From Verrucomicrobiota bacterium (GTDB lineage Bacteria; Verrucomicrobiota; Verrucomicrobiia; Palsa-1439): DNA of 64,000 nt. Position 1 is the stretch's first letter, and every line of letters begins with the position of its first letter. The translations under genes and the position numbers were made by a program. This document shows positions 1 to 64,000 of the stretch, one piece after another. The notes beneath the pieces are model-generated. The model worked only from the letters and a program-made list of their open reading frames with translations. It had not been told where the DNA came from and did not search any database. The stretch is from the NCBI GenBank assembly GCA_003152315.1, contig PLZV01000030.1, forward strand, positions 124,001 through 188,000, written 5' to 3'.

Positions 1-102
1 GGTGGGGCGCGCCGCATCCGGGAGCGGGACTTGGAGACGTGGATTGAGCGGCATTCCGTCAGCCTCAATGCCGACAAGGACGACAAGGCCAAAGACGAAT
101 AG
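1..102 (+). CDS. C-terminal fragment of a small HTH (excisionase-like) protein
   Basis: Frame 1 is open from the left edge to a TAG at 100-102 and encodes 33 residues starting GGARRIRERDLETWIERH. The RRIRERDLE-WIE pattern is the usual C-terminal wing and helix of MerR/excisionase-type (HTH_17) proteins found beside integrases. It lies 16 bases upstream of the integrase start at 119, the usual excisionase-integrase order. The N-terminal part lies outside the window, so the family call rests on a short piece and on context. Confidence 0.55.
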   Translation, partial: GGARRIRERDLETWIERHSVSLNADKDDKAKDE

Positions 103-118
103 AACCGATAACAGCAAG

Positions 119-1369
119 ATGAGCGACGGACAGACAGGGGAGACGAAGCAGCGAACCGCATTGGTGACGCCGGAAAAGATTGAGGGCGAGCCTGGGTTGT
201 ATTGGCGCGGCGGGATGATTTACGCGCGTGTGCGCGTTGACGGCAAACAAACCTTTCGCTGCACCAGCACTGACAAGATTGCGGCGGCGCGGAAGGTTCT
301 GGCGAAGTGGCGTGAGGATGCTGTGATGCGCCAGCATGGAATTGAGCCGAAGCAGGCGGCATTGGAGCGCAACCGGCTGACTGTGGCCGCAGTGCTTAAA
401 GAGTATGTCGAATTTGGTTTCCCTGATCGCAAGAGCCGCATCAAGAAAACTGCCGCGACTCGGGAGACAGAGGGAAAGTCGATCCAGCGGTTGGAGGCAT
501 TTTTCGGATCGCGCGCGGCGGTGAGCCTGACACTAAAGGATTGCGATGCCTACCGTAAATGGCGGGCAAACGGTGGATACACCTGGCAGCATGGTGAGAA
601 GCTGCGCCGTAGTCGGGCGGGTGACCGGTGCGTGGACATCGAATTGCAGACACTCGGTAATGCGCTGGCGCACACTGTTCGACAGGAGAAACTAAAGGCC
701 AATCCGCTGACGGGTCGAGGGCGTTACCACAGCGAAGAAGACACGCGCCATTGCCGCGAGACCGCGCCGACGCCTCAACAACTGCGCATCATCGCGCAGA
801 CGTTCCGACAACGCAGCGAGGATGTGATTGCTGACTGCCTCTTGTTTCTAGGGTTCTCCGGGCTGCGCGTCCGTGAGGCGCTACGGCTGGATTGGGAAGC
901 AGTGGATTGGGCAAACGGCGTGATACACGTCAAACGCGAGAAGCGCGGCATCAACCCGTTCGTGGCGATTCTGCCGGAAATGGAGACCTTGCTCCATGAG
1001 ATGCAGACACGCGCACCGAGCCACATGCTGTTCCCGTCGGACTTGGATGTGAACCGTCCGCTGCCGTATCCCACCGTAGCGAACAAGCTGCGCAATCTCT
1101 GTCGGTCGACCGGAATGCGGCATGTAACGCTTCACGGGTTGCGTAGTTTCTTCGTGACACAGTGTAGGGAATCAGGATTGCCCGATACGGAGATTGCCGC
1201 GTTGATCGGCGACAAGAGCGGCCCGGCCATCATCGCCCGCACCTACGGTGATGTGCGGCCTGAGCATCTACTCAAGCAGGCTCAGCGTGTCCGCTTCTTG
1301 GTAGGGGTAAAACCTAATGCCGAGACACCGAAGTTCGTCGCACAACGACCCCAAACCATCCGTCCTTGA
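119..1369 (+). CDS. Tyrosine recombinase / phage-type integrase
   Basis: 416 residues from ATG 119. The frame is open to the window edge, but the upstream part overlaps the excisionase-like gene, so the internal ATG is preferred. The C-terminal catalytic domain is complete in outline: first Arg in SGLRVREALRL, the HGLRS (HxxR) motif, and the nucleophile region ARTYGDVRPEHLLK. The N-terminal half holds a SAM-like core-binding region after a basic arm. The enzyme would integrate and excise the element whose right end lies about 160 bases downstream in a tRNA-Cys 3' half. Most of that element lies to the left, outside the window. Confidence 0.88.
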   Translation: MSDGQTGETKQRTALVTPEKIEGEPGLYWRGGMIYARVRVDGKQTFRCTSTDKIAAARKVLAKWREDAVMRQHGIEPKQAALERNRLTVAAVLKEYVEFGFPDRKSRIKKTAATRETEGKSIQRLEAFFGSRAAVSLTLKDCDAYRKWRANGGYTWQHGEKLRRSRAGDRCVDIELQTLGNALAHTVRQEKLKANPLTGRGRYHSEEDTRHCRETAPTPQQLRIIAQTFRQRSEDVIADCLLFLGFSGLRVREALRLDWEAVDWANGVIHVKREKRGINPFVAILPEMETLLHEMQTRAPSHMLFPSDLDVNRPLPYPTVANKLRNLCRSTGMRHVTLHGLRSFFVTQCRESGLPDTEIAALIGDKSGPAIIARTYGDVRPEHLLKQAQRVRFLVGVKPNAETPKFVAQRPQTIRP

Positions 1370-1528
1370 AACTTCTGTGATACTCGCTGTGATACTCACC
1401 TTGCTCAAAGTTGCCCGATGTTTCACGATGTTGACAGTTTTGCAGAAATCACGTAAATGACTATCAATCAAAGTGTTCAATGCAAGATTAGCTAAAGGCG
1501 GAAACAGGCTGAAACCCCCATTTTTAGC

Positions 1529-1572
1529 CTGCAAAACTCCTATCGTGAGTTCGATTCTCACACCCGCCTCCA
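1529..1572 (+). repeat. tRNA-Cys(GCA) 3' half; attachment site between two integrated elements
   Basis: From the anticodon loop CTGCAAA at 1529 the sequence reads as the 3' half of a tRNA: stem strand ACTCC, short variable region TATC, T-stem GTGAG/CTCAC around TTCGATT, acceptor strand ACCCGCC, then T and CCA. A U73 discriminator and a GCA anticodon fit tRNA-Cys. The preceding bases cannot form the 5' half, so this is a tRNA fragment left by integration. Its last 21 bases recur exactly at 6968-6988. Confidence 0.7.
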
Positions 1573-1621
1573 ACTCTAACTGTGAGTGCAGCAACGAGTT
1601 CGGAGCCGAGTGGTCCACAAC

Positions 1622-1641
1622 GGACACCAGAACGGACACCA
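1622..1641 (+). repeat. Paired GGACACCA repeat, left copy (possible integrase arm site)
   Basis: Two GGACACCA units lie 12 bases apart, 50 bases inside the element from the tRNA-derived site. A 19/20 identical copy lies near the other end at 6852-6871. Position and spacing suggest recombinase arm-type binding sites. The function is inferred. Confidence 0.45.
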
Positions 1642-1736
1642 GTTTTCCAACTCCGTGAGAATTCAGCGTAACGGGCGTTAACTCGTCCACTACTCGCTGA
1701 CCGAGCGGAGTCGGCCTCGCTTATAGTCGCGGTTGC

Positions 1737-2825
1737 GTGAAAGGAAATGTGAAAACACGCTACCGTTTAATTCGTCGGGGTAACCGCGGCGGGGCCTTCT
1801 ACTGCGTCGATACGGAAACTGGCAAACGCTCCAGCTTGGGCGCGGTCACGGAAGATGAGGCAAGCCAGATCGTTGAGGCCAAGAATACGGCACGGCGACA
1901 ACCGCAACTGAATCTGCACATCGCGCGGGCCTACCTGGCCGGAACTGATTCAGGTATCGCCACGCGAACGTGGCAAGACGCCCTCAATTTCATTATTGAA
2001 TCGAAGCTGGGCTCGACGCAAAGACGCTGGCGGTGCGCCGCAAAAGAGAAGGCCTTGGACGGCATCCGTCACCGGGTCATCATGGAGACGCAAGCCGAGC
2101 ATTTGCTGGCGTGTCTCAAGGCCGGCACTGTCAGCACGAATGTTCACCTGCGAATGCTCCACAACTTCTGTCTGTCGATGACCTGGCTTCCGTGGCCGCT
2201 GATTGCAAAACGCCTCTGGCCGGCGGTGCGGTTCAAGGAAAAGCGGGCGATTACAGCGGAGGAACACGCGCGTATCATCGCCCGCGAACAGAATCCGGAA
2301 CGTCGGGCATTCTATCAAATGGCGTGGCACCTGGGCGCGTCGCAAGCCGATCTCGCTGGCCTTGAATCGACGAACGTGGATTGGGAGCAACAGGTGATTT
2401 CGTTCGCGCGCATGAAAACGGGATCGATTGCTTTGCTCCGGTTCGGCGACGAAGTGGCGAGCATCCTGCGAACTTTGCCAGCAACGGGCCTGCTTTTCCC
2501 CTATCTGGCGAGCGTGCGTAGTGGCGACCGCTCAACGGAGTTCAAGCAGCGCTGCGACGGTCTCGGCATCAAAGGCGTCACGCTGCATTCTTACCGGTAC
2601 GCTTGGGCGGAACGTGCCAAAGTGGCGGGTTATCCGGAATGGTTTGCGCAAGAGTCCCTTGGCCATAACAGCAAAGCGGTGCATCGGGCGTATGCGCGAA
2701 AAGCACAAGTGTTGTTGCCAGCGTTGGAGGACTACGAACGGGAGCAGCGGGGAAAAGTTATACCCTTCGCCCCGGTTGCGCGCTTGGCAGGGGTTGAATT
2801 TGAAACGGAAGCAAAGGTGAAGTAG
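1737..2825 (+). CDS. Tyrosine recombinase-like protein with altered first catalytic arginine
   Basis: 362 residues from GTG 1737 (a GTG at 1749 is an alternative start). The C-terminal domain has the second-half signature of tyrosine recombinases: LHSYRYAWAERA (HxxR), SLGHNSKAVHRAYARKA (LGH and Tyr). At the place of the first catalytic Arg, normally GLRxxEL, it reads GASQADLAGL, with no Arg. It sits 165 bases inside the tRNA-Cys-derived att site, so it is the natural integrase of the 1.57-6.99 kb element. It may belong to a divergent lineage in which a nearby residue replaces the Arg, or it may be impaired. Family confident, activity uncertain. Confidence 0.78.
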   Translation: MKGNVKTRYRLIRRGNRGGAFYCVDTETGKRSSLGAVTEDEASQIVEAKNTARRQPQLNLHIARAYLAGTDSGIATRTWQDALNFIIESKLGSTQRRWRCAAKEKALDGIRHRVIMETQAEHLLACLKAGTVSTNVHLRMLHNFCLSMTWLPWPLIAKRLWPAVRFKEKRAITAEEHARIIAREQNPERRAFYQMAWHLGASQADLAGLESTNVDWEQQVISFARMKTGSIALLRFGDEVASILRTLPATGLLFPYLASVRSGDRSTEFKQRCDGLGIKGVTLHSYRYAWAERAKVAGYPEWFAQESLGHNSKAVHRAYARKAQVLLPALEDYEREQRGKVIPFAPVARLAGVEFETEAKVK

Positions 2826-2838
2826 TAGTGCTGAGCTT

Positions 2839-3759
2839 ATGCGACTGACGAAGGGTTTTTACAAAGGTCAGGGGATTATCCCGCCATTCGATGGTGTCAG
2901 GATGATTGAATATGCTGACCATGTCGCTTTGACGCCCATGTATTCGTGTCGCGAATTTGTCGGATTGGGAAAAATCAAAGCAAGTGCTGTGAAGACGCGT
3001 AGAAAACATACCTTCTCCGGGCTCTTCCTCAAAGCAATGGGTGACAAAGAATTGTGGGTTGTGGTTCGCTGGGAACGGTATGGAGATGGGCGCGAACAGC
3101 CGACTTTGATAAATCTGATAGACGGAACGGAAGCAGAGGCGCGGCGCGCGGTGCGGGGCATGGTCGATTTCTGCAAAATGAGTAAGCAGGAACTTGAAGA
3201 GATCGGCAAATGCTTCAAGCAGAAGGAAGAGGACATCGCATACGTTAAGAATCGTTTTCCCGATGAGCAGCCCGATCCTCGGTCACTGGAAGCATACGAC
3301 GTATTTCAAGCGCGGTTGAAAGTGCTGGCTGGCATGCAGCCAAAGACGGCCGCTCTGTTACAGCAGGCGTATGCCACGGAAGATGTAAGGAAACGCAGAA
3401 AGCTCGAACGAGAGGCGGTTGCGGCTTTCTTCGCCGAGCTTTCCCATTCGTGGACGGAAAAGGAAGTGAAAGCGTGGCAGCGGAGTAATCCAATTGGTAC
3501 GGAGTGGATTTCTGAATTCACCGAGACACTGCGCAAACCGAAGAGGAAACTAAGCCCGGTTGATCACACACTCGCCTTGGATTGGCTACGGAAGGGCTAC
3601 AATCTACTGACTGAGAAGGAACTCTCGAAGGCTGTTTACAAGGTCACAGGGAAGCGCCTGAGCCCTGCCGCAATCAAGAAGCGACGAGAACGACTGGGGC
3701 TGACTACGAAGCGCCCGACTGGGCCACGACAGAAGACAGAGAAGAAGCCCAAGGTTTAG
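2839..3759 (+). CDS. Uncharacterised element protein with C-terminal HTH-like region
   Basis: 306 residues, starting 13 bases after the recombinase-like gene and probably co-transcribed. I do not recognise the family. The first ~100 residues look globular and beta-rich, the middle is charged and helical, and the C-terminus (LTEKELSKAVYKVTGKRLS, then an AAIKKRRERLGL stretch) resembles a DNA-binding helix-turn-helix with a basic tail ending in KKPKV. No signal peptide or membrane segment. Its position between recombinase and replication genes suggests a role in element maintenance or regulation, which is inference only. Confidence 0.6.
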   Translation: MRLTKGFYKGQGIIPPFDGVRMIEYADHVALTPMYSCREFVGLGKIKASAVKTRRKHTFSGLFLKAMGDKELWVVVRWERYGDGREQPTLINLIDGTEAEARRAVRGMVDFCKMSKQELEEIGKCFKQKEEDIAYVKNRFPDEQPDPRSLEAYDVFQARLKVLAGMQPKTAALLQQAYATEDVRKRRKLEREAVAAFFAELSHSWTEKEVKAWQRSNPIGTEWISEFTETLRKPKRKLSPVDHTLALDWLRKGYNLLTEKELSKAVYKVTGKRLSPAAIKKRRERLGLTTKRPTGPRQKTEKKPKV

Positions 3760-4011
3760 GACAGTCGAACCTCTGCGTGTGTCCCAATCACTTCCGCAGT
3801 TCTCTTGCCACGCGTAATCTGCGCGCGTGAGTACAAACACAATCGAATTCAACTCGCGGTCGAGTGTGCAAAGCGGCACCACCGTTTTGTTCGATTGTCT
3901 CACCTCTGCCCGCCTGTCCACCGTGGTTGGAGCAACCAACGGACTAATCGTCGTGATGACCGACGGCGAAGGGTGTGGCGCTCCTGTCGCGTAGCAAGCC
4001 AGAGGAAACCA

Positions 4012-4350
4012 ATGAAACAAAGTCTCGCAGTCGAAGAGTTCTTGGCGGGCCGTCGTGTGGTCCTTGCCAAGTTTGTGGCGCATCGCCACAAGGAAGTTCA
4101 AAACAAAGCCAAGAAGGTTGTCGGCATCGTGAACCTTTACGAAGTTCAATGTGCTGACGGGAAGGCACCTACCGTCCAGGTGTGGTGCCCGCGCAGCGTC
4201 CAGACGATGGAACAAGCGGTCGCCCAGTGTCCCTGCCAGTTCAAAGAGGGGCAACGGGTGGTCGTTGAATTCGATCTGATGGAGCCGAACCAATTTGATG
4301 CCAAGAATGGCGTCATCATTCGTGCGGTGTCGGTGCTGCCCTTGGAGTAG
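4012..4350 (+). CDS. Small OB-fold-like protein, possible ssDNA-binding protein
   Basis: 112 residues from ATG 4012, chosen because AGAGGA lies 6 bases upstream. The frame is open further upstream but has no better start. The predicted pattern is short and beta-rich: GIVNLYEVQC, TVQVWCP, QRVVVEFDL, and a hydrophobic end IRAVSVLPLE. This resembles small single-stranded DNA-binding proteins of filamentous phages and rolling-circle elements, whose C-termini end in similar strands. It lies just before a HUH replication initiator, which supports that role. No family match could be tested, so the function is a hypothesis. Confidence 0.45.
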   Translation: MKQSLAVEEFLAGRRVVLAKFVAHRHKEVQNKAKKVVGIVNLYEVQCADGKAPTVQVWCPRSVQTMEQAVAQCPCQFKEGQRVVVEFDLMEPNQFDAKNGVIIRAVSVLPLE

Positions 4351-4472
4351 TCGTATCGTGGCCACACAGGACGGCCCCGAGGGTGGTTGGCGGGGATGCG
4401 GGCTTCAGCCCGCGCCCCGCCACCATCCTTGTCCGAGAGGTGTGTCCAGAGGTCGGTAAGTAAGAGTGCAAA

Positions 4473-4937
4473 ATGAACAATGCCCGAAACATTGAACCAG
4501 AGTTGCGGATGAAAGCGGCGGCCCTGCACATCCAGATGGGAGATTGGGTGCATGGACTCGCGCCGTGGCAGGTGATTTCACACATGACGTTCGCCTGGGA
4601 GGCATCCATTTGGTCGGCGCAACGATGTTACGAGAAGTTCATGAAGAAAGAGTTGTGGGGCGTGTCGTACTTCTACGCGTTGGAACAGAATCCGAGTCGT
4701 GACGGCTACCATGTCCACGCGCTGTGGTGTGACTGTCAGAGCAAGTCGAGGCGGGAGATTTGGCGCGAATGGTTTCACCGTTACGGTCGGGCGCGAATTG
4801 AACCGGTGAACAGCCGTGATGACGTGGCGGACTACTGCGCGAAGTATGTCACCAAAGAGGATTTATGGTGGAACGTGAAGCTACTCAGCCACCGACGTGC
4901 CCAGGATTCGACGGACTTCAAGCTATCGAGCGAATAA
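4473..4937 (+). CDS. HUH-type rolling-circle replication initiator
   Basis: 154 residues. It contains the ordered motifs of small HUH endonucleases: a hydrophobic strand around VISHMTF, the metal-binding GYHVHALW (His-x-His), and the nucleophile motif DVADYCAKYVTKE (Tyr three residues before Lys, YxxK). Such proteins nick one strand at an origin, stay covalently attached through Tyr, and start rolling-circle replication. There is one catalytic Tyr and no helicase domain, as in Microviridae/Inoviridae-type and small plasmid initiators. It sits inside the putative integrated element after a small ssDNA-binding-like gene. The initiator call is strong. What kind of element uses it is open. Confidence 0.8.
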   Translation: MNNARNIEPELRMKAAALHIQMGDWVHGLAPWQVISHMTFAWEASIWSAQRCYEKFMKKELWGVSYFYALEQNPSRDGYHVHALWCDCQSKSRREIWREWFHRYGRARIEPVNSRDDVADYCAKYVTKEDLWWNVKLLSHRRAQDSTDFKLSSE

Positions 4938-4938
4938 T

Positions 4939-5256
4939 ATGCGGGACGATCAACATCGGTTCCTGTTGTTGCTGGGGCGACTACCCGCTCGACTCACGGC
5001 GGAACAAGTGGCTTGGGTGATCAACTGTCAGCCGCACGACATTCCCGTCCTAGTGGCGGCCCGGCTCTTGAAGCCGTTAGGGAACGCACCTGCGAACAGC
5101 GTGAAGTATTTTGCGACGGCAGAGCTACTCCAACTAATGCAAGACCGGAATTGGTTGGCGAAGATGACAAACGTCGTTACACAGCACTGGCAGAAACAGA
5201 ATCAACGCAGGACTAGAAGAACTGTGATTGAGCTCGCCACACAGGCGAGTAGTTGA
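4939..5256 (+). CDS. Predicted HTH DNA-binding protein of the element
   Basis: 105 residues from ATG 4939, one base after the stop of the replication initiator, so translation is probably coupled. The segment LTAEQVAWVINCQPHDIPVLVAARLLKPLG, written here only as a pattern description, reads as a helix-turn-helix: LTAEQVAWVI, then a recognition helix and a wing ending LLKPLGN. The C-terminus is basic (RRTRRTVIE). It probably regulates replication or excision of the element. Confidence 0.55.
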   Translation: MRDDQHRFLLLLGRLPARLTAEQVAWVINCQPHDIPVLVAARLLKPLGNAPANSVKYFATAELLQLMQDRNWLAKMTNVVTQHWQKQNQRRTRRTVIELATQASS

Positions 5257-5288
5257 GGTGAAATTGGGGAACGCCTGCTGACGGGGGT

Positions 5289-5303
5289 GGGCTAGCGAAG
5301 CCC
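5289..5303 (+). terminator. Small hairpin after the replication genes
   Basis: GGGCT and AGCCC form a 5-bp stem around the loop AGCGA, 33 bases after the stop of the HTH gene. No T-tract follows, so as a terminator it is weak. Confidence 0.25.
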
Positions 5304-5428
5304 AGAAAAGAGGAAAGCGGACAAACACCTCTTCGATGTGGCTCGTTTTTCAGATTGTTATTGGACGATAATTGCAGTTCAATGGTGGAGTGAGTTGAGC
5401 GTTAACTAGAGAGTGGGGTCTCAAGAAG

Positions 5429-6700
5429 ATGCGGATTTTTTTGCTTGTGGGAGTTCTTATCAGCGGCACGGCGTCTGCCAATCCCGCAGTAGCGCCTCCC
5501 GAGTTAAAGACTTACCTTAATTCTGAAAAATTTGTGGCTACCATCTCGCCGACGGATGCAACTTTCGTGGCGACATTTACATTTCGGTCTGACGAAGACT
5601 TTTCGCGCGTCTCGTCGCTGCGGGTCGCAGATTATGTGACAGTGGATCTGCCTATCTGGCTTCCAGAGGGACAACATAGCGCTCCCCTTCTTCGCAGGTT
5701 TTCTCCGTACAATGACGGCCGGGTCCCGCTGATCTTTGAGAACCGTACCTACAGGGAGCCGATCGATACGACAATCGGACTGAAGGTCGCCAGCGAATCA
5801 CCCGAGACAATTCCGTTATTCGAGAATTCGTACATCCACGTCGCGCAATGGCGGAGGGACTATTCAAAAGAAATGGCAGAAAAGTTATTTCTTGAACCTG
5901 GTTTTTACAGAGTTGTCGCTAGATTCTTGATGTTCCCGTCGGTGGTGAAAAACCAATCTCCGATCACATTTTGCTACAGGTGCCCGCTTGCTCGACATAA
6001 TGGAGATGGGATTTTCTACTATGTCCCTTTCTTTAAGAACCTACCGGAAGGGGTGTCGACGAGTGATACCAATCGCTACGCAATCACGATTCAGGCAACG
6101 CCGGATTGTTCGGTTACAGTAAACAGTGGCGGTCAGAATTTTGGGGTAGCTGGCGGGAGTAAGGTCACGCTTGCGCCAAAGGCAAACGAACCCATTCGTG
6201 CCATTTCAAGGTCAGCGCAGGGGAAGAGTTCAACTACTGATTTCGAAGCGTCTAGTGAATTAGCGCTTCACCGGGCGACAGTAGCTGCGTTGATACAGTC
6301 GCACGTGGACACACTGGAGGGGTTGACGAACAACACGCTGAAGCTTGTGCTGTATGCCACGCAATTCCCAAGCGGCACTTTGGACACGGTACAGAACTGC
6401 CACATTCGTGCCAACGGTAGAGGAACTGAGGATCTGCATGCCTCTAGGCGCGGAGCAGGTCATGGGATTGCGAATGCTGGAGTGCAAGAGTTAATCAATG
6501 CGATTGGTCGGTTACCGGACAAGTCTGATCAACCTGATCTTAGAAACCTCGTGATACTCAGCTATAGTAGAGACGGCTCTTCTTGGCGGACCAGTACGTA
6601 CGATATTTCTCATGCTCCAGATGAATTGAAGCAAGTGTTTGATGCATGCCGGTGTCATCTTGGACCTGATACGAATTTAGAGGAGCGCATCAGGGAATAG
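5429..6700 (+). CDS. Secreted protein of unknown function, element cargo
   Basis: 423 residues with a clear signal peptide: MRIFLLVGVLISGTASA, cleavage near residue 17. The mature part begins with a beta-sandwich-like region (residues ~35-230) and continues with an alpha/beta region containing NLVILSYSRDGSSW near the end. I do not recognise the family. Cysteines (FCYRC; ACRCH) could form disulphides after export. It is the last gene before the right-hand tRNA-derived repeat and has lower GC and different codon choice from the respiratory genes beyond it, consistent with imported cargo. Confidence 0.65.
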   Translation: MRIFLLVGVLISGTASANPAVAPPELKTYLNSEKFVATISPTDATFVATFTFRSDEDFSRVSSLRVADYVTVDLPIWLPEGQHSAPLLRRFSPYNDGRVPLIFENRTYREPIDTTIGLKVASESPETIPLFENSYIHVAQWRRDYSKEMAEKLFLEPGFYRVVARFLMFPSVVKNQSPITFCYRCPLARHNGDGIFYYVPFFKNLPEGVSTSDTNRYAITIQATPDCSVTVNSGGQNFGVAGGSKVTLAPKANEPIRAISRSAQGKSSTTDFEASSELALHRATVAALIQSHVDTLEGLTNNTLKLVLYATQFPSGTLDTVQNCHIRANGRGTEDLHASRRGAGHGIANAGVQELINAIGRLPDKSDQPDLRNLVILSYSRDGSSWRTSTYDISHAPDELKQVFDACRCHLGPDTNLEERIRE

Positions 6701-6851
6701 GTGTCGGTTCTCTGAGTGAAACGCGGAGTTGATCATTAATCAGCTGCGCCAGATTTCGAGGGAGACGGAAAGGTTTCCAAAGGAAAGCTTAGGAGGCAGC
6801 CTCCTGGGTTGTCATTTGGTAGCCGTGAAGTCGGATGTGGGTTGCGAGAGT

Positions 6852-6871
6852 GGACACCAAAACGGACACCA
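6852..6871 (+). repeat. Paired GGACACCA repeat, right copy
   Basis: Matches 1622-1641 at 19 of 20 bases with the same 12-base spacing, and lies ~97 bases inside the right att copy. Confidence 0.45.
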
Positions 6872-6967
6872 AACGAGTTAAGAAAGGTATAGTTGAGTAA
6901 AAGCGATTATGCTTGATTCGCCAATGAAATCAGGCATTATGTGAGCGCAATCGCGGCGGGAAAAGGC

Positions 6968-6988
6968 CGATTCTCACACCCGCCTCCA
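6968..6988 (+). repeat. Right copy of the tRNA-Cys 3' end (att core)
   Basis: Exact 21-base copy of 1552-1572, running from the T-loop to the CCA end. The sequence to its left does not continue the tRNA, so the shared core is short. Together with 1552-1572 it bounds a 5.4 kb segment. Confidence 0.65.
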
Positions 6989-7049
6989 CCTTTTCAAGGC
7001 CTGTTCAGCTTGGGACGGCGACCAATAAGGCGAAATTGAGCAATTGTGC

Positions 7050-7475
7050 TTAAAATGGATAATGATATAGCATGAAGTAGATGATCACACCGGTCACCGA
7101 AACGTAAAACCAAATCGGCAACGTCCAGCGCGCAATCCGCTTGTGTTGGTCGAATCGTTCACGCAAGGCGCGAACCAACGTCACGGGCGCCAGATAGAGG
7201 GCCACGACCATCGCCAATACTGTGTGTGTGAAGAGGATTGTGCTATAGACCGGCTGGGCCAACCCTTGCCCCGGAAAATGTTTCCGGCCTGCGTGCGCAT
7301 GGTACGTAACATATGAAATGAGAAACAGTACCGACACAACCGTCGCCACGATCATGCAGGCGCGGTGTGCCGTCACGCGCTTCTGACGGATGAATCCGTA
7401 ACCCAGCCCGAGAAACACGGCGCTGGTTGCATTCAGAGTCGCGTTGACGGTGGGTAGGTCCGACAAACTGATCAT
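7050..7475 (-). CDS. DUF420 membrane protein (CtaM/YozB-like)
   Basis: 141 residues with four predicted membrane helices and conserved histidines in YVTYHAHAGRKHFPGQG and ILFTHTVLA. DUF420 proteins such as CtaM are needed for activity of haem-copper oxidases in some Firmicutes. Its start overlaps the SCO stop by four bases (ATGA). It is the last gene of the oxidase block, in keeping with an oxidase assembly role. Confidence 0.85.
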   Translation of the reverse strand: MISLSDLPTVNATLNATSAVFLGLGYGFIRQKRVTAHRACMIVATVVSVLFLISYVTYHAHAGRKHFPGQGLAQPVYSTILFTHTVLAMVVALYLAPVTLVRALRERFDQHKRIARWTLPIWFYVSVTGVIIYFMLYHYPF

Positions 7476-8095
7476 GACCGCTCCGCCAGCACTCGACGCA
7501 CATCGCGAATGAGCTTCTGCATCTCGACGGGATCCGAGCTGTCGTAATAGCCACGAATCGCGCCACCGCGATCCACCAACACCAGCTTCGTGCTGTGCAG
7601 GATCGGCATCTCCTTGGCGGGGTCAGCGGGCTGGGCGGCCAGATGGAACCCGTCGCTGACCAGGTGATAGACCTGCTTCTTGTCGCCGGTAAGAAACAAC
7701 CAGCGGCTCTGGTCCGCGCCAAACGTGTGCGCGTACTCCGTCAGCACTTTCGGCGTGTCCCAGTCCGGATCGACCGAAAAACTTACGAGCCGCAAGTCAT
7801 CGCGCAACGGGAGGTCCGGCTGCAGCCGCGCTTCGTGCCGCATCATCAGCGGACAGGCCTCGCCACAGCGCGTAAAAAGGAAGCTGGCAACCCAGACCTT
7901 CCCGAGCAAGTCCGCGCGCCGCAATGCCGTGCCATTCGCCTCCGTCAGCGAAAACTCAGGTACCGAACCGAGCACGGGCACTTCCATCGCCGAGGCCCTC
8001 GTCGGCGCCCCGCGCATCACGATCATTAGAATCGACCCCACAACAACGCCAAAGGTGCTGATCACACCAATGTTCAAAATGGTCTTTATTTTCAC
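7472..8095 (-). CDS. SCO1/SenC/PrrC family copper chaperone for cytochrome oxidase
   Basis: 207 residues, GTG start overlapping the permease stop (GTGA). One N-terminal membrane anchor, then a thioredoxin-like domain with the copper ligands CGEAC (CxxxC) and a conserved His in ILHSTKLVLVDRGG. SCO proteins deliver copper to, or reduce, the CuA site of subunit II on the outer face of the membrane. Its place next to cox, cta and DUF420 genes supports this. Confidence 0.92.
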   Translation of the reverse strand: MKIKTILNIGVISTFGVVVGSILMIVMRGAPTRASAMEVPVLGSVPEFSLTEANGTALRRADLLGKVWVASFLFTRCGEACPLMMRHEARLQPDLPLRDDLRLVSFSVDPDWDTPKVLTEYAHTFGADQSRWLFLTGDKKQVYHLVSDGFHLAAQPADPAKEMPILHSTKLVLVDRGGAIRGYYDSSDPVEMQKLIRDVRRVLAERS

Positions 8096-8904
8096 TGCAA
8101 ATCCCCCCGCGTCGTCCGTTGCGCCGCCTTCAGCGACAACAGAAACATGGCCGCGGCAAACACCGCCGTCACAACCAGACTCAGCTCACGTGATGGCATC
8201 CCCGCGGTCGCCTGCGGCACATTCCAGTACAATCCGTGACGGATCGCGATCACGCCATAGGAAACCGGGTTGCACATCATGATCCAGCGCATGAACGCCG
8301 GCGCACCGGAAGGCGGGAACACCGCCCCGGACAAGAGCCATAACGGAATCAAAAAAAGGTTCATGATAGCGTGGAATCCCTGCGTGGAGTCCATCCGCCA
8401 GGCGAGCAGGAATCCCAAGCCGGTCAAGGCAAAGGCCAGCAAAAACATCACCACGACCAGCCAGATCACCGACTCGACACTCAAGGAAATTCCTACGAGC
8501 GGCGCCAACAAAACGAACACCAGGCCCTGGATCAGTGCCAGCGTCGTCCCGCCGAGAATCTTCCCCAGCACCAGCGCGAATCGTCCCACCGGCGCCACGA
8601 GCACAGCCTGCAGGAATCCTTCACGTCGGTCTTCAATGATCGAGATGGTCGAGAAAATCGCCGTAAATAGCAACACCAGCACGATTGTGCCCCCGAAAAA
8701 ATACTCCAAATATCCATGCCCTTCGGGCGCAACCGGCGCGCTAAAGGACTTGCCGAGCCCCGACCCGAGCAACAGCCAGAACACCAACGGTGTGCCGAGC
8801 GCACCCATGACACGGTCACGCTGACGGAAGAACCGCACCATTTCACGCCACCAGAGCGTGAACGCGGGCAAAAGGAAATAATTGGTCTCAGCCTTTGTGC
8901 TCAT
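8092..8904 (-). CDS. ABC-2 type transporter permease
   Basis: 270 residues with six predicted membrane helices and the ABC-2 region around IIEDRREGFLQAVLVAP followed by GRFALVLGKILGG. It partners with the ATPase encoded upstream at 9417-10349. The substrate is not visible in the sequence. Location between haem A synthesis and copper delivery genes suggests export of something needed for oxidase assembly. Confidence 0.9.
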   Translation of the reverse strand: MSTKAETNYFLLPAFTLWWREMVRFFRQRDRVMGALGTPLVFWLLLGSGLGKSFSAPVAPEGHGYLEYFFGGTIVLVLLFTAIFSTISIIEDRREGFLQAVLVAPVGRFALVLGKILGGTTLALIQGLVFVLLAPLVGISLSVESVIWLVVVMFLLAFALTGLGFLLAWRMDSTQGFHAIMNLFLIPLWLLSGAVFPPSGAPAFMRWIMMCNPVSYGVIAIRHGLYWNVPQATAGMPSRELSLVVTAVFAAAMFLLSLKAAQRTTRGDLQ

Positions 8905-8919
8905 CGCGAGATCTCAGTC

Positions 8920-9414
8920 TCAATTCCATTTCCGATCCAACTTGTCCGCATAGTATAGCAGAGCTCGTTGATAGCGACGCAGCCCGGGGTCACGCGTCGT
9001 CTCCGCGAGTATGCGCAAGAGTGCTTCCATCGAGGAGGCGTGGTGGCCCAGGTTGTATTCCGTGAGGGCGAGAAACACCGAAAACTCGCGCGCCTTGGGA
9101 AAAGTCCGCAATCCGCGATGCAACACTGTCGCCGCACGGCGATATTTGCTGAGGCAACGATAAGTGCTGCCCAGTCCCAACAACGCGCCGCGTAAATCTT
9201 CGCCAGCCAGCCCACCTCGAATTGCGCTCTCATAGAAGGGAACCGCGGCGCGCTCGTCATCTCGCAAGTCGCACACCCATACGCATTGGTAGTTAACCCG
9301 CACGTCGTCAGGATCGGCTCTGTGCAACCGCCGCAGAATGCGCCACGCCTTGGCGTATTCACCGCGCTGCCGCAAGCGAATTGCCTCACGCAAAGACGGA
9401 TCAGGGGGTCGCAC
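8920..9414 (-). CDS. Tetratricopeptide repeat protein
   Basis: 164 residues, GTG start three bases after the ATPase stop. Helical TPR-like repeats are visible (LRQRGEYAKAWRILRRLHRADPD; LGSTYRCLSKYRRAATVLHRG, described in part). No signal peptide, so probably cytoplasmic. It is placed between the two ABC exporter genes, so it may scaffold or regulate the transporter. Confidence 0.78.
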   Translation of the reverse strand: MRPPDPSLREAIRLRQRGEYAKAWRILRRLHRADPDDVRVNYQCVWVCDLRDDERAAVPFYESAIRGGLAGEDLRGALLGLGSTYRCLSKYRRAATVLHRGLRTFPKAREFSVFLALTEYNLGHHASSMEALLRILAETTRDPGLRRYQRALLYYADKLDRKWN

Positions 9415-9416
9415 GC

Positions 9417-10349
9417 TTACGCCTGCGCCTCCTCGAATCGGCGACCCGTGCGATGAATGAACACATCTTCCAGAGTTGGCTTGTGAATACTGATGGCGTC
9501 AATCTGACCGGGAAACGCCTCGACCAATTCCGTGATGAACTTGTGTCCGTTCGTCCGCTCGACGCGAACGCTGCCATCCAAGACCCGCGCCTCGATGCCA
9601 AACCGCTTGCTGATCTGTTCGGCCAGCGGCTGCGGTTGGCGGGTCTCAACCGAAATCACGTCGCCGCCGATCTGCTCCTTCAATTCGCGCGGTGTGCTAA
9701 GGGCCACGAGTTGGCCACGGTCCAAAATCGCGAGGCGGTCGCATCGATCCGCTTCCTCCATCAAGTGTGTCGTCAATAAAATGGTCATGCCGTCTTCATC
9801 GCGCAAGCGCTCGAGATAATCTGACAATTCGCGCCGTACGCGGGGATCGAGCCCCGTGCTCGGTTCGTCGAGCAAAAGCACCTGCGGTTTGTGCAATAGG
9901 CCCTTCGCCAGCTCCACCCGCCGCCGCTGTCCACCCGAAAGCGTTTCCACGAGATCGCCTTTGCGATCGGCCATTCCGAACCGTGAAAGCAACTGGTCGA
10001 TCCGCGACTGCAGCTCCTGTCCGCGAAGATTGTATAGATGACCTTGATGGCGGAGGTTCTCAAGCACGGTCAGTTTACGGTCCAGACTTGGTGATTGAAA
10101 AACCACGCCGATGCGGCGCCGGATTTCGCCCTGCTCGCGCACCACATCGATTCCAAACATGCGCACGCTTCCCTCACTGGGTGCAACCAGGGTGCTGAGA
10201 ACTCGAAAGAGCGTCGTCTTGCCGCCGCCATTCGGGCCGAGCAGGCCGAAGATCTCGCCCTTGGCGACCTGGAAACTGACATTACTGAGGGCAGTGCGCT
10301 CGCCATAGCGGTGTGTCAGTGCTTCGACCACGAGAAGAGAGTCGCTCAT
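9417..10349 (-). CDS. ABC transporter ATP-binding protein
   Basis: 310 residues. Walker A GPNGGGKTT, Q-loop VVFQSP, signature LSGGQRRRVELAKG, Walker B VLLLDEPSTGLDP, then the H-loop TTHLMEEADRC. After residue ~220 there is the accessory domain typical of ABC-2/DrrA-type ATPases. It works with the permease at 8092-8904 and is embedded in the cox/cta operon. Confidence 0.95.
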   Translation of the reverse strand: MSDSLLVVEALTHRYGERTALSNVSFQVAKGEIFGLLGPNGGGKTTLFRVLSTLVAPSEGSVRMFGIDVVREQGEIRRRIGVVFQSPSLDRKLTVLENLRHQGHLYNLRGQELQSRIDQLLSRFGMADRKGDLVETLSGGQRRRVELAKGLLHKPQVLLLDEPSTGLDPRVRRELSDYLERLRDEDGMTILLTTHLMEEADRCDRLAILDRGQLVALSTPRELKEQIGGDVISVETRQPQPLAEQISKRFGIEARVLDGSVRVERTNGHKFITELVEAFPGQIDAISIHKPTLEDVFIHRTGRRFEEAQA

Positions 10350-10361
10350 GGGGATCAGCTC

Positions 10362-11219
10362 CTAAAAGCCCGCATCGATGATGATGAGCAGTAGCAGTAG
10401 CGGAAGATAGATGACGGAGGCCTTGAGCAACCGGCGCGCGTCGAGGAACGATTTCGAGCGGGTGAACAATACGCCAACCGCCAGCAGCGCCAAGCCCATC
10501 ATGAGCGCCCCAATGCAGTACACCCTTCCCGTCATACCGATGGCGGTGGGGAGCACCGAGACACTGAGCAAGAGGATGGCAAATAAAATCGTCTGACGGA
10601 ACGTGCTGACGCCGCTCGGATCGACGACAGGCAACATTTTGAAACCCGCGTCGCGATAGTCGTCCTTGAACATCCACGCGATCGCGTAGAAGTGCGGATG
10701 TTGCCACGCAAAGAGAATCAGGAAAAGCACCCACGCGCCCGCGTCCAGTCGACCGGTTGCGCCGGCCCAACCGCACAGCGGCGGAATGGCGCCGGGGATC
10801 GCGCCAAATGTCGTATTCAGCCACGTCAGGCGCTTCATCGGCGTGTAAACCAGCACATAGAGGAATGCCGCGAGCAACACGAGAAAGCCGGTGAGCAAAT
10901 TGACCGCCCAAACCAAGATGAATAGCCCGAGCAGCACAAGGGTGATGCCAAAGGCCAGGGCATTCGCCGGCTGGATCAGGCCCGCTGGCAAAGCGCGATC
11001 GCGGGTGCGCACCATCTTGCTGTCCACGTCGCGCTCGAGATAGTTGTTCAACGCCGCCGAGCCGCCTGTTGCGCAACCCACGCCGAGTAGCGTCAGGAAA
11101 AGTGTCCCCAGCGGATGAATCCCTTTCGCCGCGAGAAAATAGCCGATGGTTGTCGTCACCAGCACCATCGACAGGATGCGCGGCTTCGTCAATTCCATGT
11201 AGGCGGAGAGATTCTTCAT
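10362..11219 (-). CDS. ctaB: Protohaem IX farnesyltransferase (haem O synthase)
   Basis: 285 residues from ATG 11219. A much longer open frame upstream is a shadow of ctaA. Prenyltransferase Asp motifs NNYLERDVDSKMVRTRDR and the second conserved loop YTPMKRLTWLNT are present, with eight or nine membrane helices. It adds the farnesyl group to haem B to give haem O for the oxidase. The start overlaps the ctaA stop by four bases. Confidence 0.96.
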   Translation of the reverse strand: MKNLSAYMELTKPRILSMVLVTTTIGYFLAAKGIHPLGTLFLTLLGVGCATGGSAALNNYLERDVDSKMVRTRDRALPAGLIQPANALAFGITLVLLGLFILVWAVNLLTGFLVLLAAFLYVLVYTPMKRLTWLNTTFGAIPGAIPPLCGWAGATGRLDAGAWVLFLILFAWQHPHFYAIAWMFKDDYRDAGFKMLPVVDPSGVSTFRQTILFAILLLSVSVLPTAIGMTGRVYCIGALMMGLALLAVGVLFTRSKSFLDARRLLKASVIYLPLLLLLIIIDAGF

Positions 11220-12142
11220 GAAAGCGCTCCTGCGGCAAATGGCAGCGCCGTCTCTTCTCTCGGCAAAGCCAGGAACCGGTAGGTCTTCAGCGTGATTGCC
11301 AGACTCGTCGCCAGAATCAGCGCCCCGAGGGCAAGATGCAGCGTCGGTAAGACGATTTGGACAGCTGACAATTGGCCATCGGCATTTTTCGGTACGCGCA
11401 CCATCAACGTCACCAAACCCAACGCAATCTGCGCCGTAACCAGGCCGATCAGCAGACACGTGGGCCGTAGGAATTCCCGTTGTCTCCGGGTGAACAGAAC
11501 GATCACCATGCTGGTGATGACGCACCCAAGGACCGCAACGGCGCCGATGATGTGTGCGAGAATTCCCGACTCGGAATGACGAATCGTCGCCCCGAGGATG
11601 ATCTGTAAATAGATGGCGATTGTCGAGGCCATGGCAAACCGTCGAATCAACCCGGCGTTGGCTGTTTCATTAGCCGGTGGCGCCTGTATCCAGCGCTCGG
11701 AGGTGATAAATGCCAAAACCACCGTGATACAGAAAAATGCCTCCGCCAGGCTCGCGTGTGCAATTGAGATCGGTGGCGGGAGCATCAGCTTCACCGTCAA
11801 TCCGCCCAAAATTCCCTGGGCAATCACCACGCCCAGTGCGGCGATGCCGAGGCGGCGTACCCAACGACGCGGCTCCTTCCGCGCCAGCCAAAATGTCAGG
11901 ACGATGGTCAACATTCCAACCACGCTGGCGATCAGCCGGTGAACGTGTTCGTAGCGGATGTTGCCAACCCACTTCGATATCGGAAAAGAAAACATGAAGC
12001 GGCCGTACGTGGTCGGCCAATCGGGGACCGCCAAGCCCGCGCGGTGACTGGTCACGCTCGCGCCAGCACAAATGAGGAGAAACGTCGCGAAAGCCAGCAG
12101 ACAAGCGAAGCGATGCAGCCAACGGTTGGAGGGATTGTTCAT
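11216..12142 (-). CDS. ctaA: Haem A synthase (COX15/CtaA family)
   Basis: 308 residues from ATG 12142 (MNNPSNRWLHRFAC). A longer frame to 12211 would overlap coxB and is not preferred. Eight membrane helices. Conserved His residues are in EHVHRLIASVVG, SIAHASLAEAFF and ATIRHSESGILAH. It converts haem O to haem A, and its pairing with ctaB implies an aa3-type oxidase. Confidence 0.94.
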   Translation of the reverse strand: MNNPSNRWLHRFACLLAFATFLLICAGASVTSHRAGLAVPDWPTTYGRFMFSFPISKWVGNIRYEHVHRLIASVVGMLTIVLTFWLARKEPRRWVRRLGIAALGVVIAQGILGGLTVKLMLPPPISIAHASLAEAFFCITVVLAFITSERWIQAPPANETANAGLIRRFAMASTIAIYLQIILGATIRHSESGILAHIIGAVAVLGCVITSMVIVLFTRRQREFLRPTCLLIGLVTAQIALGLVTLMVRVPKNADGQLSAVQIVLPTLHLALGALILATSLAITLKTYRFLALPREETALPFAAGALS

Positions 12143-12174
12143 CTCAATCAGCGCAAGCAATGAGCCGCCGGGGG

Positions 12175-13122
12175 CTATTCCTCCAGTGAATCCTCCTGGT
12201 CTTTCACCCACGCCGCGTAATCTTTCTCACTGTCGACCGTGAGATAACCCCGCATGCGATAGTGGCTCAGGCCACAAAGTTGGGCGCAGGCAATCTCCGC
12301 CGGGTAGTGCGGCCCGATGCGGACTGAGGTGATGCCACTGGTCACCAATTTCGCTGCCGTCTCTTTGCTGATGAGGTGTCCCTTTTTCACCAGGACCGTG
12401 CCATCGGCAGCCTTGTAGTCTTCCATCGAGACGTAAGGGTCGAGGTCCTTCGTGGCGGGAAGTGTGAGGGTAAATGCAAGCTCCTCGCGCATCTCATTGG
12501 AAGTCTTGGTCGGAATGAAGTGAATGGGAATCAACATACCCGGAACAGCATCCTGCTTTACGCGCATGACGGGCAGGAAAAAGCTGTGAATCACGTCCTT
12601 GGTGGTGATCTCGATGACCGCGGGCCGGTTCACGGGAAGGTGAAGCTGGTTCAGGGTCACGATGTCGTCCTTCGCGTGCGGATCACCTTTGCGATCGAGA
12701 CCTATCGGATTCGACTCTTCATTGACCAACTTGATGTCGGTGCGACCAAAAATGCCGTCGGGACCGGGATAGTGAATGTTCCACGCGAACTGCTGGGCGA
12801 TCACCCGCACGTGTACTGCGTTCGGTTCGGTCGGAAAGGCGCTGACTTTCCACGACCAGAATGGAATCGAGATGCCGACCAATAGGACGACTTCAATCGC
12901 GGCGATGGCCACCTCCAGGTACGAAGAGGCGTGCGTCTTGACGCCGGTGTAATCCGCCCTCGGGTTGCGGCCCTTGCGGAAGCGAAAGAGCGTATAGAGG
13001 AAAAACGTAATCCATCCCACGAACAGCACGACCATCAGGATGTGCACGTACAAAATCAGCCTGTCCATCTGCGCCCCCCGTTCGGAGGCGTTGATCGGTA
13101 ATCCTAGAAGCTTCTGCAACAT
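12175..13122 (-). CDS. coxB: Cytochrome c oxidase subunit II with an insertion in the CuA domain
   Basis: 315 residues. Two membrane helices precede the cupredoxin domain. The CuA ligands are DVIHSFF and CAQLCGLSHYRM (C-x3-C-x3-H-x2-M). Between them, where most subunits II have about 35 residues, there is a longer stretch including DGTVLVKKGHLISKETAAKL, followed by GITSVRI. That looks like a small inserted hairpin domain. No fused cytochrome c domain is present. The electron donor could be the plastocyanin-like protein at 16489 or a haem domain of the octahaem protein. Confidence 0.95.
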   Translation of the reverse strand: MLQKLLGLPINASERGAQMDRLILYVHILMVVLFVGWITFFLYTLFRFRKGRNPRADYTGVKTHASSYLEVAIAAIEVVLLVGISIPFWSWKVSAFPTEPNAVHVRVIAQQFAWNIHYPGPDGIFGRTDIKLVNEESNPIGLDRKGDPHAKDDIVTLNQLHLPVNRPAVIEITTKDVIHSFFLPVMRVKQDAVPGMLIPIHFIPTKTSNEMREELAFTLTLPATKDLDPYVSMEDYKAADGTVLVKKGHLISKETAAKLVTSGITSVRIGPHYPAEIACAQLCGLSHYRMRGYLTVDSEKDYAAWVKDQEDSLEE

Positions 13123-13147
13123 GGTTCAGTCCTTTTCGCTTGAATCG

Positions 13148-13399
13148 TTAGGGCGTCAGTTCCGCACTGTAACGGCGCGCCCGCCGCGCGAAACAAAAAA
13201 ACAAGCCCCCAAAGCTGCCCAGCACCACACCCGTGACACCCAGCATCGTGAAAATGCCGAAATTCATGCCGCGCGTCTGCGCCGCTCCCGGCGCGCCGTA
13301 ACAAACGGCACACGCCAGCAATAGTCGTGGTGTCAAACCCATCATGGCAACCAACACAAACACCATCAGCTTCCTGGCACGGTGAAAGATGCTCATCAC
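13148..13399 (-). CDS. Small membrane protein of the oxidase operon
   Basis: 83 residues with a signal-like N-terminus (KLMVFVLVAMMGLTPRLLLA) directly followed by CAVCYG, then one membrane helix and a basic tail. The CAVCYG motif behind a signal peptide could bind a metal or form a disulphide outside. Its position between the subunit IV region and coxB suggests an oxidase assembly or accessory role. I do not know a named family. Confidence 0.7.
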   Translation of the reverse strand: MMSIFHRARKLMVFVLVAMMGLTPRLLLACAVCYGAPGAAQTRGMNFGIFTMLGVTGVVLGSFGGLFFCFARRARRYSAELTP

Positions 13400-13400
13400 T

Positions 13401-13601
13401 TTATTTCTTCTCCTTCAAATTCCTGAGAAACATGATCTCGTACAACACCAGCAACACGCCGAAGCCAAATGCGCCGTATCCAGTAATCGCATAACCCACG
13501 TGTCCCTTCGCGAAATCCGAGTTGAGGCACCAACCACCAAACACAAGGCACAGCAAAATGGCCATCGTGACAAAGATAATATGGAACGTTTTCAGTGACA
13601 T
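13401..13601 (-). CDS. Small two-helix membrane protein of the oxidase operon
   Basis: 66 residues with two predicted membrane helices (FHIIFVTMAILLCLVFGGW and YGAFGFGVLLVLYEIMFLR) and a charged KEKK end. It lies two bases after the subunit IV gene. Probably a small oxidase-associated subunit. The function is inferred from position. Confidence 0.68.
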   Translation of the reverse strand: MSLKTFHIIFVTMAILLCLVFGGWCLNSDFAKGHVGYAITGYGAFGFGVLLVLYEIMFLRNLKEKK

Positions 13602-13603
13602 GT

Positions 13604-13960
13604 CTACTCCGCGGGATGCGCCGGCACGTGTCCTTGCGGCACGGCGAAAATCCCCTGTTGTCGACCCTGCTGGTCCTGCCGGGTAAACATAATCAGCCCC
13701 ATCATTACCACCACAAACACCGCGGTGAGCACGAGCACCCAGTAGATTATTTTTCGCTCGGCGGACAGGTGCATGAAGAAACCGGCCACCAGCGAGCCCT
13801 TGACCGTGGCGATGACCAACGCCACGATAATGCCGAGGACGATGCCCAGGTGAATGTTGGAGGCCAATACCGTGACCAGAGTGCCGACCGCCAGCGCGAC
13901 GAAGACCTTGATGTAGGTCTTCACATGACTCTGAACGTCTTCGTGATGCGTATCACTCAT
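13604..13960 (-). CDS. Cytochrome c oxidase subunit IV (caa3/CoxD-type)
   Basis: 118 residues with a His-rich start (MSDTHHEDVQSH), three membrane helices and the conserved KGSLVAGFFMHL stretch of bacterial oxidase subunit IV. It follows subunit III. The family supports assembly or stability of the oxidase. Confidence 0.88.
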   Translation of the reverse strand: MSDTHHEDVQSHVKTYIKVFVALAVGTLVTVLASNIHLGIVLGIIVALVIATVKGSLVAGFFMHLSAERKIIYWVLVLTAVFVVVMMGLIMFTRQDQQGRQQGIFAVPQGHVPAHPAE

Positions 13961-13976
13961 GGTGTCCCAATCTAGG

Positions 13977-14591
13977 TCATTTGCCCGGCAAAAGATAGAG
14001 TGTTGGAAACAGGAAAATCCACACGAGATCGACGAAGTGCCAGTACAAACCGGCGACTTCGATGCGATTGGTGAAGCGTTCGGGGTCGGTCTGCCACATC
14101 TTGGCGCCGGGTCCCCAGAGGTAGGTGTTGACGATCATGCCGCCGATGACGTGCAACCCGTGCAGCCCGGTCATCGTAAAGTAAATCGCCATGAATGTGC
14201 TGGTCGACGGCCATATCCCATTCTCGAATTTATGCGCGTATTCAAAACCCTTGATTACCAGGAAGATTACGCCGCACAGGATCGTCACTCCCATGTACGA
14301 TTTATACTTACCAAAGTTTTTCGTCTTCAACGAAGCCCAACTCATGACCATCGTCACACTGGAGATGATCAACACCAGCGTGTTGATCGTGGCCAAAGGG
14401 ATACTCAGGCCGATTTGGGCTCCGTTTTCCCAGGTGTCCGCGCCGGTGCGCAGCAGCACATAGGTGGAAAACAGCGCGCCGAACAGCATCACTTCCGAGG
14501 CGAGAAAGAGCCACACGCCCAGCTTGGCGTTGTACAGGCCGGTATCCGGTCGCTCGGTCGAGTTATAAGGAATCTCAATGGCAGTAGACAT
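13977..14591 (-). CDS. coxC: Cytochrome c oxidase subunit III
   Basis: 204 residues with five membrane helices, the length of bacterial five-helix subunits III. Conserved features are [26 protein letters not shown] and the terminal [18 protein letters not shown]. It starts immediately after the coxA stop, with no gap. Confidence 0.96.
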
Positions 14592-16394
14592 CTATTTCTT
14601 TCCTCGGTTGTTCGGGTCGCCTGGCTTCTTGTCGGGTTCGTTCTGGGGAAGAAAATCTTTCTCCGCACCGGGCACGCTGTACTCGTAAGGTCCGCGAAAC
14701 ACTTCCGGAACCTTGAGGAAATTCCCGTGTGGCGGCGGAGTCGGGGTGGCCCATTCGAGGGTCGTGGCCTCCCACGGATTGTCGCTGGTCACCTTTCGTC
14801 CAGCGAAAAGGCTCCAGAAGAAGTTCACGATGAAAATGCACTGAATAACCGCCAGGCCCCACGCGGAGTGCGACATAACCTTGTTCAGATAAAGGACGTT
14901 TTGGGCGTGGAGATAGGAAGTGCCGCCGTCGTACAGACGACGCGACACACCCGCCATGCCCACAATAAACATCGGCATGAAGATGCCGTTCATGAAGATG
15001 AGTGAGCCCCAGAAATGGAGCTTGCCGAGGAAGTCGTTCATCTGTTTGCCACTGACCTTCGGGAACCAGTAATAGATGCCCGCGAAGAGCGCGAAGAGTG
15101 TCCCCGGCGCGACGACGTAGTGGAAATGGCCGATGACGTAATAGGTGTCGTGTAAATGAATGTCAGCGCTCGCCAGGCCGAGCGGCAAGCCCGTCAGGCC
15201 GCCAATGCCGAACATCGGTAGAAATGCGAGGGCGAACAACATCGGCACGTTGAACCGTATGGAACCGCCCCACAGCGAGAGGATCAGCGCCGTCAGGATG
15301 ATAATCGACGGGATCGAGATGATCATCGTGGTGGTCTGGAAGAATGCGTTGATGGCCGTGCCCATGCCCGTCAGGAACATGTGATGGGCCCAGACGACGA
15401 ACGACATGAACCCGAGGAATATCACCGAATAAACCAGGGACTTGTATCCCCACAGTGGTTTGCGAGTGTTGTTGGCGATGACCTCGGCCACAATCCCCAT
15501 CGCGGGCAATATCAACACGTACACTTCGGGATGCGCGAGAAACCAGAAGAGATGCTGCCAGAGCAACGCGCTGCCGCCGCCGCTTACGTTTAGCGCCTTG
15601 CCACCGACCACCAGGCCGGTGGGCAGGAAAAAGCTCGTGCCCGCCATGCGATCCATCAGTTGCATCACGCCCGCGGCTTCCAAGGGCGGGAACGCCAGCA
15701 AGAGCAGGAAGCCCGTGACCAACTGCGCCCATACGAAAAATGGCAGCCGCATCCATGTCAGTCCCTTCGCCCGCAACTGGATGATGGTGGTGATCGTGTT
15801 GACCGAACCCAGGAGCGATGAGGTGATCAGGAACACCATGCCCGTCAGCCACAGGGACTGGCCCGTGAATAGCGAATGGCTCTGGGGAGTGATGACTGAA
15901 AGCGGCGGATACGAAGTCCAGCCGGACTGCGCCGAGCCGCCGGACACAAAGAAACTGCCGAGCATGACCACGCCGCCGATAAAGTACACCCAGTAGCTGG
16001 ACATGTTGAGCTTGGGGAACGCCATGTCCTGCGCACCGACTTGCAGCGGTACCAGATAATTCCCGAACGCACCCACCGCCAGCGGCACCACGCCGAGAAA
16101 GACCATGATCGTGCCGTGCATCGCGCCGAGCTGGTTGTAAAACTCCGGCGCCATCACCCCGCCGGGCATGCGCGATTCCCCGAGCAAGTTCGTCAGGAAG
16201 GCAATCGGCAGCGGCTTGCCGGGATAGGCCAACTGCCAGCGCATTAACAGCATCAGGCAAAAGCCGAAGAATAAAAATACCAGCGCGGTCAGTCCGTACT
16301 GGATACCGATGATCTTATGGTCCGTCGAGAAAATATAGTGCCGCCAAAACGGCAACTCATCGTGATGCTCTTCGTGATGATGCGCTTCTCTCAT
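14592..16394 (-). CDS. coxA: Cytochrome c oxidase subunit I
   Basis: 600 residues with about twelve membrane helices. The haem a3-CuB region is complete: HPEVYVLILP (with the cross-linking Tyr and the E of A1-type oxidases), HHMFLTGMG, and YYVIGHFHYVVAPG carrying axial histidines. The C-terminal tail is charged (NEPDKKPGDPNNRGKK). It is the catalytic core reducing O2 to water and pumping protons. It heads the cox genes, 94 bases after the copper protein gene. Confidence 0.98.
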   Translation of the reverse strand: MREAHHHEEHHDELPFWRHYIFSTDHKIIGIQYGLTALVFLFFGFCLMLLMRWQLAYPGKPLPIAFLTNLLGESRMPGGVMAPEFYNQLGAMHGTIMVFLGVVPLAVGAFGNYLVPLQVGAQDMAFPKLNMSSYWVYFIGGVVMLGSFFVSGGSAQSGWTSYPPLSVITPQSHSLFTGQSLWLTGMVFLITSSLLGSVNTITTIIQLRAKGLTWMRLPFFVWAQLVTGFLLLLAFPPLEAAGVMQLMDRMAGTSFFLPTGLVVGGKALNVSGGGSALLWQHLFWFLAHPEVYVLILPAMGIVAEVIANNTRKPLWGYKSLVYSVIFLGFMSFVVWAHHMFLTGMGTAINAFFQTTTMIISIPSIIILTALILSLWGGSIRFNVPMLFALAFLPMFGIGGLTGLPLGLASADIHLHDTYYVIGHFHYVVAPGTLFALFAGIYYWFPKVSGKQMNDFLGKLHFWGSLIFMNGIFMPMFIVGMAGVSRRLYDGGTSYLHAQNVLYLNKVMSHSAWGLAVIQCIFIVNFFWSLFAGRKVTSDNPWEATTLEWATPTPPPHGNFLKVPEVFRGPYEYSVPGAEKDFLPQNEPDKKPGDPNNRGKK

Positions 16395-16488
16395 TGATCT
16401 GCGTCCCCTTCAAAAACAAACCGTTTGCGGGCGCCGTTGATAACTCCGACGCCGCCCGCAACGGACAACCAGCCACGCCAGGCCCGCC

Positions 16489-17208
16489 TTATTCGGCAGG
16501 CTTTGAAAACTTGAAGTCGAGGGTCTTGGCTTCGCCGTCACCGACTTTGATCTTTTGGACCTGCTCGCCATACTTCTCATGCCAGGCAGCCACTTGGTAT
16601 TCGCCGGCAGGCAGTCCCTTCAGCGAGAACGCGCCGTCATCGCCGCTCACACTGTAGAAAGGGTTGGTCATCACACCGACGTACGCCGACATCCATGGAT
16701 GCACATCGCATTTGAAGTGCACCATGATCTCGGGCTCGGCAAAGGTGCGGACAGTCTTCATGTCCTTGTTGGGCTGGCCGACATTGAATTCCTTGCTCTT
16801 CGCCGGCATGGCGTGAATGTTGTGCAGGGTGTCATCGCTGTTGATAATTTCCAGCGGCTGTTTCACCATCATCCCGAACACGTGCGGTACGTAATGGCAG
16901 CCGGTCTGGGTGAGCTCGACCGGGGTCTTCGGCGTGTCATAGGTCTTCCCCTCCAGGCCGCTCTTCACGTACACGAAGACATTCTTCAAGGTGCCGTCGG
17001 CGTTCACCACCACTTCTTCGTTGAGTAGTGGCGAATCCGCGTGCATCTCCGCGCACTTGGGATCCGCATCCGTCGGGATCTTCTTTTGCTTTGGAGGTTT
17101 GCCGTCAAACGTAATCTTGCCGGAAACTGACGCGGAATCCGCGGCGTGTGAAACCGTGGTGACGAGAACCGATACGACAACTACCATCAACAACTTCGAT
17201 AATTTCAT
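16489..17208 (-). CDS. Exported plastocyanin-like copper protein
   Basis: 239 residues, good ribosome site AAGGAGAG before ATG 17208, and a signal peptide cut after VSHAA. A first beta region (SGKITFDGKPP) resembles a carboxypeptidase-regulatory/cupredoxin fold. The type 1 copper ligands appear as LHNIHAMP (His) and FKCDVHPWM (Cys, His and Met). A C-terminal Gly-Leu-Pro-Ala-Gly region (GLPAGEYQVAAWH) is a CarboxypepD_reg-like domain. It lies between the bc-type complex and the oxidase and is the obvious candidate for a periplasmic carrier between them. Confidence 0.82.
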   Translation of the reverse strand: MKLSKLLMVVVVSVLVTTVSHAADSASVSGKITFDGKPPKQKKIPTDADPKCAEMHADSPLLNEEVVVNADGTLKNVFVYVKSGLEGKTYDTPKTPVELTQTGCHYVPHVFGMMVKQPLEIINSDDTLHNIHAMPAKSKEFNVGQPNKDMKTVRTFAEPEIMVHFKCDVHPWMSAYVGVMTNPFYSVSGDDGAFSLKGLPAGEYQVAAWHEKYGEQVQKIKVGDGEAKTLDFKFSKPAE

Positions 17209-17223
17209 TTACGCTCTCCTTCA

Positions 17224-17236
17224 GTCGATAATCGAC
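17224..17236 (-). promoter_or_regulatory. Perfect short palindrome ahead of the copper protein gene
   Basis: GTCGAT-A-ATCGAC lies directly upstream of the ribosome site of the copper protein gene. It could be an operator or a small hairpin affecting translation. No factor can be named. Confidence 0.3.
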
Positions 17237-17328
17237 CAGTCTTCTATTGGAACCAACCTTTTTCAAGGCCAAAGTTGATTCGTTTTGCTACTACTGCTAA
17301 GACGCTCTCTCGGACACGAAAATTCACG

Positions 17329-20300
17329 TTAGGGTTGCGCTTGCGGCTGCGTCGGCGCCGCCACCGGCGCGGGTGCCGGCACTACTTCCGCGACTTGCTC
17401 ATGCGTGCCCAATGTTAGCACGTAATCCACCAGCGCCTCGATTTGTTTGCGTCCATCGCCACCGAGGATGTTCGGCGCGATAGCCGTGCCATATTCGAAC
17501 TGCGGCATACGCGTCCCCGGCTGCTGCGCCAACGGCTCCACGAGCCATTTGTTTACCAACCAGTCGCGTTGCAGACGCAGGTGCGCCTGTGAAAGATTGG
17601 GCGCCAATCGCGGCAGATCCTCCTCGGGAATCTCCGCAAGCGGTTTGCCCAGCGCCTTGCCATCGACGATGTGGCACAACGCGCACTTTAATTGTTCGAA
17701 CAACTGCTTGCCAGCAGCCAGGTGCTCCGGCGTCATATCAATCTTCGGCGACTGATACGGAAATTGTGCTTCACCCTGCAGCGCGAAGTACTTCACGAGC
17801 ACGTTGGCCTCGCCATCCGTCAATCCAAAGGTCGGCATGCGGACGTGCAGCCACGGGCGAATCTGGCCGGTTTGCGGCGCCTTGATGAATTGGAACAACC
17901 AATCGGGCTGGGTGCGCTGCCCTTGATGCAATTGCGTCGGGGTGCCACTCAACAGCGGCGGCTCCATCCCCGTCGCGATGCCGGTCGCGCGAACGGCGCC
18001 GCCCTGCGCTTCCACGATGTGACAGCCGATGCAATTCAATTCCTTCACCGTCCAGCGACCGCGCTCGATCTGGAATTCCGCGGGTGTCAATTGCCGCGCT
18101 TCGTTCGGCGTCAGCTTCTCATCGGTCATGCCCGAGACGACAGTGACGATCTGATCGATCTGCTCGTCAGTCAGGTTGAATTTCCCCATCCTCAGCAACT
18201 CCTGCGGCATGCGCGTGACATCGATCCGCCCTCTGTCAAACGAGCGCGGGGCATGGAGTTTCTGCTTCAACCAGGAGAGGCGACCCTTCTCAATGTCCAC
18301 CAGGCCGAAATCCAGTTTATCGACCGGCTTGCTGCCCCACTCGCTCAATTCGGTGCCGATGGGCTTGGCGGTTTCAAACCCATGGATGTCGTGGCAGGCG
18401 TAGCAGCCGTACCGAAAAATCAGCTTACTACCCAGGTAAACGTTCTTCTTGTCGGTGAACTGCATGCCGGCAACCGTCTGCTTCGCCGCCTGTATCTTAA
18501 CTTTTACCTGCTCGATCTGCGCGGCCAGCTTCTTCGCCTTACGGTCCACGGCATCGTCGAACGTTTCCTCAAATTCCTTCTGCAAAGCCTTAAGCTGGGT
18601 TTCTTCCCGGGCGAGCCGCGCGGGGTCCTGATAGTACTTCATGGTCTCTTCATCGACAAAATACAGCTCAATGAGGTCGTCGAGGTTGTTGATTTTCTTC
18701 CGCGCTTCTTCCATCGGCAAGGTCACCTGGAGGTACTCGATCGTCTCCTTGTCGAGGAGTTCTCCTTTCGCTTCAGGTAGAGTTTCCTGGTCGGTCTTCT
18801 CGTTGTGAAGACCGGCGAGATACGTGGCGACATCCGCCGCTTCCTGATCGCCCAGGCGCAAGTTCGGCATCTTCGTCCTCGGATGATACTGCTTCGGGTC
18901 TTTGAGCCAGGCGTAAAGCCAGTTGCCCCCTGCCTTGCTGCCCACACCGGCCAATTGCGGCCCTTGCGAACGCAACCGCCGGTATTGCCAGTCGTCCATG
19001 TATTGCTTGAGCGACGCCGGCACCTTGACGTCCATCAGCTTCTCATCGATGACGTGGCAGCCCATGCAACCGAGTTGACCGACGAGCTTCTTGCCGTTTT
19101 CGGCGTCGCCCTGGACCGGCGGCACGGGATACTTCGGCTGATCGCTCACGGCGAAAAGGTATTCCGCGATCGCGTTGATTTCGACGGCATTGCGGTCTGG
19201 CGTGCCCGCGTTATTGTCGAGTCCCCAGAAACGTGGCATGTAGGTGTTCGGGCGGAAGGCAACCGGATTGTCGAGCCACTTGCGCATCCACTCTTTGTTC
19301 GTCTTGCTGGCCACCTTGTAAAGGCTCGGACCCGGCTTGCGCAGCGTGCGGATCGGGATGTTCACTTCCTGGCCAATCGTCAGCGAAACTTCCTGCGGGA
19401 AACCATTCAGCCGGCGCACGTCGTCGGCATTCACGTCGTAAAACTTGCAGAGACCTTCGAAATCCTCACCTGCGGCGACGTGGTGCGTCGTGTAGGTCTC
19501 CATTTGTTTCATCTTATGGCACGACCAACAGCCCAACTGCTCGATGAGGCGGCGACCGTGGTCCAGTTTCTCGCCACCTTTCAAATTGGTCTGGGCATTG
19601 TGGCATTTCAGGCAACTGGCCTGCACATACTTGGCCGAACGCATCGGCTGCATGAGGAATTCTTCCTCTTCCCAGTTGTGGTTCTTCTGCCACACTTCCT
19701 TCTGGGTCATTTCGACGACATTGGTTTTCGACACCACCACCTTTTGCGCCTTCGTATCGTCATCCTCGTCATCTTCACTCTTCGGGGCTTTCACCCACTG
19801 CTTCGTCGAGGCGTCCAAGATGTATGGTTGCTTCTCTTCAGCTTCCGGTGTATGGCCGGAGCGCGAAAACGTTGTTTCGCGGTCCCAACCCCAATGGCAA
19901 ACGGTGCAGCCGTAGGTGGTGGCCGGATGCGGCGAGGTGTCGCCGACGAATAAATCCATTTGCGGATGGTTGCGTAGCGGCTGTGGCTGTCTGGACCACT
20001 CAATGACCTCGATCTTGTGTTTGGCGCGCCAGTCGCGGTCTTCGGGTGTCGGGTCCTTACGGTCGATGCCCTTGTGGCACATGATGCAACGATCCACGCG
20101 CGGGACAGTCGCGAAGTTCACATCGGTGTGATGTTTGTCGGCGATGATCTGCTCGACCTTGATAGTCCCTGCGGCGAATTCGATGACCGGTGCGTTGACG
20201 ACGCCCTGGACCAATGAGCTGTCGAGTTGCTTGTAGCGGGTGGTCAAGAGTTTGATGCCGTCGTCAAGGCGCTTGATGTTGTGCTGCAATTCCACTTCGT

Positions 20301-20895
20301 GACCCATAAGCACGGTCTGATTGTCCTTGGTCGCCTGGAGTTTGGCATCGGCTTGCTGTTTAAGAAGATCGAGTTTCGACACGAAGTCATTTTGTTTCTC
20401 GGCCTTGTTCTTCGACTCACGCACTTCGGGTACGTCCGTATTCATGTTGTCGCGCTCGAGAGCCTCTTCGTACAACGACCGGTCTTGGTCGCGCATGGCC
20501 TTTTCCATGGTGAACTGGCGCGTAATCAGGTCGTCTTCCACCCGCGCTTGATCCACAGCGGCCTGCAATTTCGTTTCCTCGGCCTTCTTCCCCGACAACT
20601 CCCCGTTTGTCTTTTCCAAGTCGTCCTGCATCCTGGCCAGACCGGCCTCGTTCGCCTTGACCTCGGCGGCTTTGGCATCGTCCGCCAGACGTTTCATATC
20701 GAGCGTGTAAAACTGGTGCTGGTAGTTCTTCCACTCACGGTCACCGTGCAAGGCGAGCCAGGGGGCATAGCCGCCGGAATAATCGACCCAAATCATCAGC
20801 ACGAGGCTTAAAAGGAAGACAAAACCGCTGAGCAGGAACCACCAGTGCAGGCGCGGGATGTTGTACTCGTGGAGGGTCTCGGGTTGGTTTCTCAT
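17329..20895 (-). CDS. Octahaem cytochrome c with coiled coil and LysM domain (bc complex subunit)
   Basis: 1188 residues. One N-terminal membrane helix (~18-38), then a long charged coiled coil (~65-230). Eight CxxCH motifs follow: CIMCH, CTVCH, CLKCH, CWSCH, CMGCH, CYACH, CIGCH and CALCH. Between the fourth and fifth haem lies a LysM-like segment (THHVAAGEDFEGLCKFYDVN, ending with a NIPIR strand), a peptidoglycan-binding fold. A second helical region (~720-810) separates the fifth and sixth haems. The C-terminus is Pro/Ala-rich. It follows cytochrome b with four bases between, so it replaces cytochrome c1 in this menaquinol-oxidising complex. Several haem domains resemble monohaem cytochrome c modules. 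Confidence 0.9.
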   Translation of the reverse strand: MRNQPETLHEYNIPRLHWWFLLSGFVFLLSLVLMIWVDYSGGYAPWLALHGDREWKNYQHQFYTLDMKRLADDAKAAEVKANEAGLARMQDDLEKTNGELSGKKAEETKLQAAVDQARVEDDLITRQFTMEKAMRDQDRSLYEEALERDNMNTDVPEVRESKNKAEKQNDFVSKLDLLKQQADAKLQATKDNQTVLMGHEVELQHNIKRLDDGIKLLTTRYKQLDSSLVQGVVNAPVIEFAAGTIKVEQIIADKHHTDVNFATVPRVDRCIMCHKGIDRKDPTPEDRDWRAKHKIEVIEWSRQPQPLRNHPQMDLFVGDTSPHPATTYGCTVCHWGWDRETTFSRSGHTPEAEEKQPYILDASTKQWVKAPKSEDDEDDDTKAQKVVVSKTNVVEMTQKEVWQKNHNWEEEEFLMQPMRSAKYVQASCLKCHNAQTNLKGGEKLDHGRRLIEQLGCWSCHKMKQMETYTTHHVAAGEDFEGLCKFYDVNADDVRRLNGFPQEVSLTIGQEVNIPIRTLRKPGPSLYKVASKTNKEWMRKWLDNPVAFRPNTYMPRFWGLDNNAGTPDRNAVEINAIAEYLFAVSDQPKYPVPPVQGDAENGKKLVGQLGCMGCHVIDEKLMDVKVPASLKQYMDDWQYRRLRSQGPQLAGVGSKAGGNWLYAWLKDPKQYHPRTKMPNLRLGDQEAADVATYLAGLHNEKTDQETLPEAKGELLDKETIEYLQVTLPMEEARKKINNLDDLIELYFVDEETMKYYQDPARLAREETQLKALQKEFEETFDDAVDRKAKKLAAQIEQVKVKIQAAKQTVAGMQFTDKKNVYLGSKLIFRYGCYACHDIHGFETAKPIGTELSEWGSKPVDKLDFGLVDIEKGRLSWLKQKLHAPRSFDRGRIDVTRMPQELLRMGKFNLTDEQIDQIVTVVSGMTDEKLTPNEARQLTPAEFQIERGRWTVKELNCIGCHIVEAQGGAVRATGIATGMEPPLLSGTPTQLHQGQRTQPDWLFQFIKAPQTGQIRPWLHVRMPTFGLTDGEANVLVKYFALQGEAQFPYQSPKIDMTPEHLAAGKQLFEQLKCALCHIVDGKALGKPLAEIPEEDLPRLAPNLSQAHLRLQRDWLVNKWLVEPLAQQPGTRMPQFEYGTAIAPNILGGDGRKQIEALVDYVLTLGTHEQVAEVVPAPAPVAAPTQPQAQP

Positions 20896-20899
20896 TGCC

Positions 20900-22114
20900 T
20901 CAGAACTTGATCCACGGGGTGTCCACGAAGTATTTCAGGGTCATCGTCCAGCGCAGCACCATCTTCAGCGGCAACGTGAACATGGTAAGGAACAACATCA
21001 CCAACACGCTGTAGCGGGCCAAATCCAATTGTTCGTAAAACTTCTTCAAAATCGTCTTGGCGAGGATGCCCGGCAGGGCGAGGAAGTAAAAGGCCAGAAA
21101 CAGGATGCCGGCGAATTCGCGTTTGATGGCGTGACCGACTTCCACGAGGAACAGGCGGATCGATGTGGGATCCGGCGGAAGCAATTGTGGGATCGCGTTG
21201 CGAACCTGCGGCAGCCCCTGGTTAAACCACTCGATGTGCGTCTTTTGGTAAATCCACTGGAACCATTTCACCCACACGTAATCAGAAAGGTTCACGTTGT
21301 TCAGCGCGACGATCTTGTGCGGATCCCAGTACTCGAACGGCCCGAAGAAATTCCAGCCCGGCCCCCGCAGGAAGGTGCCGGTGATAATCATAAACACCCA
21401 GAGCGCCAGGTAGCCGAACAAGAAGATCCCAATCGAGAATTTCCGCTCGGCGAACGTGAAGTAACCGCCGCCTTTCGGGTTGGTGTCGATGTACGGAATT
21501 GCCATCAGCCCGACGACGATGATGCTTGGCAGCACCACGCCCGCGTACCACGGATCGTAGTACACGAGCATTTCCTGCAGCCCGAGGAAGTACCACGGCG
21601 CTTTCGACGGATTGGGCGTGGCAGCGGGATTGGCGGGCTGCTCGAGCGGCGCGCGCAGGTAAATCGCCCAAAGGATCAATACGATGGAGCAGATGATCAG
21701 CGCAATGAACTCAATGTACAGCAGGTCGGGCCAGACCCAGGTCTTTTGGTTGGAAGTCTCCTTTTCATCCGGCGGCAACTTCTGTTCCACGCGACGGTCG
21801 TTGTTCACGGCCTGCGTCATCGCCAGCCAGAGCACAAAGGTGGAGATGAACAACATCGCGGTGATCGGCACGTTGTCCGGCTTGCCGACGATGAGGGAGA
21901 AATTCGGGTCCTTCATTCCCCAGATAATAACGCCACTCTCGATCGCAATGGCCAGGATGCCGATCCACCAGTTGAAAACGTAACGGCGGAAGCGCAGCAT
22001 GAGCAACAGCCCAATCGTGGTGAGTGAAAAGCTCAGCCACGGGGTGGCCAGGATATTGGCCACCTCCTTGAACGCCTCGAATAATACACCATGACCTGCC
22101 GCTGCGTGTTCCAT
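20900..22114 (-). CDS. Cytochrome b C-terminal subunit (subunit IV-like) of the bc complex
   Basis: 404 residues with about eight membrane helices. The region SKAPWYFLGLQEMLVYYDPW is the Qo-site signature of split menaquinol cytochrome b (the PWYF form of PEWY). It carries extra helices at both ends compared with cyanobacterial subunit IV (~160 residues). It works with the haem-bearing N-terminal half at 22139-22918. Confidence 0.92.
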   Translation of the reverse strand: MEHAAAGHGVLFEAFKEVANILATPWLSFSLTTIGLLLMLRFRRYVFNWWIGILAIAIESGVIIWGMKDPNFSLIVGKPDNVPITAMLFISTFVLWLAMTQAVNNDRRVEQKLPPDEKETSNQKTWVWPDLLYIEFIALIICSIVLILWAIYLRAPLEQPANPAATPNPSKAPWYFLGLQEMLVYYDPWYAGVVLPSIIVVGLMAIPYIDTNPKGGGYFTFAERKFSIGIFLFGYLALWVFMIITGTFLRGPGWNFFGPFEYWDPHKIVALNNVNLSDYVWVKWFQWIYQKTHIEWFNQGLPQVRNAIPQLLPPDPTSIRLFLVEVGHAIKREFAGILFLAFYFLALPGILAKTILKKFYEQLDLARYSVLVMLFLTMFTLPLKMVLRWTMTLKYFVDTPWIKF

Positions 22115-22138
22115 TGAAATTTCTGCCCGCTTCCGTGC

Positions 22139-22918
22139 CTAGAGCGGCCCGGAGATGCCGCCGTCTTTGCGGATACGCCAAAAATGCACCGCCATCAACA
22201 CCGCCGCGATGAGCGGAATGCCGACACAGTGCAACACGTAAAATCGCAACAACGTGGTGCCGCCAAGTTCCTTGGCGCCAATCAGCATGAACCGCGCGTC
22301 ATCGCCCGGATGCACCAGCGGCACGCCGCCAATCTGCAAAAAGTCCGCGAAGGGCCCACCCGCGCCCATCAGCGGCGTGGCCTTCGCCATGTTCGAACCA
22401 ACGGTGATCGCCCAGATCGCGAGCTGATCCCAGGGCAGCAAATAGCCCGTGAATGAAAGCAGGAATGTGAGGACGAGCAAAATCACGCCAATCGCCCAGT
22501 TGAACTCACGGGGTGGCTTGTAACTGCCCGTCATGAACACGCGGAACATATGCACCATCACCATGATGACCATGGCGTGGGCGCTCCAGCGGTGCAGTTC
22601 CCGCATAATGCCGAACGGGACTTGCGAGCGGATGTCGAGCATGTCCACGTACGCGCCTTCCACGGTGGGACGGTAATAAAACATCAGGAGCACGCCTGTC
22701 AGCGTGAGGACCAGGAAGAGGAAGAAACTCAGGCCGCCGGCACACCACGTGTAACGCAATTTCACACCGCTCGTGCGCACTTTCGTGGGGTGCAAGTGCA
22801 AGAACACGTTACCCAGGACGATGAGCACGCGTTTGCGGTCGGTATTCGGAATGCCGACGCGAAAGATCGATTTCTTGATCTGCGAATCCAGGACCGTGTT
22901 TTTGAGTTTGTTCAGCAT
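22139..22918 (-). CDS. Cytochrome b N-terminal subunit (b6-like)
   Basis: 259 residues with four membrane helices. The haem b ligands are in the pairs ELHRWSAHAMVIMVMVHMFR and the later LHCVGIPLIAAVLMAVHFWR. A Qo-side helix is around GYLLPWDQLAIWA. It forms a split cytochrome b with the next gene, as in menaquinol bc complexes. It starts six bases after the Rieske gene. Confidence 0.95.
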   Translation of the reverse strand: MLNKLKNTVLDSQIKKSIFRVGIPNTDRKRVLIVLGNVFLHLHPTKVRTSGVKLRYTWCAGGLSFFLFLVLTLTGVLLMFYYRPTVEGAYVDMLDIRSQVPFGIMRELHRWSAHAMVIMVMVHMFRVFMTGSYKPPREFNWAIGVILLVLTFLLSFTGYLLPWDQLAIWAITVGSNMAKATPLMGAGGPFADFLQIGGVPLVHPGDDARFMLIGAKELGGTTLLRFYVLHCVGIPLIAAVLMAVHFWRIRKDGGISGPL

Positions 22919-22924
22919 GGCTCT

Positions 22925-23527
22925 TTACACCGCAACGAAGGCGCGCGGATCGTCGAATTCACCCTTTTCCCAGAAGAACAGCCGCCCCTCGTTGACGACA
23001 ATCTGCCCGTCATCTGCCAGGGTGACCTCATAACGCCGCATTGGGAACGGCGCCGGGCCTTCAAAATTGATGCCATCGATGGTGTAGCCACTGCCGTGAC
23101 ACGGACACTTGAACTTGCGTTCGCCGTCCATCCAGTTCGGCGTGCAACCGAGGTGCGTGCACACGGACTGGATCGCAAAGATGCGGCTGTCGTGGTTCAC
23201 GACCCACATGCGATGGGCCGCCTTGAACGATTCGTCAACCGTGTTGGGCGCAAAATTGGTCGGCGGGCCGACTTTGAAGACGTCGACCCGGGTGAAATCG
23301 ACACGCGGCACCATGAACGCAAAGAGCGCGGTCAACCCGCCCCCGAGCGCAGCAGCGAAGGTCGCCCACGCGAGCGCGAGGCTCACCAGGAATTGTCGAC
23401 GCGGCATGGGTTGGCCGGCGGGATCAAGAAACCCCTTGGCCTTCAACCGCCGCACCGCTTCTTCACGCGGACTCAACGGCTGCCCCAGTTGGGGTTTGTC
23501 CGCTCCTACAAATTTCAGCTCAGCCAT
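22925..23527 (-). CDS. Rieske iron-sulphur protein
   Basis: 200 residues. The [2Fe-2S] motifs are CTHLGC and CPCHGSGY. The N-terminus has a twin-Arg-like PRRQFLVSLALAWATF followed by a membrane anchor, so export is probably by Tat. It oxidises menaquinol at the Qo site and passes the electron to the octahaem subunit. Confidence 0.96.
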   Translation of the reverse strand: MAELKFVGADKPQLGQPLSPREEAVRRLKAKGFLDPAGQPMPRRQFLVSLALAWATFAAALGGGLTALFAFMVPRVDFTRVDVFKVGPPTNFAPNTVDESFKAAHRMWVVNHDSRIFAIQSVCTHLGCTPNWMDGERKFKCPCHGSGYTIDGINFEGPAPFPMRRYEVTLADDGQIVVNEGRLFFWEKGEFDDPRAFVAV

Positions 23528-23529
23528 GG

Positions 23530-24501
23530 TTATTTGTGTCTCAAACTATTAAGTTGCTGAATCGCCGCGTTGCGCACCCGCAAATCCGCTTCGCCGGTGC
23601 TCATTCTTACCAGCAGCGGGGTGGCCTTCGACGGATCCAATTTCGCCACCCACATCACCGCCGCCACCCGGTACCGCTGGATGTTCTCTGCCAACGGGCG
23701 ACCCTCCTTCGGCATCAACTGAGTAACACGGTCAACGTATTCCTTGTCAAGCAACCTCGCCAACACATCCCACGCGACTGCGTTTCCCTTGCTCGCCAGC
23801 CCGAAGGCCGCATTCCACTTCACCAGCTCATCCGGGTCATTGAGCGACGCTTCCAACACACCGCGCGCCGCCGGACTATCCATCGACCCGAGCACATACA
23901 CCGCCATCAGGCGCACCGATTGTTCGTCGCCGTGAGTCAACTCGATGATCCGCCGGGCGGAGGCTTCATCGTCAAGCCGGCCCAATGCCCACAGGCAATT
24001 CTTCACCGTCTCGGCGTCACCGTCATCGAGCCCCTCGCGTAACGACGCGATAGCCTGGCGATCTCCCAACAAGCCAAGCACCAACGCCAGATACCGCCTT
24101 GTCTTCGGGTCCTGACCTTTCGACTCTTCAAAGACCTGGACGATGTCCGTGACGGCGTGCGGGTTTTTTGCGAGAAACTGTTCACGGTCCGCACTGATCT
24201 GGGCTGTGACATCGAAAATTCCCTGCCAGCGCTTCGAGTCCTGGATGTAATTCAACAGATACTGTGCCTGCCGGGTGCGTTGTTCGCCCGAACTGGCACG
24301 TAACGCACCCAGGTAATCATCCAGCCCCTTGCGCTCGGCCGTCAGCCACATGAACAGCCCCGCCAGGGCCACGCAGAACAACACGACCGCCAGCGGGATC
24401 ACAAACAGTTGTACCGCCAGCGTCGCGAACGTCGATTTCTCTGCCGACGGTTCCGCCACGCCTGGTGAAGGCGCTTCCCCTGACTGCTTTGCGTCACTCA
24501 T
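23530..24501 (-). CDS. Membrane-anchored HEAT-repeat protein of the bc operon
   Basis: 323 residues. A membrane helix (~30-55) is followed by HEAT/PBS-type repeats, e.g. NCLWALGRLDDEASARRIIE, MAVYVLGSMDSPAARGVLEA and VKWNAAFGLASKG. These repeats build scaffolds for protein contacts. It sits two bases from the Rieske gene, so a structural or assembly role in the complex is likely. Confidence 0.82.
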   Translation of the reverse strand: MSDAKQSGEAPSPGVAEPSAEKSTFATLAVQLFVIPLAVVLFCVALAGLFMWLTAERKGLDDYLGALRASSGEQRTRQAQYLLNYIQDSKRWQGIFDVTAQISADREQFLAKNPHAVTDIVQVFEESKGQDPKTRRYLALVLGLLGDRQAIASLREGLDDGDAETVKNCLWALGRLDDEASARRIIELTHGDEQSVRLMAVYVLGSMDSPAARGVLEASLNDPDELVKWNAAFGLASKGNAVAWDVLARLLDKEYVDRVTQLMPKEGRPLAENIQRYRVAAVMWVAKLDPSKATPLLVRMSTGEADLRVRNAAIQQLNSLRHK

Positions 24502-24510
24502 TTGAAAGAA

Positions 24511-24975
24511 CTAGTGCTTCTCCAACTGAGACGGCAACATCGCCGCCCGATGGGTCGGAGCATTCGGCACGATAATGGCATCCTTGTCACAGACGATCTC
24601 GCACAGCCGGCACGCCACGCATTCCTCTGCCACGACTTCGGCCACTTTGTAGTGGACCGCGCCCGTGAGCGTGGGGTCTTCAATCATATGGATGCAATCG
24701 AACGGGCAGATGTCCACGCAGAACTCGCAGCCGGTACAGTCGTCCACGATGACCTTCGCCTTCGGGATCTGGCTCGGTTTGATGCGCGTGACGAGGTTAC
24801 CGTACTGGTCCTGGATGCATGAGACCGGGCAATAGATGGCGCACACCCCGCAATCGATGCAGCCTTCGGGGTGGATGATGTACAGCTCCTTGGACTTGCC
24901 GCTGATTGTGTCCACGGGACACTTCAGTTCGCAGACGGTGCAGCCAATACAAGTGTCTGTAATGAAATACGCCAT
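24511..24975 (-). CDS. Ferredoxin with four [4Fe-4S] motifs
   Basis: 154 residues with four CxxCxxCxxxC sites: CIGCTVCELKCP, CIDCGVCAIYCP, CTGCEFCVDICP and CVACRLCEIVCD. No signal peptide, so cytoplasmic. It is the first gene of the leftward respiratory block. A cytoplasmic ferredoxin in a bc operon is unusual. It might link the complex or its regulation to cytoplasmic donors, but this is not shown by the sequence. Confidence 0.88.
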   Translation of the reverse strand: MAYFITDTCIGCTVCELKCPVDTISGKSKELYIIHPEGCIDCGVCAIYCPVSCIQDQYGNLVTRIKPSQIPKAKVIVDDCTGCEFCVDICPFDCIHMIEDPTLTGAVHYKVAEVVAEECVACRLCEIVCDKDAIIVPNAPTHRAAMLPSQLEKH

Positions 24976-25035
24976 GACCGTTTTCTTCTATTTAATCCGA
25001 CCCGATGCGACCACTTTGAGAAAAGTTTCACAAGG

Positions 25036-25063
25036 AATATACCAACGGTATTCCAAAGTGCAA
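25036..25063 (-). promoter_or_regulatory. Predicted sigma-70-type promoter of the bc/cox block
   Basis: On the minus strand TTGCAC is followed after 16 bases by TATATT, about 60 bases before the ferredoxin ATG at 24975. The -10 matches the consensus at five of six bases and the -35 is partial. Confidence 0.4.
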
Positions 25064-25319
25064 TAGCTTTTCTGAAGGCGAAAATAGCGGGAAATTGGAG
25101 CGGGTGATGGGAATTTCACCGCGTTTCATGTGGCGAGCACACAGAATCCCCCGGTGCCTACCCCAGGCGTCTGGGAATCTGCGACTTCTGATAATTGAAG
25201 CCCGCAAACTGAAAGACCGCGATGCGGGGGCGTTGCAATGATTGGACCTCCCACCGATTCCATAGATGGCGATGATTTCGGCGGGATAAAGGACTGCCGC
25301 CAAAGCAACGGGAAACAGA

Positions 25320-25530
25320 GGAAGTTCCTAATTCCTCAAGCAAATCGCCATATTGCAAGCAGCAGCTACCTGACGGGACTGGGTTGGAACCAAAAGGCAG
25401 CCGCTGAGTTGTGGGCTCGAAGCCGACACTTTTTGCGATTTTCCCAAGGAATATGAATGACAATCTGGTCATGTTCACGCCGGCGCTCACAAGAAACTGT
25501 CTCAGGACGGGACGGATTGTCTCTTGCTCA
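25320..25530. repeat. Interspersed intergenic repeat, family B
   Basis: 25366-25530 is about 80% alike to 40717-40890, sharing blocks such as AAGGCAGCCGCTGAG, CGGGCTCGAAGCCGA-like and CCGGCGCTCACAAGAAA. The first part (CTCAAGCAAATCGCCA) is shared with 34238-34253. Confidence 0.5.
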
Positions 25531-25674
25531 CCGCGTTTGGGGACCGTTACGTTCGGAAACCGTTCGACTTACAAGACCTTGCTCAGAGAGTGTGGGACAC
25601 CAACGCAGGAAGCGGTTCCGTATTCGTCTGCAACCACTTTCAAACGGTCTTCAAAGCAGGTATAGCTTAGGGCG

Positions 25675-27099
25675 TCACGAGCGACTGATCATCTGTTGCA
25701 AGTTGCCGCGCGCGTTAAAAACTTCCACAACCATCGGCATCTGGCCGATGGCGTGTGTGGAGCAACTCAGGCAGGGGTCATAGGCGCGGATGGCGGCTTC
25801 GATGCGGTTAAGAATGCCTTCCTTCACTGGTTCGCCGTGGATGTACATCTTGGCGACTTCCTCGACGGCGCGGCTCATGGCGTAGTTGTTGTTGCCAGTG
25901 GCAACGATGAGGTTGACCTTTTCGAGCCGGCCGGTTTCGTCCACCCAATAATGATGCCAGAGCGTACCGCGCGGTGCCTCGATAACGCCGACGCCTTCGC
26001 GCCTGGCGGGCCAAGCGTTGGTGCGGATCTCCGTGGAGAGGATGTCGGGGTCTTCGAGCAGTTGACGAGCACGTTCGATGGCGTACAGGTTCTCGATCAA
26101 CCGGGCGTAATGGTAATACAGCGAACCTTCGACAACTTTGCCTTTGCGCAGGCCATGGAACAGGTCAAATTCCTTTTGCGCCAGCGGTGTGGACATTCTC
26201 TCGGCGGCATTAAGGCGACCAAGCGGGCCGACGCGGTAGGCGCCGCCGGGCCAGCCGAGTTTGCGGTAGTACGGAAACTTGAGGTAGCTCCAGTTCTCGA
26301 CATGCTCGGCAATACGCTCAAGATACTGGCGGCCATCGAAACATTCGATCAGATGTCGCTGCGCATCCACCATCCGCAAGGCGCCGTCGTAAAGGGCAAC
26401 GGCGTTGTCGTCGGTGACCATGCTGAGGTAGCCGGTGGGGAACGCGGCGAAAGTTTCCATTTCCTCTGCGTGCTTCTCCATCCAGGCTTTCATCACAGCG
26501 ATGCCATCCTGGGCAAGAGCGATCATCAGTTCCACCTGTGATAACATCGCGTCGCGGTCGGCGGCGGCAAGCGCCTTGGTGACGCCGCCGGGGACGGCGA
26601 AATTGGGATGAACGCGGCGTTCCCCAAGTTTGGCGATGATTTCCTGTCCGAATTTCCGCAGCGTGATCGCTTTGACGGTGAGTTTCGGGTCGGCTTGGTA
26701 GAGGCCGACAACATTGCGGATGGACGGATCGGCGTCGAACCCCAAAATCAAATCGGGACCGGCCAGTTCGAAGAAGTGCATCGAATGCGATTGGATCGTC
26801 TGGCCCATGTGCATCAGTTCGCGCAGCAATCGCGCGGGCCGCGGCGGTTCGACGCCGAGAATTTCGTCACCCGCCTTGGCCGAGGCGAGATGGTGGCTGA
26901 CCGGGCAAATGCCGCAGATTCGTTCGGTGATCAGCGGCATCTCGTAAAACATCCGACCTTCACAGAATTTCTCGAAGCCGCGGAATTCGTTGACGTGAAA
27001 CCGCGCCTGCTCAACATTGCCCGCGTCGTCAAGGTGGATGGTGACTTTCGCGTGACCTTCGATGCGGGTTACCGGTTCGATTGTGATGGTGTTTGCCAT
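25675..27099 (-). CDS. hoxH: [NiFe] hydrogenase large subunit, HoxH/group 3 type
   Basis: 474 residues. The nickel-binding motifs are RICGICPVSHH near the N-terminus and DPCLSCSTHAIGQ near the C-terminus. About 22 residues follow the last His, so the usual protease-cleaved C-terminal extension is present. No Tat signal, as expected for a cytoplasmic enzyme. The motif details match bidirectional NAD(P)-linked hydrogenases. It is the last gene of the operon, 7 bases after the small subunit. No maturation protease gene is in the window. Confidence 0.95.
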   Translation of the reverse strand: MANTITIEPVTRIEGHAKVTIHLDDAGNVEQARFHVNEFRGFEKFCEGRMFYEMPLITERICGICPVSHHLASAKAGDEILGVEPPRPARLLRELMHMGQTIQSHSMHFFELAGPDLILGFDADPSIRNVVGLYQADPKLTVKAITLRKFGQEIIAKLGERRVHPNFAVPGGVTKALAAADRDAMLSQVELMIALAQDGIAVMKAWMEKHAEEMETFAAFPTGYLSMVTDDNAVALYDGALRMVDAQRHLIECFDGRQYLERIAEHVENWSYLKFPYYRKLGWPGGAYRVGPLGRLNAAERMSTPLAQKEFDLFHGLRKGKVVEGSLYYHYARLIENLYAIERARQLLEDPDILSTEIRTNAWPARREGVGVIEAPRGTLWHHYWVDETGRLEKVNLIVATGNNNYAMSRAVEEVAKMYIHGEPVKEGILNRIEAAIRAYDPCLSCSTHAIGQMPMVVEVFNARGNLQQMISRS

Positions 27100-27106
27100 G
27101 GCCGTG

Positions 27107-27649
27107 TCAATGCCAGTCGAGATTCTTGCCGGTCAACGCCGGTGTGCGGCCAGCCGCCAATTCGGTGAGCACGAAGAAAATCGCGTCAGCCGACGGCGGG
27201 CAGCCGGGGAGATACACGTCCACCGGGACCACCTGGTCGAGTGCCCGCGCGTCCTGCATGACGGCGAGTTCAGGGTCGTTCGGAACGCGGCCTTCAGCGG
27301 TGCTTTCGGTTTCAATGTAGGCGCGCCGCAACGCTTCGCGGCAGGAGACCCCGTTGCGCAGCGTCGGCACGCCGCCGAACACCGCGCAATCGCCGAGGGC
27401 CACGAGCACTTTGCAGCGGGCGCGCATCTGCTTGGCGACGTGTTCTCCGGCGGAGTTATTGACGCAGCCTTCAAGGATGCCGACGTCTACGCCGCTTTCG
27501 GGCGGATGTTTTAAGTCGGTGATCGGCGTTGCGTGCAGCGAGACCTGCTCCAGGAGCGTGACGATCCGTTCGTCGATATCCAGCAACGACATGTGGCAAC
27601 CGGCACAGCCGGCGAGCCAATCGCTTGCGACAGTGGGCTTGTTCGGCAT
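27107..27649 (-). CDS. hoxY: [NiFe] hydrogenase small subunit, HoxY type
   Basis: 180 residues from ATG 27649. A longer open frame is a shadow of the upstream gene. Proximal [4Fe-4S] ligands appear as WLAGCAGCHMS, ILEGCVNN, ALGDCAVFGG and YLPGCPPSAD. It lacks the C-terminal extra clusters and the Tat signal of uptake enzymes, as usual for group 3. It passes electrons from the NiFe site to the diaphorase subunits. Confidence 0.94.
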   Translation of the reverse strand: MPNKPTVASDWLAGCAGCHMSLLDIDERIVTLLEQVSLHATPITDLKHPPESGVDVGILEGCVNNSAGEHVAKQMRARCKVLVALGDCAVFGGVPTLRNGVSCREALRRAYIETESTAEGRVPNDPELAVMQDARALDQVVPVDVYLPGCPPSADAIFFVLTELAAGRTPALTGKNLDWH

Positions 27650-27663
27650 CGTCAATCCTTTCG

Positions 27664-29502
27664 TTACTCCGGTCCCGCGAGGTGCACGAGCGCTTCGGGC
27701 GACAACGTCTGCCCCATTCGTTCCGCTAGTTTCACGAACGTCTGCCTGTGGTACGGCACCGATGCCGGCGCCTGCAACAACGGCACGACCGGCAACCGCC
27801 GGCCTTCGAGATTGACCACGTGGCCCCGTTGCTCGGCCCAAGTGGGCGAGGGCAGCACTACGTCCGCCGCATCGGTCCACACGGAACGGACGGCGGCGTG
27901 GACGACGGTGAACTCGCTTTGCGGCAACGGTTGGCCATCGCTCAGGTCATCGCCCAGCAATACGTACAACGCGTCGCCGCGCACCGGCCGCGGCTCGATG
28001 CCGAGCCGGGCCGCACCGACGGCGTTGGCGCCTTTGACCAACGGCAGGAACCGCGCTTGCGCCGGCAGGGTCCGCAGTGCCGCATAGACGCTGCTGCTGA
28101 GGCCGGAGCCGTAGAGCAACACCGGCCGCTGTGCGGATACGATGGCTTTCTCCAATTCGAACACGCCACTGACACGCAAATGGTAAGTGGTCTTCAACCG
28201 CTCGAACGGCGACGCGGCGCGGAACGAGATGTCTTCGAGTTCGAGTTGCAGTTCGGCCCAGTCATCGATGCCGGTGGTCTCGTCATTGACAATGATCAAC
28301 CGCGCCTCGTTGTCGAGCGCCCGCCGGACCAGATGACCGAGCACCTTTTGGTTTTGAAGCGGGTTGCCGCCGATGACCGCGATGCAGTCCGCATTGGCCA
28401 CGTCACGCAACGAGGCCATCAGGCCGAGGTCGAGCGGCGGGACTTCGCCCGACAACAACGCGATTTCACTGCTCTCCAGCACGTCGTGGAAAAAACACTC
28501 GAAGGCCGCCAGCGACTCAGACGTGAGCCGGGGCGATGCGACACCGGCGACAAGGTGCGCTTCGCTGAATCTCGTTCCGATCAACGCCAGCGCGTCGTCC
28601 CAACTCGTTTCCACAAGTTGGCCGTCGCGGCGGACCAGCGGCTGGAGGATTCTGGCCGGTTTCGGTTCGACAACTTCGAACCTGCCGGCCGAGCAGAGCA
28701 GCCCGCCGTTGGGAGCGTCCCAATCGCCTTCGACGCGCAGCAGATGATTGTCGCGCGTGATCGCGTGGATGCCGCAACCCACCGCGCAACCGACGCAAGT
28801 GGCGGGCGTGCGTTTGATCTGCGATTCGTGACCGAGATAAACGCTTTGGCGATCGTGCAACGCGCCGGTCGGGCAGACTTGCAGGCAGGTGCCGCACGAG
28901 ACGCAGCTAGATTCACCGAACGGCACGTCGTCGTCAGCGCTGATCATCGTCCGGGCACCGCGCTGGTTGAGGCCGAGCGTGTGGTTGGCGGCGATGTCCT
29001 CGCAGGCGCGAATACAACGACGGCACAGAATGCAGCGGCCATGGTCCATCACGAAAAATTCCCGCGAAGCATCGACCGGCCACTGTTTCTTGTAATTCGG
29101 CGCGTACGTCCAGCAATCGAGGCCGTGCTCGTAGCCGAGTTGCTGCAATTCGCAGTCGGTCGTCTCGCCGGTGCCGCTGGCAGGGCAGAACATGCAGTAA
29201 TGTGTCCGTTCCGAAAAGATCATCTGCAGCGACGCCTTCCGCGAGGCGATGATGGCGGGCGTATCGGTGCGCACGACCATTCCTTCGGCGACGGGGAACG
29301 TGCACGACGGCTGGAGCGAGCGTTGTTTTTCAATCTCGACAAGACAAATGCGGCAGGCGCCCTCCGGTTTGAGTTGCGGGTGATGGCAGAGCACCGGAAT
29401 GTGGATACCGGCTGCGGCCGCGGCTTCATAGACGGTCTGCCTGGCCCTGGCTTGCACGGGTCGGCCGTTAATTGTGATATTGATGGGAGCGGGCTCGTTC
29501 AT
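27664..29502 (-). CDS. Hydrogenase diaphorase subunit, NuoG-like (HoxU plus partial molybdopterin-type domain)
   Basis: 612 residues from ATG 29502. Order: [2Fe-2S] ferredoxin domain (VLCHHPQLKPEGACRICLVE), His/Cys cluster (THYCMFCPASG), two [4Fe-4S] sites (CILCRRCIRACE, CVSCGTCLQVCP), then CVGCAVGCG opening a NuoG-like molybdopterin-family domain that ends near residue 612, shorter than full NuoG. It carries electrons between HoxY and the flavin subunit. Its start overlaps the preceding gene by four bases. Confidence 0.88.
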   Translation of the reverse strand: MNEPAPINITINGRPVQARARQTVYEAAAAAGIHIPVLCHHPQLKPEGACRICLVEIEKQRSLQPSCTFPVAEGMVVRTDTPAIIASRKASLQMIFSERTHYCMFCPASGTGETTDCELQQLGYEHGLDCWTYAPNYKKQWPVDASREFFVMDHGRCILCRRCIRACEDIAANHTLGLNQRGARTMISADDDVPFGESSCVSCGTCLQVCPTGALHDRQSVYLGHESQIKRTPATCVGCAVGCGIHAITRDNHLLRVEGDWDAPNGGLLCSAGRFEVVEPKPARILQPLVRRDGQLVETSWDDALALIGTRFSEAHLVAGVASPRLTSESLAAFECFFHDVLESSEIALLSGEVPPLDLGLMASLRDVANADCIAVIGGNPLQNQKVLGHLVRRALDNEARLIIVNDETTGIDDWAELQLELEDISFRAASPFERLKTTYHLRVSGVFELEKAIVSAQRPVLLYGSGLSSSVYAALRTLPAQARFLPLVKGANAVGAARLGIEPRPVRGDALYVLLGDDLSDGQPLPQSEFTVVHAAVRSVWTDAADVVLPSPTWAEQRGHVVNLEGRRLPVVPLLQAPASVPYHRQTFVKLAERMGQTLSPEALVHLAGPE

Positions 29503-32500
29503 GGTGTCTTTCCGCTGGCGGCAGTGACCGGTTCGGGGCGCGGCAGGCCCATCCTGTCGAGCCATTCGAGGTCGCAACGCAGGCAACGTTTCGCTTCCGT
29601 CCGCGCGACTTCCTCGCCCAGACCAAGTTCGACTTCCTTGAAGTTGCCCTCACGCTCGGCGACATCGAGCCGTGGCATTGTCGGGCGATGCGCGCTGGCG
29701 AAGTCGTCGAGATTATGCAACAGAGCGATGTCGTGCCGCGGCGTAACGAATCGTGGCTTCAACATCTGGCCCGTGCGGAGCCATTCATCCACAGCGACCG
29801 CGACGAGATTACCCTGTGCAATCGCCTGGACAATCGTCGCCGGCCCGGTCACCGCGTCGCCCGCGGCAAAAACACCCGGTCGACTGGTGCCGAACGCTTC
29901 ATTGACGACGAAAGTACGGCTGCGCGTGATGGTGAGTTGGTCAGGTTTCATCCACGATAAATCCGGCGTCTGGCCGATAGACGGGATGAGGAAGTCGAGC
30001 GGCAATGTGAAACTTTCCGATTCCATTGCGACCGGCTTGCGGCGCGCGGTATCGTCGAACTCGGCGAGCCGTTGGCGCATGAGCCGCACACCGGTGACGG
30101 CGCCGTTGCCGAGAATCTCAACGGGGTTGACCAGCGTGTGAAACCGGATGCCTTCGTGGAGCGCGCCCTCGATTTCTTCGGGTAAGTGTGTCGCCGGCAT
30201 GTCATCGCCAGTGCGGCGGTACATGACGTGGACTTCGTGGGCGCCGAGCCGCAAGGCCACCCGGGCGGCATCGATTGCCACATCGCCGCCGCCGACCACG
30301 CCGACGCGTTTGCCGCGCAAGTCGGGGATGTTGACCGCGGAAACCCCGCCGAGAGCCCGCTGGCACGATTCGAGCGCGATTTCGCGGAGAAAATCGAGAC
30401 CGTTAATGACGCCGGTTTTGTCTTCGCCGGCGATGCCGAGCTGGCGGCTGCGCCACGCACCGATCGCTAGCACGACGGAGTGGAAACCTTGTTTGTCGAA
30501 CAGTTCGTCGAGCGTGAAATCCCTGCCCAGCGTCTGGTTGCAGCGGATCTCGACACCGGCGCGTTTGATGTTATCGATTTCGAGGAACAATGGCTGACGC
30601 GGGAGCCGGTATTCCGGGATCGCGCAACTCATCATGCCGCCGGGCACGGAGAGTTTTTCGAACACGCTGACACCGTAACCGAGTTGGGCCAGGCGCAGCG
30701 CGGCCGTGAGCCCCGCGGGGCCGGCACCGATGACAGCCGCTTTCTTGCCAGCCGCTGACTTGCGTTGCTCGGGCGTACCGAGAGGTTCAGGCGTCCACGG
30801 CGCTCCGAGTTCGTGCTCGGCCATGAACCGCTTGGTCATGCGGATGGCGATTGGTTCGTCGAGTTCGGCGCGGCGGCACTTGGTCTCGCAAAACGCCGGG
30901 CAGGCCCGCCCGCAGATGATTGCGAACGGATTGCGTTCACGATGAATGGCGAGGCCCTCCGCATACCGGCCCTGTGCGATGAGCGCGAGATACGCCGGCG
31001 TGTCCACACCGACGGGGCAGGTGTTGACGCACTTGGCTCGGACGAGCTTTTTGCACTGGCCGGACGGACAGAGATGTTCGTCGATGTGGGCCAGCATTTC
31101 CTGTTCGAAGAACCGCAAGACAGACATCACGGGGCCAGGCGTGCGCTGGCCGAGGCCGCAAAGCGACGAACTCATCATGTGGGCGGAGATATCGCGGATG
31201 GTCTGCAGATCTTCGCGCGTGCCCTGGCCCTCGGTGATGCGGGTCAACACTTCCAGCAGGCGCTGGCCGCCGATACGGCAGGGAACGCATTTGCCGCACG
31301 ATTCGGCGGCGGCGAAAGTGAGGAAGTATTTCGCCAGTTCGACCATGCAGGTATCGTCGTCCACCACGATCATGCCGCCACTGCCCATCACCGCGCCGGC
31401 TTCCTGAAGTGAATCGAAATCGACGGGCGTGTTCAGCGACGAAGCCGGCAGGCAACCGCCGAGCGGGCCGCCGGTTTGGACGGATTTGAACGACCGGCCA
31501 CCGGGGATGCCACCGCCGACGTCGAAAATGATATCGCCGAGCGGAATGCCCATTGGGACTTCAATGAGGCCGGTGTTGTTGACTTTGCCGGTGAGCGCGA
31601 AGACCGCCGTGCCGGGCGACTTGGGGCTACCGATGGTTTTGAACCACGCCGCGCCCCGAAGGATGATCCGCGGAGCCATCGCGTAGCTCTTTACATTATT
31701 GATATTGCTCGGCTTGCCCCAGAGACCGCTGACGGCGGGGAACGGCGGACGCGGACGCGGTTCGCCGCGGCGGCCCTCAATGGAGGCGATGAGGGCGGTT
31801 TCTTCGCCGCAAACAAATGCGCCGGCGCCACCCTTGAGGATAATGTCGAAGCCGAACTTGGTGCCGAGGATGTTCGTGCCAAGCAGTCCGAAGTCGGTGG
31901 CCTGAGCGATGGCTGCTTCGAGCCGGTCGATGGCGAGCGGGTATTCTTCGCGGCAGTAAATGATACCTTCGCGCGCGCCCATCGCGTAACCGGCCACGGC
32001 CATGCCTTCCAGAACGGCGTGTGGATCGCTTTCGAGGATTGACCGGTCCATGAACGCCCCCGGATCGCCTTCGTCGGCGTTGCAGATGACGTACTTGGTG
32101 TCGCCGGGCGATTTGCGGCACAGTTCCCATTTCGTGCCGGTCGAGAACCCCCCGCCCCCGCGGCCGCGCAAACCGGATTCTTTGATCTCGCGAATGACTT
32201 CCTCGGGCGACCACGTGGCGAGGGCGCGGGCGAGCGCGCGGTAACCGTCGCGGGCGATGTACTCTTCGATTTTTTCTGGGTCGATGATGCCGCAGTTGGA
32301 GAGCACGATACGGATTTGTTTGCCGGTAAACGGCAGGTCACGGAATTGCGGGACGTTTTGAATCGTCTGCGGCTCGTCGGCGGGCGGTTCGGCTTCGGCC
32401 ATGCGGCAGATGGCCCATTCCCGAACGGGCCGGCTGTTGACGATGTGTTCCTCGATCAAACGCGGCACCATGTCGGGCTGGATGTTGGCATAGAACACAT

Positions 32501-32762
32501 GCGAACCGCCGTTGAGCTGGATGTCCACGAGCGGTTCCTTGGCGCACATGCCGATGCACCCGACGCTCGCAACAGGCACTGTAAGTTTCCTGCGAACGAG
32601 TTCCTGTTGTATGGCCTGCATCGTCTCGCGCGCGCCGGCCGCAATGCCGCAGGTGCCGGCGCCGACAAAGATGGCGGCGCCAGCTCGGGCGCGGGCGGTC
32701 AGCGCCTGCTGGCATTGTTCCCGCAGTTGCGCCAGGTCCTGGATGGTATGGAGTTTGGCCAT
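29499..32762 (-). CDS. NuoF-GltD fusion: FMN diaphorase joined to a FAD/NAD(P) oxidoreductase
   Basis: 1087 residues from ATG 32762. Domain 1 (~1-95) is a thioredoxin-like [2Fe-2S] fold (GAGTCGIAAGARE and VGCIGMCAKEP). Domain 2 (~120-545) is NuoF/HoxF with FMN/NADH loop GRGGGGFSTGTKWE and [4Fe-4S] site SCGKCVPCRIG with SSSLCGLGQ. Domain 3 (~555-1050) is GltD/NfnB-like: Fe-S cysteines (CVNTCPVGVD, CGRACPAFCETKC), FAD loop AVIGAGPAGL and second nucleotide loop GVVGGGDVAIDAARVA. The fusion gives one polypeptide two pyridine-nucleotide sites, which suggests electron bifurcation or NADH/NADPH coupling. That is inference. Confidence 0.92.
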   Translation of the reverse strand: MAKLHTIQDLAQLREQCQQALTARARAGAAIFVGAGTCGIAAGARETMQAIQQELVRRKLTVPVASVGCIGMCAKEPLVDIQLNGGSHVFYANIQPDMVPRLIEEHIVNSRPVREWAICRMAEAEPPADEPQTIQNVPQFRDLPFTGKQIRIVLSNCGIIDPEKIEEYIARDGYRALARALATWSPEEVIREIKESGLRGRGGGGFSTGTKWELCRKSPGDTKYVICNADEGDPGAFMDRSILESDPHAVLEGMAVAGYAMGAREGIIYCREEYPLAIDRLEAAIAQATDFGLLGTNILGTKFGFDIILKGGAGAFVCGEETALIASIEGRRGEPRPRPPFPAVSGLWGKPSNINNVKSYAMAPRIILRGAAWFKTIGSPKSPGTAVFALTGKVNNTGLIEVPMGIPLGDIIFDVGGGIPGGRSFKSVQTGGPLGGCLPASSLNTPVDFDSLQEAGAVMGSGGMIVVDDDTCMVELAKYFLTFAAAESCGKCVPCRIGGQRLLEVLTRITEGQGTREDLQTIRDISAHMMSSSLCGLGQRTPGPVMSVLRFFEQEMLAHIDEHLCPSGQCKKLVRAKCVNTCPVGVDTPAYLALIAQGRYAEGLAIHRERNPFAIICGRACPAFCETKCRRAELDEPIAIRMTKRFMAEHELGAPWTPEPLGTPEQRKSAAGKKAAVIGAGPAGLTAALRLAQLGYGVSVFEKLSVPGGMMSCAIPEYRLPRQPLFLEIDNIKRAGVEIRCNQTLGRDFTLDELFDKQGFHSVVLAIGAWRSRQLGIAGEDKTGVINGLDFLREIALESCQRALGGVSAVNIPDLRGKRVGVVGGGDVAIDAARVALRLGAHEVHVMYRRTGDDMPATHLPEEIEGALHEGIRFHTLVNPVEILGNGAVTGVRLMRQRLAEFDDTARRKPVAMESESFTLPLDFLIPSIGQTPDLSWMKPDQLTITRSRTFVVNEAFGTSRPGVFAAGDAVTGPATIVQAIAQGNLVAVAVDEWLRTGQMLKPRFVTPRHDIALLHNLDDFASAHRPTMPRLDVAEREGNFKEVELGLGEEVARTEAKRCLRCDLEWLDRMGLPRPEPVTAASGKTP

Positions 32763-32775
32763 CGCGTCGTCCTTG

Positions 32776-33279
32776 TTAGTCGAGTGCCTTGACACGCTGA
32801 ATGAGCGTGTCGGAGTTGAGCCGTCCGTAAACCTTTTCATTCACCAGTGCGACCGGCGAGATGCCGCACGAACCGAGGCAATAGACAACTTCTAGCGTGA
32901 GTTTGTAGTCGGGCGAAGTTTCGCCGGCGGCGACGCCGGTGGCGTGCTGGAGCGCGTCGAGGTTTCTCCCCGAACCACGCACGTGGCAGGCGGTGCCGTC
33001 GCAGATGCGAACGAGGTTGCGCCCGCGTTGTTTCAGATGGAACTGCGCATAGAACGTCGCGACACCGTAGATGCGGTTCAGTGGGATGCGTGTTTGTTTC
33101 GAGATGAATGCAAGCGCCGGGCGCGGCAGGTAGCCGTAAAGGTCCTGAGTGCGCTGGAGGATCGGGATGAGGGCCCCTTTCTGGCCCTTAAACTGTTCCA
33201 GAATGCGGGTGAGGCGGCTGAAGTCAACCGGCGGCTCTTTGGTCGCGGTTGATTGGCCGTGCTGGATGCTGGTGGCCAT
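32776..33279 (-). CDS. NuoE/HoxE-like [2Fe-2S] subunit
   Basis: 167 residues. The thioredoxin-like [2Fe-2S] ligands are CDGTACHVRG and YCLGSCGISP. The N-terminal helical region (LIPILQRTQDLYGYLP) is typical of NuoE. It lies 13 bases before the NuoF-GltD gene and forms the flavin module with it. Confidence 0.94.
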   Translation of the reverse strand: MATSIQHGQSTATKEPPVDFSRLTRILEQFKGQKGALIPILQRTQDLYGYLPRPALAFISKQTRIPLNRIYGVATFYAQFHLKQRGRNLVRICDGTACHVRGSGRNLDALQHATGVAAGETSPDYKLTLEVVYCLGSCGISPVALVNEKVYGRLNSDTLIQRVKALD

Positions 33280-33306
33280 GGGCTTAGCTCCCTTCCTCCG
33301 TTGGCG

Positions 33307-33687
33307 TCACTTGCCTTCCCGGGGTCGTTTGACTTTTCCGACGGCAAGACCCTCGACAACCTTGTCGCGTGCCAAATGCTCCGCCACGATTCGGCGAGCG
33401 GTAGCCGGCGTGACTTTCGCGTACGTGACCTGCTCGCCGCTCTTGTCCTCGACGCGGAGTGTCGGCTCGGCGACAGAAAGTCCCATCTCGCCGCTGACCG
33501 CGACTTCCACGTATTCAATCCCCCGTTTGTCGAGTTCGTCGAGCATCGTTGTCATGACTTCACGCGCGCCCGCGGCGATGGCGCTGGTGCCCATGCTGAT
33601 CACCACGCGGTACTTCTTCTTCGTTCCACCCAATGCGAGATGCTGCTGGGCCATTTTTTTGAGTTTCTGGAGTTCCGCGATGTTCAT
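33307..33687 (-). CDS. HndB-like thioredoxin-fold subunit without cluster cysteines
   Basis: 126 residues from ATG 33687, chosen because GGAGA lies 6 bases upstream. The fold matches the (2Fe-2S) ferredoxin domain of HndB-type subunits: VVISMGTSAIAAGAREVM and VAVSGEMGLSVAEP. In relatives, and in the N-terminal domain of the neighbouring fusion protein, these places read GTCGIAAGARE and GCIGMCAKEP. All cluster cysteines are missing here, and the protein has none elsewhere. It is the first gene of the hydrogenase operon and is probably structural. Confidence 0.78.
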   Translation of the reverse strand: MNIAELQKLKKMAQQHLALGGTKKKYRVVISMGTSAIAAGAREVMTTMLDELDKRGIEYVEVAVSGEMGLSVAEPTLRVEDKSGEQVTYAKVTPATARRIVAEHLARDKVVEGLAVGKVKRPREGK

Positions 33688-34539
33688 GAATCGTCTCCTT
33701 TCTTGCAAATAGAGAGGGAATGTCTGGCAGGTCGAACAGCCACGGCATCGCCTGCAGGCCAGCTGGCAGACTTCAACGGTGAGTCATTCGTCCGGATCCG
33801 AACTGCCAACTGCATCAAGACAAAATCGGGGGGCGAGGAACTGCCGGGAGCCGGAAGACACGGGGAGCGTTGCGAGCAGTCGCAGCGCAATTCATTCAAA
33901 ATTTTCCTGAACCTCACGTTCGCTTACCCTTCGTGACCCAAGGCCGGATCCGCACAGGACAGGCGACACCTCTAAGACTTAGTGAATTTTTTCACAATCT
34001 CTGGCGCTTGTCTAGAATATTCCGAGAGCGAGCATGTGCAAATCTCGTCGTAAACGGTCATCCTGACACTCTTGACGTGACAGAGGTTGTCACAGGATTG
34101 GCAGCAGTTGAATCAAAGCAAGATGTCGGAACCAGCGTAGATAGACAGGATTCGACACGGCTTGAAGCCGAACGTCCCGAAAAGGAAATTGGTGGCCCTC
34201 GTGATTTCCAATTGGAACCAAATTGTCGAATTTCTCAAGCAAATCGCCACATTGCAGGCGGCGACCACCTAATGTGTCCCAGTTGGAACCGACGCGATGG
34301 TGCAAATTGCAGGCTCAGATGGAACGGCTAATGTGGTCTCCGTTTGGCGTCGGGCCGGTTGGTAACTGACTTGGGTGAAAGCGCGTCAGCAATCGTTGCC
34401 GCTACTCGGAATTCCTGCGGCGGCGAACCAAACCATTTTCGAATGAAACCATGCCGCCATTGTTATCATAGCTCAGCGCCCAAAACTAGATGATGCCCCC
34501 CCTCAGCCGCATACGAACCGACAACCACCTTCATAGAGC
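33688..34539. other. Intergenic region upstream of the hydrogenase operon
   Basis: About 850 bases. The ribosome site of the first hydrogenase gene is at the left end, and the rest should hold its promoter. I could not single one out. 34200-34330 has TTGGAACC and CTCAAGCAAATCGCCA blocks shared with the 25.3 kb repeat. No gene seen. Confidence 0.45.
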
Positions 34540-35547
34540 CTATTGGATCTGCGGCTTGATAACACGGGAACCGATTGCGGTCAGCGTGGCGCACAACTCC
34601 TGGTACATGGCCTCGTCATCATAGGTGCCGATGACGGCGCCGCCTGAGCCAGCAAATTTGGCGCTGGCACCGCACTGCCTGGCGACCTCAACCATCTGAA
34701 TCTGCCATTGAGCCAGATTGTAAATACTCTGTCGGGTGTTGAAGTTCTCGTCAATGAGTCGCGCGAGCCGCTTCGTATCATGCTGGAGTAGCACCTCGCG
34801 TCCCCCTGCGGCAAGCCCTGCAAAGTGCTTCATGGCGTCGACGACTTTCGCCTCCCCCCGGTCGAACCGTCCGCGGATGTCGTTGTGGAACACCTCGGTC
34901 GGCTCGCTGAGGCTGTTGTGGTAGGCAATGTACAGAGGTGGCAACAGACTCGGGGACATCGGGTCGTATTGATAGCATTTCAAACCTCCAACGAGATGCT
35001 CGTGAGCCCTGTCGAAATCCATGTAGATCAGTCCTTCGTAAACCTGTATCACGCGATCCTGGAGTCCGGCCCCGATGCCCAGCTCATCTTTTTCCACCGA
35101 CAAGACCAGCGTGGGCTGGGCTTCGAGCGGGATGTTGACATCGTAGAATTCCATGAGGCAGCGCAAGGTCGCAACAATCAGGGCACTGGAACCAGCCAGC
35201 CCCACCTGTCGCGGTATATTGGTTTGGTAGCGCACGGAGAAGTTGCGGTTTGGGAGCGTCAACTGATTCGCCTGGCAGTAGTCAACAAACCGTTTGATGG
35301 TGGCTTTGATCAAACGGATGCCACCGTAGTAGCCGTGTAGTTTTACGTCCTTTACCAGGTCGAGTATGGAACTAAACCGGGCTCGGTCGTCTTCCGTGAG
35401 CACAATGTCCACAGAGTCCCATTCATACACCACGACCTCCGCCCAAAAGTTGCGTACGATAATGGAGATGGTTTTGCCATGGTACCCGTCGGACGGATTC
35501 CCCAAAAGCCCGGCTCGGGCGTAGGCGCGTTTACGAATGATGATCAT
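34540..35547 (-). CDS. GHMP-family sugar kinase, possibly glucuronokinase
   Basis: 335 residues. ATP loop [16 protein letters not shown]-terminal [20 protein letters not shown] substrate strand, and C-terminal [13 protein letters not shown] glycine loop are the three GHMP motifs. The [10 protein letters not shown] start resembles plant-type glucuronokinases rather than galactokinases or mevalonate kinases. The gene overlaps the preceding uridylyltransferase gene by 17 bases, so the two steps (sugar-1-phosphate formation, then UDP-sugar formation) are probably coupled. The exact substrate is not proven. Confidence 0.8.
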
Positions 35548-36421
35548 TTAGCAATGTCTCCAAGTGCTTGCGCAAAGCCGGCCCCTGTTTCTTGTCGGCC
35601 AGGGCAAACTCCACGAAGGCCCGGAAATAAGACTGGAAGTTTCCAATATCATACCGCCGTTCGTCCCGGCTCAAGCGGATGCCATAGGCTTTGCCGCCTT
35701 CTTGAATCATAAGGCGTATGGCATCCGTGATCTGAATTTCACCACCTTTGCCGGGATGGACGCGTCGAACAGCTTCAAAAACGCTCGGCGCCAGGACGTA
35801 GCGGGCAGCGATGGCCAGATTGCTGGGAGCCTCTGACTGGGATGGTTTCTCGATGAGATCTTCGATCTCGAACAGTTCCCCGTCACTCTTGGGCTTGGCA
35901 ATACCGTATTGGTGCACCTCGTTGGCCGGAACTTCCTCGAAGGCGATCACCGCGACGGCACCCTTGTCCACGAAACAACGTTTCATCCGTTGGACGATAT
36001 CACTCTGGGCATGCAGACCGATGATGGAATCGCCCAAGGCCACGACAAAGGGCTGGTTGGCGACGAACGCTTCCGCACACAGGATCGCATGCCCTAATCC
36101 CAGCAGTTGGCGCTGCCGCGTGTAGAAATATTGGATGGCCGCACGCTCAAATTCCAACTCCGCCAACGACTCTTCCTTGCCGGTCTCCCGTAATACGCGA
36201 ACCAGCTCGTCATTCAGGTCAAAATGGTTTTCCAGGGAGGTTTTGCCGGGACCGGTGATGAACAACACGCGCTTCATCCCGACCTGGACCAGTTCGTCCA
36301 CCACGTACTGGACGACGGGCTTGCGCCCGACCGGCAACATTTCTTTCGGCTGTGACTTGGTCGCGGGCAGGAGCCGCGTGCCCAGCCCGGCCACGGGAAC
36401 GACTGCAATACTGATGTCCAT
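35531..36421 (-). CDS. galU: UTP-glucose-1-phosphate uridylyltransferase family (GalU-like)
   Basis: 296 residues with ribosome site AAAGGA before ATG 36421. The nucleotidyltransferase signature is [20 protein letters not shown] near the N-terminus, then [15 protein letters not shown] and later ALGDSIIG and EIQITDAI. Length and motifs fit GalU. Placed with a GHMP kinase, it may also accept glucuronic acid 1-phosphate or another sugar-1-phosphate, giving a UDP-sugar for polysaccharide synthesis. Confidence 0.92.
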
Positions 36422-36803
36422 TGGTTCCTTTCTTGCGATGTAGAAATCGGTGGGGTGATTATGCTCGTCCCCGCAGCCATTTTCGAGACTGTTTCAATAC
36501 GGTAAACGACCAAGCTATCGTAAATCCGCTGTCACCACATCACTCTTCCTGCTATGATGATTGTGGAGGTGCTGAACAATATTATCGTGACGCCGTTGGA
36601 CAAGTACCCAAGAGGTGCTCTGGATTATGATTTTAGATTCGAGAGAAAAGTATCCGAGCATGACAAACAAGTGGATCGATGGTTGCACGGCGTCACGGAA
36701 GGGAACTGACTCAACGATGTCTGAAAATCAGTCCCATTTCGCCTGAACGAATGTCTCCTCGGAGCACGCCGAACCTGCCTGAGATTTAGAATGTGTGGAT
36801 GAT
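36422..36803. other. Intergenic region
   Basis: Space between galU and the frameshifted secreted protein gene. Apart from one short possible ORF (36554-36709) I see nothing recognisable. Confidence 0.4.
36554..36709 (+). CDS. Possible small ORF or gene fragment
   Basis: 51 codons starting MMIVEVLNNIIVTPLDKYP and ending HGVTEGN. The composition is protein-like, but there is no clear ribosome site. It may be a relic of a longer gene. Low confidence. Confidence 0.2.
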   Translation: MMIVEVLNNIIVTPLDKYPRGALDYDFRFERKVSEHDKQVDRWLHGVTEGN

Positions 36804-37866
36804 CTATTTTCCCGTCGAAGAAGCCGTCGGTTGCACGGACTGTAGCAGGTCGCTTGCCCTCCCGCGCACGTTCGCAGGGATTTCCTCAAGCAGAAACCTT
36901 CGATCACCCTCAGGAATGGGAAGAAGTATGAAAGAATGTTGTAAACCTGTTTCAAGCAGGTCGCTTCTATAAAATGGATCAGTCACGGCCATCAGATATG
37001 CGAATTCGGCCCCCGACACCACCAAGTGCTTGTCTTCCAGCGCATAAAACATCTCCATCCGCTGTCGTCCGGGGCTGAGTTTTTTGACTGATTCTGCGAG
37101 CTTTTTTATATCATCTCTGACCACGACTGTAGGGTCAGTTGTAACCGTCACACTTGAACTGAAATCGTCGGCAGGCGTGGTTGCGAACAGCCCTGTGTCC
37201 GATGAGGGATGCTCTTGGGTCTGACGCGTGCTCGCCGTGTTGATCATGAAGTCGATAATCTTTTCGCTCACGCCGCTTTCCTTGAGGTCGATGATCTCAG
37301 CGGTCGACAAGTAATACACCGCCTGGGAATTGCGGATTTGGCTGAGGATGACTTCGTCACTGACACCGGCTTTTGCCAGCGCCTTTACATCAGCCACGCC
37401 TAGCGATTGACCTTGGTAGCCACGTTGGATTGATGGTGGCCTTTGAGCCCTCGGAGGCGGTGGAGGCGAATCTCGATCCACGGCTGTCGGTGAAAGCGGA
37501 CGGTCAACAACAGGTGGCTGTGGACTTTCAGCCTGTGGTGCAGGCGATGGCGAATTGTAAACTACTGCTGGTGGCGAACTGTAGACCGCAGGGGGGTGAA
37601 TAGTACACGGCCGGAGGGGCGTAGTCGTAATAATAGTAAGAATACGGTGGAGGCGAGTAGACGTAAGAGAACAAAAAGTTCCAGGGATACGAACCACCAT
37701 AATTCCCGCCATAATGTCCACCGTAATACCCCCCGTCGTATCCGCCAGAATATCCGCCGCCGTGTCCACCACCGTGGTGGCTGTTATCGGCCCACGTTCT
37801 TGAACCCCCAAAGCTGATGCTGACGGCTACCACTGCCACAACGAGGAATTTGGCTGTTTGTTTCAT
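36804..37866 (-). pseudogene. Frameshifted secreted Gly/Tyr-rich protein with C-terminal helical domain
   Basis: ATG 37866 follows a GGAG ribosome site and opens a signal peptide (FLVVAVVAVSISFG, cut near TWA) and a Gly/Tyr/His-rich region. This frame stops at 37528. The other frame continues to 36804 with a Pro/Ser-rich stretch, the repeat-like motif GVADVKALAKAGVSDEVI / IIDLKESGVSEKIIDFMI, and a C-terminal helical domain. The two join at a run of six C (minus strand; 37591-37596). Removing one C gives YYSPPAVYSSPPAVVY and a continuous 353-residue protein. Either a real mutation, a phase-variable tract or a sequencing error. Confidence 0.72.
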
Positions 37867-38136
37867 GGCACACTCCGTTCTACGGACATATTAGACTAGC
37901 TTAACGCAGAATAATTCAAACCACTGATGAGTTTGTTTGGGCCTTATTGATTCGGTCGTGGGTGAAGGGTGGTCGAAAAGTGCGACGGGAATCGTGTCGG
38001 TCCAAATTTCCCTCGCTTCTCATTGCTTCAGAAAATCAATCAAGATTTCCGATCTGGTGACTGCCGTTCACTCTGTGCTTGGCATGCCAGTCGACACCAA
38101 AACGGCCACACGCAAGGCTCAGCAGGATCCCAACGC

Positions 38137-38274
38137 ATGAACCAGCCCCACATCATTGGCGTCATTTCTGATACGCACGGGCTGCTGCGTCCCGAAGCTC
38201 TTGGAGAGCTTCAAGGCTCCGAATTGATCATCCATGCAGGCGATGTAGGCAAGCCAGAGATGGACGAGGCTTGA
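38137..38274 (+). pseudogene. Truncated metallophosphoesterase (YfcE/MJ0936-like)
   Basis: 45 residues: GVISDTHGLLRPEAL is the first metal-binding motif (DxH) of this phosphodiesterase family, and ELIIHAGDVG is the second (GD). The frame stops at TGA 38272-38274, before the remaining motifs. A full protein would be ~160-180 residues, and no continuation was found in the other frames. Surrounding sequence is repeat-rich. Confidence 0.7.
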
Positions 38275-38408
38275 CTCGTGACGACATGAGCAATCTAGCT
38301 GCAGTCGCGCCATGCCTGAAAACGGCCAAATTCCAAGACGTAGTAGGGCTGGACCGCCGGCCTGCCGGTTTTTTTAACGGGCTGCTAACGCTCGCGTCAA
38401 GGCGACGT

Positions 38409-38672
38409 CTAGTTCTTCCCCGTATTCGCTTGGAACTCTTTCTCGCTAACTTCTCGAATCTCGGACTCCTGGATGGTGACGATCGCACCGGACTTCGCGT
38501 CGGTAAACCGCGTAGTACCACCCCGTGCCGTGTCCCACTCAGTTGTGTAGTATTGCTTGCCGGTCTTGGGATCGGTAACGACATAGTAGGATGCGCAGCC
38601 CATCGCCATGGCGGCCAACCCAAGGATCACAGTCAAAGCAACTTTCCGAAGGAGGCGCATTTGGTTTTGCAT
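38409..38672 (-). CDS. Small lipoprotein, DUF903/YgdI-YgdR-like
   Basis: 87 residues from ATG 38672. The signal peptide ends in a lipobox-like LAAMAMGC (Cys 24-27 region), followed by YYVVTDPKTGKQYYTT and ending VTIQESEIREVSEKEF, the pattern of the short SH3-like YgdI/YgdR lipoproteins. It is probably anchored in the membrane facing the periplasm. Function unknown. Confidence 0.75.
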   Translation of the reverse strand: MQNQMRLLRKVALTVILGLAAMAMGCASYYVVTDPKTGKQYYTTEWDTARGGTTRFTDAKSGAIVTIQESEIREVSEKEFQANTGKN

Positions 38673-38767
38673 AGAGGAACTCCAGTTTTGAGGCGAACTG
38701 TATGGCATCAGGATTTCTTCGGCAAGCGAAAAGCTGGCCACATTGGGAAACTACGGGCACATCGTGC

Positions 38768-38850
38768 CCCGTGGGATGAACAACTCATCCTGGCTGAATT
38801 TCCGCGGGTCGCATCGCCGCGAGGAACATCCCCTGCTTGGGAAGCGATGA
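38768..38850. repeat. Palindromic intergenic repeat family A, copy 1
   Basis: Contains CTCATCCTGGCTGAATTTCC, then a stem region TTCCGCGG...CCGCGAGGAA and the block CATCCCCTGCTTGGGAAGCG. Same layout as copies at 49270, 50828 and 52990. Confidence 0.6.
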
Positions 38851-38897
38851 GACAAAAAACAGCGCGATCGTGTTAAATCAGGGCGGATGAGTTTCTA
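38846..38897. repeat. Direct repeat C, left copy
   Basis: About 50 bases containing AAAAACAGCGCGA and GTTAAATCAGGGCGGA. About 90% identical to 40949-41001, on the other side of the DUF362 gene. Confidence 0.6.
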
Positions 38898-39074
38898 CGG
38901 CCGATCCCCCTTGAGCGATAGACCCTGGGCGACCACGGGCTTTCATATACCTAATCATTGCCATCCCGTTGATTAACTGGTGACGCAGCATCCGCCCAAA
39001 AAGGGCAAACTTGATCGCGGTCAGCAGAACGCAAAGCCCCGGCAACCGCCAACGTTGAGAGCGTTCCCGAACTG

Positions 39075-40490
39075 TTAAGGTCGGGGCGTAACCAACACCA
39101 GTTCGATGCCGTTGGCATTCGGATTCAGGTTTTTCGTGTACTGCTTGGCGTTGGAATTGTTCCAATGATCGGCAACGCCTGCGCCGGCATTGGCCGCGTC
39201 ATTCATGTAGTTTGTCCCACCGCTCTGGCCGGAAATCGTGCTCCAGAAGTCGTACGAAACGCATTCCTCGGCGACGCCGTCGAGCGACATGATGAAACTT
39301 GACATCTGCTTGCCGTTAAAGGGCCTCAGGGCCACGCCGTTGAACGGGGCGCCGTCCAGCTCCGGGCTCGGATACATCGCGTCCATGCACCACAAAATGA
39401 CCTTGCCCCCGAAATTCGCATTTGTCATATAAGCGGTGAGGGCGTTGTCGTGGGGATGCCGGCGGTTGTCTTGCCAGTTGGGCAGGATGCCGTTAAGCCC
39501 GTAAAGATTCTTTGCGCCGAACGTGATCATCTGGCCGATGTGGCCTTTGAGTATGGGCTCGTTAATAATATACCGTGCATTGTAAAAACACGCCGCTTCC
39601 GCATCCTTGACATCGGTGTTGGGGAAAACTCCGTTCGTGACGCCGGTGGTGAAACGGCCGTTGTTGCCGAAATAGTCAACCACACGTACCTTGGGGAACG
39701 CGTTGTGGATTGGGTTGAAAACATTGTCCGTGACGGCGCGGCTCGGGTCGCCGATCCAAATGTCTGCTTGGGGAATGCCCGCGTTCACAAGGCTTGTAAC
39801 TACCGCGACGCTGGTCTGGGGATTGGAGTTCATGGCATTGCCATGGTCTGCGGCTGGAGCGGGCGAATTGTTCTGGTTGATTTTGATGGCGATGATGTCG
39901 CCGGACTGATATCCCGTGCCAGTGCGATTGTGGCTGTTGTTGAACCAGCGGAATATTTTGTTCCAGGAGTCGGCGTCGTTCGTCCCGCCAGAAAGCGCCG
40001 TGATGCCCGCGGTAAAGGACTTGTTATATTCCGCCTGCGGATTGACGGATGCGTCCCAGTAGTTTCCCGCGCCAGTCCATAATGCTGCCTTAGTGTTATA
40101 CACCCATACGACCCGGCCCGGAAAAATCCCCTTGGGTGTGCCAGACGCCGCAAAAGACACGCGTGCATCGCTACCGATAAAAACGAACACCACAAAAAAG
40201 AGGCCAAGCCAAGGATGCCATTTGGCTCTTAAAAGCAACTTGGCCCTTGCGAATAAGAATGCAGATCCCCCAGGAGCGGCACAATACGCCAGAAAGCCGG
40301 TCCATAGGGGCGCTGCCGCGCGCAGGCAAGGATACGACGCGCGGGACGGCTTTGGAATTACACGGAACAGATACCATATGCATGGGGCTAATCCGGCAAA
40401 CAGCAGGGCCCATTTTGGCCATGCGCTCTTGTTGATGCCGCGTATCTTTCCGGTCTTTGGGCATCGCTCAAAAAAACTGGAAATAATCAT
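39075..40490 (-). CDS. Membrane/exported DUF362-domain protein
   Basis: 471 residues from ATG 40490, chosen because GGAG lies five bases upstream (a GTG six bases further is possible). Three hydrophobic segments in the first ~115 residues suggest a membrane-anchored N-terminus. The rest has DUF362 features: DIIAIKINQNNSPAPAAD, IGDPSRAVTD and ILKGHIGQMITFGAKNLYG. The typical ferredoxin cysteines are absent. Role unknown. The gene stands alone, bracketed by two ~50-base direct repeats. Confidence 0.75.
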   Translation of the reverse strand: MIISSFFERCPKTGKIRGINKSAWPKWALLFAGLAPCIWYLFRVIPKPSRASYPCLRAAAPLWTGFLAYCAAPGGSAFLFARAKLLLRAKWHPWLGLFFVVFVFIGSDARVSFAASGTPKGIFPGRVVWVYNTKAALWTGAGNYWDASVNPQAEYNKSFTAGITALSGGTNDADSWNKIFRWFNNSHNRTGTGYQSGDIIAIKINQNNSPAPAADHGNAMNSNPQTSVAVVTSLVNAGIPQADIWIGDPSRAVTDNVFNPIHNAFPKVRVVDYFGNNGRFTTGVTNGVFPNTDVKDAEAACFYNARYIINEPILKGHIGQMITFGAKNLYGLNGILPNWQDNRRHPHDNALTAYMTNANFGGKVILWCMDAMYPSPELDGAPFNGVALRPFNGKQMSSFIMSLDGVAEECVSYDFWSTISGQSGGTNYMNDAANAGAGVADHWNNSNAKQYTKNLNPNANGIELVLVTPRP

Positions 40491-40716
40491 ACTCACTCCT
40501 TTTTTGTGATCGTCCGTTTCATATTTCCTCTCAGTTGAGGTCTAGCTGTGCAATGCAGGAGGCACCAAAGACTTATTCTATCATTGTGGCGTTTGGTGGG
40601 CGAATGACAATTGCACTTCCTTTAGCTCTTTCAAGTCGTCGGGATGAAACTGCGTGTCGTAGTGCAGCACCAAGCGGTCCGTCACTGCCGACGCCCATGT
40701 CGGCCCCCAAGGGCTA

Positions 40717-40890
40717 TTGTCAGGGGCTGAGTTCGAACCAGAAGGCAGCCGCTGAGTGACGGGCTCGAAGCCGAACCCTTTTGCGATTTTTCCAAGGAAT
40801 TCGATGGAGAATATGGTCATGTTTACACCGGCGCTCACAAGAAAATGTCCCGGATTGGCACGGATTGTCGTCGGTTGGCACGGATGCGGA
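40717..40890. repeat. Interspersed intergenic repeat, family B, copy 2
   Basis: Matches 25366-25530 at about 80%, including AAGGCAGCCGCTGAG and CCGGCGCTCACAAGAAA. Confidence 0.5.
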
Positions 40891-40948
40891 ACGGCAGAAC
40901 TCAGGATGTTGGTGACCATGTCCTTGGATATACGAAATCCACAACTAG

Positions 40949-41001
40949 TGGTGAGACGAAAAACAGCGCGACGCGTTAAATCAGGGCGGACGAGTTTTTA
41001 C
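40949..41001. repeat. Direct repeat C, right copy
   Basis: Pairs with 38846-38897 in the same orientation. Shared blocks AAAAACAGCGCGA and GTTAAATCAGGGCGGA. Confidence 0.6.
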
Positions 41002-41023
41002 ACAGTACAGGGCCCCTCCGAGA

Positions 41024-41953
41024 ATGATTTGTTACACAGTGCAGGGTTTGGTAGGGTGCGATAAAGTGAAAACGGTCACGTTCCACGACTTGGTGCGACT
41101 CCCGGTGGCCCGTGAATACGAGGCGGCCTTCCGCAAGGCGACCGGCGTGTCGCTGATGATTGTGCCCCCCGACGGGCTGCGGCGGGGCGCAGTTGGTGGC
41201 GGACAGAACCCGTTCTGCGCGCTCGTTTCTCAAACGCCCGAAGGCTGCAGGGCCTGTGCCGAAACCGAATCGGTCACGCTGCAGCGCGCGGTGCTGAAGC
41301 AGGTGCCGCAACAGGTCTATTGTTATGCAGGCCTCACGATCATGGCGGTGCCGGTGCTAATCGGGGGACAGCATGTGGCAACGTTGTTGAGCGGGCAGGT
41401 TCTACGTCGTGAGCCGACGCAGCGGGATTTTGCGATGGTCGCCAAAATGCTGGGCGATGGCTTGAGTGTCGGAGCCGAGAAGAAAGCGCGGCTGGCGTAT
41501 TTTGCGACCCCCATCGTGACGGCGAAGCGGTTCCAAGCGATTGTGGAGTTGCTGACCGTGTTCGCGCAGCAGTTGGCGGAGAGTGCCACCCGCCATATCA
41601 TAGCGTTGTCCCGCGACGAGCCGCGGCCCGTGGCGTTGGCCAAGGAGTTCGTGCAGGCGCACGCCAAGGAGGAATTGACACTGGCGCAGGTCGCCCAGTG
41701 CGCCCACGTCAGCGGCTATTACTTCTGTAAGCTGTTCAAGAAGACCACAGGCATGACCCTCACGGAATATATTGCGCGGGTCCGCATCGAGAAGGCCAAG
41801 ACGTTGCTGTTGGATCCGCTGGTGCGTGTCAGCGAGGTCGTTTACGCCGCGGGCTTCGGCTCAATTCCGCAGTTCAACAGCCTGTTCAAGCGCTACGTGG
41901 GCATGGCTCCGGGCCAGTATCGGAGCACCGTACGCACTGACTTGAGCCGGTGA
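41024..41953 (+). CDS. PocR-domain AraC-family transcriptional regulator
   Basis: 309 residues from ATG 41024. GTG 41066 is an alternative start that would remove a short N-terminal stretch. Residues ~20-190 form a PocR-like sensor with clustered cysteines (NPFCALVSQTPEGCRAC, then VYCYAGL). The C-terminus has two AraC helix-turn-helix motifs (LTLAQVAQCAHVSGYYFCKL, then VSEVVYAAGFGSIPQFNSLF). It lies upstream of, and in the same direction as, the cytochrome/molybdopterin operon, so it may control that operon in response to a redox signal or ligand. Confidence 0.88.
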   Translation: MICYTVQGLVGCDKVKTVTFHDLVRLPVAREYEAAFRKATGVSLMIVPPDGLRRGAVGGGQNPFCALVSQTPEGCRACAETESVTLQRAVLKQVPQQVYCYAGLTIMAVPVLIGGQHVATLLSGQVLRREPTQRDFAMVAKMLGDGLSVGAEKKARLAYFATPIVTAKRFQAIVELLTVFAQQLAESATRHIIALSRDEPRPVALAKEFVQAHAKEELTLAQVAQCAHVSGYYFCKLFKKTTGMTLTEYIARVRIEKAKTLLLDPLVRVSEVVYAAGFGSIPQFNSLFKRYVGMAPGQYRSTVRTDLSR

Positions 41954-42149
41954 ACCAGCCATCCGTGATCTCGGGTTGGCCAATTTCCCAGTAGCAATTG
42001 CCAACCCGCAAGTAGCACGCCTCCTGTCTTTCCGTTACAAGAATCCCCGACAAAGGATACAGGTGGAGCGCATGCTTTGTGTCCACCTTTGCCCGCCGGC
42101 ACAGGCGGCAGACTGCAGGAGATGAACCACGGCAACCAAGAGGACAAGC

Positions 42150-42623
42150 ATGAAATCCAAACGTTTACGGGCGCTTCTTCTGTGTGCGGCTACGCTCGCT
42201 CTGACGCGGGGGTATTGGGCGCGGGCTGCGGATGAGCCACTCGATGAAGAAACCAAGGCGCGCATCGCGAAGTTCGAGCAGGGCCCAGTCACCATCGACG
42301 TGTCAAAGTATCCCCCGGGCATCCAGGAGAACTACGAGGTCTTCTCCGCGAAGTGTACGCAGTGCCACAAGCTCAGCCGGCCGATCAACTCCAATTACGC
42401 TTTGCCCGCCGAATGGGAACGCTACATCAAACGAATGATGCGCAAACCCGGCTCCGGCATTAACAAGGACGAGGCGAAGAAGATCTTCGACTTCCTTGTC
42501 TATGACAGCGTCGTCCGCAAAAAGGCGCTATACGACGAGACACTGGCAAAGGCGTCACCCGACGAGAAGAAGGCCGCCGAGGACAAAGTCAAAGAGATTC
42601 GCGAGAAGTACGACAAGGAATAG
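42150..42623 (+). CDS. Exported monohaem cytochrome c
   Basis: 157 residues with ribosome site GAGGA and a signal peptide ending ARAADE. One haem motif, CTQCH, and a Met-containing region around IKRMMRKPGSG that could supply the sixth ligand. A charged helical tail ends the protein. First gene of the periplasmic electron-transfer operon. Confidence 0.85.
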   Translation: MKSKRLRALLLCAATLALTRGYWARAADEPLDEETKARIAKFEQGPVTIDVSKYPPGIQENYEVFSAKCTQCHKLSRPINSNYALPAEWERYIKRMMRKPGSGINKDEAKKIFDFLVYDSVVRKKALYDETLAKASPDEKKAAEDKVKEIREKYDKE

Positions 42624-42629
42624 CGTCCC

Positions 42630-43076
42630 ATGCATTGGCTGTTAGTAATAACCTGCACCCTCCTGTTGGTCATCGGCTGCGGACCAAACGGCGGTTCACC
42701 TTTGCCCGCCACACGCGCGCAGGTGAAGCGCCCCGCGCCGCCCGCCGATCCGGTCCAATTCGGCCGGCAGGTGTTCGAGAAGTGCGGCTGCGTGATGTGT
42801 CACGGCGCGGACGGCAAATCCGGCATCGCCAACCCCAACGCCAAGACCAAGGACATCGTTCCGCCGCTGACTTATGTGGCGGAAGGCTACTTACCCGCCG
42901 AACTCAAGCAGTTCATCCGCCGCGGTCAGCCCAACATTGACAAGATGAATCCGAACGGCCCAACGCCACCCTTCAAGATGCCCAGCTACGGGGCTTGGAT
43001 CAGCGACGTCGAACTGGACGCGCTTCAGAAATATCTGTTCAGCCTAATGCCTAAAGGCGAGAAGGAGGCATTCTAG
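42630..43076 (+). CDS. Lipoprotein-type monohaem cytochrome c
   Basis: 148 residues, start six bases after the previous gene. The lipobox-like LLLVIGCGPNGG indicates a membrane-tethered lipoprotein. Haem motif CVMCHG with candidate axial Met in PPFKMPSYGAWISD, as in class I cytochromes. Probably a carrier for the complex encoded downstream. Confidence 0.85.
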   Translation: MHWLLVITCTLLLVIGCGPNGGSPLPATRAQVKRPAPPADPVQFGRQVFEKCGCVMCHGADGKSGIANPNAKTKDIVPPLTYVAEGYLPAELKQFIRRGQPNIDKMNPNGPTPPFKMPSYGAWISDVELDALQKYLFSLMPKGEKEAF

Positions 43077-43079
43077 GCG

Positions 43080-43589
43080 ATGCGCGCCGTGAGGAACCTG
43101 TTGGGCTGGATCGTCTGGGCGTTGCTCGTCGCCGGTGCCACGTTGGCCATCGGGGTGATTTGGTTTCCGCAGTTGCCCGTCCGTCAACCTCTTGCGTTCA
43201 ACCACGCCAAACACAAGAAAATGGCGTGCGTGGTTTGCCATCGCGGCGTCGAAACCGGCGCCTGGGCCACGATCCCGGATATGAATACCTGCCTGAACTG
43301 CCATGCCGCGCCGCCGGTGAAAGACGCCACCGCAATTGCCATTTGGAGCGCTGCCGCCATGGCCAAACACATCGCGTGGCAGCGCATCAACCGCATCCCC
43401 GACCACGTCTATTTCTCGCATCGCCGGCACGTTGACCTGGCCCGACTCGACTGTGCCTCTTGCCACGGCGACATGGCCGACCGCACCACACCTCCGGCGC
43501 ATCCACTGACACGAATTTCAATGAACAACTGCCTTGACTGCCACCGCCAGCAGAGCGCCTCCACCGATTGCGCCCGGTGCCACAAATGA
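43080..43589 (+). CDS. Membrane-anchored pentahaem cytochrome c (c7/QrcA/ActA-like)
   Basis: 169 residues with ribosome site AAGGAGG, one N-terminal membrane helix, and five haem motifs: CVVCH, CLNCH, CASCH, CLDCH and CARCH. Spaced His residues (FNHAKHKKM, FSHRRHVDL) provide bis-His ligation. Such small multihaem anchors precede molybdopterin-family subunits in Qrc and alternative complex III operons. It would exchange electrons between periplasmic carriers and the complex. Confidence 0.88.
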   Translation: MRAVRNLLGWIVWALLVAGATLAIGVIWFPQLPVRQPLAFNHAKHKKMACVVCHRGVETGAWATIPDMNTCLNCHAAPPVKDATAIAIWSAAAMAKHIAWQRINRIPDHVYFSHRRHVDLARLDCASCHGDMADRTTPPAHPLTRISMNNCLDCHRQQSASTDCARCHK

Positions 43590-45877
43590 ACGAGACCGCT
43601 GACAAATCCTGGCGCGTGAACCGCCGCCAATTCTTGAAGTTCGCCGCGTTCACCGGTGCGGGCATCACCCTCGGCAAATACCTGCGCGACTACGCCCTCA
43701 AACACGAAGTCTTCCGCCAGCGTTGGGGTGAAGGACCGGGCCTCGAAACCTTCGCGCTTTCCACCTGCCGACAGTGCCCCGCCGGCTGCGGCCTGCGCGT
43801 GCGCCTCGTGGACGGGGACGCGAAGAAACTCGACGGCAATCCGCTCTGCCCGATCGCACGCGGCACGACCTGCCCGAAAGGTCAGGCCGGCTTGCAGGTC
43901 CTCTACAACCCCGACCGGCTCCTTGGTCCGGTCAGGCGCATTGGCAAACGTGGCGAAGGCCAATGGGAGCGCATCAGTTGGAAGGATGCGCTCGCCGAAG
44001 TGCAGTCGAAACTCAGCGCGCTGCGCACCGCCGGCAACCCGCACAGCGTTGCCTGGATCGCCGAGCGCAACGACGCGATGCAGGGCCAACTGATCCGCCG
44101 GTTCATGCAAGCCTACGGCAGCCCCAATCTGTTCGAGTTCGTCGATTCCCGCGACGCCTCCGCCCGTGCCGCCATGAAGCTCTGCCAGGGCGTGGACGAA
44201 TTTCCCGCATACGATCTGGAAAACACGAACTACATACTATCCTTCAGCACGCCACTACTGGAATCGTGGCTGTCGCCGACGTGGCTCGCGCGGCAATACG
44301 GCCACCTGCATCGTGGCCGGGCGGAACATCGCAGCCGCTTCGTGCAAGTCGAATCGCGTCTCTCGCCGACCGCCGTGAAGGCCGACGAGTGGATTCCGGT
44401 CAACCCCGGCACCGAGGCTGTACTGGTCTTGGCCATCGCACACGTGCTGATCCGCGAAGACCTTTACGACCGCGCGTTTGTCGCGGATCATACCACCGGC
44501 TTTGACGGCGATGAAGGCTTCAGCACGCTGGTGCTGCGCGACTATGCGCCCGACGACGTGGCCCAACCAACCGGCGTGCCGGTGACGACAATCTTGCGCC
44601 TGGCCCGGGAGTTTTCGACGAACAAACCCGCCGTCGCTCTCGGCGAGCAAGTGCCGTTGTCGGGCGGCGTCGCACTCGCCTGGGCCGTCCAGGCACTGAA
44701 CGCGCTGAACGGCATGGTTGACCGTACTGGTGGCCTACTGACGCAACGACCGTTACCGTTGAAGCCGCTGCCGGAGTTCACGCCCGACGACGTGGCCCAG
44801 CGGGGGCTAAAGACTCCCGCATTCGCCAAATCCCTCGCCGTGCTGGCCGACGCCCAGCCCGCAGCGTTGTTCGTTTCCAGCAGCCGGTTGTTCGCTGTCG
44901 CGCCAGAGGCCGGCAGGTTCTTCGCGGCCACGGAAAAGATTCCGTTTATCGTCAGTTTTTCCGCCGCCCTCGACGACAGCGCAGTGTTTGCCGATTTGAT
45001 TTTGCCGGACCACTCGCCGTTGGAGAAATGGCAGGACGCTGCGCCGTTGCCCGTCAATGGCCGGCCGGTGTGGGCGGTCAGCCCACCGGCGCTTGTGCCG
45101 ATGCTGGACACGCGGCACACAGGCGAGGTGGTGCTGGAGTTGGGACGCAACCTGGGCGCGTTTCCGTGGAAGGATTTCACCGAAGTATTACGGTTTGCCG
45201 CAGAAGGCTTGTTCGAGGCACGACGCGGCATACCGTTCACCACGCCCTATGAAAGCGCCTGGACCAACCAACTCGAAACCGGCGGCTGGTGGATGCCGTC
45301 GGCCAATACGTTCGACGAGTTCTGGGAGCAATTGTTAAAAGCGGGCGGATGGTCAGACCCGATTTACAATTACGAACAATGGCGACGCGTGCTACGGACG
45401 GCCTCCGGCAAGTTCGAGTTTGGCGCGTCGCCGAAGTTCCAACCGCCGCAATGGACCGCTGACGAAGGCGAGTTCCCGCTGAAACTGAAAGTATTCACCA
45501 CGCTGACGACCGGGGGCGTCGAGGACCCAAACCAGCCGTTTTTACTGGAGACACTCGGCCCGCACGTCCATGCCCGTTGGGAGGACTGGGTGGAGTTGAA
45601 CCCGAAGACGGCGAGCGGGTTAGGCATCGCCAACGGCGACGCGGTGTGGCTCGAAACGCCGCTTGGCAAACTGCGCTTACGCGCCTACGTCTTTGCCGGT
45701 GCGCTGCCGGATATCGCCAGCGTGCTCATCGGCCAAGAGCATCGCGCTGGTGGTGAATTCGTCAAGAAGGTGGCGCGCGGTGTGGCGGACATGGTGGTGT
45801 ATCGGCCTGATTCAACAGACACGCCGTTGGCCGCGACGACACGCGTGCGAATTACCAAAGCGACGGGAGGTGCGTGA
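43586..45877 (+). CDS. Molybdopterin oxidoreductase family subunit (Tat-exported)
   Basis: 763 residues from ATG 43586, overlapping the previous stop (ATGA). Twin-Arg signal NRRQFLKFAAFTG. The [4Fe-4S] motif is CRQCPAGCGLRV with a fourth Cys in TTCPKGQAG. The usual Mo ligand region reads NLFEFVDSRDASARAAMKLC, with no obvious Cys at the normal place, as in the Mo-free QrcB and ActB proteins. It could be a structural or electron-wire subunit rather than an enzyme. Followed by Fe-S and NrfD genes. Confidence 0.88.
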   Translation: MNETADKSWRVNRRQFLKFAAFTGAGITLGKYLRDYALKHEVFRQRWGEGPGLETFALSTCRQCPAGCGLRVRLVDGDAKKLDGNPLCPIARGTTCPKGQAGLQVLYNPDRLLGPVRRIGKRGEGQWERISWKDALAEVQSKLSALRTAGNPHSVAWIAERNDAMQGQLIRRFMQAYGSPNLFEFVDSRDASARAAMKLCQGVDEFPAYDLENTNYILSFSTPLLESWLSPTWLARQYGHLHRGRAEHRSRFVQVESRLSPTAVKADEWIPVNPGTEAVLVLAIAHVLIREDLYDRAFVADHTTGFDGDEGFSTLVLRDYAPDDVAQPTGVPVTTILRLAREFSTNKPAVALGEQVPLSGGVALAWAVQALNALNGMVDRTGGLLTQRPLPLKPLPEFTPDDVAQRGLKTPAFAKSLAVLADAQPAALFVSSSRLFAVAPEAGRFFAATEKIPFIVSFSAALDDSAVFADLILPDHSPLEKWQDAAPLPVNGRPVWAVSPPALVPMLDTRHTGEVVLELGRNLGAFPWKDFTEVLRFAAEGLFEARRGIPFTTPYESAWTNQLETGGWWMPSANTFDEFWEQLLKAGGWSDPIYNYEQWRRVLRTASGKFEFGASPKFQPPQWTADEGEFPLKLKVFTTLTTGGVEDPNQPFLLETLGPHVHARWEDWVELNPKTASGLGIANGDAVWLETPLGKLRLRAYVFAGALPDIASVLIGQEHRAGGEFVKKVARGVADMVVYRPDSTDTPLAATTRVRITKATGGA

Positions 45878-46560
45878 TGGCACGGTGGGGTATGGCGATT
45901 GATCTGGATCGGTGCACAGGTTGCCAGGCTTGCGTCGTTGCCTGCAAACAGGAAAATAATGTGCCGTTCTCGACGCCGGCGCAGGCGGAGAAGGGACGGC
46001 AAATCTCGTGGATATACATCCAGACGGAGATCGAAGGCGAGTATCCGAACGTGAAGGTGCGGTTTCGACCGATGTTGTGCCAGCATTGCGACCGCCCGCC
46101 ATGCACGTTTGTGTGTCCGACGAGCGCCACCTACAAGAACGAGGAAGGGATCGTCGCGCAGATTTACCCGCGCTGCATCGGTTGCCGGTATTGTGCCAAC
46201 GCTTGTCCCTACTCGGTCAAGTATTTCAACTACGATGAACCACACTGGCCGAAGCAGTTGGAAGCGTCTTTAAATCACGATGTGTCCGTGCGCTATGGGG
46301 GTGTGATTGAGAAGTGCACCTTCTGCAGTCACCGGCTGACCAAAGCCAGGGAACAGGCCGACGCCGAAGGCCGGGAGTTCCGTGATGATGATTACCAGCC
46401 GGCTTGCGTGCAGTCGTGTCCCGCCCACGCGATGGTATTCGGCGACCTCGACAATCCCCATGGCACGGTCGCCGCGTGGTCGGAAAGCCCGCGCGCCGAG
46501 CGGTTGCTTGAAGACCTCGGCACAAAGCCGAAGGTGATGTATCTGAAGGGAGGTGCGTGA
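45877..46560 (+). CDS. Four-cluster [4Fe-4S] subunit (PsrB/QrcC-like)
   Basis: 227 residues from ATG 45877 (a GTG three bases earlier is less well spaced from GGGAGG). Cluster motifs: CTGCQACVVACKQ, CQHCDRPPCTFVCP, CIGCRYCANACPYS and CTFCSHRL with CVQSCPAHAM. It links the molybdopterin-family subunit to the membrane NrfD subunit and shares the TGATG junction with the previous gene. Confidence 0.93.
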   Translation: MARWGMAIDLDRCTGCQACVVACKQENNVPFSTPAQAEKGRQISWIYIQTEIEGEYPNVKVRFRPMLCQHCDRPPCTFVCPTSATYKNEEGIVAQIYPRCIGCRYCANACPYSVKYFNYDEPHWPKQLEASLNHDVSVRYGGVIEKCTFCSHRLTKAREQADAEGREFRDDDYQPACVQSCPAHAMVFGDLDNPHGTVAAWSESPRAERLLEDLGTKPKVMYLKGGA

Positions 46561-46563
46561 GCG

Positions 46564-47919
46564 ATGCCGCATCTGGATAGTCAGCAGGCACTGAAGCAGG
46601 ACGGAGCGATTTTCCGGCCGATCATGAAACCCACGCGCGGGTATGCCGCGATCGTCTGCGCCCTGTTGGCGGTGATTGCGTGGGCGGCGTATGCATACTG
46701 GTGGCAGTTGCGGCGCGGGCTGGGCATGACCGGACTCAATCGGCCGGTGTACTGGGGGATTTACATCACCAATTTCGTGTTCTTCGTCGGCGTCAGCCAC
46801 GCGGGAACATTGATCTCGGCGATCCTGCGGTTGTGCCGGGCAGAGTGGCGACGGTCGATTACGCGGATGGCGGAGGTGATCACGGTGCTGGTACTGTTCT
46901 TCGGCGTCGGCAACGTGCTGCTCGATCTGGGGCGGCCCGACCGCGCATTTTTTGTCATTACGCATGCACATTTCACGTCGCCGTTGCTCTGGGATGTAAG
47001 CAGCATCAGCGTGTATCTGATTGGCAGCGTCATTTACCTGTTTCTGCCGCTGATCCCCGATCTGGCGATTTTGCGCGATGTCGCGACGGGCTGGCGGAAA
47101 CGGGTTTACCGGTTGATGGCGCTGGGATTTACCGGCACGGAGCAGCAATGGCATCGGATCGAGAAGGCGATCAGCGTGATGGCGGTGATCATCATTCCGA
47201 TCGCGGTGACCGTGCACACGGTGGTCTCGTGGGTGTTTGCGATGACGATCACGCCGATGTGGCACTCGACGATTTTTGGGCCGTACTTCGTGGTAGGCGC
47301 GATTTTTTCGGGGATCGGGGCGCTGATCACGGCGATGGTGATTTTGCGCAAGGTCTATCACCTGGAGGATTACCTGCGCCCCATCCACTTCAACAACCTC
47401 GGCATCCTGCTGCTGGTGATGTGCATGTTGTGGCTGTACTTCACATTCGCCGAGTACCTGACGACATGGTACGGGCATGAGCCAATCGAGATGACCGTAT
47501 TCTACGCGAAAATCCGCGGACCATACGCGCCGTACTTCTGGACGATGTTCGTGACCTGCTTCATTATTCCCTTCAGCATTCTTTGCAACTCACGCACCCG
47601 CACCATCACCGGCACGTTCATCGCCTCGCTCTCGGTCAACATCGGCATGTGGCTGGAGCGGTTCACGATTGTCGTGCCGTCATTGTCCAACCCGCGATTG
47701 CCGGTCGAGTTTCACATGTACCATCCGAGTTGGGTCGAGTGGTCACTGATGGCCGGCTGTTTCGCCGCGTTCATCCTGCTGTACACGCTGTTCACCAAAC
47801 TGTTCCCCATGGTCTCCATCTGGGAAATCCGCGAAGGCCGCGAAGTCGCCGTGACGGAGACGGTCGAGCGAATCAAGACCTACCTGCCGATGGAGCCGAA
47901 AGGCGAGGTGGCGAAGTGA
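46564..47919 (+). CDS. NrfD/PsrC-family quinone-binding membrane subunit
   Basis: 451 residues with about ten membrane helices. Family features: RPVYWGIYITNFVFFVGVSH, LDLGRPDRAFFVIT and PYFVVGAIFSGIGALI. NrfD proteins bind quinone near the outer face and anchor Fe-S/molybdopterin complexes. Starts three bases after the Fe-S gene stop. The direction of electron flow to or from menaquinone cannot be read from the sequence. Confidence 0.93.
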   Translation: MPHLDSQQALKQDGAIFRPIMKPTRGYAAIVCALLAVIAWAAYAYWWQLRRGLGMTGLNRPVYWGIYITNFVFFVGVSHAGTLISAILRLCRAEWRRSITRMAEVITVLVLFFGVGNVLLDLGRPDRAFFVITHAHFTSPLLWDVSSISVYLIGSVIYLFLPLIPDLAILRDVATGWRKRVYRLMALGFTGTEQQWHRIEKAISVMAVIIIPIAVTVHTVVSWVFAMTITPMWHSTIFGPYFVVGAIFSGIGALITAMVILRKVYHLEDYLRPIHFNNLGILLLVMCMLWLYFTFAEYLTTWYGHEPIEMTVFYAKIRGPYAPYFWTMFVTCFIIPFSILCNSRTRTITGTFIASLSVNIGMWLERFTIVVPSLSNPRLPVEFHMYHPSWVEWSLMAGCFAAFILLYTLFTKLFPMVSIWEIREGREVAVTETVERIKTYLPMEPKGEVAK

Positions 47920-49139
47920 AACTGCGGTGGTTGATTGTGCTCGCGCTCGTCGTCAGCGCCCGTGTCCTGGCCGAAGAGTCGACGCCGCTGCCCGAAGACC
48001 CAATGGCGGGGGCGCGGTTGTTCCAACAGAAAGGTTGCGTGCGTTGCCACGCGGTCGGCGAGGAAGAGAGCAAACTCGGCCCGAACCTGGGGCGGATTCA
48101 TCGGCGCGGCAGCCTGCTGGACGTAGCCGGGGCGATGTGGAATCACGCGCCGATGATGCACGAGAGGATGGCGGAACTGCACATCAAGCCGCCGCAATTG
48201 ACCAGTCAAGAAATGGCCAACCTCATCGCGTTCCTTACCGCCTACCAATATTATCTGACCCAGGTGGGCAAACCCGGCGACCCCGACAAAGGCCGGGAGG
48301 TGTTCGCCGCCAAGAACTGCGCGAAGTGCCACTCGCTCCAGAGTGAGGCCGACTTCGAAAAGATCGGCCCGAGCCTGCGCGGTTACGCCAAGCTCTCGCC
48401 GATCCAGATCGCCCAAGCAATGTGGAATCACGGCCCGGCCATGGCCGAAGAGTTCCACCGGCTCGGTCTCGGCCAACCCAAATTCACCAATGATGAAATG
48501 GCCGGCCTGCTCGCCTACCTGCAACGCGCCGCTGCGCCCGCCGGTGCCGAGCCGGTCTATGTCCAGCCGGGCAGCCCGAACCGTGGCCGCATCCTCTTTG
48601 AACAAAAGGGGTGTGCCCTTTGCCACGCCATCCGTGGCGTCGGTGGCTTACCCGACGTCCCCGATCTCGGCAAACGCCGCGAAGAACTCGTGCGCAGCGT
48701 CACCGAAGTGGCCGGGTTCATGTGGAATCACGGCGTGGCGATGTGGGACAAGATGCGCGAGCGCCAAGTGCCCGCCGTCAAGTTCGAGAAAAACGAAATG
48801 GCCGATATCATCTCGTACCTATACTTCATCAACTACTTTGACAAACCCGGCGACCCGGCACGCGGCATAACGTTATTTGCCCGAAAGGGGTGCGCCCAAT
48901 GCCACGCCGTCACGCCCGGCACCAAATCGCTCGGCCCGAACCTGAGCACCGCGGCGGGCGTCGGCTCACCCATCGAGATCATCGCCGCCATGTGGAATCA
49001 CGCTCAGGCGATGGAGCCGGCGATGCGCGCCAAGGGTGTCCCTTGGCCTAAGTTCGAACCCGGCGAAATGACGGACGTAATTGAATTCATTTACATGGTT
49101 CGCGAGCGGCCCGTGACCACCGGGACAGGTAAGAAGTAG
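47916..49139 (+). CDS. Exported tetrahaem cytochrome c with four internal repeats
   Basis: 407 residues, GTG start overlapping the NrfD stop (GTGA), with GAGGTG as ribosome site. Signal peptide ends RVLAEE. Four cytochrome c modules with CVRCH, CAKCH, CALCH and CAQCH; each is followed by a MWNH motif and a Met (MWNHAPMM, MWNHGPAM, MWNHGVAM, MWNHAQAM). The regular spacing shows fourfold duplication. It is the last gene of the operon and probably the periplasmic electron acceptor or donor of the complex. Confidence 0.9.
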   Translation: MKLRWLIVLALVVSARVLAEESTPLPEDPMAGARLFQQKGCVRCHAVGEEESKLGPNLGRIHRRGSLLDVAGAMWNHAPMMHERMAELHIKPPQLTSQEMANLIAFLTAYQYYLTQVGKPGDPDKGREVFAAKNCAKCHSLQSEADFEKIGPSLRGYAKLSPIQIAQAMWNHGPAMAEEFHRLGLGQPKFTNDEMAGLLAYLQRAAAPAGAEPVYVQPGSPNRGRILFEQKGCALCHAIRGVGGLPDVPDLGKRREELVRSVTEVAGFMWNHGVAMWDKMRERQVPAVKFEKNEMADIISYLYFINYFDKPGDPARGITLFARKGCAQCHAVTPGTKSLGPNLSTAAGVGSPIEIIAAMWNHAQAMEPAMRAKGVPWPKFEPGEMTDVIEFIYMVRERPVTTGTGKK

Positions 49140-49736
49140 GGTTCCAAGAGTTGTTGCGTCGCGTTACGACGACGCTCGCTGAGCCGACTCAAGGTCTCAA
49201 TGAGCAACCACATGAGCCAGAAGGGGACACTGACTCAAAGCATGCGAGACTGAGCATGGAGGTCGTACCCGCGTAATCAAAAAAACTCGTTCTCGCTGAA
49301 TTTCCTCGAGGGAGCATCGCGACGAGGAACATCCCCTGCCTTGGAAGCGAATGCTGGCCTACATCACGGGGAGCAGCAACGGTGAGGCCAACATCAGCCA
49401 GGCGGGTGCTCACTGAATGACTACTGGTGATGGTTCGGTCCTACTGGCCGCCGATTACATCCGGAATGAATAGGGCGAATTTAGTGCGCCATGTAGCGCT
49501 GACCTGATGGTCCCAACCGGGTGCTGCGGCAACAATTCTGATGGGCTGAGAAGCCCGAATGTGCTGGACTTGCGGGTGAGGCTTTGGTCTACTCCGCTCC
49601 AGATGGAGAAGTGAAGAGGCTGCTGCCTTTGCTTCCCTTGATGAGCAGCAGCACATCCAGTGTTGCTGCCCGCCGGTAAGATGAGTCGTACGGTTTTGGC
49701 AGGGCGAGACCAAGACTCTGGGAGCCTACTACTGGG
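49140..49736. other. Intergenic region with palindromic repeat
   Basis: Holds family A copy 2 (49270-49352). The remainder (49440-49736) is not open for long in any sensible frame, and I see no gene. Confidence 0.4.
49270..49352. repeat. Palindromic intergenic repeat family A, copy 2
   Basis: Contains GCTGAATTTCCTCGAGGGAG then CATCGCGACGAGGAACATCC and CTGCCTTGGAAGCGAATGC. TTCCTCG and CGAGGAA form the stem. Confidence 0.65.
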
Positions 49737-49779
49737 GTGATCGGTCAAGTGCGGTTGGTGCGGAAATCGCGGGGATCCG

Positions 49780-50780
49780 ATGAATCGTGGTTTGAAATCT
49801 CTACTAATGGTCTCGGCTGTTGTGTTTCTTACCCGGCTTGTCGACCACCCGCACAGGCGCAATACACGGCCAATTTCCAAACCAACATCATCAGCGGCGT
49901 GACCAGCAACTGGTCAGGCAATTACATTGTCGGCTCGAACACATTTGCCGACGTGTTGCTGATTCAGAACGGCGGCGTGTTGTCCGACGGTACCGGCTAC
50001 GTGGGCTACAACCCGGGTAGCAGCAGCAACAGCGTGCGAGTGGTAAGCGGCGGCGTCTGGGAGAACACCGTTCTGTTCGTAGGCTATCAGGGATCGAGTA
50101 ATTCGCTGGTAATCGCGGGAGGGCTGGTTTCGGCCACAAATCTCGTCGTAGGAGCGGCGTCGGCGACGTGTGACAACGTCGTCCAAATGAATAGCGGGAT
50201 CGTAAACATCACCGACGCCAACGGCGATGCGGTGCTGGAAGTGCGCCACGGCACGTTCATCCTCAACGGCGGCGTGCTGCAGGTCGATCGACTGGTGATG
50301 ACCAACGCGTGCGGTCTGTTCGTTCATCACGGCGGCATCCTGAGCATCGGCACCCTCGTGCTCGACCCCAACCTCGATGCCGACGGCGACGGGATTCCCA
50401 ACGGCTACGAACTGGCGCACGGCTTGGATCCTTTAAACCCTGCTGACGCAAGCGCTGACAACGATCATGATGGGTTCACCAATCTGGAGGAATATCAATC
50501 CGGTACTGATCCGAACGATCCAAACTCGACGCCATTCCGCATTGCGGCGGTTGTCCGCGTGGGTAACGACATTCGCATTACGTGGACGACCGCAAGCGGC
50601 AAGACTAACGTGGTGCAGGGAACCGGCGGGAGTATTGGGGGAACTTACACGAACAACTTCAGCGATCTCAGCCCGATCATCGTTCCCGCGGGCAATTCAG
50701 TGACTGCTACCAATTACCTCGACATCGGCGGCGCGACCAACTTCCCCGCCCGTTACTACCGCGTGCGGCTGGTGCCATAG
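49780..50780 (+). pseudogene. Secreted protein with calcium-binding repeats; signal peptide out of frame
   Basis: ATG 49780 encodes a good signal peptide start (MNRGLKSLLMVSAVVFLT), but its frame stops soon after. The frame just behind it, from ~49840 (RPPAQAQYTANFQT) to TAG 50780, is one base out and encodes ~310 residues: beta-helix-like repeats (VSGGVWENTVLFVG, IVNITDANGD), thrombospondin type 3-like Ca sites (DADGDGIPNGYELAHGLDP, DNDHDGFTNLEEYQSGTDPN) and the tail GATNFPARYYRVRLVP. A one-base loss near 49830-49855 would explain this. Confidence 0.65.
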
Positions 50781-51135
50781 GAAGCACCCCCAATGCCCAA
50801 ACGCCAATAGTGCTCGGTAGCAACCGTAGCCCGTGGGATCAAAAAACTCTTCCTGGCTGAATTTCCTCGGGAGCATCGCGGCGAGGAACATCCCATGCCT
50901 TGGAAGCAAAGGCCCACATCACCGGCAGCGTCAACGAAGAGTTACGGCAATCCATCTGACCACTATTCCCGCATCTGGTAATTCAGCAGGTACTGGTTGC
51001 AGATAAGTATTCTTACCCCACGGCCATCATTGTGACCGTCCAAAGGTATTTATCAAGCCGAAGCATCGCAATGATTATTATTGACCATTGGCCTCTAAGT
51101 GCTGAAAATGCTGCCCTGCGGGTTAGAGGCGTCCT
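50781..51135. other. Intergenic region with palindromic repeat
   Basis: Contains family A copy 3. Otherwise no feature recognised. The promoter of the FHA gene should lie near 51060-51130. Confidence 0.4.
50828..50910. repeat. Palindromic intergenic repeat family A, copy 3
   Basis: Contains CTTCCTGGCTGAATTTCCTC, then GGGAGCATCGCGGCGAGGAA and CATGCCTTGGAAGC. The clearest stem of the four: TTCCTCG with CGAGGAA. Confidence 0.65.
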
Positions 51136-52845
51136 ATGGAAGACTCGGGGGTAGTGGTTGCACGAAAGTTGACCTTGCTATCGGGGGGAGCAAAGGGAGC
51201 GGTCTATCCACTGGTTGAGCCCAATGTCGGGTTGGGGCGTGACGCCGGTAATAAGATACGACTGGAAGGGGCTTTCATTTCCCGTCATCATGCCGTTCTT
51301 GAACGCACGAACGGTGAGTATATTCTCCGCGACCTCCATTCCTGCAACGGCACCTTCCTGAACGGTCAACCTGTGCAAGACGCGCATTTGAAGCCGGGAG
51401 ACCGGTTGCGCCTCGGTGAAATTGAAATGAGTTATGAAGCCGCCAACGAGCCAACCGTTACGACGTCACCGGTTGCCTCGTTGCCTGCGCCGGCTGAGGA
51501 GTTCGCGGATCTGCGTCGGCAATTGGCCGCTGCCGAACAACAACTCACGGCTGCTGTGCGGCAAGCCAGCGCCCGCACGGCAGAATTGGATTTGGCCCGC
51601 GGCGTGTTCGCGGCCGCCGGGGAGCAGTCTGCTTTGCAATTGGAGAAGTTGGCGCAGCAGAATGACGCTTTAGCAGCAGACCTCGCTACGGCAAGGAAAC
51701 AGGCCGAGGAATTGCGTGCGACCGCCGGGCGGGCCACGGAGGAATCGGTTCGGGTCCGCGCCCAATCCGAGATCACGGCGATCGAGCAGCAGCAGCACAT
51801 CACTCGACTCACCGCTAACACCGAACGCCTCGCTGCTGAATTGTGTGCGGGCAACGAAGCGCTGAAGACGGCTCGCACGGAACTGGAGACGCTCGCCGAT
51901 GTGTGCCGACAATCCCAAAATCTGGCGAAGCGCGGCGAGGAATTGATGGCCCAATTGACAGCCGAAAAGGAGCGAGTCGAAGCGTTACGCCAGTCCGGTA
52001 ATCGACAGTCTGCTGCGCTTCAAAACGCCACGGCGAAGGAAGCGGAGTTCGCTACCGAAGTGAAGCGATTGCAGGCACAATTGGATCAGGCGCAGCAGAG
52101 CGCGGGCAAAGCTGAGGAGGAGAAACAGCTTCTCACTTCCGAGCTGGGCGCGGTGCGCGGGCAGTTGACGGTTCTGGAACGCGAATCGCGAGATCGATTG
52201 GTGGCGGCCCAACAGCGCGCCGCCGAACAACTGTTAAACTTGCAGGTGGAACTCGATCAAGCGCGCCACGCCTCCAGCCGGTTTTCTGAACTGACAAGCC
52301 TGAACGCCCAGTTGACGAGTCAGAACAGCGAGTTGCTGGCCCAGATTGCGGACCTGCAATTACGCGAGACGAAGGTCAACCCACTTGAGGCAGAGGTGGC
52401 CACTCTTCGTGACGCACTGAAACGCGTCAACGATGAATTGGTTGAGGCGCGTACTACGGCCAAGCTAGATGCGATGAACGAGAGGTTGGATCGTCTGGCG
52501 CAGCCGTCCGGCATGGCGGGAACGACTGAGATGGCGGGACTTCAGGCTGAGTTGGCCAAAGCGTGTGTTGACTGGGCGGAACTTCGCCAGTTGCCGCCGG
52601 TCGTCGACCAGCTGACCCGGGAAAATGAGGGGCTACGTATTGCAGTGGCGAAGGCACTCGAAGAAGCCATGCTTGCCAAACGGTGCCTGTCCGATCAGAC
52701 CACCGAGGCGTTTGCCCAGATCCGTCGCGGTATGCCGACCGAGCACCGGGGCAATGGCGGTTCCAGGATCGGCGGGAAGGACGGTGGACTGTTGCATCAA
52801 CTAGACGCGGTGCGCCGGGCGTTTGGGATTCTTCCGAAGAGGTGA
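51136..52845 (+). CDS. FHA-domain protein with long coiled coil
   Basis: 569 residues. N-terminal FHA domain (residues ~20-95) with GRDAGNKIRLEGAFISRHHA and LRDLHSCNGTFLNGQPV, the phosphothreonine-binding loops. From ~115 to ~540 a long Ala/Glu/Gln-rich coiled coil follows (e.g. LRRQLAAAEQQLTAAVRQAS). No membrane helix or signal peptide. Probably a cytoplasmic scaffold reading Thr phosphorylation. No kinase gene is nearby in the window. Confidence 0.85.
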   Translation: MEDSGVVVARKLTLLSGGAKGAVYPLVEPNVGLGRDAGNKIRLEGAFISRHHAVLERTNGEYILRDLHSCNGTFLNGQPVQDAHLKPGDRLRLGEIEMSYEAANEPTVTTSPVASLPAPAEEFADLRRQLAAAEQQLTAAVRQASARTAELDLARGVFAAAGEQSALQLEKLAQQNDALAADLATARKQAEELRATAGRATEESVRVRAQSEITAIEQQQHITRLTANTERLAAELCAGNEALKTARTELETLADVCRQSQNLAKRGEELMAQLTAEKERVEALRQSGNRQSAALQNATAKEAEFATEVKRLQAQLDQAQQSAGKAEEEKQLLTSELGAVRGQLTVLERESRDRLVAAQQRAAEQLLNLQVELDQARHASSRFSELTSLNAQLTSQNSELLAQIADLQLRETKVNPLEAEVATLRDALKRVNDELVEARTTAKLDAMNERLDRLAQPSGMAGTTEMAGLQAELAKACVDWAELRQLPPVVDQLTRENEGLRIAVAKALEEAMLAKRCLSDQTTEAFAQIRRGMPTEHRGNGGSRIGGKDGGLLHQLDAVRRAFGILPKR

Positions 52846-52989
52846 CCGACCGGGGCGGACTTCCTCCGCGATATTCGTCGTCCAACGCCGGGCGTCAGAT
52901 GGTACCCCCGGAGGTATTTGAACCCACCGGCGGCAAACCTGCGACAGACGCTGAAATACACCAACATACAAAGAGTGGACCAGAAACGT

Positions 52990-53080
52990 ACCCGATCCCT
53001 CGTCAGCAAAGAAACTCGTCCTTGCTGAACTTCCCCAGGGAGCATCGCGGCAAGAAACTCTCCAGACCTTAGAGGCGAAT
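52990..53080. repeat. Palindromic intergenic repeat family A, copy 4 (degenerate)
   Basis: AAACTCGTCCTTGCTGAACT, then CCCCAGGGAGCATCGCGGCAAG and AGGCGAATGCCGG. The stem has decayed but the order of blocks is kept. Confidence 0.5.
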
Positions 53081-53168
53081 GCCGGAGTGGCTGTAACCGC
53101 CCATACTTGCGATACTTGGTGTGTCCGCAATTGAAAATAATCTACAGGTGAGGGAAAGAGTGCTAAGA

Positions 53169-56100
53169 ATGAGTGTGGATTCATTCGGAAGCAAGGGCAA
53201 GACACATCGGGACGGAACTACTTTGGTTTCGCTGCGTGATTTCGTCCGCGCCCTCCAGATCCTGTCCTTACTTCTTCTGCCGGCATCACCAACGTCCGCG
53301 TCGGCCGTGAACGTCCTCACCCAGCATAATGACAACTTTCGCACGGGCGCGAACCTGAGCGAGTACGTGCTGACAGTTTCGAACGTCAACACCGGCCAGT
53401 TCGGCAAGCTGTTCACACGTACGGTTGACGGCCAGATCTACGCCCAGCCCCTCTACGTTAACGGGCTGATCATTTCCAGCAAACTACACAACGTCGTGTA
53501 CGTCGAGACTGAACACAATAGTGTCTACGCGTTCGATGCGGATGATCCGGCGGCTTCGAACGCATTGTGGCACGTGAACCTCGGCGCATCGGTTCCCATC
53601 GCCGACTTTAGCAACTGTACCGACCTCAAGCCGGAAGTCGGTATCACCAGCACCCCCGGCATTGATCTGACCAGCAACACCATGTATCTCGATGCCAAGA
53701 CCAGGGTGGTGACCGGTTCGGTGACCAATCATTTCCAACGACTGCATGCTCTGGACATCTTGACCGGACAGGAAAAATTTGGCGGCCCGGTGTCGATCCA
53801 GGGGTCTGTGCCAGGGACGGGAACAGGGAGTGTCGGCGGGACGCTTACCTTCGATCCACTGTTTCAACACAGCCGCGCCGGCCTGCTGTTGCTGAGCAAC
53901 ACGGTCTATGTAGCTTTTGGTTCGCACTGTGATTATGGGAACTACCACGGCTGGTTGTTCGGCTACAGCGCGACCGATCTCCAACGAACCGCCATTTTTT
54001 GCACCACGCCCAATGCCGGGGGAGGCCCAGATGATGGCGGGGGTGGGATTTGGGGCAGCGGCATGGGACCCGCCGCCGATGCTGACGGCAACATTTACGT
54101 GACGACCGGCAACGCCGCACTCGACAAGAACACCGGCGGTCTTGACCTCGGCGATTCCCTGATCAAGTTGAGCGTCTCCAATGGCACACTGGTCGTTGCC
54201 GACTGGTTTTCGCCGCACGACCAGGCCAACATGTTCACGAACGACCTGGACCTCGGGGCGGGCGGGCCGGTCCTGATTCCCAGCACGAACCTGCTCGTCG
54301 TCATCGGCAAAACCGGGGTAGCGTACCTGATTAATCGCCAGCATCTCGGCGGTTTTGTCAATTTCTCCAGCGACACCAACATCATGCAAGAGTTCACGGC
54401 TGTATCGCCCAAGCCCAACTTTATCGGCCAGAGCCCGGTTTACTGGAAGGGGCCGACGAATGAGTTCCTTTTCTTTTGGACTCATGGCATGCCGGTGACG
54501 GCGTACTCGTTCAACGGCGCAAGCATCGCCACCACCCCGGTCGCCGTCGGGAGTTCGGTCCAGAGCGCGGACAGGGTCGGCGGGATTTCCCTTTCGGCCA
54601 ACGGAAACACACCGGGATCGGGCATCCTCTGGGGCACCGAGACTGGCGCACCCACGAGCCTGCATGCCTACGACGCCATCAATGTGGCCCATGAACTATG
54701 GAACAGCCAGCAAATCCCCGCGCGCGACACTTTGTTCAACGCCTCCAAGTTTTGCGCCCCAACCATTGCCAATGGGAAGGTGTACGTGATAACGACGAAC
54801 AACACCCTCGTGGTGTATGGTCTGTTGGGGACACCCTATCAGGACGTATCGCCCGCGAGCTACAACTACGGTTCGCTTATCATCGGCCAGACCAGCAACC
54901 AATTCTTCTCGGTGATCAATACCGGCCAAGTGACGTTGACGGGTACCGCGGCGGTCGGCCTGCCGTTCGCCGCCGCCTCCAATGCTTCCTACACGGTTGC
55001 AGGTGGCGCAACCGGCCTGGTGCTCATCAGTTTCTCGCCGTCGGCACCCGGCGCGGTAACCAGCAACGTCGTCTTCACCAGTACGGGTGGTGTTTCCACG
55101 AATGCGGTGACGGGCACCGGCCTGATGCCCGCCAATTTGATTGCCAACCCGGGCAGCTTGAACTTCGGCACAATCGCCACGGGGACGACCGCCCAAGCCA
55201 CCTTCGTCGTGACCAACTCGGGCACCGCGCTCCTGAGCGGAACGGCGGTCGTTGGGGGCATCCGGTTTGCGATTGCCTTGGGCAGTCCGTTCAACATCGC
55301 TGGCTTCGGTTCAACGAATGTCGTTGTCAGTTTCACGCCGGTGAGCACGGGCACCTTCACCGACAAGGTAATCTTCGCCAGCAACGGTGGCGGAGCCACG
55401 AACGCCGTGACGGGGGCCAGCGCAATTGTTCCCGTACCCAGCTTCAACGGCAGCCCCACCGCCGGTCTTGTGCCTTTGGCCGTCACGTTTACGGATACAT
55501 CAACGGGGACGATCACGAACCGATTGTGGACCTTCGGTGATGGTGGGAAAACGAACACATTAAACACGACCTTGTTGTACACGTATAGCGGAACGGGCGT
55601 GTTTACCGTAGCCCTATCCGACTTCGGTCCGGTCGGGGGCACCCAGACCAGCACGCGCATGAACTACATCGCAGTGACGAACATTCCGGCACAACTGGTG
55701 GTTTCGCCCGCAATCCGCAATTACGGAGCACTTCTCGTTGGCCAGAGCAGCACGCAAAGCTTCTCGGTGGTCAACTCAGGACTGAATCTATTATCGGGAA
55801 CGGCGACCGCTGGCGGCAGTCCATTCTCCATCGTTAGTGGCACACCTTACAATTTGTCTGGTGGCCAGACCGTAACCGTCAACGTCGCATTTGCTCCCGG
55901 TGCAGTCGGCATCTTTACGAACTCCGTCGTCTTTGCCAGTAATGGTGGCAATTCCACAAATACCGTGATTGGTTCCGGGGCAACCGTGCCGTCCGCCAGC
56001 TTCAGCGGAACGCCGACCACGGGTATCGTGTCGCTGGCAGTGATCTTCACCGATAGTTCCACCGGCATGATCACGAACCGGTCCTGGATGTTCGGGGATG

Positions 56101-57965
56101 GCGGGACGACGAACACGCTCAACACGACCGTGGCCCACATCTACAATTCAGCCGGCAACGACACGGTCACATTGGTCGTCACTGGTCCGCAGGGTGTGAG
56201 TACGAACACACGCGTCAATTATATTGTCGTTACAAACGATCCGCCGCATCTGGTCGTCGCGCCCGGTAATCGCGACTTCGGATTACTGGCGGTGGGCCAG
56301 AGCAGCAACCAAACGTTCTCTGTGATTAATGCCGGGATCCAGGCGCTGACCGGCACTGTTATTGTGTCGGGCGCGCCCTTTACCCTTGTCAGCGGCAGTC
56401 CGTACACTGTGAACAGCGCGCAAACCGGGCTGGTGAGCGTGAGTTTCAGTCCTGTGGATGTCGGAGCGTTTACCGGCTCGGTTGCGTTCGCCAGTAACGG
56501 AGGGGTTTCGACCAATGCCCTGACCGGTTCAGCCGCGGTTGCGCCGATCGCGGGCTTCAGCGGGGCACCGACCAACGGTGCGGCGACATTGCTGGTGAAT
56601 TTCACTGATGCCTCCAGCGGCACGATAACGGGCCGGGTATGGGCCTTTGGTGACGCGAGCACCAGCGGCCTGACCAGCCCGAGCCACTCCTACACCAGTG
56701 CGGGAAGCTTCTTGGTCAGCTTGACGGTGTCAGGCCCACTCGGCTCGAACACGCTGCTACTCGCGAACTATATCACGGTGACCAACGTTACTTCGGTGGT
56801 GCCAGTGGCCGCATTCACCGCCAACCCGACCAACGGCGCAACGCCGCTGCTGGTAAATTTCACCGACGCATCGACCGGCACGATCACGAATCATTTCTGG
56901 ACGTTCGGCGATGGCAATACAAGTGTGGCCTCCAGCCCGAGTCACTCATACTCCAACGCTGGCGCCTATTCGGTCGCATTGACGGTCTTGGGCCCGGCTG
57001 GGTCGGGTCTGACCAATCTGGTGAATCTGATCACAGTGACTAACGTGGTAAGCACCTCACCGACCGTGACCATCGTACGTCCTGCCAACGGGATGTTGTA
57101 CCCTCCGGTCACGAACCTGACGATCACCGTTGTCGCCAGTGCCACAGCCAATGATGGCACCGCTATCAGCAAGATCGAATTTTTTACGGACGGCGCGAAG
57201 CTCGGGGAGACGACCTCGAACCCGGGAACAAACTTCTTGGTCAATCCCACGCTCGGCAGTCACGTCATCATGGGGCGCGCCACCGACTCGCTCGGCGCGA
57301 CGAATACCTCCCCGACCACCACCATCACCATCGGCGCCAAGAACTCGCCATTGGGTGATTGGGAGGTCACGATCAGCGGGGCAGACAAAGGGGCCCAGTT
57401 CCTAACTTTCGAGGATGATTTCCGTGCCAACGGCTTTGGGATTCGGCTCAAGACGTTTGGGCTTGACGAAGTGTCGGGTCACTGGGGGTTCAACTCGAAA
57501 GGACAGATAACGGGACCGTTTGTCGAACAGACCGGTAGCACGACGAATTGGACCGGCACGCTGTTGGCGCCGGTGCGAAGCCTCAAGAGCGTCAGTGGGG
57601 CGGTGTCCACCACCGCCTTGGGCAAATTCCACTGGAGAGGCATCCCAACGACGACGTTCCCGAACCTCAGCGGCATGTGGACGGGGCTCGTGGCGGTGGT
57701 TCGGACGACCCCGGTGATGGTAAGTTACGTACTCAACGCCAACGCCAACGATTCCGCCGTCTTCGACATCGTCACGAGCGACACTCCGGGCGCCGTGGTG
57801 GGACAGTTACTGGTGACGTCACGCAACAAGGTTCATGGTTACCTCACGTTCGACGGCAAGCCGGTGACGATGGCGGGCACATTCAGCGCGGCACGCCTTT
57901 CGTTAATATTGAAGGGCACGGATGCAACTGCGGAGAAGGTCTCCATCAAGATCTACAAACAGTAG
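53169..57965 (+). CDS. Giant secreted PQQ-propeller-like protein with ASH and PKD repeats
   Basis: 1598 residues from ATG 53169 (GTG 53121 is possible). Signal-like hydrophobic stretch LQILSLLLLPASPTSASA. Residues ~45-560 form a beta-propeller of the PQQ/quinoprotein type (TVDGQIYAQPLYV, VYVETEHNSVYAFDADDP). Then alternating choice-of-anchor D (ASH) repeats (YNYGSLIIGQTSNQFFSVIN; NYGALLVGQSSTQSFSVVN) and PKD domains (FTDTSTGTITNRLWTFGDGG; WTFGDGNTS). A C-terminal domain of ~140 residues follows. Probably cell-surface, carbohydrate- or polymer-related. No catalytic residue could be assigned. Confidence 0.85.
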   Translation: MSVDSFGSKGKTHRDGTTLVSLRDFVRALQILSLLLLPASPTSASAVNVLTQHNDNFRTGANLSEYVLTVSNVNTGQFGKLFTRTVDGQIYAQPLYVNGLIISSKLHNVVYVETEHNSVYAFDADDPAASNALWHVNLGASVPIADFSNCTDLKPEVGITSTPGIDLTSNTMYLDAKTRVVTGSVTNHFQRLHALDILTGQEKFGGPVSIQGSVPGTGTGSVGGTLTFDPLFQHSRAGLLLLSNTVYVAFGSHCDYGNYHGWLFGYSATDLQRTAIFCTTPNAGGGPDDGGGGIWGSGMGPAADADGNIYVTTGNAALDKNTGGLDLGDSLIKLSVSNGTLVVADWFSPHDQANMFTNDLDLGAGGPVLIPSTNLLVVIGKTGVAYLINRQHLGGFVNFSSDTNIMQEFTAVSPKPNFIGQSPVYWKGPTNEFLFFWTHGMPVTAYSFNGASIATTPVAVGSSVQSADRVGGISLSANGNTPGSGILWGTETGAPTSLHAYDAINVAHELWNSQQIPARDTLFNASKFCAPTIANGKVYVITTNNTLVVYGLLGTPYQDVSPASYNYGSLIIGQTSNQFFSVINTGQVTLTGTAAVGLPFAAASNASYTVAGGATGLVLISFSPSAPGAVTSNVVFTSTGGVSTNAVTGTGLMPANLIANPGSLNFGTIATGTTAQATFVVTNSGTALLSGTAVVGGIRFAIALGSPFNIAGFGSTNVVVSFTPVSTGTFTDKVIFASNGGGATNAVTGASAIVPVPSFNGSPTAGLVPLAVTFTDTSTGTITNRLWTFGDGGKTNTLNTTLLYTYSGTGVFTVALSDFGPVGGTQTSTRMNYIAVTNIPAQLVVSPAIRNYGALLVGQSSTQSFSVVNSGLNLLSGTATAGGSPFSIVSGTPYNLSGGQTVTVNVAFAPGAVGIFTNSVVFASNGGNSTNTVIGSGATVPSASFSGTPTTGIVSLAVIFTDSSTGMITNRSWMFGDGGTTNTLNTTVAHIYNSAGNDTVTLVVTGPQGVSTNTRVNYIVVTNDPPHLVVAPGNRDFGLLAVGQSSNQTFSVINAGIQALTGTVIVSGAPFTLVSGSPYTVNSAQTGLVSVSFSPVDVGAFTGSVAFASNGGVSTNALTGSAAVAPIAGFSGAPTNGAATLLVNFTDASSGTITGRVWAFGDASTSGLTSPSHSYTSAGSFLVSLTVSGPLGSNTLLLANYITVTNVTSVVPVAAFTANPTNGATPLLVNFTDASTGTITNHFWTFGDGNTSVASSPSHSYSNAGAYSVALTVLGPAGSGLTNLVNLITVTNVVSTSPTVTIVRPANGMLYPPVTNLTITVVASATANDGTAISKIEFFTDGAKLGETTSNPGTNFLVNPTLGSHVIMGRATDSLGATNTSPTTTITIGAKNSPLGDWEVTISGADKGAQFLTFEDDFRANGFGIRLKTFGLDEVSGHWGFNSKGQITGPFVEQTGSTTNWTGTLLAPVRSLKSVSGAVSTTALGKFHWRGIPTTTFPNLSGMWTGLVAVVRTTPVMVSYVLNANANDSAVFDIVTSDTPGAVVGQLLVTSRNKVHGYLTFDGKPVTMAGTFSAARLSLILKGTDATAEKVSIKIYKQ

Positions 57966-57987
57966 CATCCAAGCAACACCTTCGGAT

Positions 57988-58010
57988 TCTTCTAAGAATG
58001 TTTTAGAAGA
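57988..58010 (+). terminator. Inverted repeat after the giant protein gene
   Basis: TCTTCTAA and TTAGAAGA form an 8-bp stem with a seven-base loop 22 bases after the stop. No T-tract follows, so termination is uncertain. Confidence 0.35.
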
Positions 58011-58090
58011 CCGGCTCAATGCCTCCGTGAATTATTCAGCCATCATTGAGCATTGCGACTTTCACCGCCAAGATTGCAACATAGTAGGTA

Positions 58091-58156
58091 CACGCCACGG
58101 CAATCGCCGCCACCAACTTTCCCGCCCGCTTCCACCGCGTGCGGCTGGTGCCGTAG
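58091..58156 (+). pseudogene. Relic gene tail 1 (ends RVRLVP)
   Basis: Reads ATAIAATNFPARFHRVRLVP followed by TAG, matching the C-terminal tail of the protein ending at 50780 (ATNFPARYYRVRLVP). No start or body precedes it. Confidence 0.6.
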
Positions 58157-58278
58157 CAGATAGGATCGAATTTAGGAGCGCAGCCGTGAGGACGAAACGG
58201 CAACGAAACAACAACAATGCCGCGTTCACGACTCGGTGAATTGACCCGCGGCTGCGCTCTTCTCCATCGTCCCTCAGC

Positions 58279-58341
58279 TTGGACAGCCCCGCCGCCGCCA
58301 ACTTCCCCGTCCACTACTATCGGGTGCGGCTGGTGCCGTAG
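58279..58341 (+). pseudogene. Relic gene tail 2 (ends RVRLVP)
   Basis: Reads LDSPAAANFPVHYYRVRLVP followed by TAG, a second copy of the same tail 185 bases after the first. No upstream gene body. Confidence 0.6.
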
Positions 58342-58443
58342 GTATTGGCAGAGCGGCACGCAGACTACCTTGACTTGTGCGCTGCCGAGGACTAGGTGGG
58401 GGTCTCAGTGTATCTGATTGACGACATCGACGAATCTGATTTT

Positions 58444-58662
58444 CTAGTCCTTAAGACTGCCGACCGCTTTGATTCGCCAACGCTTCAAGGCGGCATCGAC
58501 CGCGGCAATATCAAACATGACGATTGACCGTCCCCGACTCGGCCCAATGCGTTCAAACGGTATCAACCGACGACGCATCCAGTCGCTAAGAGTTCGCTTG
58601 CTGATACCAAGCAAGCCCGCCATTTCTGCCGGATTGATCCGCAACCTGTCTTTCAAGTCCAT
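58444..58662 (-). CDS. Small HTH protein (excisionase/MerR-like)
   Basis: 72 residues from ATG 58662. The helix-turn-helix pattern is INPAEMAGLLGISKRTLSDW followed by a wing (IPFERIGPSRGRSIVMFD). The 5' end overlaps the 3' end of the ADP-ribosyltransferase-like gene by 77 bases in another frame. It may regulate that gene or be the excisionase of a lost element. Confidence 0.72.
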   Translation of the reverse strand: MDLKDRLRINPAEMAGLLGISKRTLSDWMRRRLIPFERIGPSRGRSIVMFDIAAVDAALKRWRIKAVGSLKD

Positions 58663-59047
58663 GCCAGAGCCTGCCGTAGGGTTGATAAAGCCCCATGGCA
58701 CGTTTGGCTAGTCGCGTTGCTTTTCGCATCGATGCCTGTGTTCTCGGTTTCTTCTTTTCGAGTTCAAAAACCTCGGCGATAAAATCCTCGTCAGGATAAA
58801 AGTTCTCTTTGGGCAGAGCTGAGCAGTCTAGCTTCAGGATTGCCCACCGTTCGTTTTCTTTGGCTGCATTACCGGCAAAGTACGGAGCATAAATATCGGT
58901 CAGATAAACCAGGTCGGGATGGCTCTCGATTGTATGAGACCATTTGCCTTTTTTCTGACCACGAGCGGATCGAGGGGACAATCCCCCAACCAACGCTCGA
59001 CGGGCAACCGATTCGCCGGTGCCATGATAAAGAATAAGAGAACTCAT
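58586..59047 (-). CDS. Putative ADP-ribosyltransferase-fold (KptA/ART-like) protein
   Basis: 153 residues. The N-terminus ILYHGTGESVARRALVGGL carries the HGT start typical of the ART superfamily. Then DLVYLTDIYAPYFAGNAA (Tyr motif) and YPDEDFIAEVFE follow. The C-terminus ends soon after GRLWHGLERQV, shorter than I would expect, so it may be truncated. It is translated after the HTH gene at 59065 and before the HTH gene at 58444, a layout like toxin-antitoxin or phage regulator modules. Substrate unknown. Confidence 0.5.
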   Translation of the reverse strand: MSSLILYHGTGESVARRALVGGLSPRSARGQKKGKWSHTIESHPDLVYLTDIYAPYFAGNAAKENERWAILKLDCSALPKENFYPDEDFIAEVFELEKKKPRTQASMRKATRLAKRAMGLYQPYGRLWHGLERQVADQSGRNGGLAWYQQANS

Positions 59048-59064
59048 TGCCGAAGACCGAAGTG

Positions 59065-59301
59065 TTAGGACGATACAGAACTCGCCAGTTCCACTGCGTT
59101 TTCGATGCGACGGATCGAGGATGGAGAGACTCTGAAAAACTGCGCTGAACGGGACTCAATGAGAACACCGAGCTTGCCTTCAAGTCGGCGGTAAAATTCC
59201 GGATTGCCGACAATTGGGTCATTGTCACTTAGGATCCGGCTGACGTACGGTTGGCTTACGCCAGCCGCCTTCGCTATGGCGGTTGGGCCGAGTCCGAACA
59301 T
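59065..59301 (-). CDS. HTH (Xre/LacI-like) DNA-binding protein
   Basis: 78 residues from ATG 59301. The helix-turn-helix PTAIAKAAGVSQPYVSRILS is clear. In-frame codons upstream (DDANVRRLRAICR) look like a continuation of the protein but have no start codon before a stop, so the gene may be 5'-truncated. It ends 17 bases before the ART-like gene and probably autoregulates the pair. Confidence 0.68.
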   Translation of the reverse strand: MFGLGPTAIAKAAGVSQPYVSRILSDNDPIVGNPEFYRRLEGKLGVLIESRSAQFFRVSPSSIRRIENAVELASSVSS

Positions 59302-59618
59302 CCGACAAATCGCCCTCAGCCTACGAACGTTGGCATCGTCCTTGGTAGATTCCCGTAAAAGCGACCGGAATGCGCTGGAATGCCGTTTGTGGCGTTTTGC
59401 GGGGCATCTGGTAAGTTCTTGAGCATGTGAACATTATGGCATTTTTAAGGGGAAATGTCGAGATCGAACGAACGGGCAACGAAGATTTCTAATCCCTGCG
59501 CAGGTTCCCCCCAGCCGTACCCCCCGCCCCCAAGAATTTCGATTTTGCCCTGGGAGAATTCCTTTCGGCGCTAGTCGCCCCGATCAGGGTCGGTCGATGG
59601 CAATGACGATCTCGACTA
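59302..59618. other. Intergenic region with C-rich patch and repeat D
   Basis: Contains a run of C-rich sequence near 59505-59530 and the left copy of repeat D (59559-59616). No gene seen. Confidence 0.4.
59559..59616. repeat. Repeat D, left copy
   Basis: TTCCTTTCGGCGCTAGTCGC followed by CCCGAT, GGTCGG and GGCAATGACGATC. Matches 61801-61860 at roughly 80%, same orientation. GGCG and CGCC around CTAGT make a small palindrome. Confidence 0.55.
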
Positions 59619-59861
59619 TCAGAACCCTTTCTGAAATTCCTGATTTCTTCCCGAACTGACTGTGACGGCTCTTTTTCCACTTCCGCCCCGTCTAGTCGCT
59701 TTCTGCTCCCAATCGGTGGGTTCAGTTTCGGCGATTTTTTGCACTTGCTGGAGTTCCTGTTCAGCTTCCAACCAGTTTTGCACGTCTCTTCCGGGTTCAC
59801 CATACTTCATGTAAATTTCATAAGCCCGCCGCCTGATTTGCTCTTCGGTAGGAGTTTTCAT
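59619..59861 (-). CDS. DUF2934 domain protein
   Basis: 80 residues. The N-terminal half (TEEQIRRRAYEIYMKYGEPG then VQNWLEAEQEL) is the DUF2934 motif. The C-terminal part is basic and low in complexity. Function unknown. Such proteins are common in Acidobacteria, Verrucomicrobia and Proteobacteria. Confidence 0.75.
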   Translation of the reverse strand: MKTPTEEQIRRRAYEIYMKYGEPGRDVQNWLEAEQELQQVQKIAETEPTDWEQKATRRGGSGKRAVTVSSGRNQEFQKGF

Positions 59862-59900
59862 TAACGCGCCTCTCTTCTGTTTGAATTTTTACCAGCAATA

Positions 59901-60608
59901 TTACCTTGCCAGGCTAGCGACGCAACGTTGGTTAGGACTTCCAAGAATTCGTTGTGTTCCGTGGCGGGGTGAGAGGTCACGAACTCTCGCCCCTAGTTCA
60001 GCATACTCGACTGGCATCAAACTCAGGTTGTTCAAACCTGCTTCGCTACTTGTCAGCGTCGGGCGTTTCTCGTTCAGAACGGGTGCCTGCAAGATGTAGA
60101 AATCCCAATGGTTTATGTTCAATGGGTCAACCTTGTCCTCGTCGGTCTCTCTATCCCCTAGTACACAGAGTACGTAGACATCCGCTTGAGGCTCGGTCTC
60201 ATTGTCGAATTTGCTGATCGCTTCATTTCCAGAGTTCGTAGGACTGATACCCAATGAGTGGTTAGAGCGTTCCTGACACTCCGATTGGAAAGGCGAAAAG
60301 GATTGCACCTCTATTTTTATTCCTTCCTTCGTTTCCAGGTCAAATGGTGCCCGTTGGTCACGGACATCAGCGCCAAGTTCAAGAGCATTTGCGACGAGGT
60401 ACTTGGCAAGGAGGCAGCGTGATGCGTTGCTCATGAGATCAGAAGCCGACCACTGCCAAAAATCCTTTAAATTTATGTTCAATGCTGTACCGTCTTTGTG
60501 AAACGATTCGGTACCTTCCTTTCGTTTGACTTTGACGGAGGCAAGATCTGCGCCGTTAGGATGTGGTGTTTTTGTTTTCGCCAGCCCGACTCGAATCGTT
60601 TTATTCAT
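59901..60608 (-). CDS. Restriction-endonuclease-fold-like protein with altered active site
   Basis: 235 residues from ATG 60608. The segment DVRDQRAPFDLETKEGIKIE, continuing VQSFSPFQ, resembles a conserved family of putative nucleases where the core reads DL-x-T-x-x-G-x-x-x-EVKS, the PD-(D/E)xK pattern. Here the Lys of E-x-K is Gln (EVQS). Upstream LKDFWQWSASDLMSNASRCL and downstream ADVYVLCVLGD are also typical. It may be inactive or a binding protein. Lone gene in an accessory island. Confidence 0.6.
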   Translation of the reverse strand: MNKTIRVGLAKTKTPHPNGADLASVKVKRKEGTESFHKDGTALNINLKDFWQWSASDLMSNASRCLLAKYLVANALELGADVRDQRAPFDLETKEGIKIEVQSFSPFQSECQERSNHSLGISPTNSGNEAISKFDNETEPQADVYVLCVLGDRETDEDKVDPLNINHWDFYILQAPVLNEKRPTLTSSEAGLNNLSLMPVEYAELGARVRDLSPRHGTQRILGSPNQRCVASLAR

Positions 60609-60879
60609 ACCGACGCTCCTCCTAGGCAATGTCTAACTCGCTTCTCAGCCAATCCAGATCGTATATGCCTTCTCTTGGACTGATTGGCACTCGCTACGAC
60701 TTCCTCTAATCACAAGGCTACGAAACACGCCATCTGCGCTCAATGGGGTGTTCACCCCATGACGAATAAGCATCCAGTTTCCCATACTCCCTCCCCGATT
60801 GGACAACGGCGGGGCTTCTGCGGACAAAGATTACGGGAGAGGCATCAAAGCGGAGGTGGCTTTCCCGAAGATACGCAGA

Positions 60880-61302
60880 TCAGGCGAGGGATTGTGATAC
60901 GGGTGAAGCAAGGACAGGGAAGTTGATTGCGTCCCGAACTGTCTGAACAAGCTCTGGTAAATCAAAGGGCTTATGAAGGTAGCCCCGCAGCCCTCTTTTG
61001 AGCATCCTATCTGCTACCGATTCTTCGCAACCGGTCAACAGGACAACCCGGACATCTGGATCGAGGCATCGCAGATTCTCAAAAATCCATTCGCCCGACA
61101 TATCCGGCAGCAAGAAATCCAACAAGACCATGTCAATGTCGTGCTGGTTATCCCGAAACACTGCGATGCCTTCCTTGCCGCTGAAAGCCGTATACACTGT
61201 GAACCCATAGCATTCCAAGACATCCTTGATCGTTTCGAGAACTGCTGCCTCATCGTCAATGACAAGAACGCATTGTTTTTTGCTGCGGTTACTGCGAGCC
61301 AT
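60880..61302 (-). CDS. Single-domain response regulator (REC)
   Basis: 140 residues. Receiver-domain residues: VLVIDDEAAV (acidic pair), LLDFLLPDMSG (phospho-acceptor Asp), VVLLTG (Thr) and YLHKPF (Lys). No output domain follows. It could act by protein-protein contact as in CheY/Spo0F-like proteins. No histidine kinase is in the window. Confidence 0.9.
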   Translation of the reverse strand: MARSNRSKKQCVLVIDDEAAVLETIKDVLECYGFTVYTAFSGKEGIAVFRDNQHDIDMVLLDFLLPDMSGEWIFENLRCLDPDVRVVLLTGCEESVADRMLKRGLRGYLHKPFDLPELVQTVRDAINFPVLASPVSQSLA

Positions 61303-61417
61303 GCTCTTGCAAGTAGCAATCAGCTTGCCAGCTTGGACTGCCTTCCAAGCTCCTTAACCACAGGGGGTAGTAGTCTAGGCAGACAGGACGAACAGGTCAG
61401 AAGGGGAAAAATGACGC

Positions 61418-61560
61418 CTAGGAAGGAGTCGGAGCGGCGAGCAACTCTCTGACGCATTCGATCAGTTTCTTGACGGGAAATGGTTTGCTTAGGCACTTCA
61501 CGCCGGATTTAGCCAGGAAGCACCGAACTTCTGGATAATTGCCAAAGCCGGTTATCAGAT
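61418..61560 (-). pseudogene. Remnant of a second response regulator
   Basis: The frame encodes NLITGFGNYPEVRCFLAKSG, then CLSKPFPVKKLIECVRELL, the last third of a receiver domain with the Thr/Gly and Lys-Pro-Phe motifs. The N-terminal two thirds are missing. The upstream sequence turns into C-rich repeat-like DNA near 61565. Confidence 0.62.
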
Positions 61561-61800
61561 TGCCGTGAGAGCAACAACCCGAACTCCCCCGTCGCCCGAA
61601 TCCCGCCGCCAGTTCCCGCCTCAACCCGCCCCCAAAATCCGCCCCAAAATACCGCCATGAATAAAAAGGCAGTGTAGCCCCCACCCATGAGGAATGGAGA
61701 GACCATGTCTCTCGCTACACTGCTACGCCATTAAAAGAGCATACAGTTTGCCAGTCCCCCACGCCCCGCCAGATATTTTCCGGTTTTTGTCCTAGACGGT

Positions 61801-61860
61801 TTCCTTTGGGCGCTAGTCGCCCCCGATTGGGTCGGGCAAGGGCAATGATGATCCTGGTCG
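61801..61860. repeat. Repeat D, right copy
   Basis: TTCCTTTGGGCGCTAGTCGC, then CCCCGATTGGGTCGG and GGCAATGATGATC. Pairs with 59559-59616. Confidence 0.55.
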
Positions 61861-61875
61861 AACGGCTGGACAGAA

Positions 61876-62817
61876 TTAATCTGCAAATCCCTGTTTCTTT
61901 GGAACGAATTCAGATGAGCGACGCTGCGCTTCGGCGAGTTGCGAAGGGGTCATTGAAAGGGCAAGACGCTCACGCCAATCTCCAACGGATTTCTCTCCTT
62001 GGCTTGCTGCGATATTGAACCATTTGTATGCCTCTACCAAGTCTTTTGGAACGCCATACCCATTGGCATAGCATGAGCCTAGCGCAGCCTGTGCATCTGA
62101 CAACCCCTGTTCCGCTGCTTTGCGGCACCATTTGACGGCTTCGCTCCGATTCGACTCAACGCCTCCCGCACCAGAAAGATAATAGAAACTTAGAAAATAC
62201 TGCGCAGTTGCATCGCCACGTTCTGCTGCTTTGCGATACCACTTGACGGCTTCCATCTGATTGGATTCCCCGCCAGAATCTGCGTAGTGTTGCGCCAATG
62301 AAAACTCTGCCGCTCGGTCGCCTGTATTAGCCTTTTGCCTCAACTCCATCAATTCATGGTCTACCTGTGTCTGCGGTGGAGCATTATTCGTGGGTTGAGG
62401 TTGAGTGAGTTTCTCTCTCCACCATTTCCAATCCCGCTTCGGGAGCGACAAGGTTCTGAGTAAGTATCCGGCCTGCCAGAATTTGGAATGCTCGCTTTCC
62501 GGCATAAACACGCCCGGCTCTTGCAGGATGCTAATCGGGGTATTCGTGTCGATACGTTGCTCGCCTAACATCTCAATGAACTGGTCAGTCGTGAATCGCT
62601 GGTCTCGAAACAGAATTTTGCCGTCATGAGTCCATGTGCCGTTGACCACCCAAATGATACCGCTTTCGACTCTGAGGAAATCGTTGCTCCAGTTAGCGGC
62701 TGATGATCTTTGCGGGCCGGGTGGCGGCTGCGGAATTGAGTCGCAACCTGTAAGAGATGCACAAAGCAGAACAAGAGCGACAAGTGCATATAGAGATGTC
62801 ATTGCATCGTGTTTCAT
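61876..62817 (-). CDS. Sel1-repeat lipoprotein
   Basis: 313 residues from ATG 62817. The signal peptide ends in the lipobox LCASLTGC. After a ~120-residue domain with FLRVESGIIWVVNGTWTHDG, Sel1-type repeats follow: AAEFSLAQHYADSGG, NQMEAVKWYRKAAERGDATA, RSEAVKWCRKAAEQGLSDAQ, LVEAYKWFNIAASQGE. These solenoid repeats mediate protein contacts. It is anchored facing the periplasm and the function is unknown. Confidence 0.85.
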   Translation of the reverse strand: MKHDAMTSLYALVALVLLCASLTGCDSIPQPPPGPQRSSAANWSNDFLRVESGIIWVVNGTWTHDGKILFRDQRFTTDQFIEMLGEQRIDTNTPISILQEPGVFMPESEHSKFWQAGYLLRTLSLPKRDWKWWREKLTQPQPTNNAPPQTQVDHELMELRQKANTGDRAAEFSLAQHYADSGGESNQMEAVKWYRKAAERGDATAQYFLSFYYLSGAGGVESNRSEAVKWCRKAAEQGLSDAQAALGSCYANGYGVPKDLVEAYKWFNIAASQGEKSVGDWRERLALSMTPSQLAEAQRRSSEFVPKKQGFAD

Positions 62818-63130
62818 GCCTATCTCGCCAAGCATTGGTCTTTGTTCTCGGAGGACTCCAGAACCTAGCAATTCTACGACTGCCAAAGCAAACAGCAACG
62901 CAAAGTCTCGATCCCCACCCGCCCGCTCGTCCCGCCAAATCCTGCCGCCCAGTTCCCGCTCGAAACCTGCCCCCCATCCTCGCCCTCAAAAACTATCACC
63001 CTGACACTCACCCGACAGGGCATTTATGCCCATTTCGGGTGAGTGTTTCCATCTGAGATCGGGGCGGAATCGGGGGCGACAAGAAAGAGCGCAAACCGCC
63101 TGAATCAAGCCGCTTGTGCAACTTAGAAAT
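62818..63130. other. Intergenic region with C-rich repeat-like patch
   Basis: A C-rich patch at ~62925-62990 resembles another at 61575-61660 (both with CCCGCCGCC(C)AGTTCCCGC). A self-complementary stretch at ~63000-63045 (CTCACCCGA...TCGGGTGAG) could fold. No gene. Confidence 0.4.
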
Positions 63131-63208
63131 TGGCGGGAGTGACGGGGCTCGAACCCGCAACCTCTGCCGTGACAGGGCAGCGCTCTGAACCAATTGAGCT
63201 ACACCCCC
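63131..63208 (-). tRNA. tRNA-Asp (GTC)
   Basis: On the minus strand it reads GGGGGTG...CACTCCC-G-CCA with D-arm TAGCTCAATTGGTTCAGAGC, anticodon loop CTGTCAC (GTC) and T-arm GCGGGTTCGAGCCCCG. Acceptor pairs with one G-U. CCA is encoded. Confidence 0.95.
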
Positions 63209-63229
63209 GCGTCGCAAGCGGGGACACAA

Positions 63230-63306
63230 TGGTGGGCGCTAAAGGACTTGAACCTTTGACCCCCTCGGTGTAAACGAGGTGCTCTAGCCAACTGAGCTAA
63301 GCGCCC
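63230..63306 (-). tRNA. tRNA-Val (TAC)
   Basis: Minus strand: GGGCGCT...AGCGCCC-A-CCA, D-arm TAGCTCAGTTGGCTAGAGCA, anticodon stem CCTCG/CGAGG around TTTACAC (TAC), T-arm AAAGGTTCAAGTCCTTT. CCA encoded. It lies 22 bases from tRNA-Asp, probably one transcript. Confidence 0.96.
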
Positions 63307-63414
63307 GCAACCAAAAGCATTACAGGCAAAACACCCCCTTGTCAACGCCGTGGTTTGGAGTCATCATCCCTTGAGCGTGCGTTGATGTGCTGGTAGTAGC
63401 GAACGGAGAGAGCC

Positions 63415-64000
63415 ATGTATAAAACTATTCTATTATGCACCGACGGTTCACCCGCCGCCGAGGTCGCGGGCGATTACGCAATCTGGTTCGCCCGGAAACT
63501 CGGCGCCTCCCTGCAAGCGCTGTATGTGACCGACATTCGTCTTCTGGAAGGTCCCTGGCTGGCTGACTTGTCGGGAGCGGTCGGGGCGCAACCCTACTCG
63601 GCTTTGTTGCCGCAGCTGCAGAAAATCCAGGAAGAGAAGGCCGCGATGATCATGGCGGCCGCCAAGGAGCGCTGTCAAAAGGGCGGTGTCGCCTGCGAGA
63701 CGACCCATGAAACCGGTAGCTTGATGCAAGCGATCCTCGACCATGAGCGCGGAGCAGACCTCGTCATCCTCGGCCAGCATGGCGAACATGCGGAGTGGGC
63801 GGGCGGGATGCTTGGTTCCAGCGTCGAACGCGTGGTGCGCGCTTCCGTCAAGCCGTGCCTCATCACGCCGGAGAAATTTCACGAGATCGGGCATATGCTC
63901 ATCGCCTACGACGGCAGTGACGAATCGAGCAAGGCCCTGCGCGCGGGTATCGCGCTCGCCCCGGCCCTCGGGGTGAAAGTGACGATTACGACGGTCGCGG
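63415..64000 (+). CDS. Universal stress protein (UspA family), tandem-domain, 3' end outside window
   Basis: Open from ATG 63415 to the right edge (195 codons). The first Usp domain starts MYKTILLCTDGSPAAEVAGD and holds the nucleotide loop GQHGEHAEWAGGMLGSSVER followed by VKPCLITP. A second domain begins at HMLIAYDGSDESSKALRAGI. Ribosome site GGAGAG lies upstream. It may bind ATP and respond to stress. It is cut by the window end. Confidence 0.9.
   Translation, partial: MYKTILLCTDGSPAAEVAGDYAIWFARKLGASLQALYVTDIRLLEGPWLADLSGAVGAQPYSALLPQLQKIQEEKAAMIMAAAKERCQKGGVACETTHETGSLMQAILDHERGADLVILGQHGEHAEWAGGMLGSSVERVVRASVKPCLITPEKFHEIGHMLIAYDGSDESSKALRAGIALAPALGVKVTITTVA

Follow-up and report, generated by a model that had tools for sequence, protein, structure and literature searches.

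A multihaem cytochrome with a LysM domain inserted in its haem-4 domain as the putative cytochrome c1/f counterpart of a Rieske/cytochrome b complex in Verrucomicrobiota

Rieske/cytochrome b complexes with a hexa- or octahaem cytochrome in the place of cytochrome f have been described in anammox bacteria, and those of Kuenenia stuttgartiensis combine such a cytochrome with a b6-like cytochrome b and a subunit IV (PMC12954380). In the published model, long helices of Kustd1485 enclose the complex and its Rieske protein, reaching halfway around the complex, an extra haem b site was modelled in cytochrome b, and the low-potential electron was proposed to go to NAD(P) (PMC12954380). Two PDB entries from that work, 9rk3 (Kustd1480) and 9rk4 (Kuste4569), allow a direct comparison of Rieske proteins (PMC12954380).

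We analyzed a window of 64,000 nucleotides from a Verrucomicrobiota bacterium, whose minus strand carries an operon comparable to these complexes. The features considered below are listed with their window coordinates, and residue numbers in the nine lines from the octahaem subunit to the anchor refer to the octahaem protein.

12175-16394, minus strand: aa3-type oxidase genes coxI, coxIII, coxIV and coxII (open reading frames, Pfam, gene order), with the CuA motif CAQLCGLSHYRM recognized by eye
16489-17208, minus strand: exported blue-copper-like protein, ligands His129, Cys167, His170 and Met173 invariant in eight homologues
17329-20895, minus strand: octahaem cytochrome c subunit, 1188 aa, eight CXXCH motifs (Pfam Cytochrom_C, E=3e-35)
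17401-18450, minus strand: haems 6-8, residues 816-1165, invariant Met903, Met1020 and Met1130 (alignment)
18454-18621, minus strand: second coiled coil, residues 759-814 (COILS-type score, AF2), in the window's own family only
18796-19110, minus strand: haem-5 domain, residues 596-700, invariant Met676 (Pfam and alignment)
19111-19560, minus strand: haem-4 cytochrome c domain, CXXCH-456 plus invariant Met553, interrupted by LysM (homologue alignment)
19351-19497, minus strand: LysM domain within the haem-4 domain, residues 467-515 (alignment, profile, AF2, overlay)
19561-20130, minus strand: haems 1-3, residues 256-445, with invariant His310, His323, His348 and Met418 as candidate distal ligands
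20221-20736, minus strand: long helical region, residues 54-225 (AF2 helices, COILS-type score), also present in LysM-less homologues
20785-20841, minus strand: N-terminal membrane anchor, residues 19-37 (hydropathy; AF2 helix 13-40)
20900-22114, minus strand: subunit IV-like protein, 404 aa, about eight hydrophobic segments, APWY replacing PEWY (Cytochrom_B_C E=2e-5, hydropathy)
22139-22918, minus strand: cytochrome b6-type subunit, Cys59 at the haem cN position, invariant His41/His43 (Pfam, NCBIfam, alignment)
22925-23527, minus strand: Rieske iron-sulphur subunit, nearest PDB entry Kustd1480, 9rk3 (Pfam, PDB sequence search)
23530-24501, minus strand: membrane-anchored HEAT-repeat protein of the operon (Pfam, hydropathy, gene order)
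24511-24975, minus strand: polyferredoxin with four Fer4 stretches, operon head, conserved in relatives (Pfam, gene order)

The ATG of the octahaem gene lies four bases beyond the stop codon of the subunit IV gene ahead of it. A preliminary description of this DNA had proposed a single 1188-residue protein with a membrane anchor and eight haem sites, standing where cytochrome c1 would be, and each of these points was borne out. Its coordinates, length and strand for the reading frame are exact; hydropathy finds one hydrophobic stretch, which AF2 models as helix; the CXXCH motifs lie at residues 270, 330, 428, 456, 610, 831, 955 and 1071, while 5000 shuffles of the protein's composition never gave more than one; and the gene occupies the cytochrome c1/f position of a Rieske/cytochrome b operon. 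Across 11 aligned full-length homologues all eight motifs are invariant, as are one methionine behind each of CXXCH 4-8 (Met553, Met676, Met903, Met1020, Met1130) and the three histidines and Met418 among haems 1-3. On this pattern, we read the protein as a three-haem part ahead of five His/Met cytochrome c domains; haems 1-3 are probably mostly bis-His, with ligands partly assigned from the alignment. No Pfam match to the cytochrome f or cytochrome c1 families was seen at E values up to 10.

Several other identities for the protein were considered and set aside. An NCBIfam match to SoxX reflects generic cytochrome c similarity spread across three stretches; the AF2 model of the whole protein is of poor quality (mean pLDDT 59, pTM 0.40), and its Foldseek matches to SH3BP5 and similar proteins reflect the long helices only; matches of a whole-family profile to TolA were rejected as composition arising from the anchor and the charged helix. 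A fusion of genes that are split in other genomes was likewise rejected, since the gene is whole at every complete locus and is interrupted in G008 and G044 by contig ends only.

The operon reads ferredoxin, HEAT protein, Rieske, b6, subunit IV and octahaem cytochrome, followed by the copper protein and cox genes, and its core order is kept in relatives as far as their contigs extend, with some exceptions. The Rieske protein matches Kustd1480 (9rk3) at E=4e-42, as against 3e-20 for a b6f Rieske protein and 2.8e-17 for Kuste4569 (9rk4). Like the Kustd1480-1485 complex, the window's complex has a very similar Rieske, a b6-like cytochrome b, a subunit IV with apparent extra helices, and an anchored multihaem cytochrome with long helices in the place of cytochrome f. 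This match of composition, together with the closeness of the Rieske proteins, makes Kustd1480-1485 the closest known relative, and we consider it about 75% probable that the octahaem protein stands in for cytochrome c1/f in a b6-type Rieske/cytochrome b complex of that kind. The Rieske match, the operon content and the published description suggest by analogy that it is akin to Kustd1485 in particular. Some differences temper this comparison. Hydropathy gives about eight hydrophobic segments in the window's subunit IV, whereas the Kuenenia protein has five helices; the Kustd1480-1485 complex includes an NAD(P) oxidoreductase subunit and no reported LysM; and polyferredoxin, HEAT protein, copper protein and aa3 oxidase genes adjoin in the window, unlike in Kuenenia. 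Because the window's operon has no NAD(P) subunit, we describe the complex as working like Kustd1480-1485 and do not file it as a full member; in G567 and G691 an NAD(P) oxidoreductase gene lies beside the octahaem gene, recalling Kuenenia.

Other known systems resemble the locus less closely. Kuste4569-4574 shares the general layout with a multihaem cytochrome but differs in its much less similar Rieske protein and its HAO-like octahaem partner. Cytochrome b6f/b6c complexes share the split cytochrome b, the haem cN cysteine and the Rieske protein, whereas the window's complex has eight haems and extra subunits and no cytochrome f. The cytochrome b also matches ExtP of the NCBIfam selenite/tellurite operon set (264 bits, cut-off 290), and subunit IV and the octahaem cytochrome match ExtQ and ExtS weakly, but all of these fall below their cut-offs and the operon differs. 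Within cytochrome b, the haem-b histidines are invariant and Cys59 is present in 12 of 13 homologues; the exception, in G529 (L058:10501-11304), has Leu at that position. The subunit IV-like protein carries its extra hydrophobic segments at both ends, with APWY where PEWY is usual, and the HEAT-repeat protein is kept in the operon across two classes.

Electron flow through such a complex can be proposed from its family. Quinol would be oxidized at the cytochrome b/subunit IV pair, with one electron entering the Rieske cluster and moving from it to the octahaem subunit, which its membrane helix and long helices would brace against the b/Rieske core, as in the published Kuenenia model. Haems 1-3 and the His/Met domains of haems 4-8 would then hand the electron to the exported blue-copper protein and from there to CuA of the aa3 oxidase, an order of components that follows the gene order. 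With the conserved blue-copper protein and the aa3 oxidase encoded next door, relay to the oxidase is the likely task of the octahaem protein, and the route from Rieske to copper protein to CuA is most likely. The copper protein has a type-1 set of His, Cys, His and Met ligands, invariant in all eight homologues, and among solved cupredoxins it is matched best by a blue copper protein (E=4e-5), with weak matches to amicyanins; judged from these ligands and from gene order, it is likely an electron carrier, in the way that plastocyanin serves after b6f. In G567 the copper protein gene lies at the operon head instead. The preliminary description had sent the haem chain either to the oxidase or to the outer membrane, and its first destination agrees with the copper protein and oxidase genes that adjoin here and in relatives. 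A wire spanning the periplasm to an outer-membrane acceptor would suit a long, membrane-anchored protein with eight haems, but the conserved neighbours are the copper protein and oxidase and no porin-cytochrome or other outer-membrane conduit was seen beside the octahaem gene, so this second destination appears very improbable.

The domain that sets this protein apart is the LysM. Against the whole octahaem protein, Pfam PF01476 stays under its cut-off (E=0.016, 15.5 bits), while against the segment alone it reaches 21.9 bits, over the cut-off of 20.9; the profile match spans 43 of 43 positions. All eight homologous segments are matched as well (best E=7.5e-9), and a profile built from the LysM segments retrieves solved LysM proteins from the PDB sequences (E=6e-19). 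Both AF2 models fold the segment as beta-alpha-alpha-beta (pLDDT mostly 73-89 in the segment model), and the modelled domain overlays 4uz3_C at 1.2 A across 46 columns with a TM-score of 0.86, although Foldseek E-values are modest (0.004 at best). By profile and fold, this is a genuine LysM domain, as the preliminary description had supposed in naming it LysM-like. It is not a spacer between haems 4 and 5: residues ~467-515 lie between CXXCH-456 and the conserved Met553, ahead of the GPSL...W...NTYMP part, and since the haem-4 CXXCH and this part of the same domain flank it, the LysM is an insertion inside a cytochrome c domain.

Among the homologues found, this insertion is confined to one lineage. 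Every protein of the window's class that covers the region, eight in number, carries it. Five homologues of another class (G423, G615, G529, G567 and G691) cleanly lack it; in these the CXXCH runs almost straight into GPSL while anchor, helices and eight haems are retained. When the tree was inferred with the LysM columns removed, a branch with support 1.000 separated carriers from non-carriers, so that a single gain or a single loss is enough, the direction not being fixed in a tree without an outgroup. The LysM evolves faster than the sequence on either side (24-29% identity against 43-50% for the whole haem-4 region, both to other families), its segments are acidic in six of seven cases (pI 4.5-5.7), and its invariant positions are few and mostly related to the fold (E2, V9, E13, N33, G44, P50 and R52). 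Literature searches found no relevant report of LysM with multihaem cytochromes or bc complexes; within that literature the insertion appears to be undescribed, and it appears to be the new part of a complex that is itself of a known kind.

The helical parts of the protein bear on what the LysM might do. The preliminary description had given the protein a coiled coil of ~165 residues, of which the long helical region at 54-225 stands. AF2 places helices at 54-83, 86-101, 104-148 and 156-225 (pLDDT mostly 60-83), and in the model the region is probably several helices folded back rather than one rod of 165 residues. Scores above 0.5 were obtained only at 86-118 and 201-230 of this region in the window's protein, and more widely in homologues, from a COILS re-implementation with an approximate matrix, whose scores are accordingly rough, with AF2 giving independent support. 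A second coiled coil at 759-814, between haems 5 and 6, was absent from the earlier list and is confined to the window's family. The long N-terminal helices are kept in the five homologues that lack LysM and are thus not there for the sake of the LysM. Given the published model, in which the Kuenenia helices wrap complex and Rieske protein alike (PMC12954380), they read as a brace rather than a wall spacer, most likely bracing the Rieske/cytochrome b complex by analogy, and the proposed part of the coiled coil in fixing the protein to the wall is not supported.

The role of the LysM itself can be read in two ways, and both start from its carriage in a loop of the haem-4 domain. It may bind the glycan strands of peptidoglycan, lightly tethering the complex and fixing the place of the haem chain between membrane and wall, a reading we hold only tentatively. 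The true LysM fold, shared in profile and structure with wall hydrolases such as P60_tth (4uz2/4uz3) and LytE, speaks for such binding, and a complex that is probably a dimer would bring two LysMs. P60_tth contacts chitin through backbone and small hydrophobic residues at Val21, Gly24, Leu27 and Leu52, which become Val, mostly Gly, Phe/Leu and Val/Ile/Leu in the octahaem LysMs, and the P60_tth paper notes that main-chain contacts may suffice. P60_tth has an affinity of about 90 uM for chitohexaose. The aromatic contacts of the same cleft, Tyr28 and Phe50, are however replaced by non-aromatic residues in every member (by hand alignment around a one-residue gap), leaving a mixed set of glycan-contact positions. 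A single copy per chain, its placement in a haem-domain loop rather than at a terminus, its acidity and its fast evolution also weigh against a wall tether. We lean slightly instead towards a scaffold insert without sugar binding, which would dock another subunit (the HEAT protein, the copper protein or the oxidase) or shield haem 4. The loss of the aromatic sugar contacts and the scarcity of invariant positions beyond the fold fit this second role, for which LysM1 of P60_tth, itself a protein-protein interface, offers a precedent; the hydrophobic cleft positions are retained, though, and any docking partner is hypothetical. The fuller proposal, in which a LysM within the complex's own electron-carrying cytochrome domain anchors it to peptidoglycan and so fixes quinol oxidation, haem relay and copper carrier at the wall, is doubtful. 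If the LysM does bind the wall, a bc-type complex would be linked to it via a cytochrome domain, to our knowledge the first such link.

A further proposal bears on the opposite side of the complex and would agree with either role of the LysM. The enzyme might bifurcate electrons between ferredoxin and oxidase, with the low-potential electron from quinol passing to the polyferredoxin at the cytoplasmic face rather than returning to quinone. The polyferredoxin is conserved at the operon head, a GltD-like NAD(P) oxidoreductase adjoins the octahaem gene in G567 and G691, and the invariant His41/His43 and Arg250-Lys251 of cytochrome b fit the additional haem b site of the Kuenenia model. Nevertheless, the evidence is purely positional, the ferredoxin may be an unrelated neighbour and the window's operon has no NAD(P) module of its own, so that bifurcation seems unlikely. 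Under the preferred reading as a Kustd1480-1485-like complex with relay to the oxidase, the gene content points to a Kuenenia-type complex in an apparently oxygen-respiring chain of Verrucomicrobiota, with an aa3 oxidase and a blue-copper protein beside it, and suggests that the haem relay is general and not bound to anammox chemistry.

The octahaem protein is sparsely distributed among the genomes searched. With the protein as query, it was found in nine of the class's 384 genomes and in five genomes from a single further class of the phylum, but not in G001, another genome of the same genus. A pattern scan that also extended to other phyla, and which reaches close relatives only, identified three named records with a homologue, all Verrucomicrobia metagenome-assembled genomes, and a searched plasmid collection held no relative.

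Additional redox genes were observed around these loci. In the LysM-less G567 and G691 loci (L059 and L076) the GltD-like genes lie directly beside the octahaem gene, and the G567 locus also holds a second Rieske/cytochrome b pair. The window's own genome, G000, has four Rieske/cytochrome b loci: the octahaem locus (C11), a second that pairs a hexahaem cytochrome with a GltD-like protein (C57, L077), and two more on C32 (L078) and C9 (L079), of which one lies amid NapC-like and nine-haem cytochromes and one has cytochrome b fused to a four-haem tail. The L077 complex, with its 491-aa hexahaem cytochrome by the GltD-like protein, may be nearer to Kuste4569-4574. In the window, NiFe hydrogenase-type genes at 25675-32840 (minus strand) include a NuoG/HoxU-like subunit and a NuoF-like subunit fused to a GltD-like domain, and were not seen beside the operon in relatives. 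A second redox cluster at 42126-49139 (plus strand), with monohaem cytochromes, a pentahaem c7/c3-type protein, a molybdopterin-type protein, a 4Fe-4S protein, NrfD and a four-haem cytochrome, resembles Qrc or alternative complex III modules.
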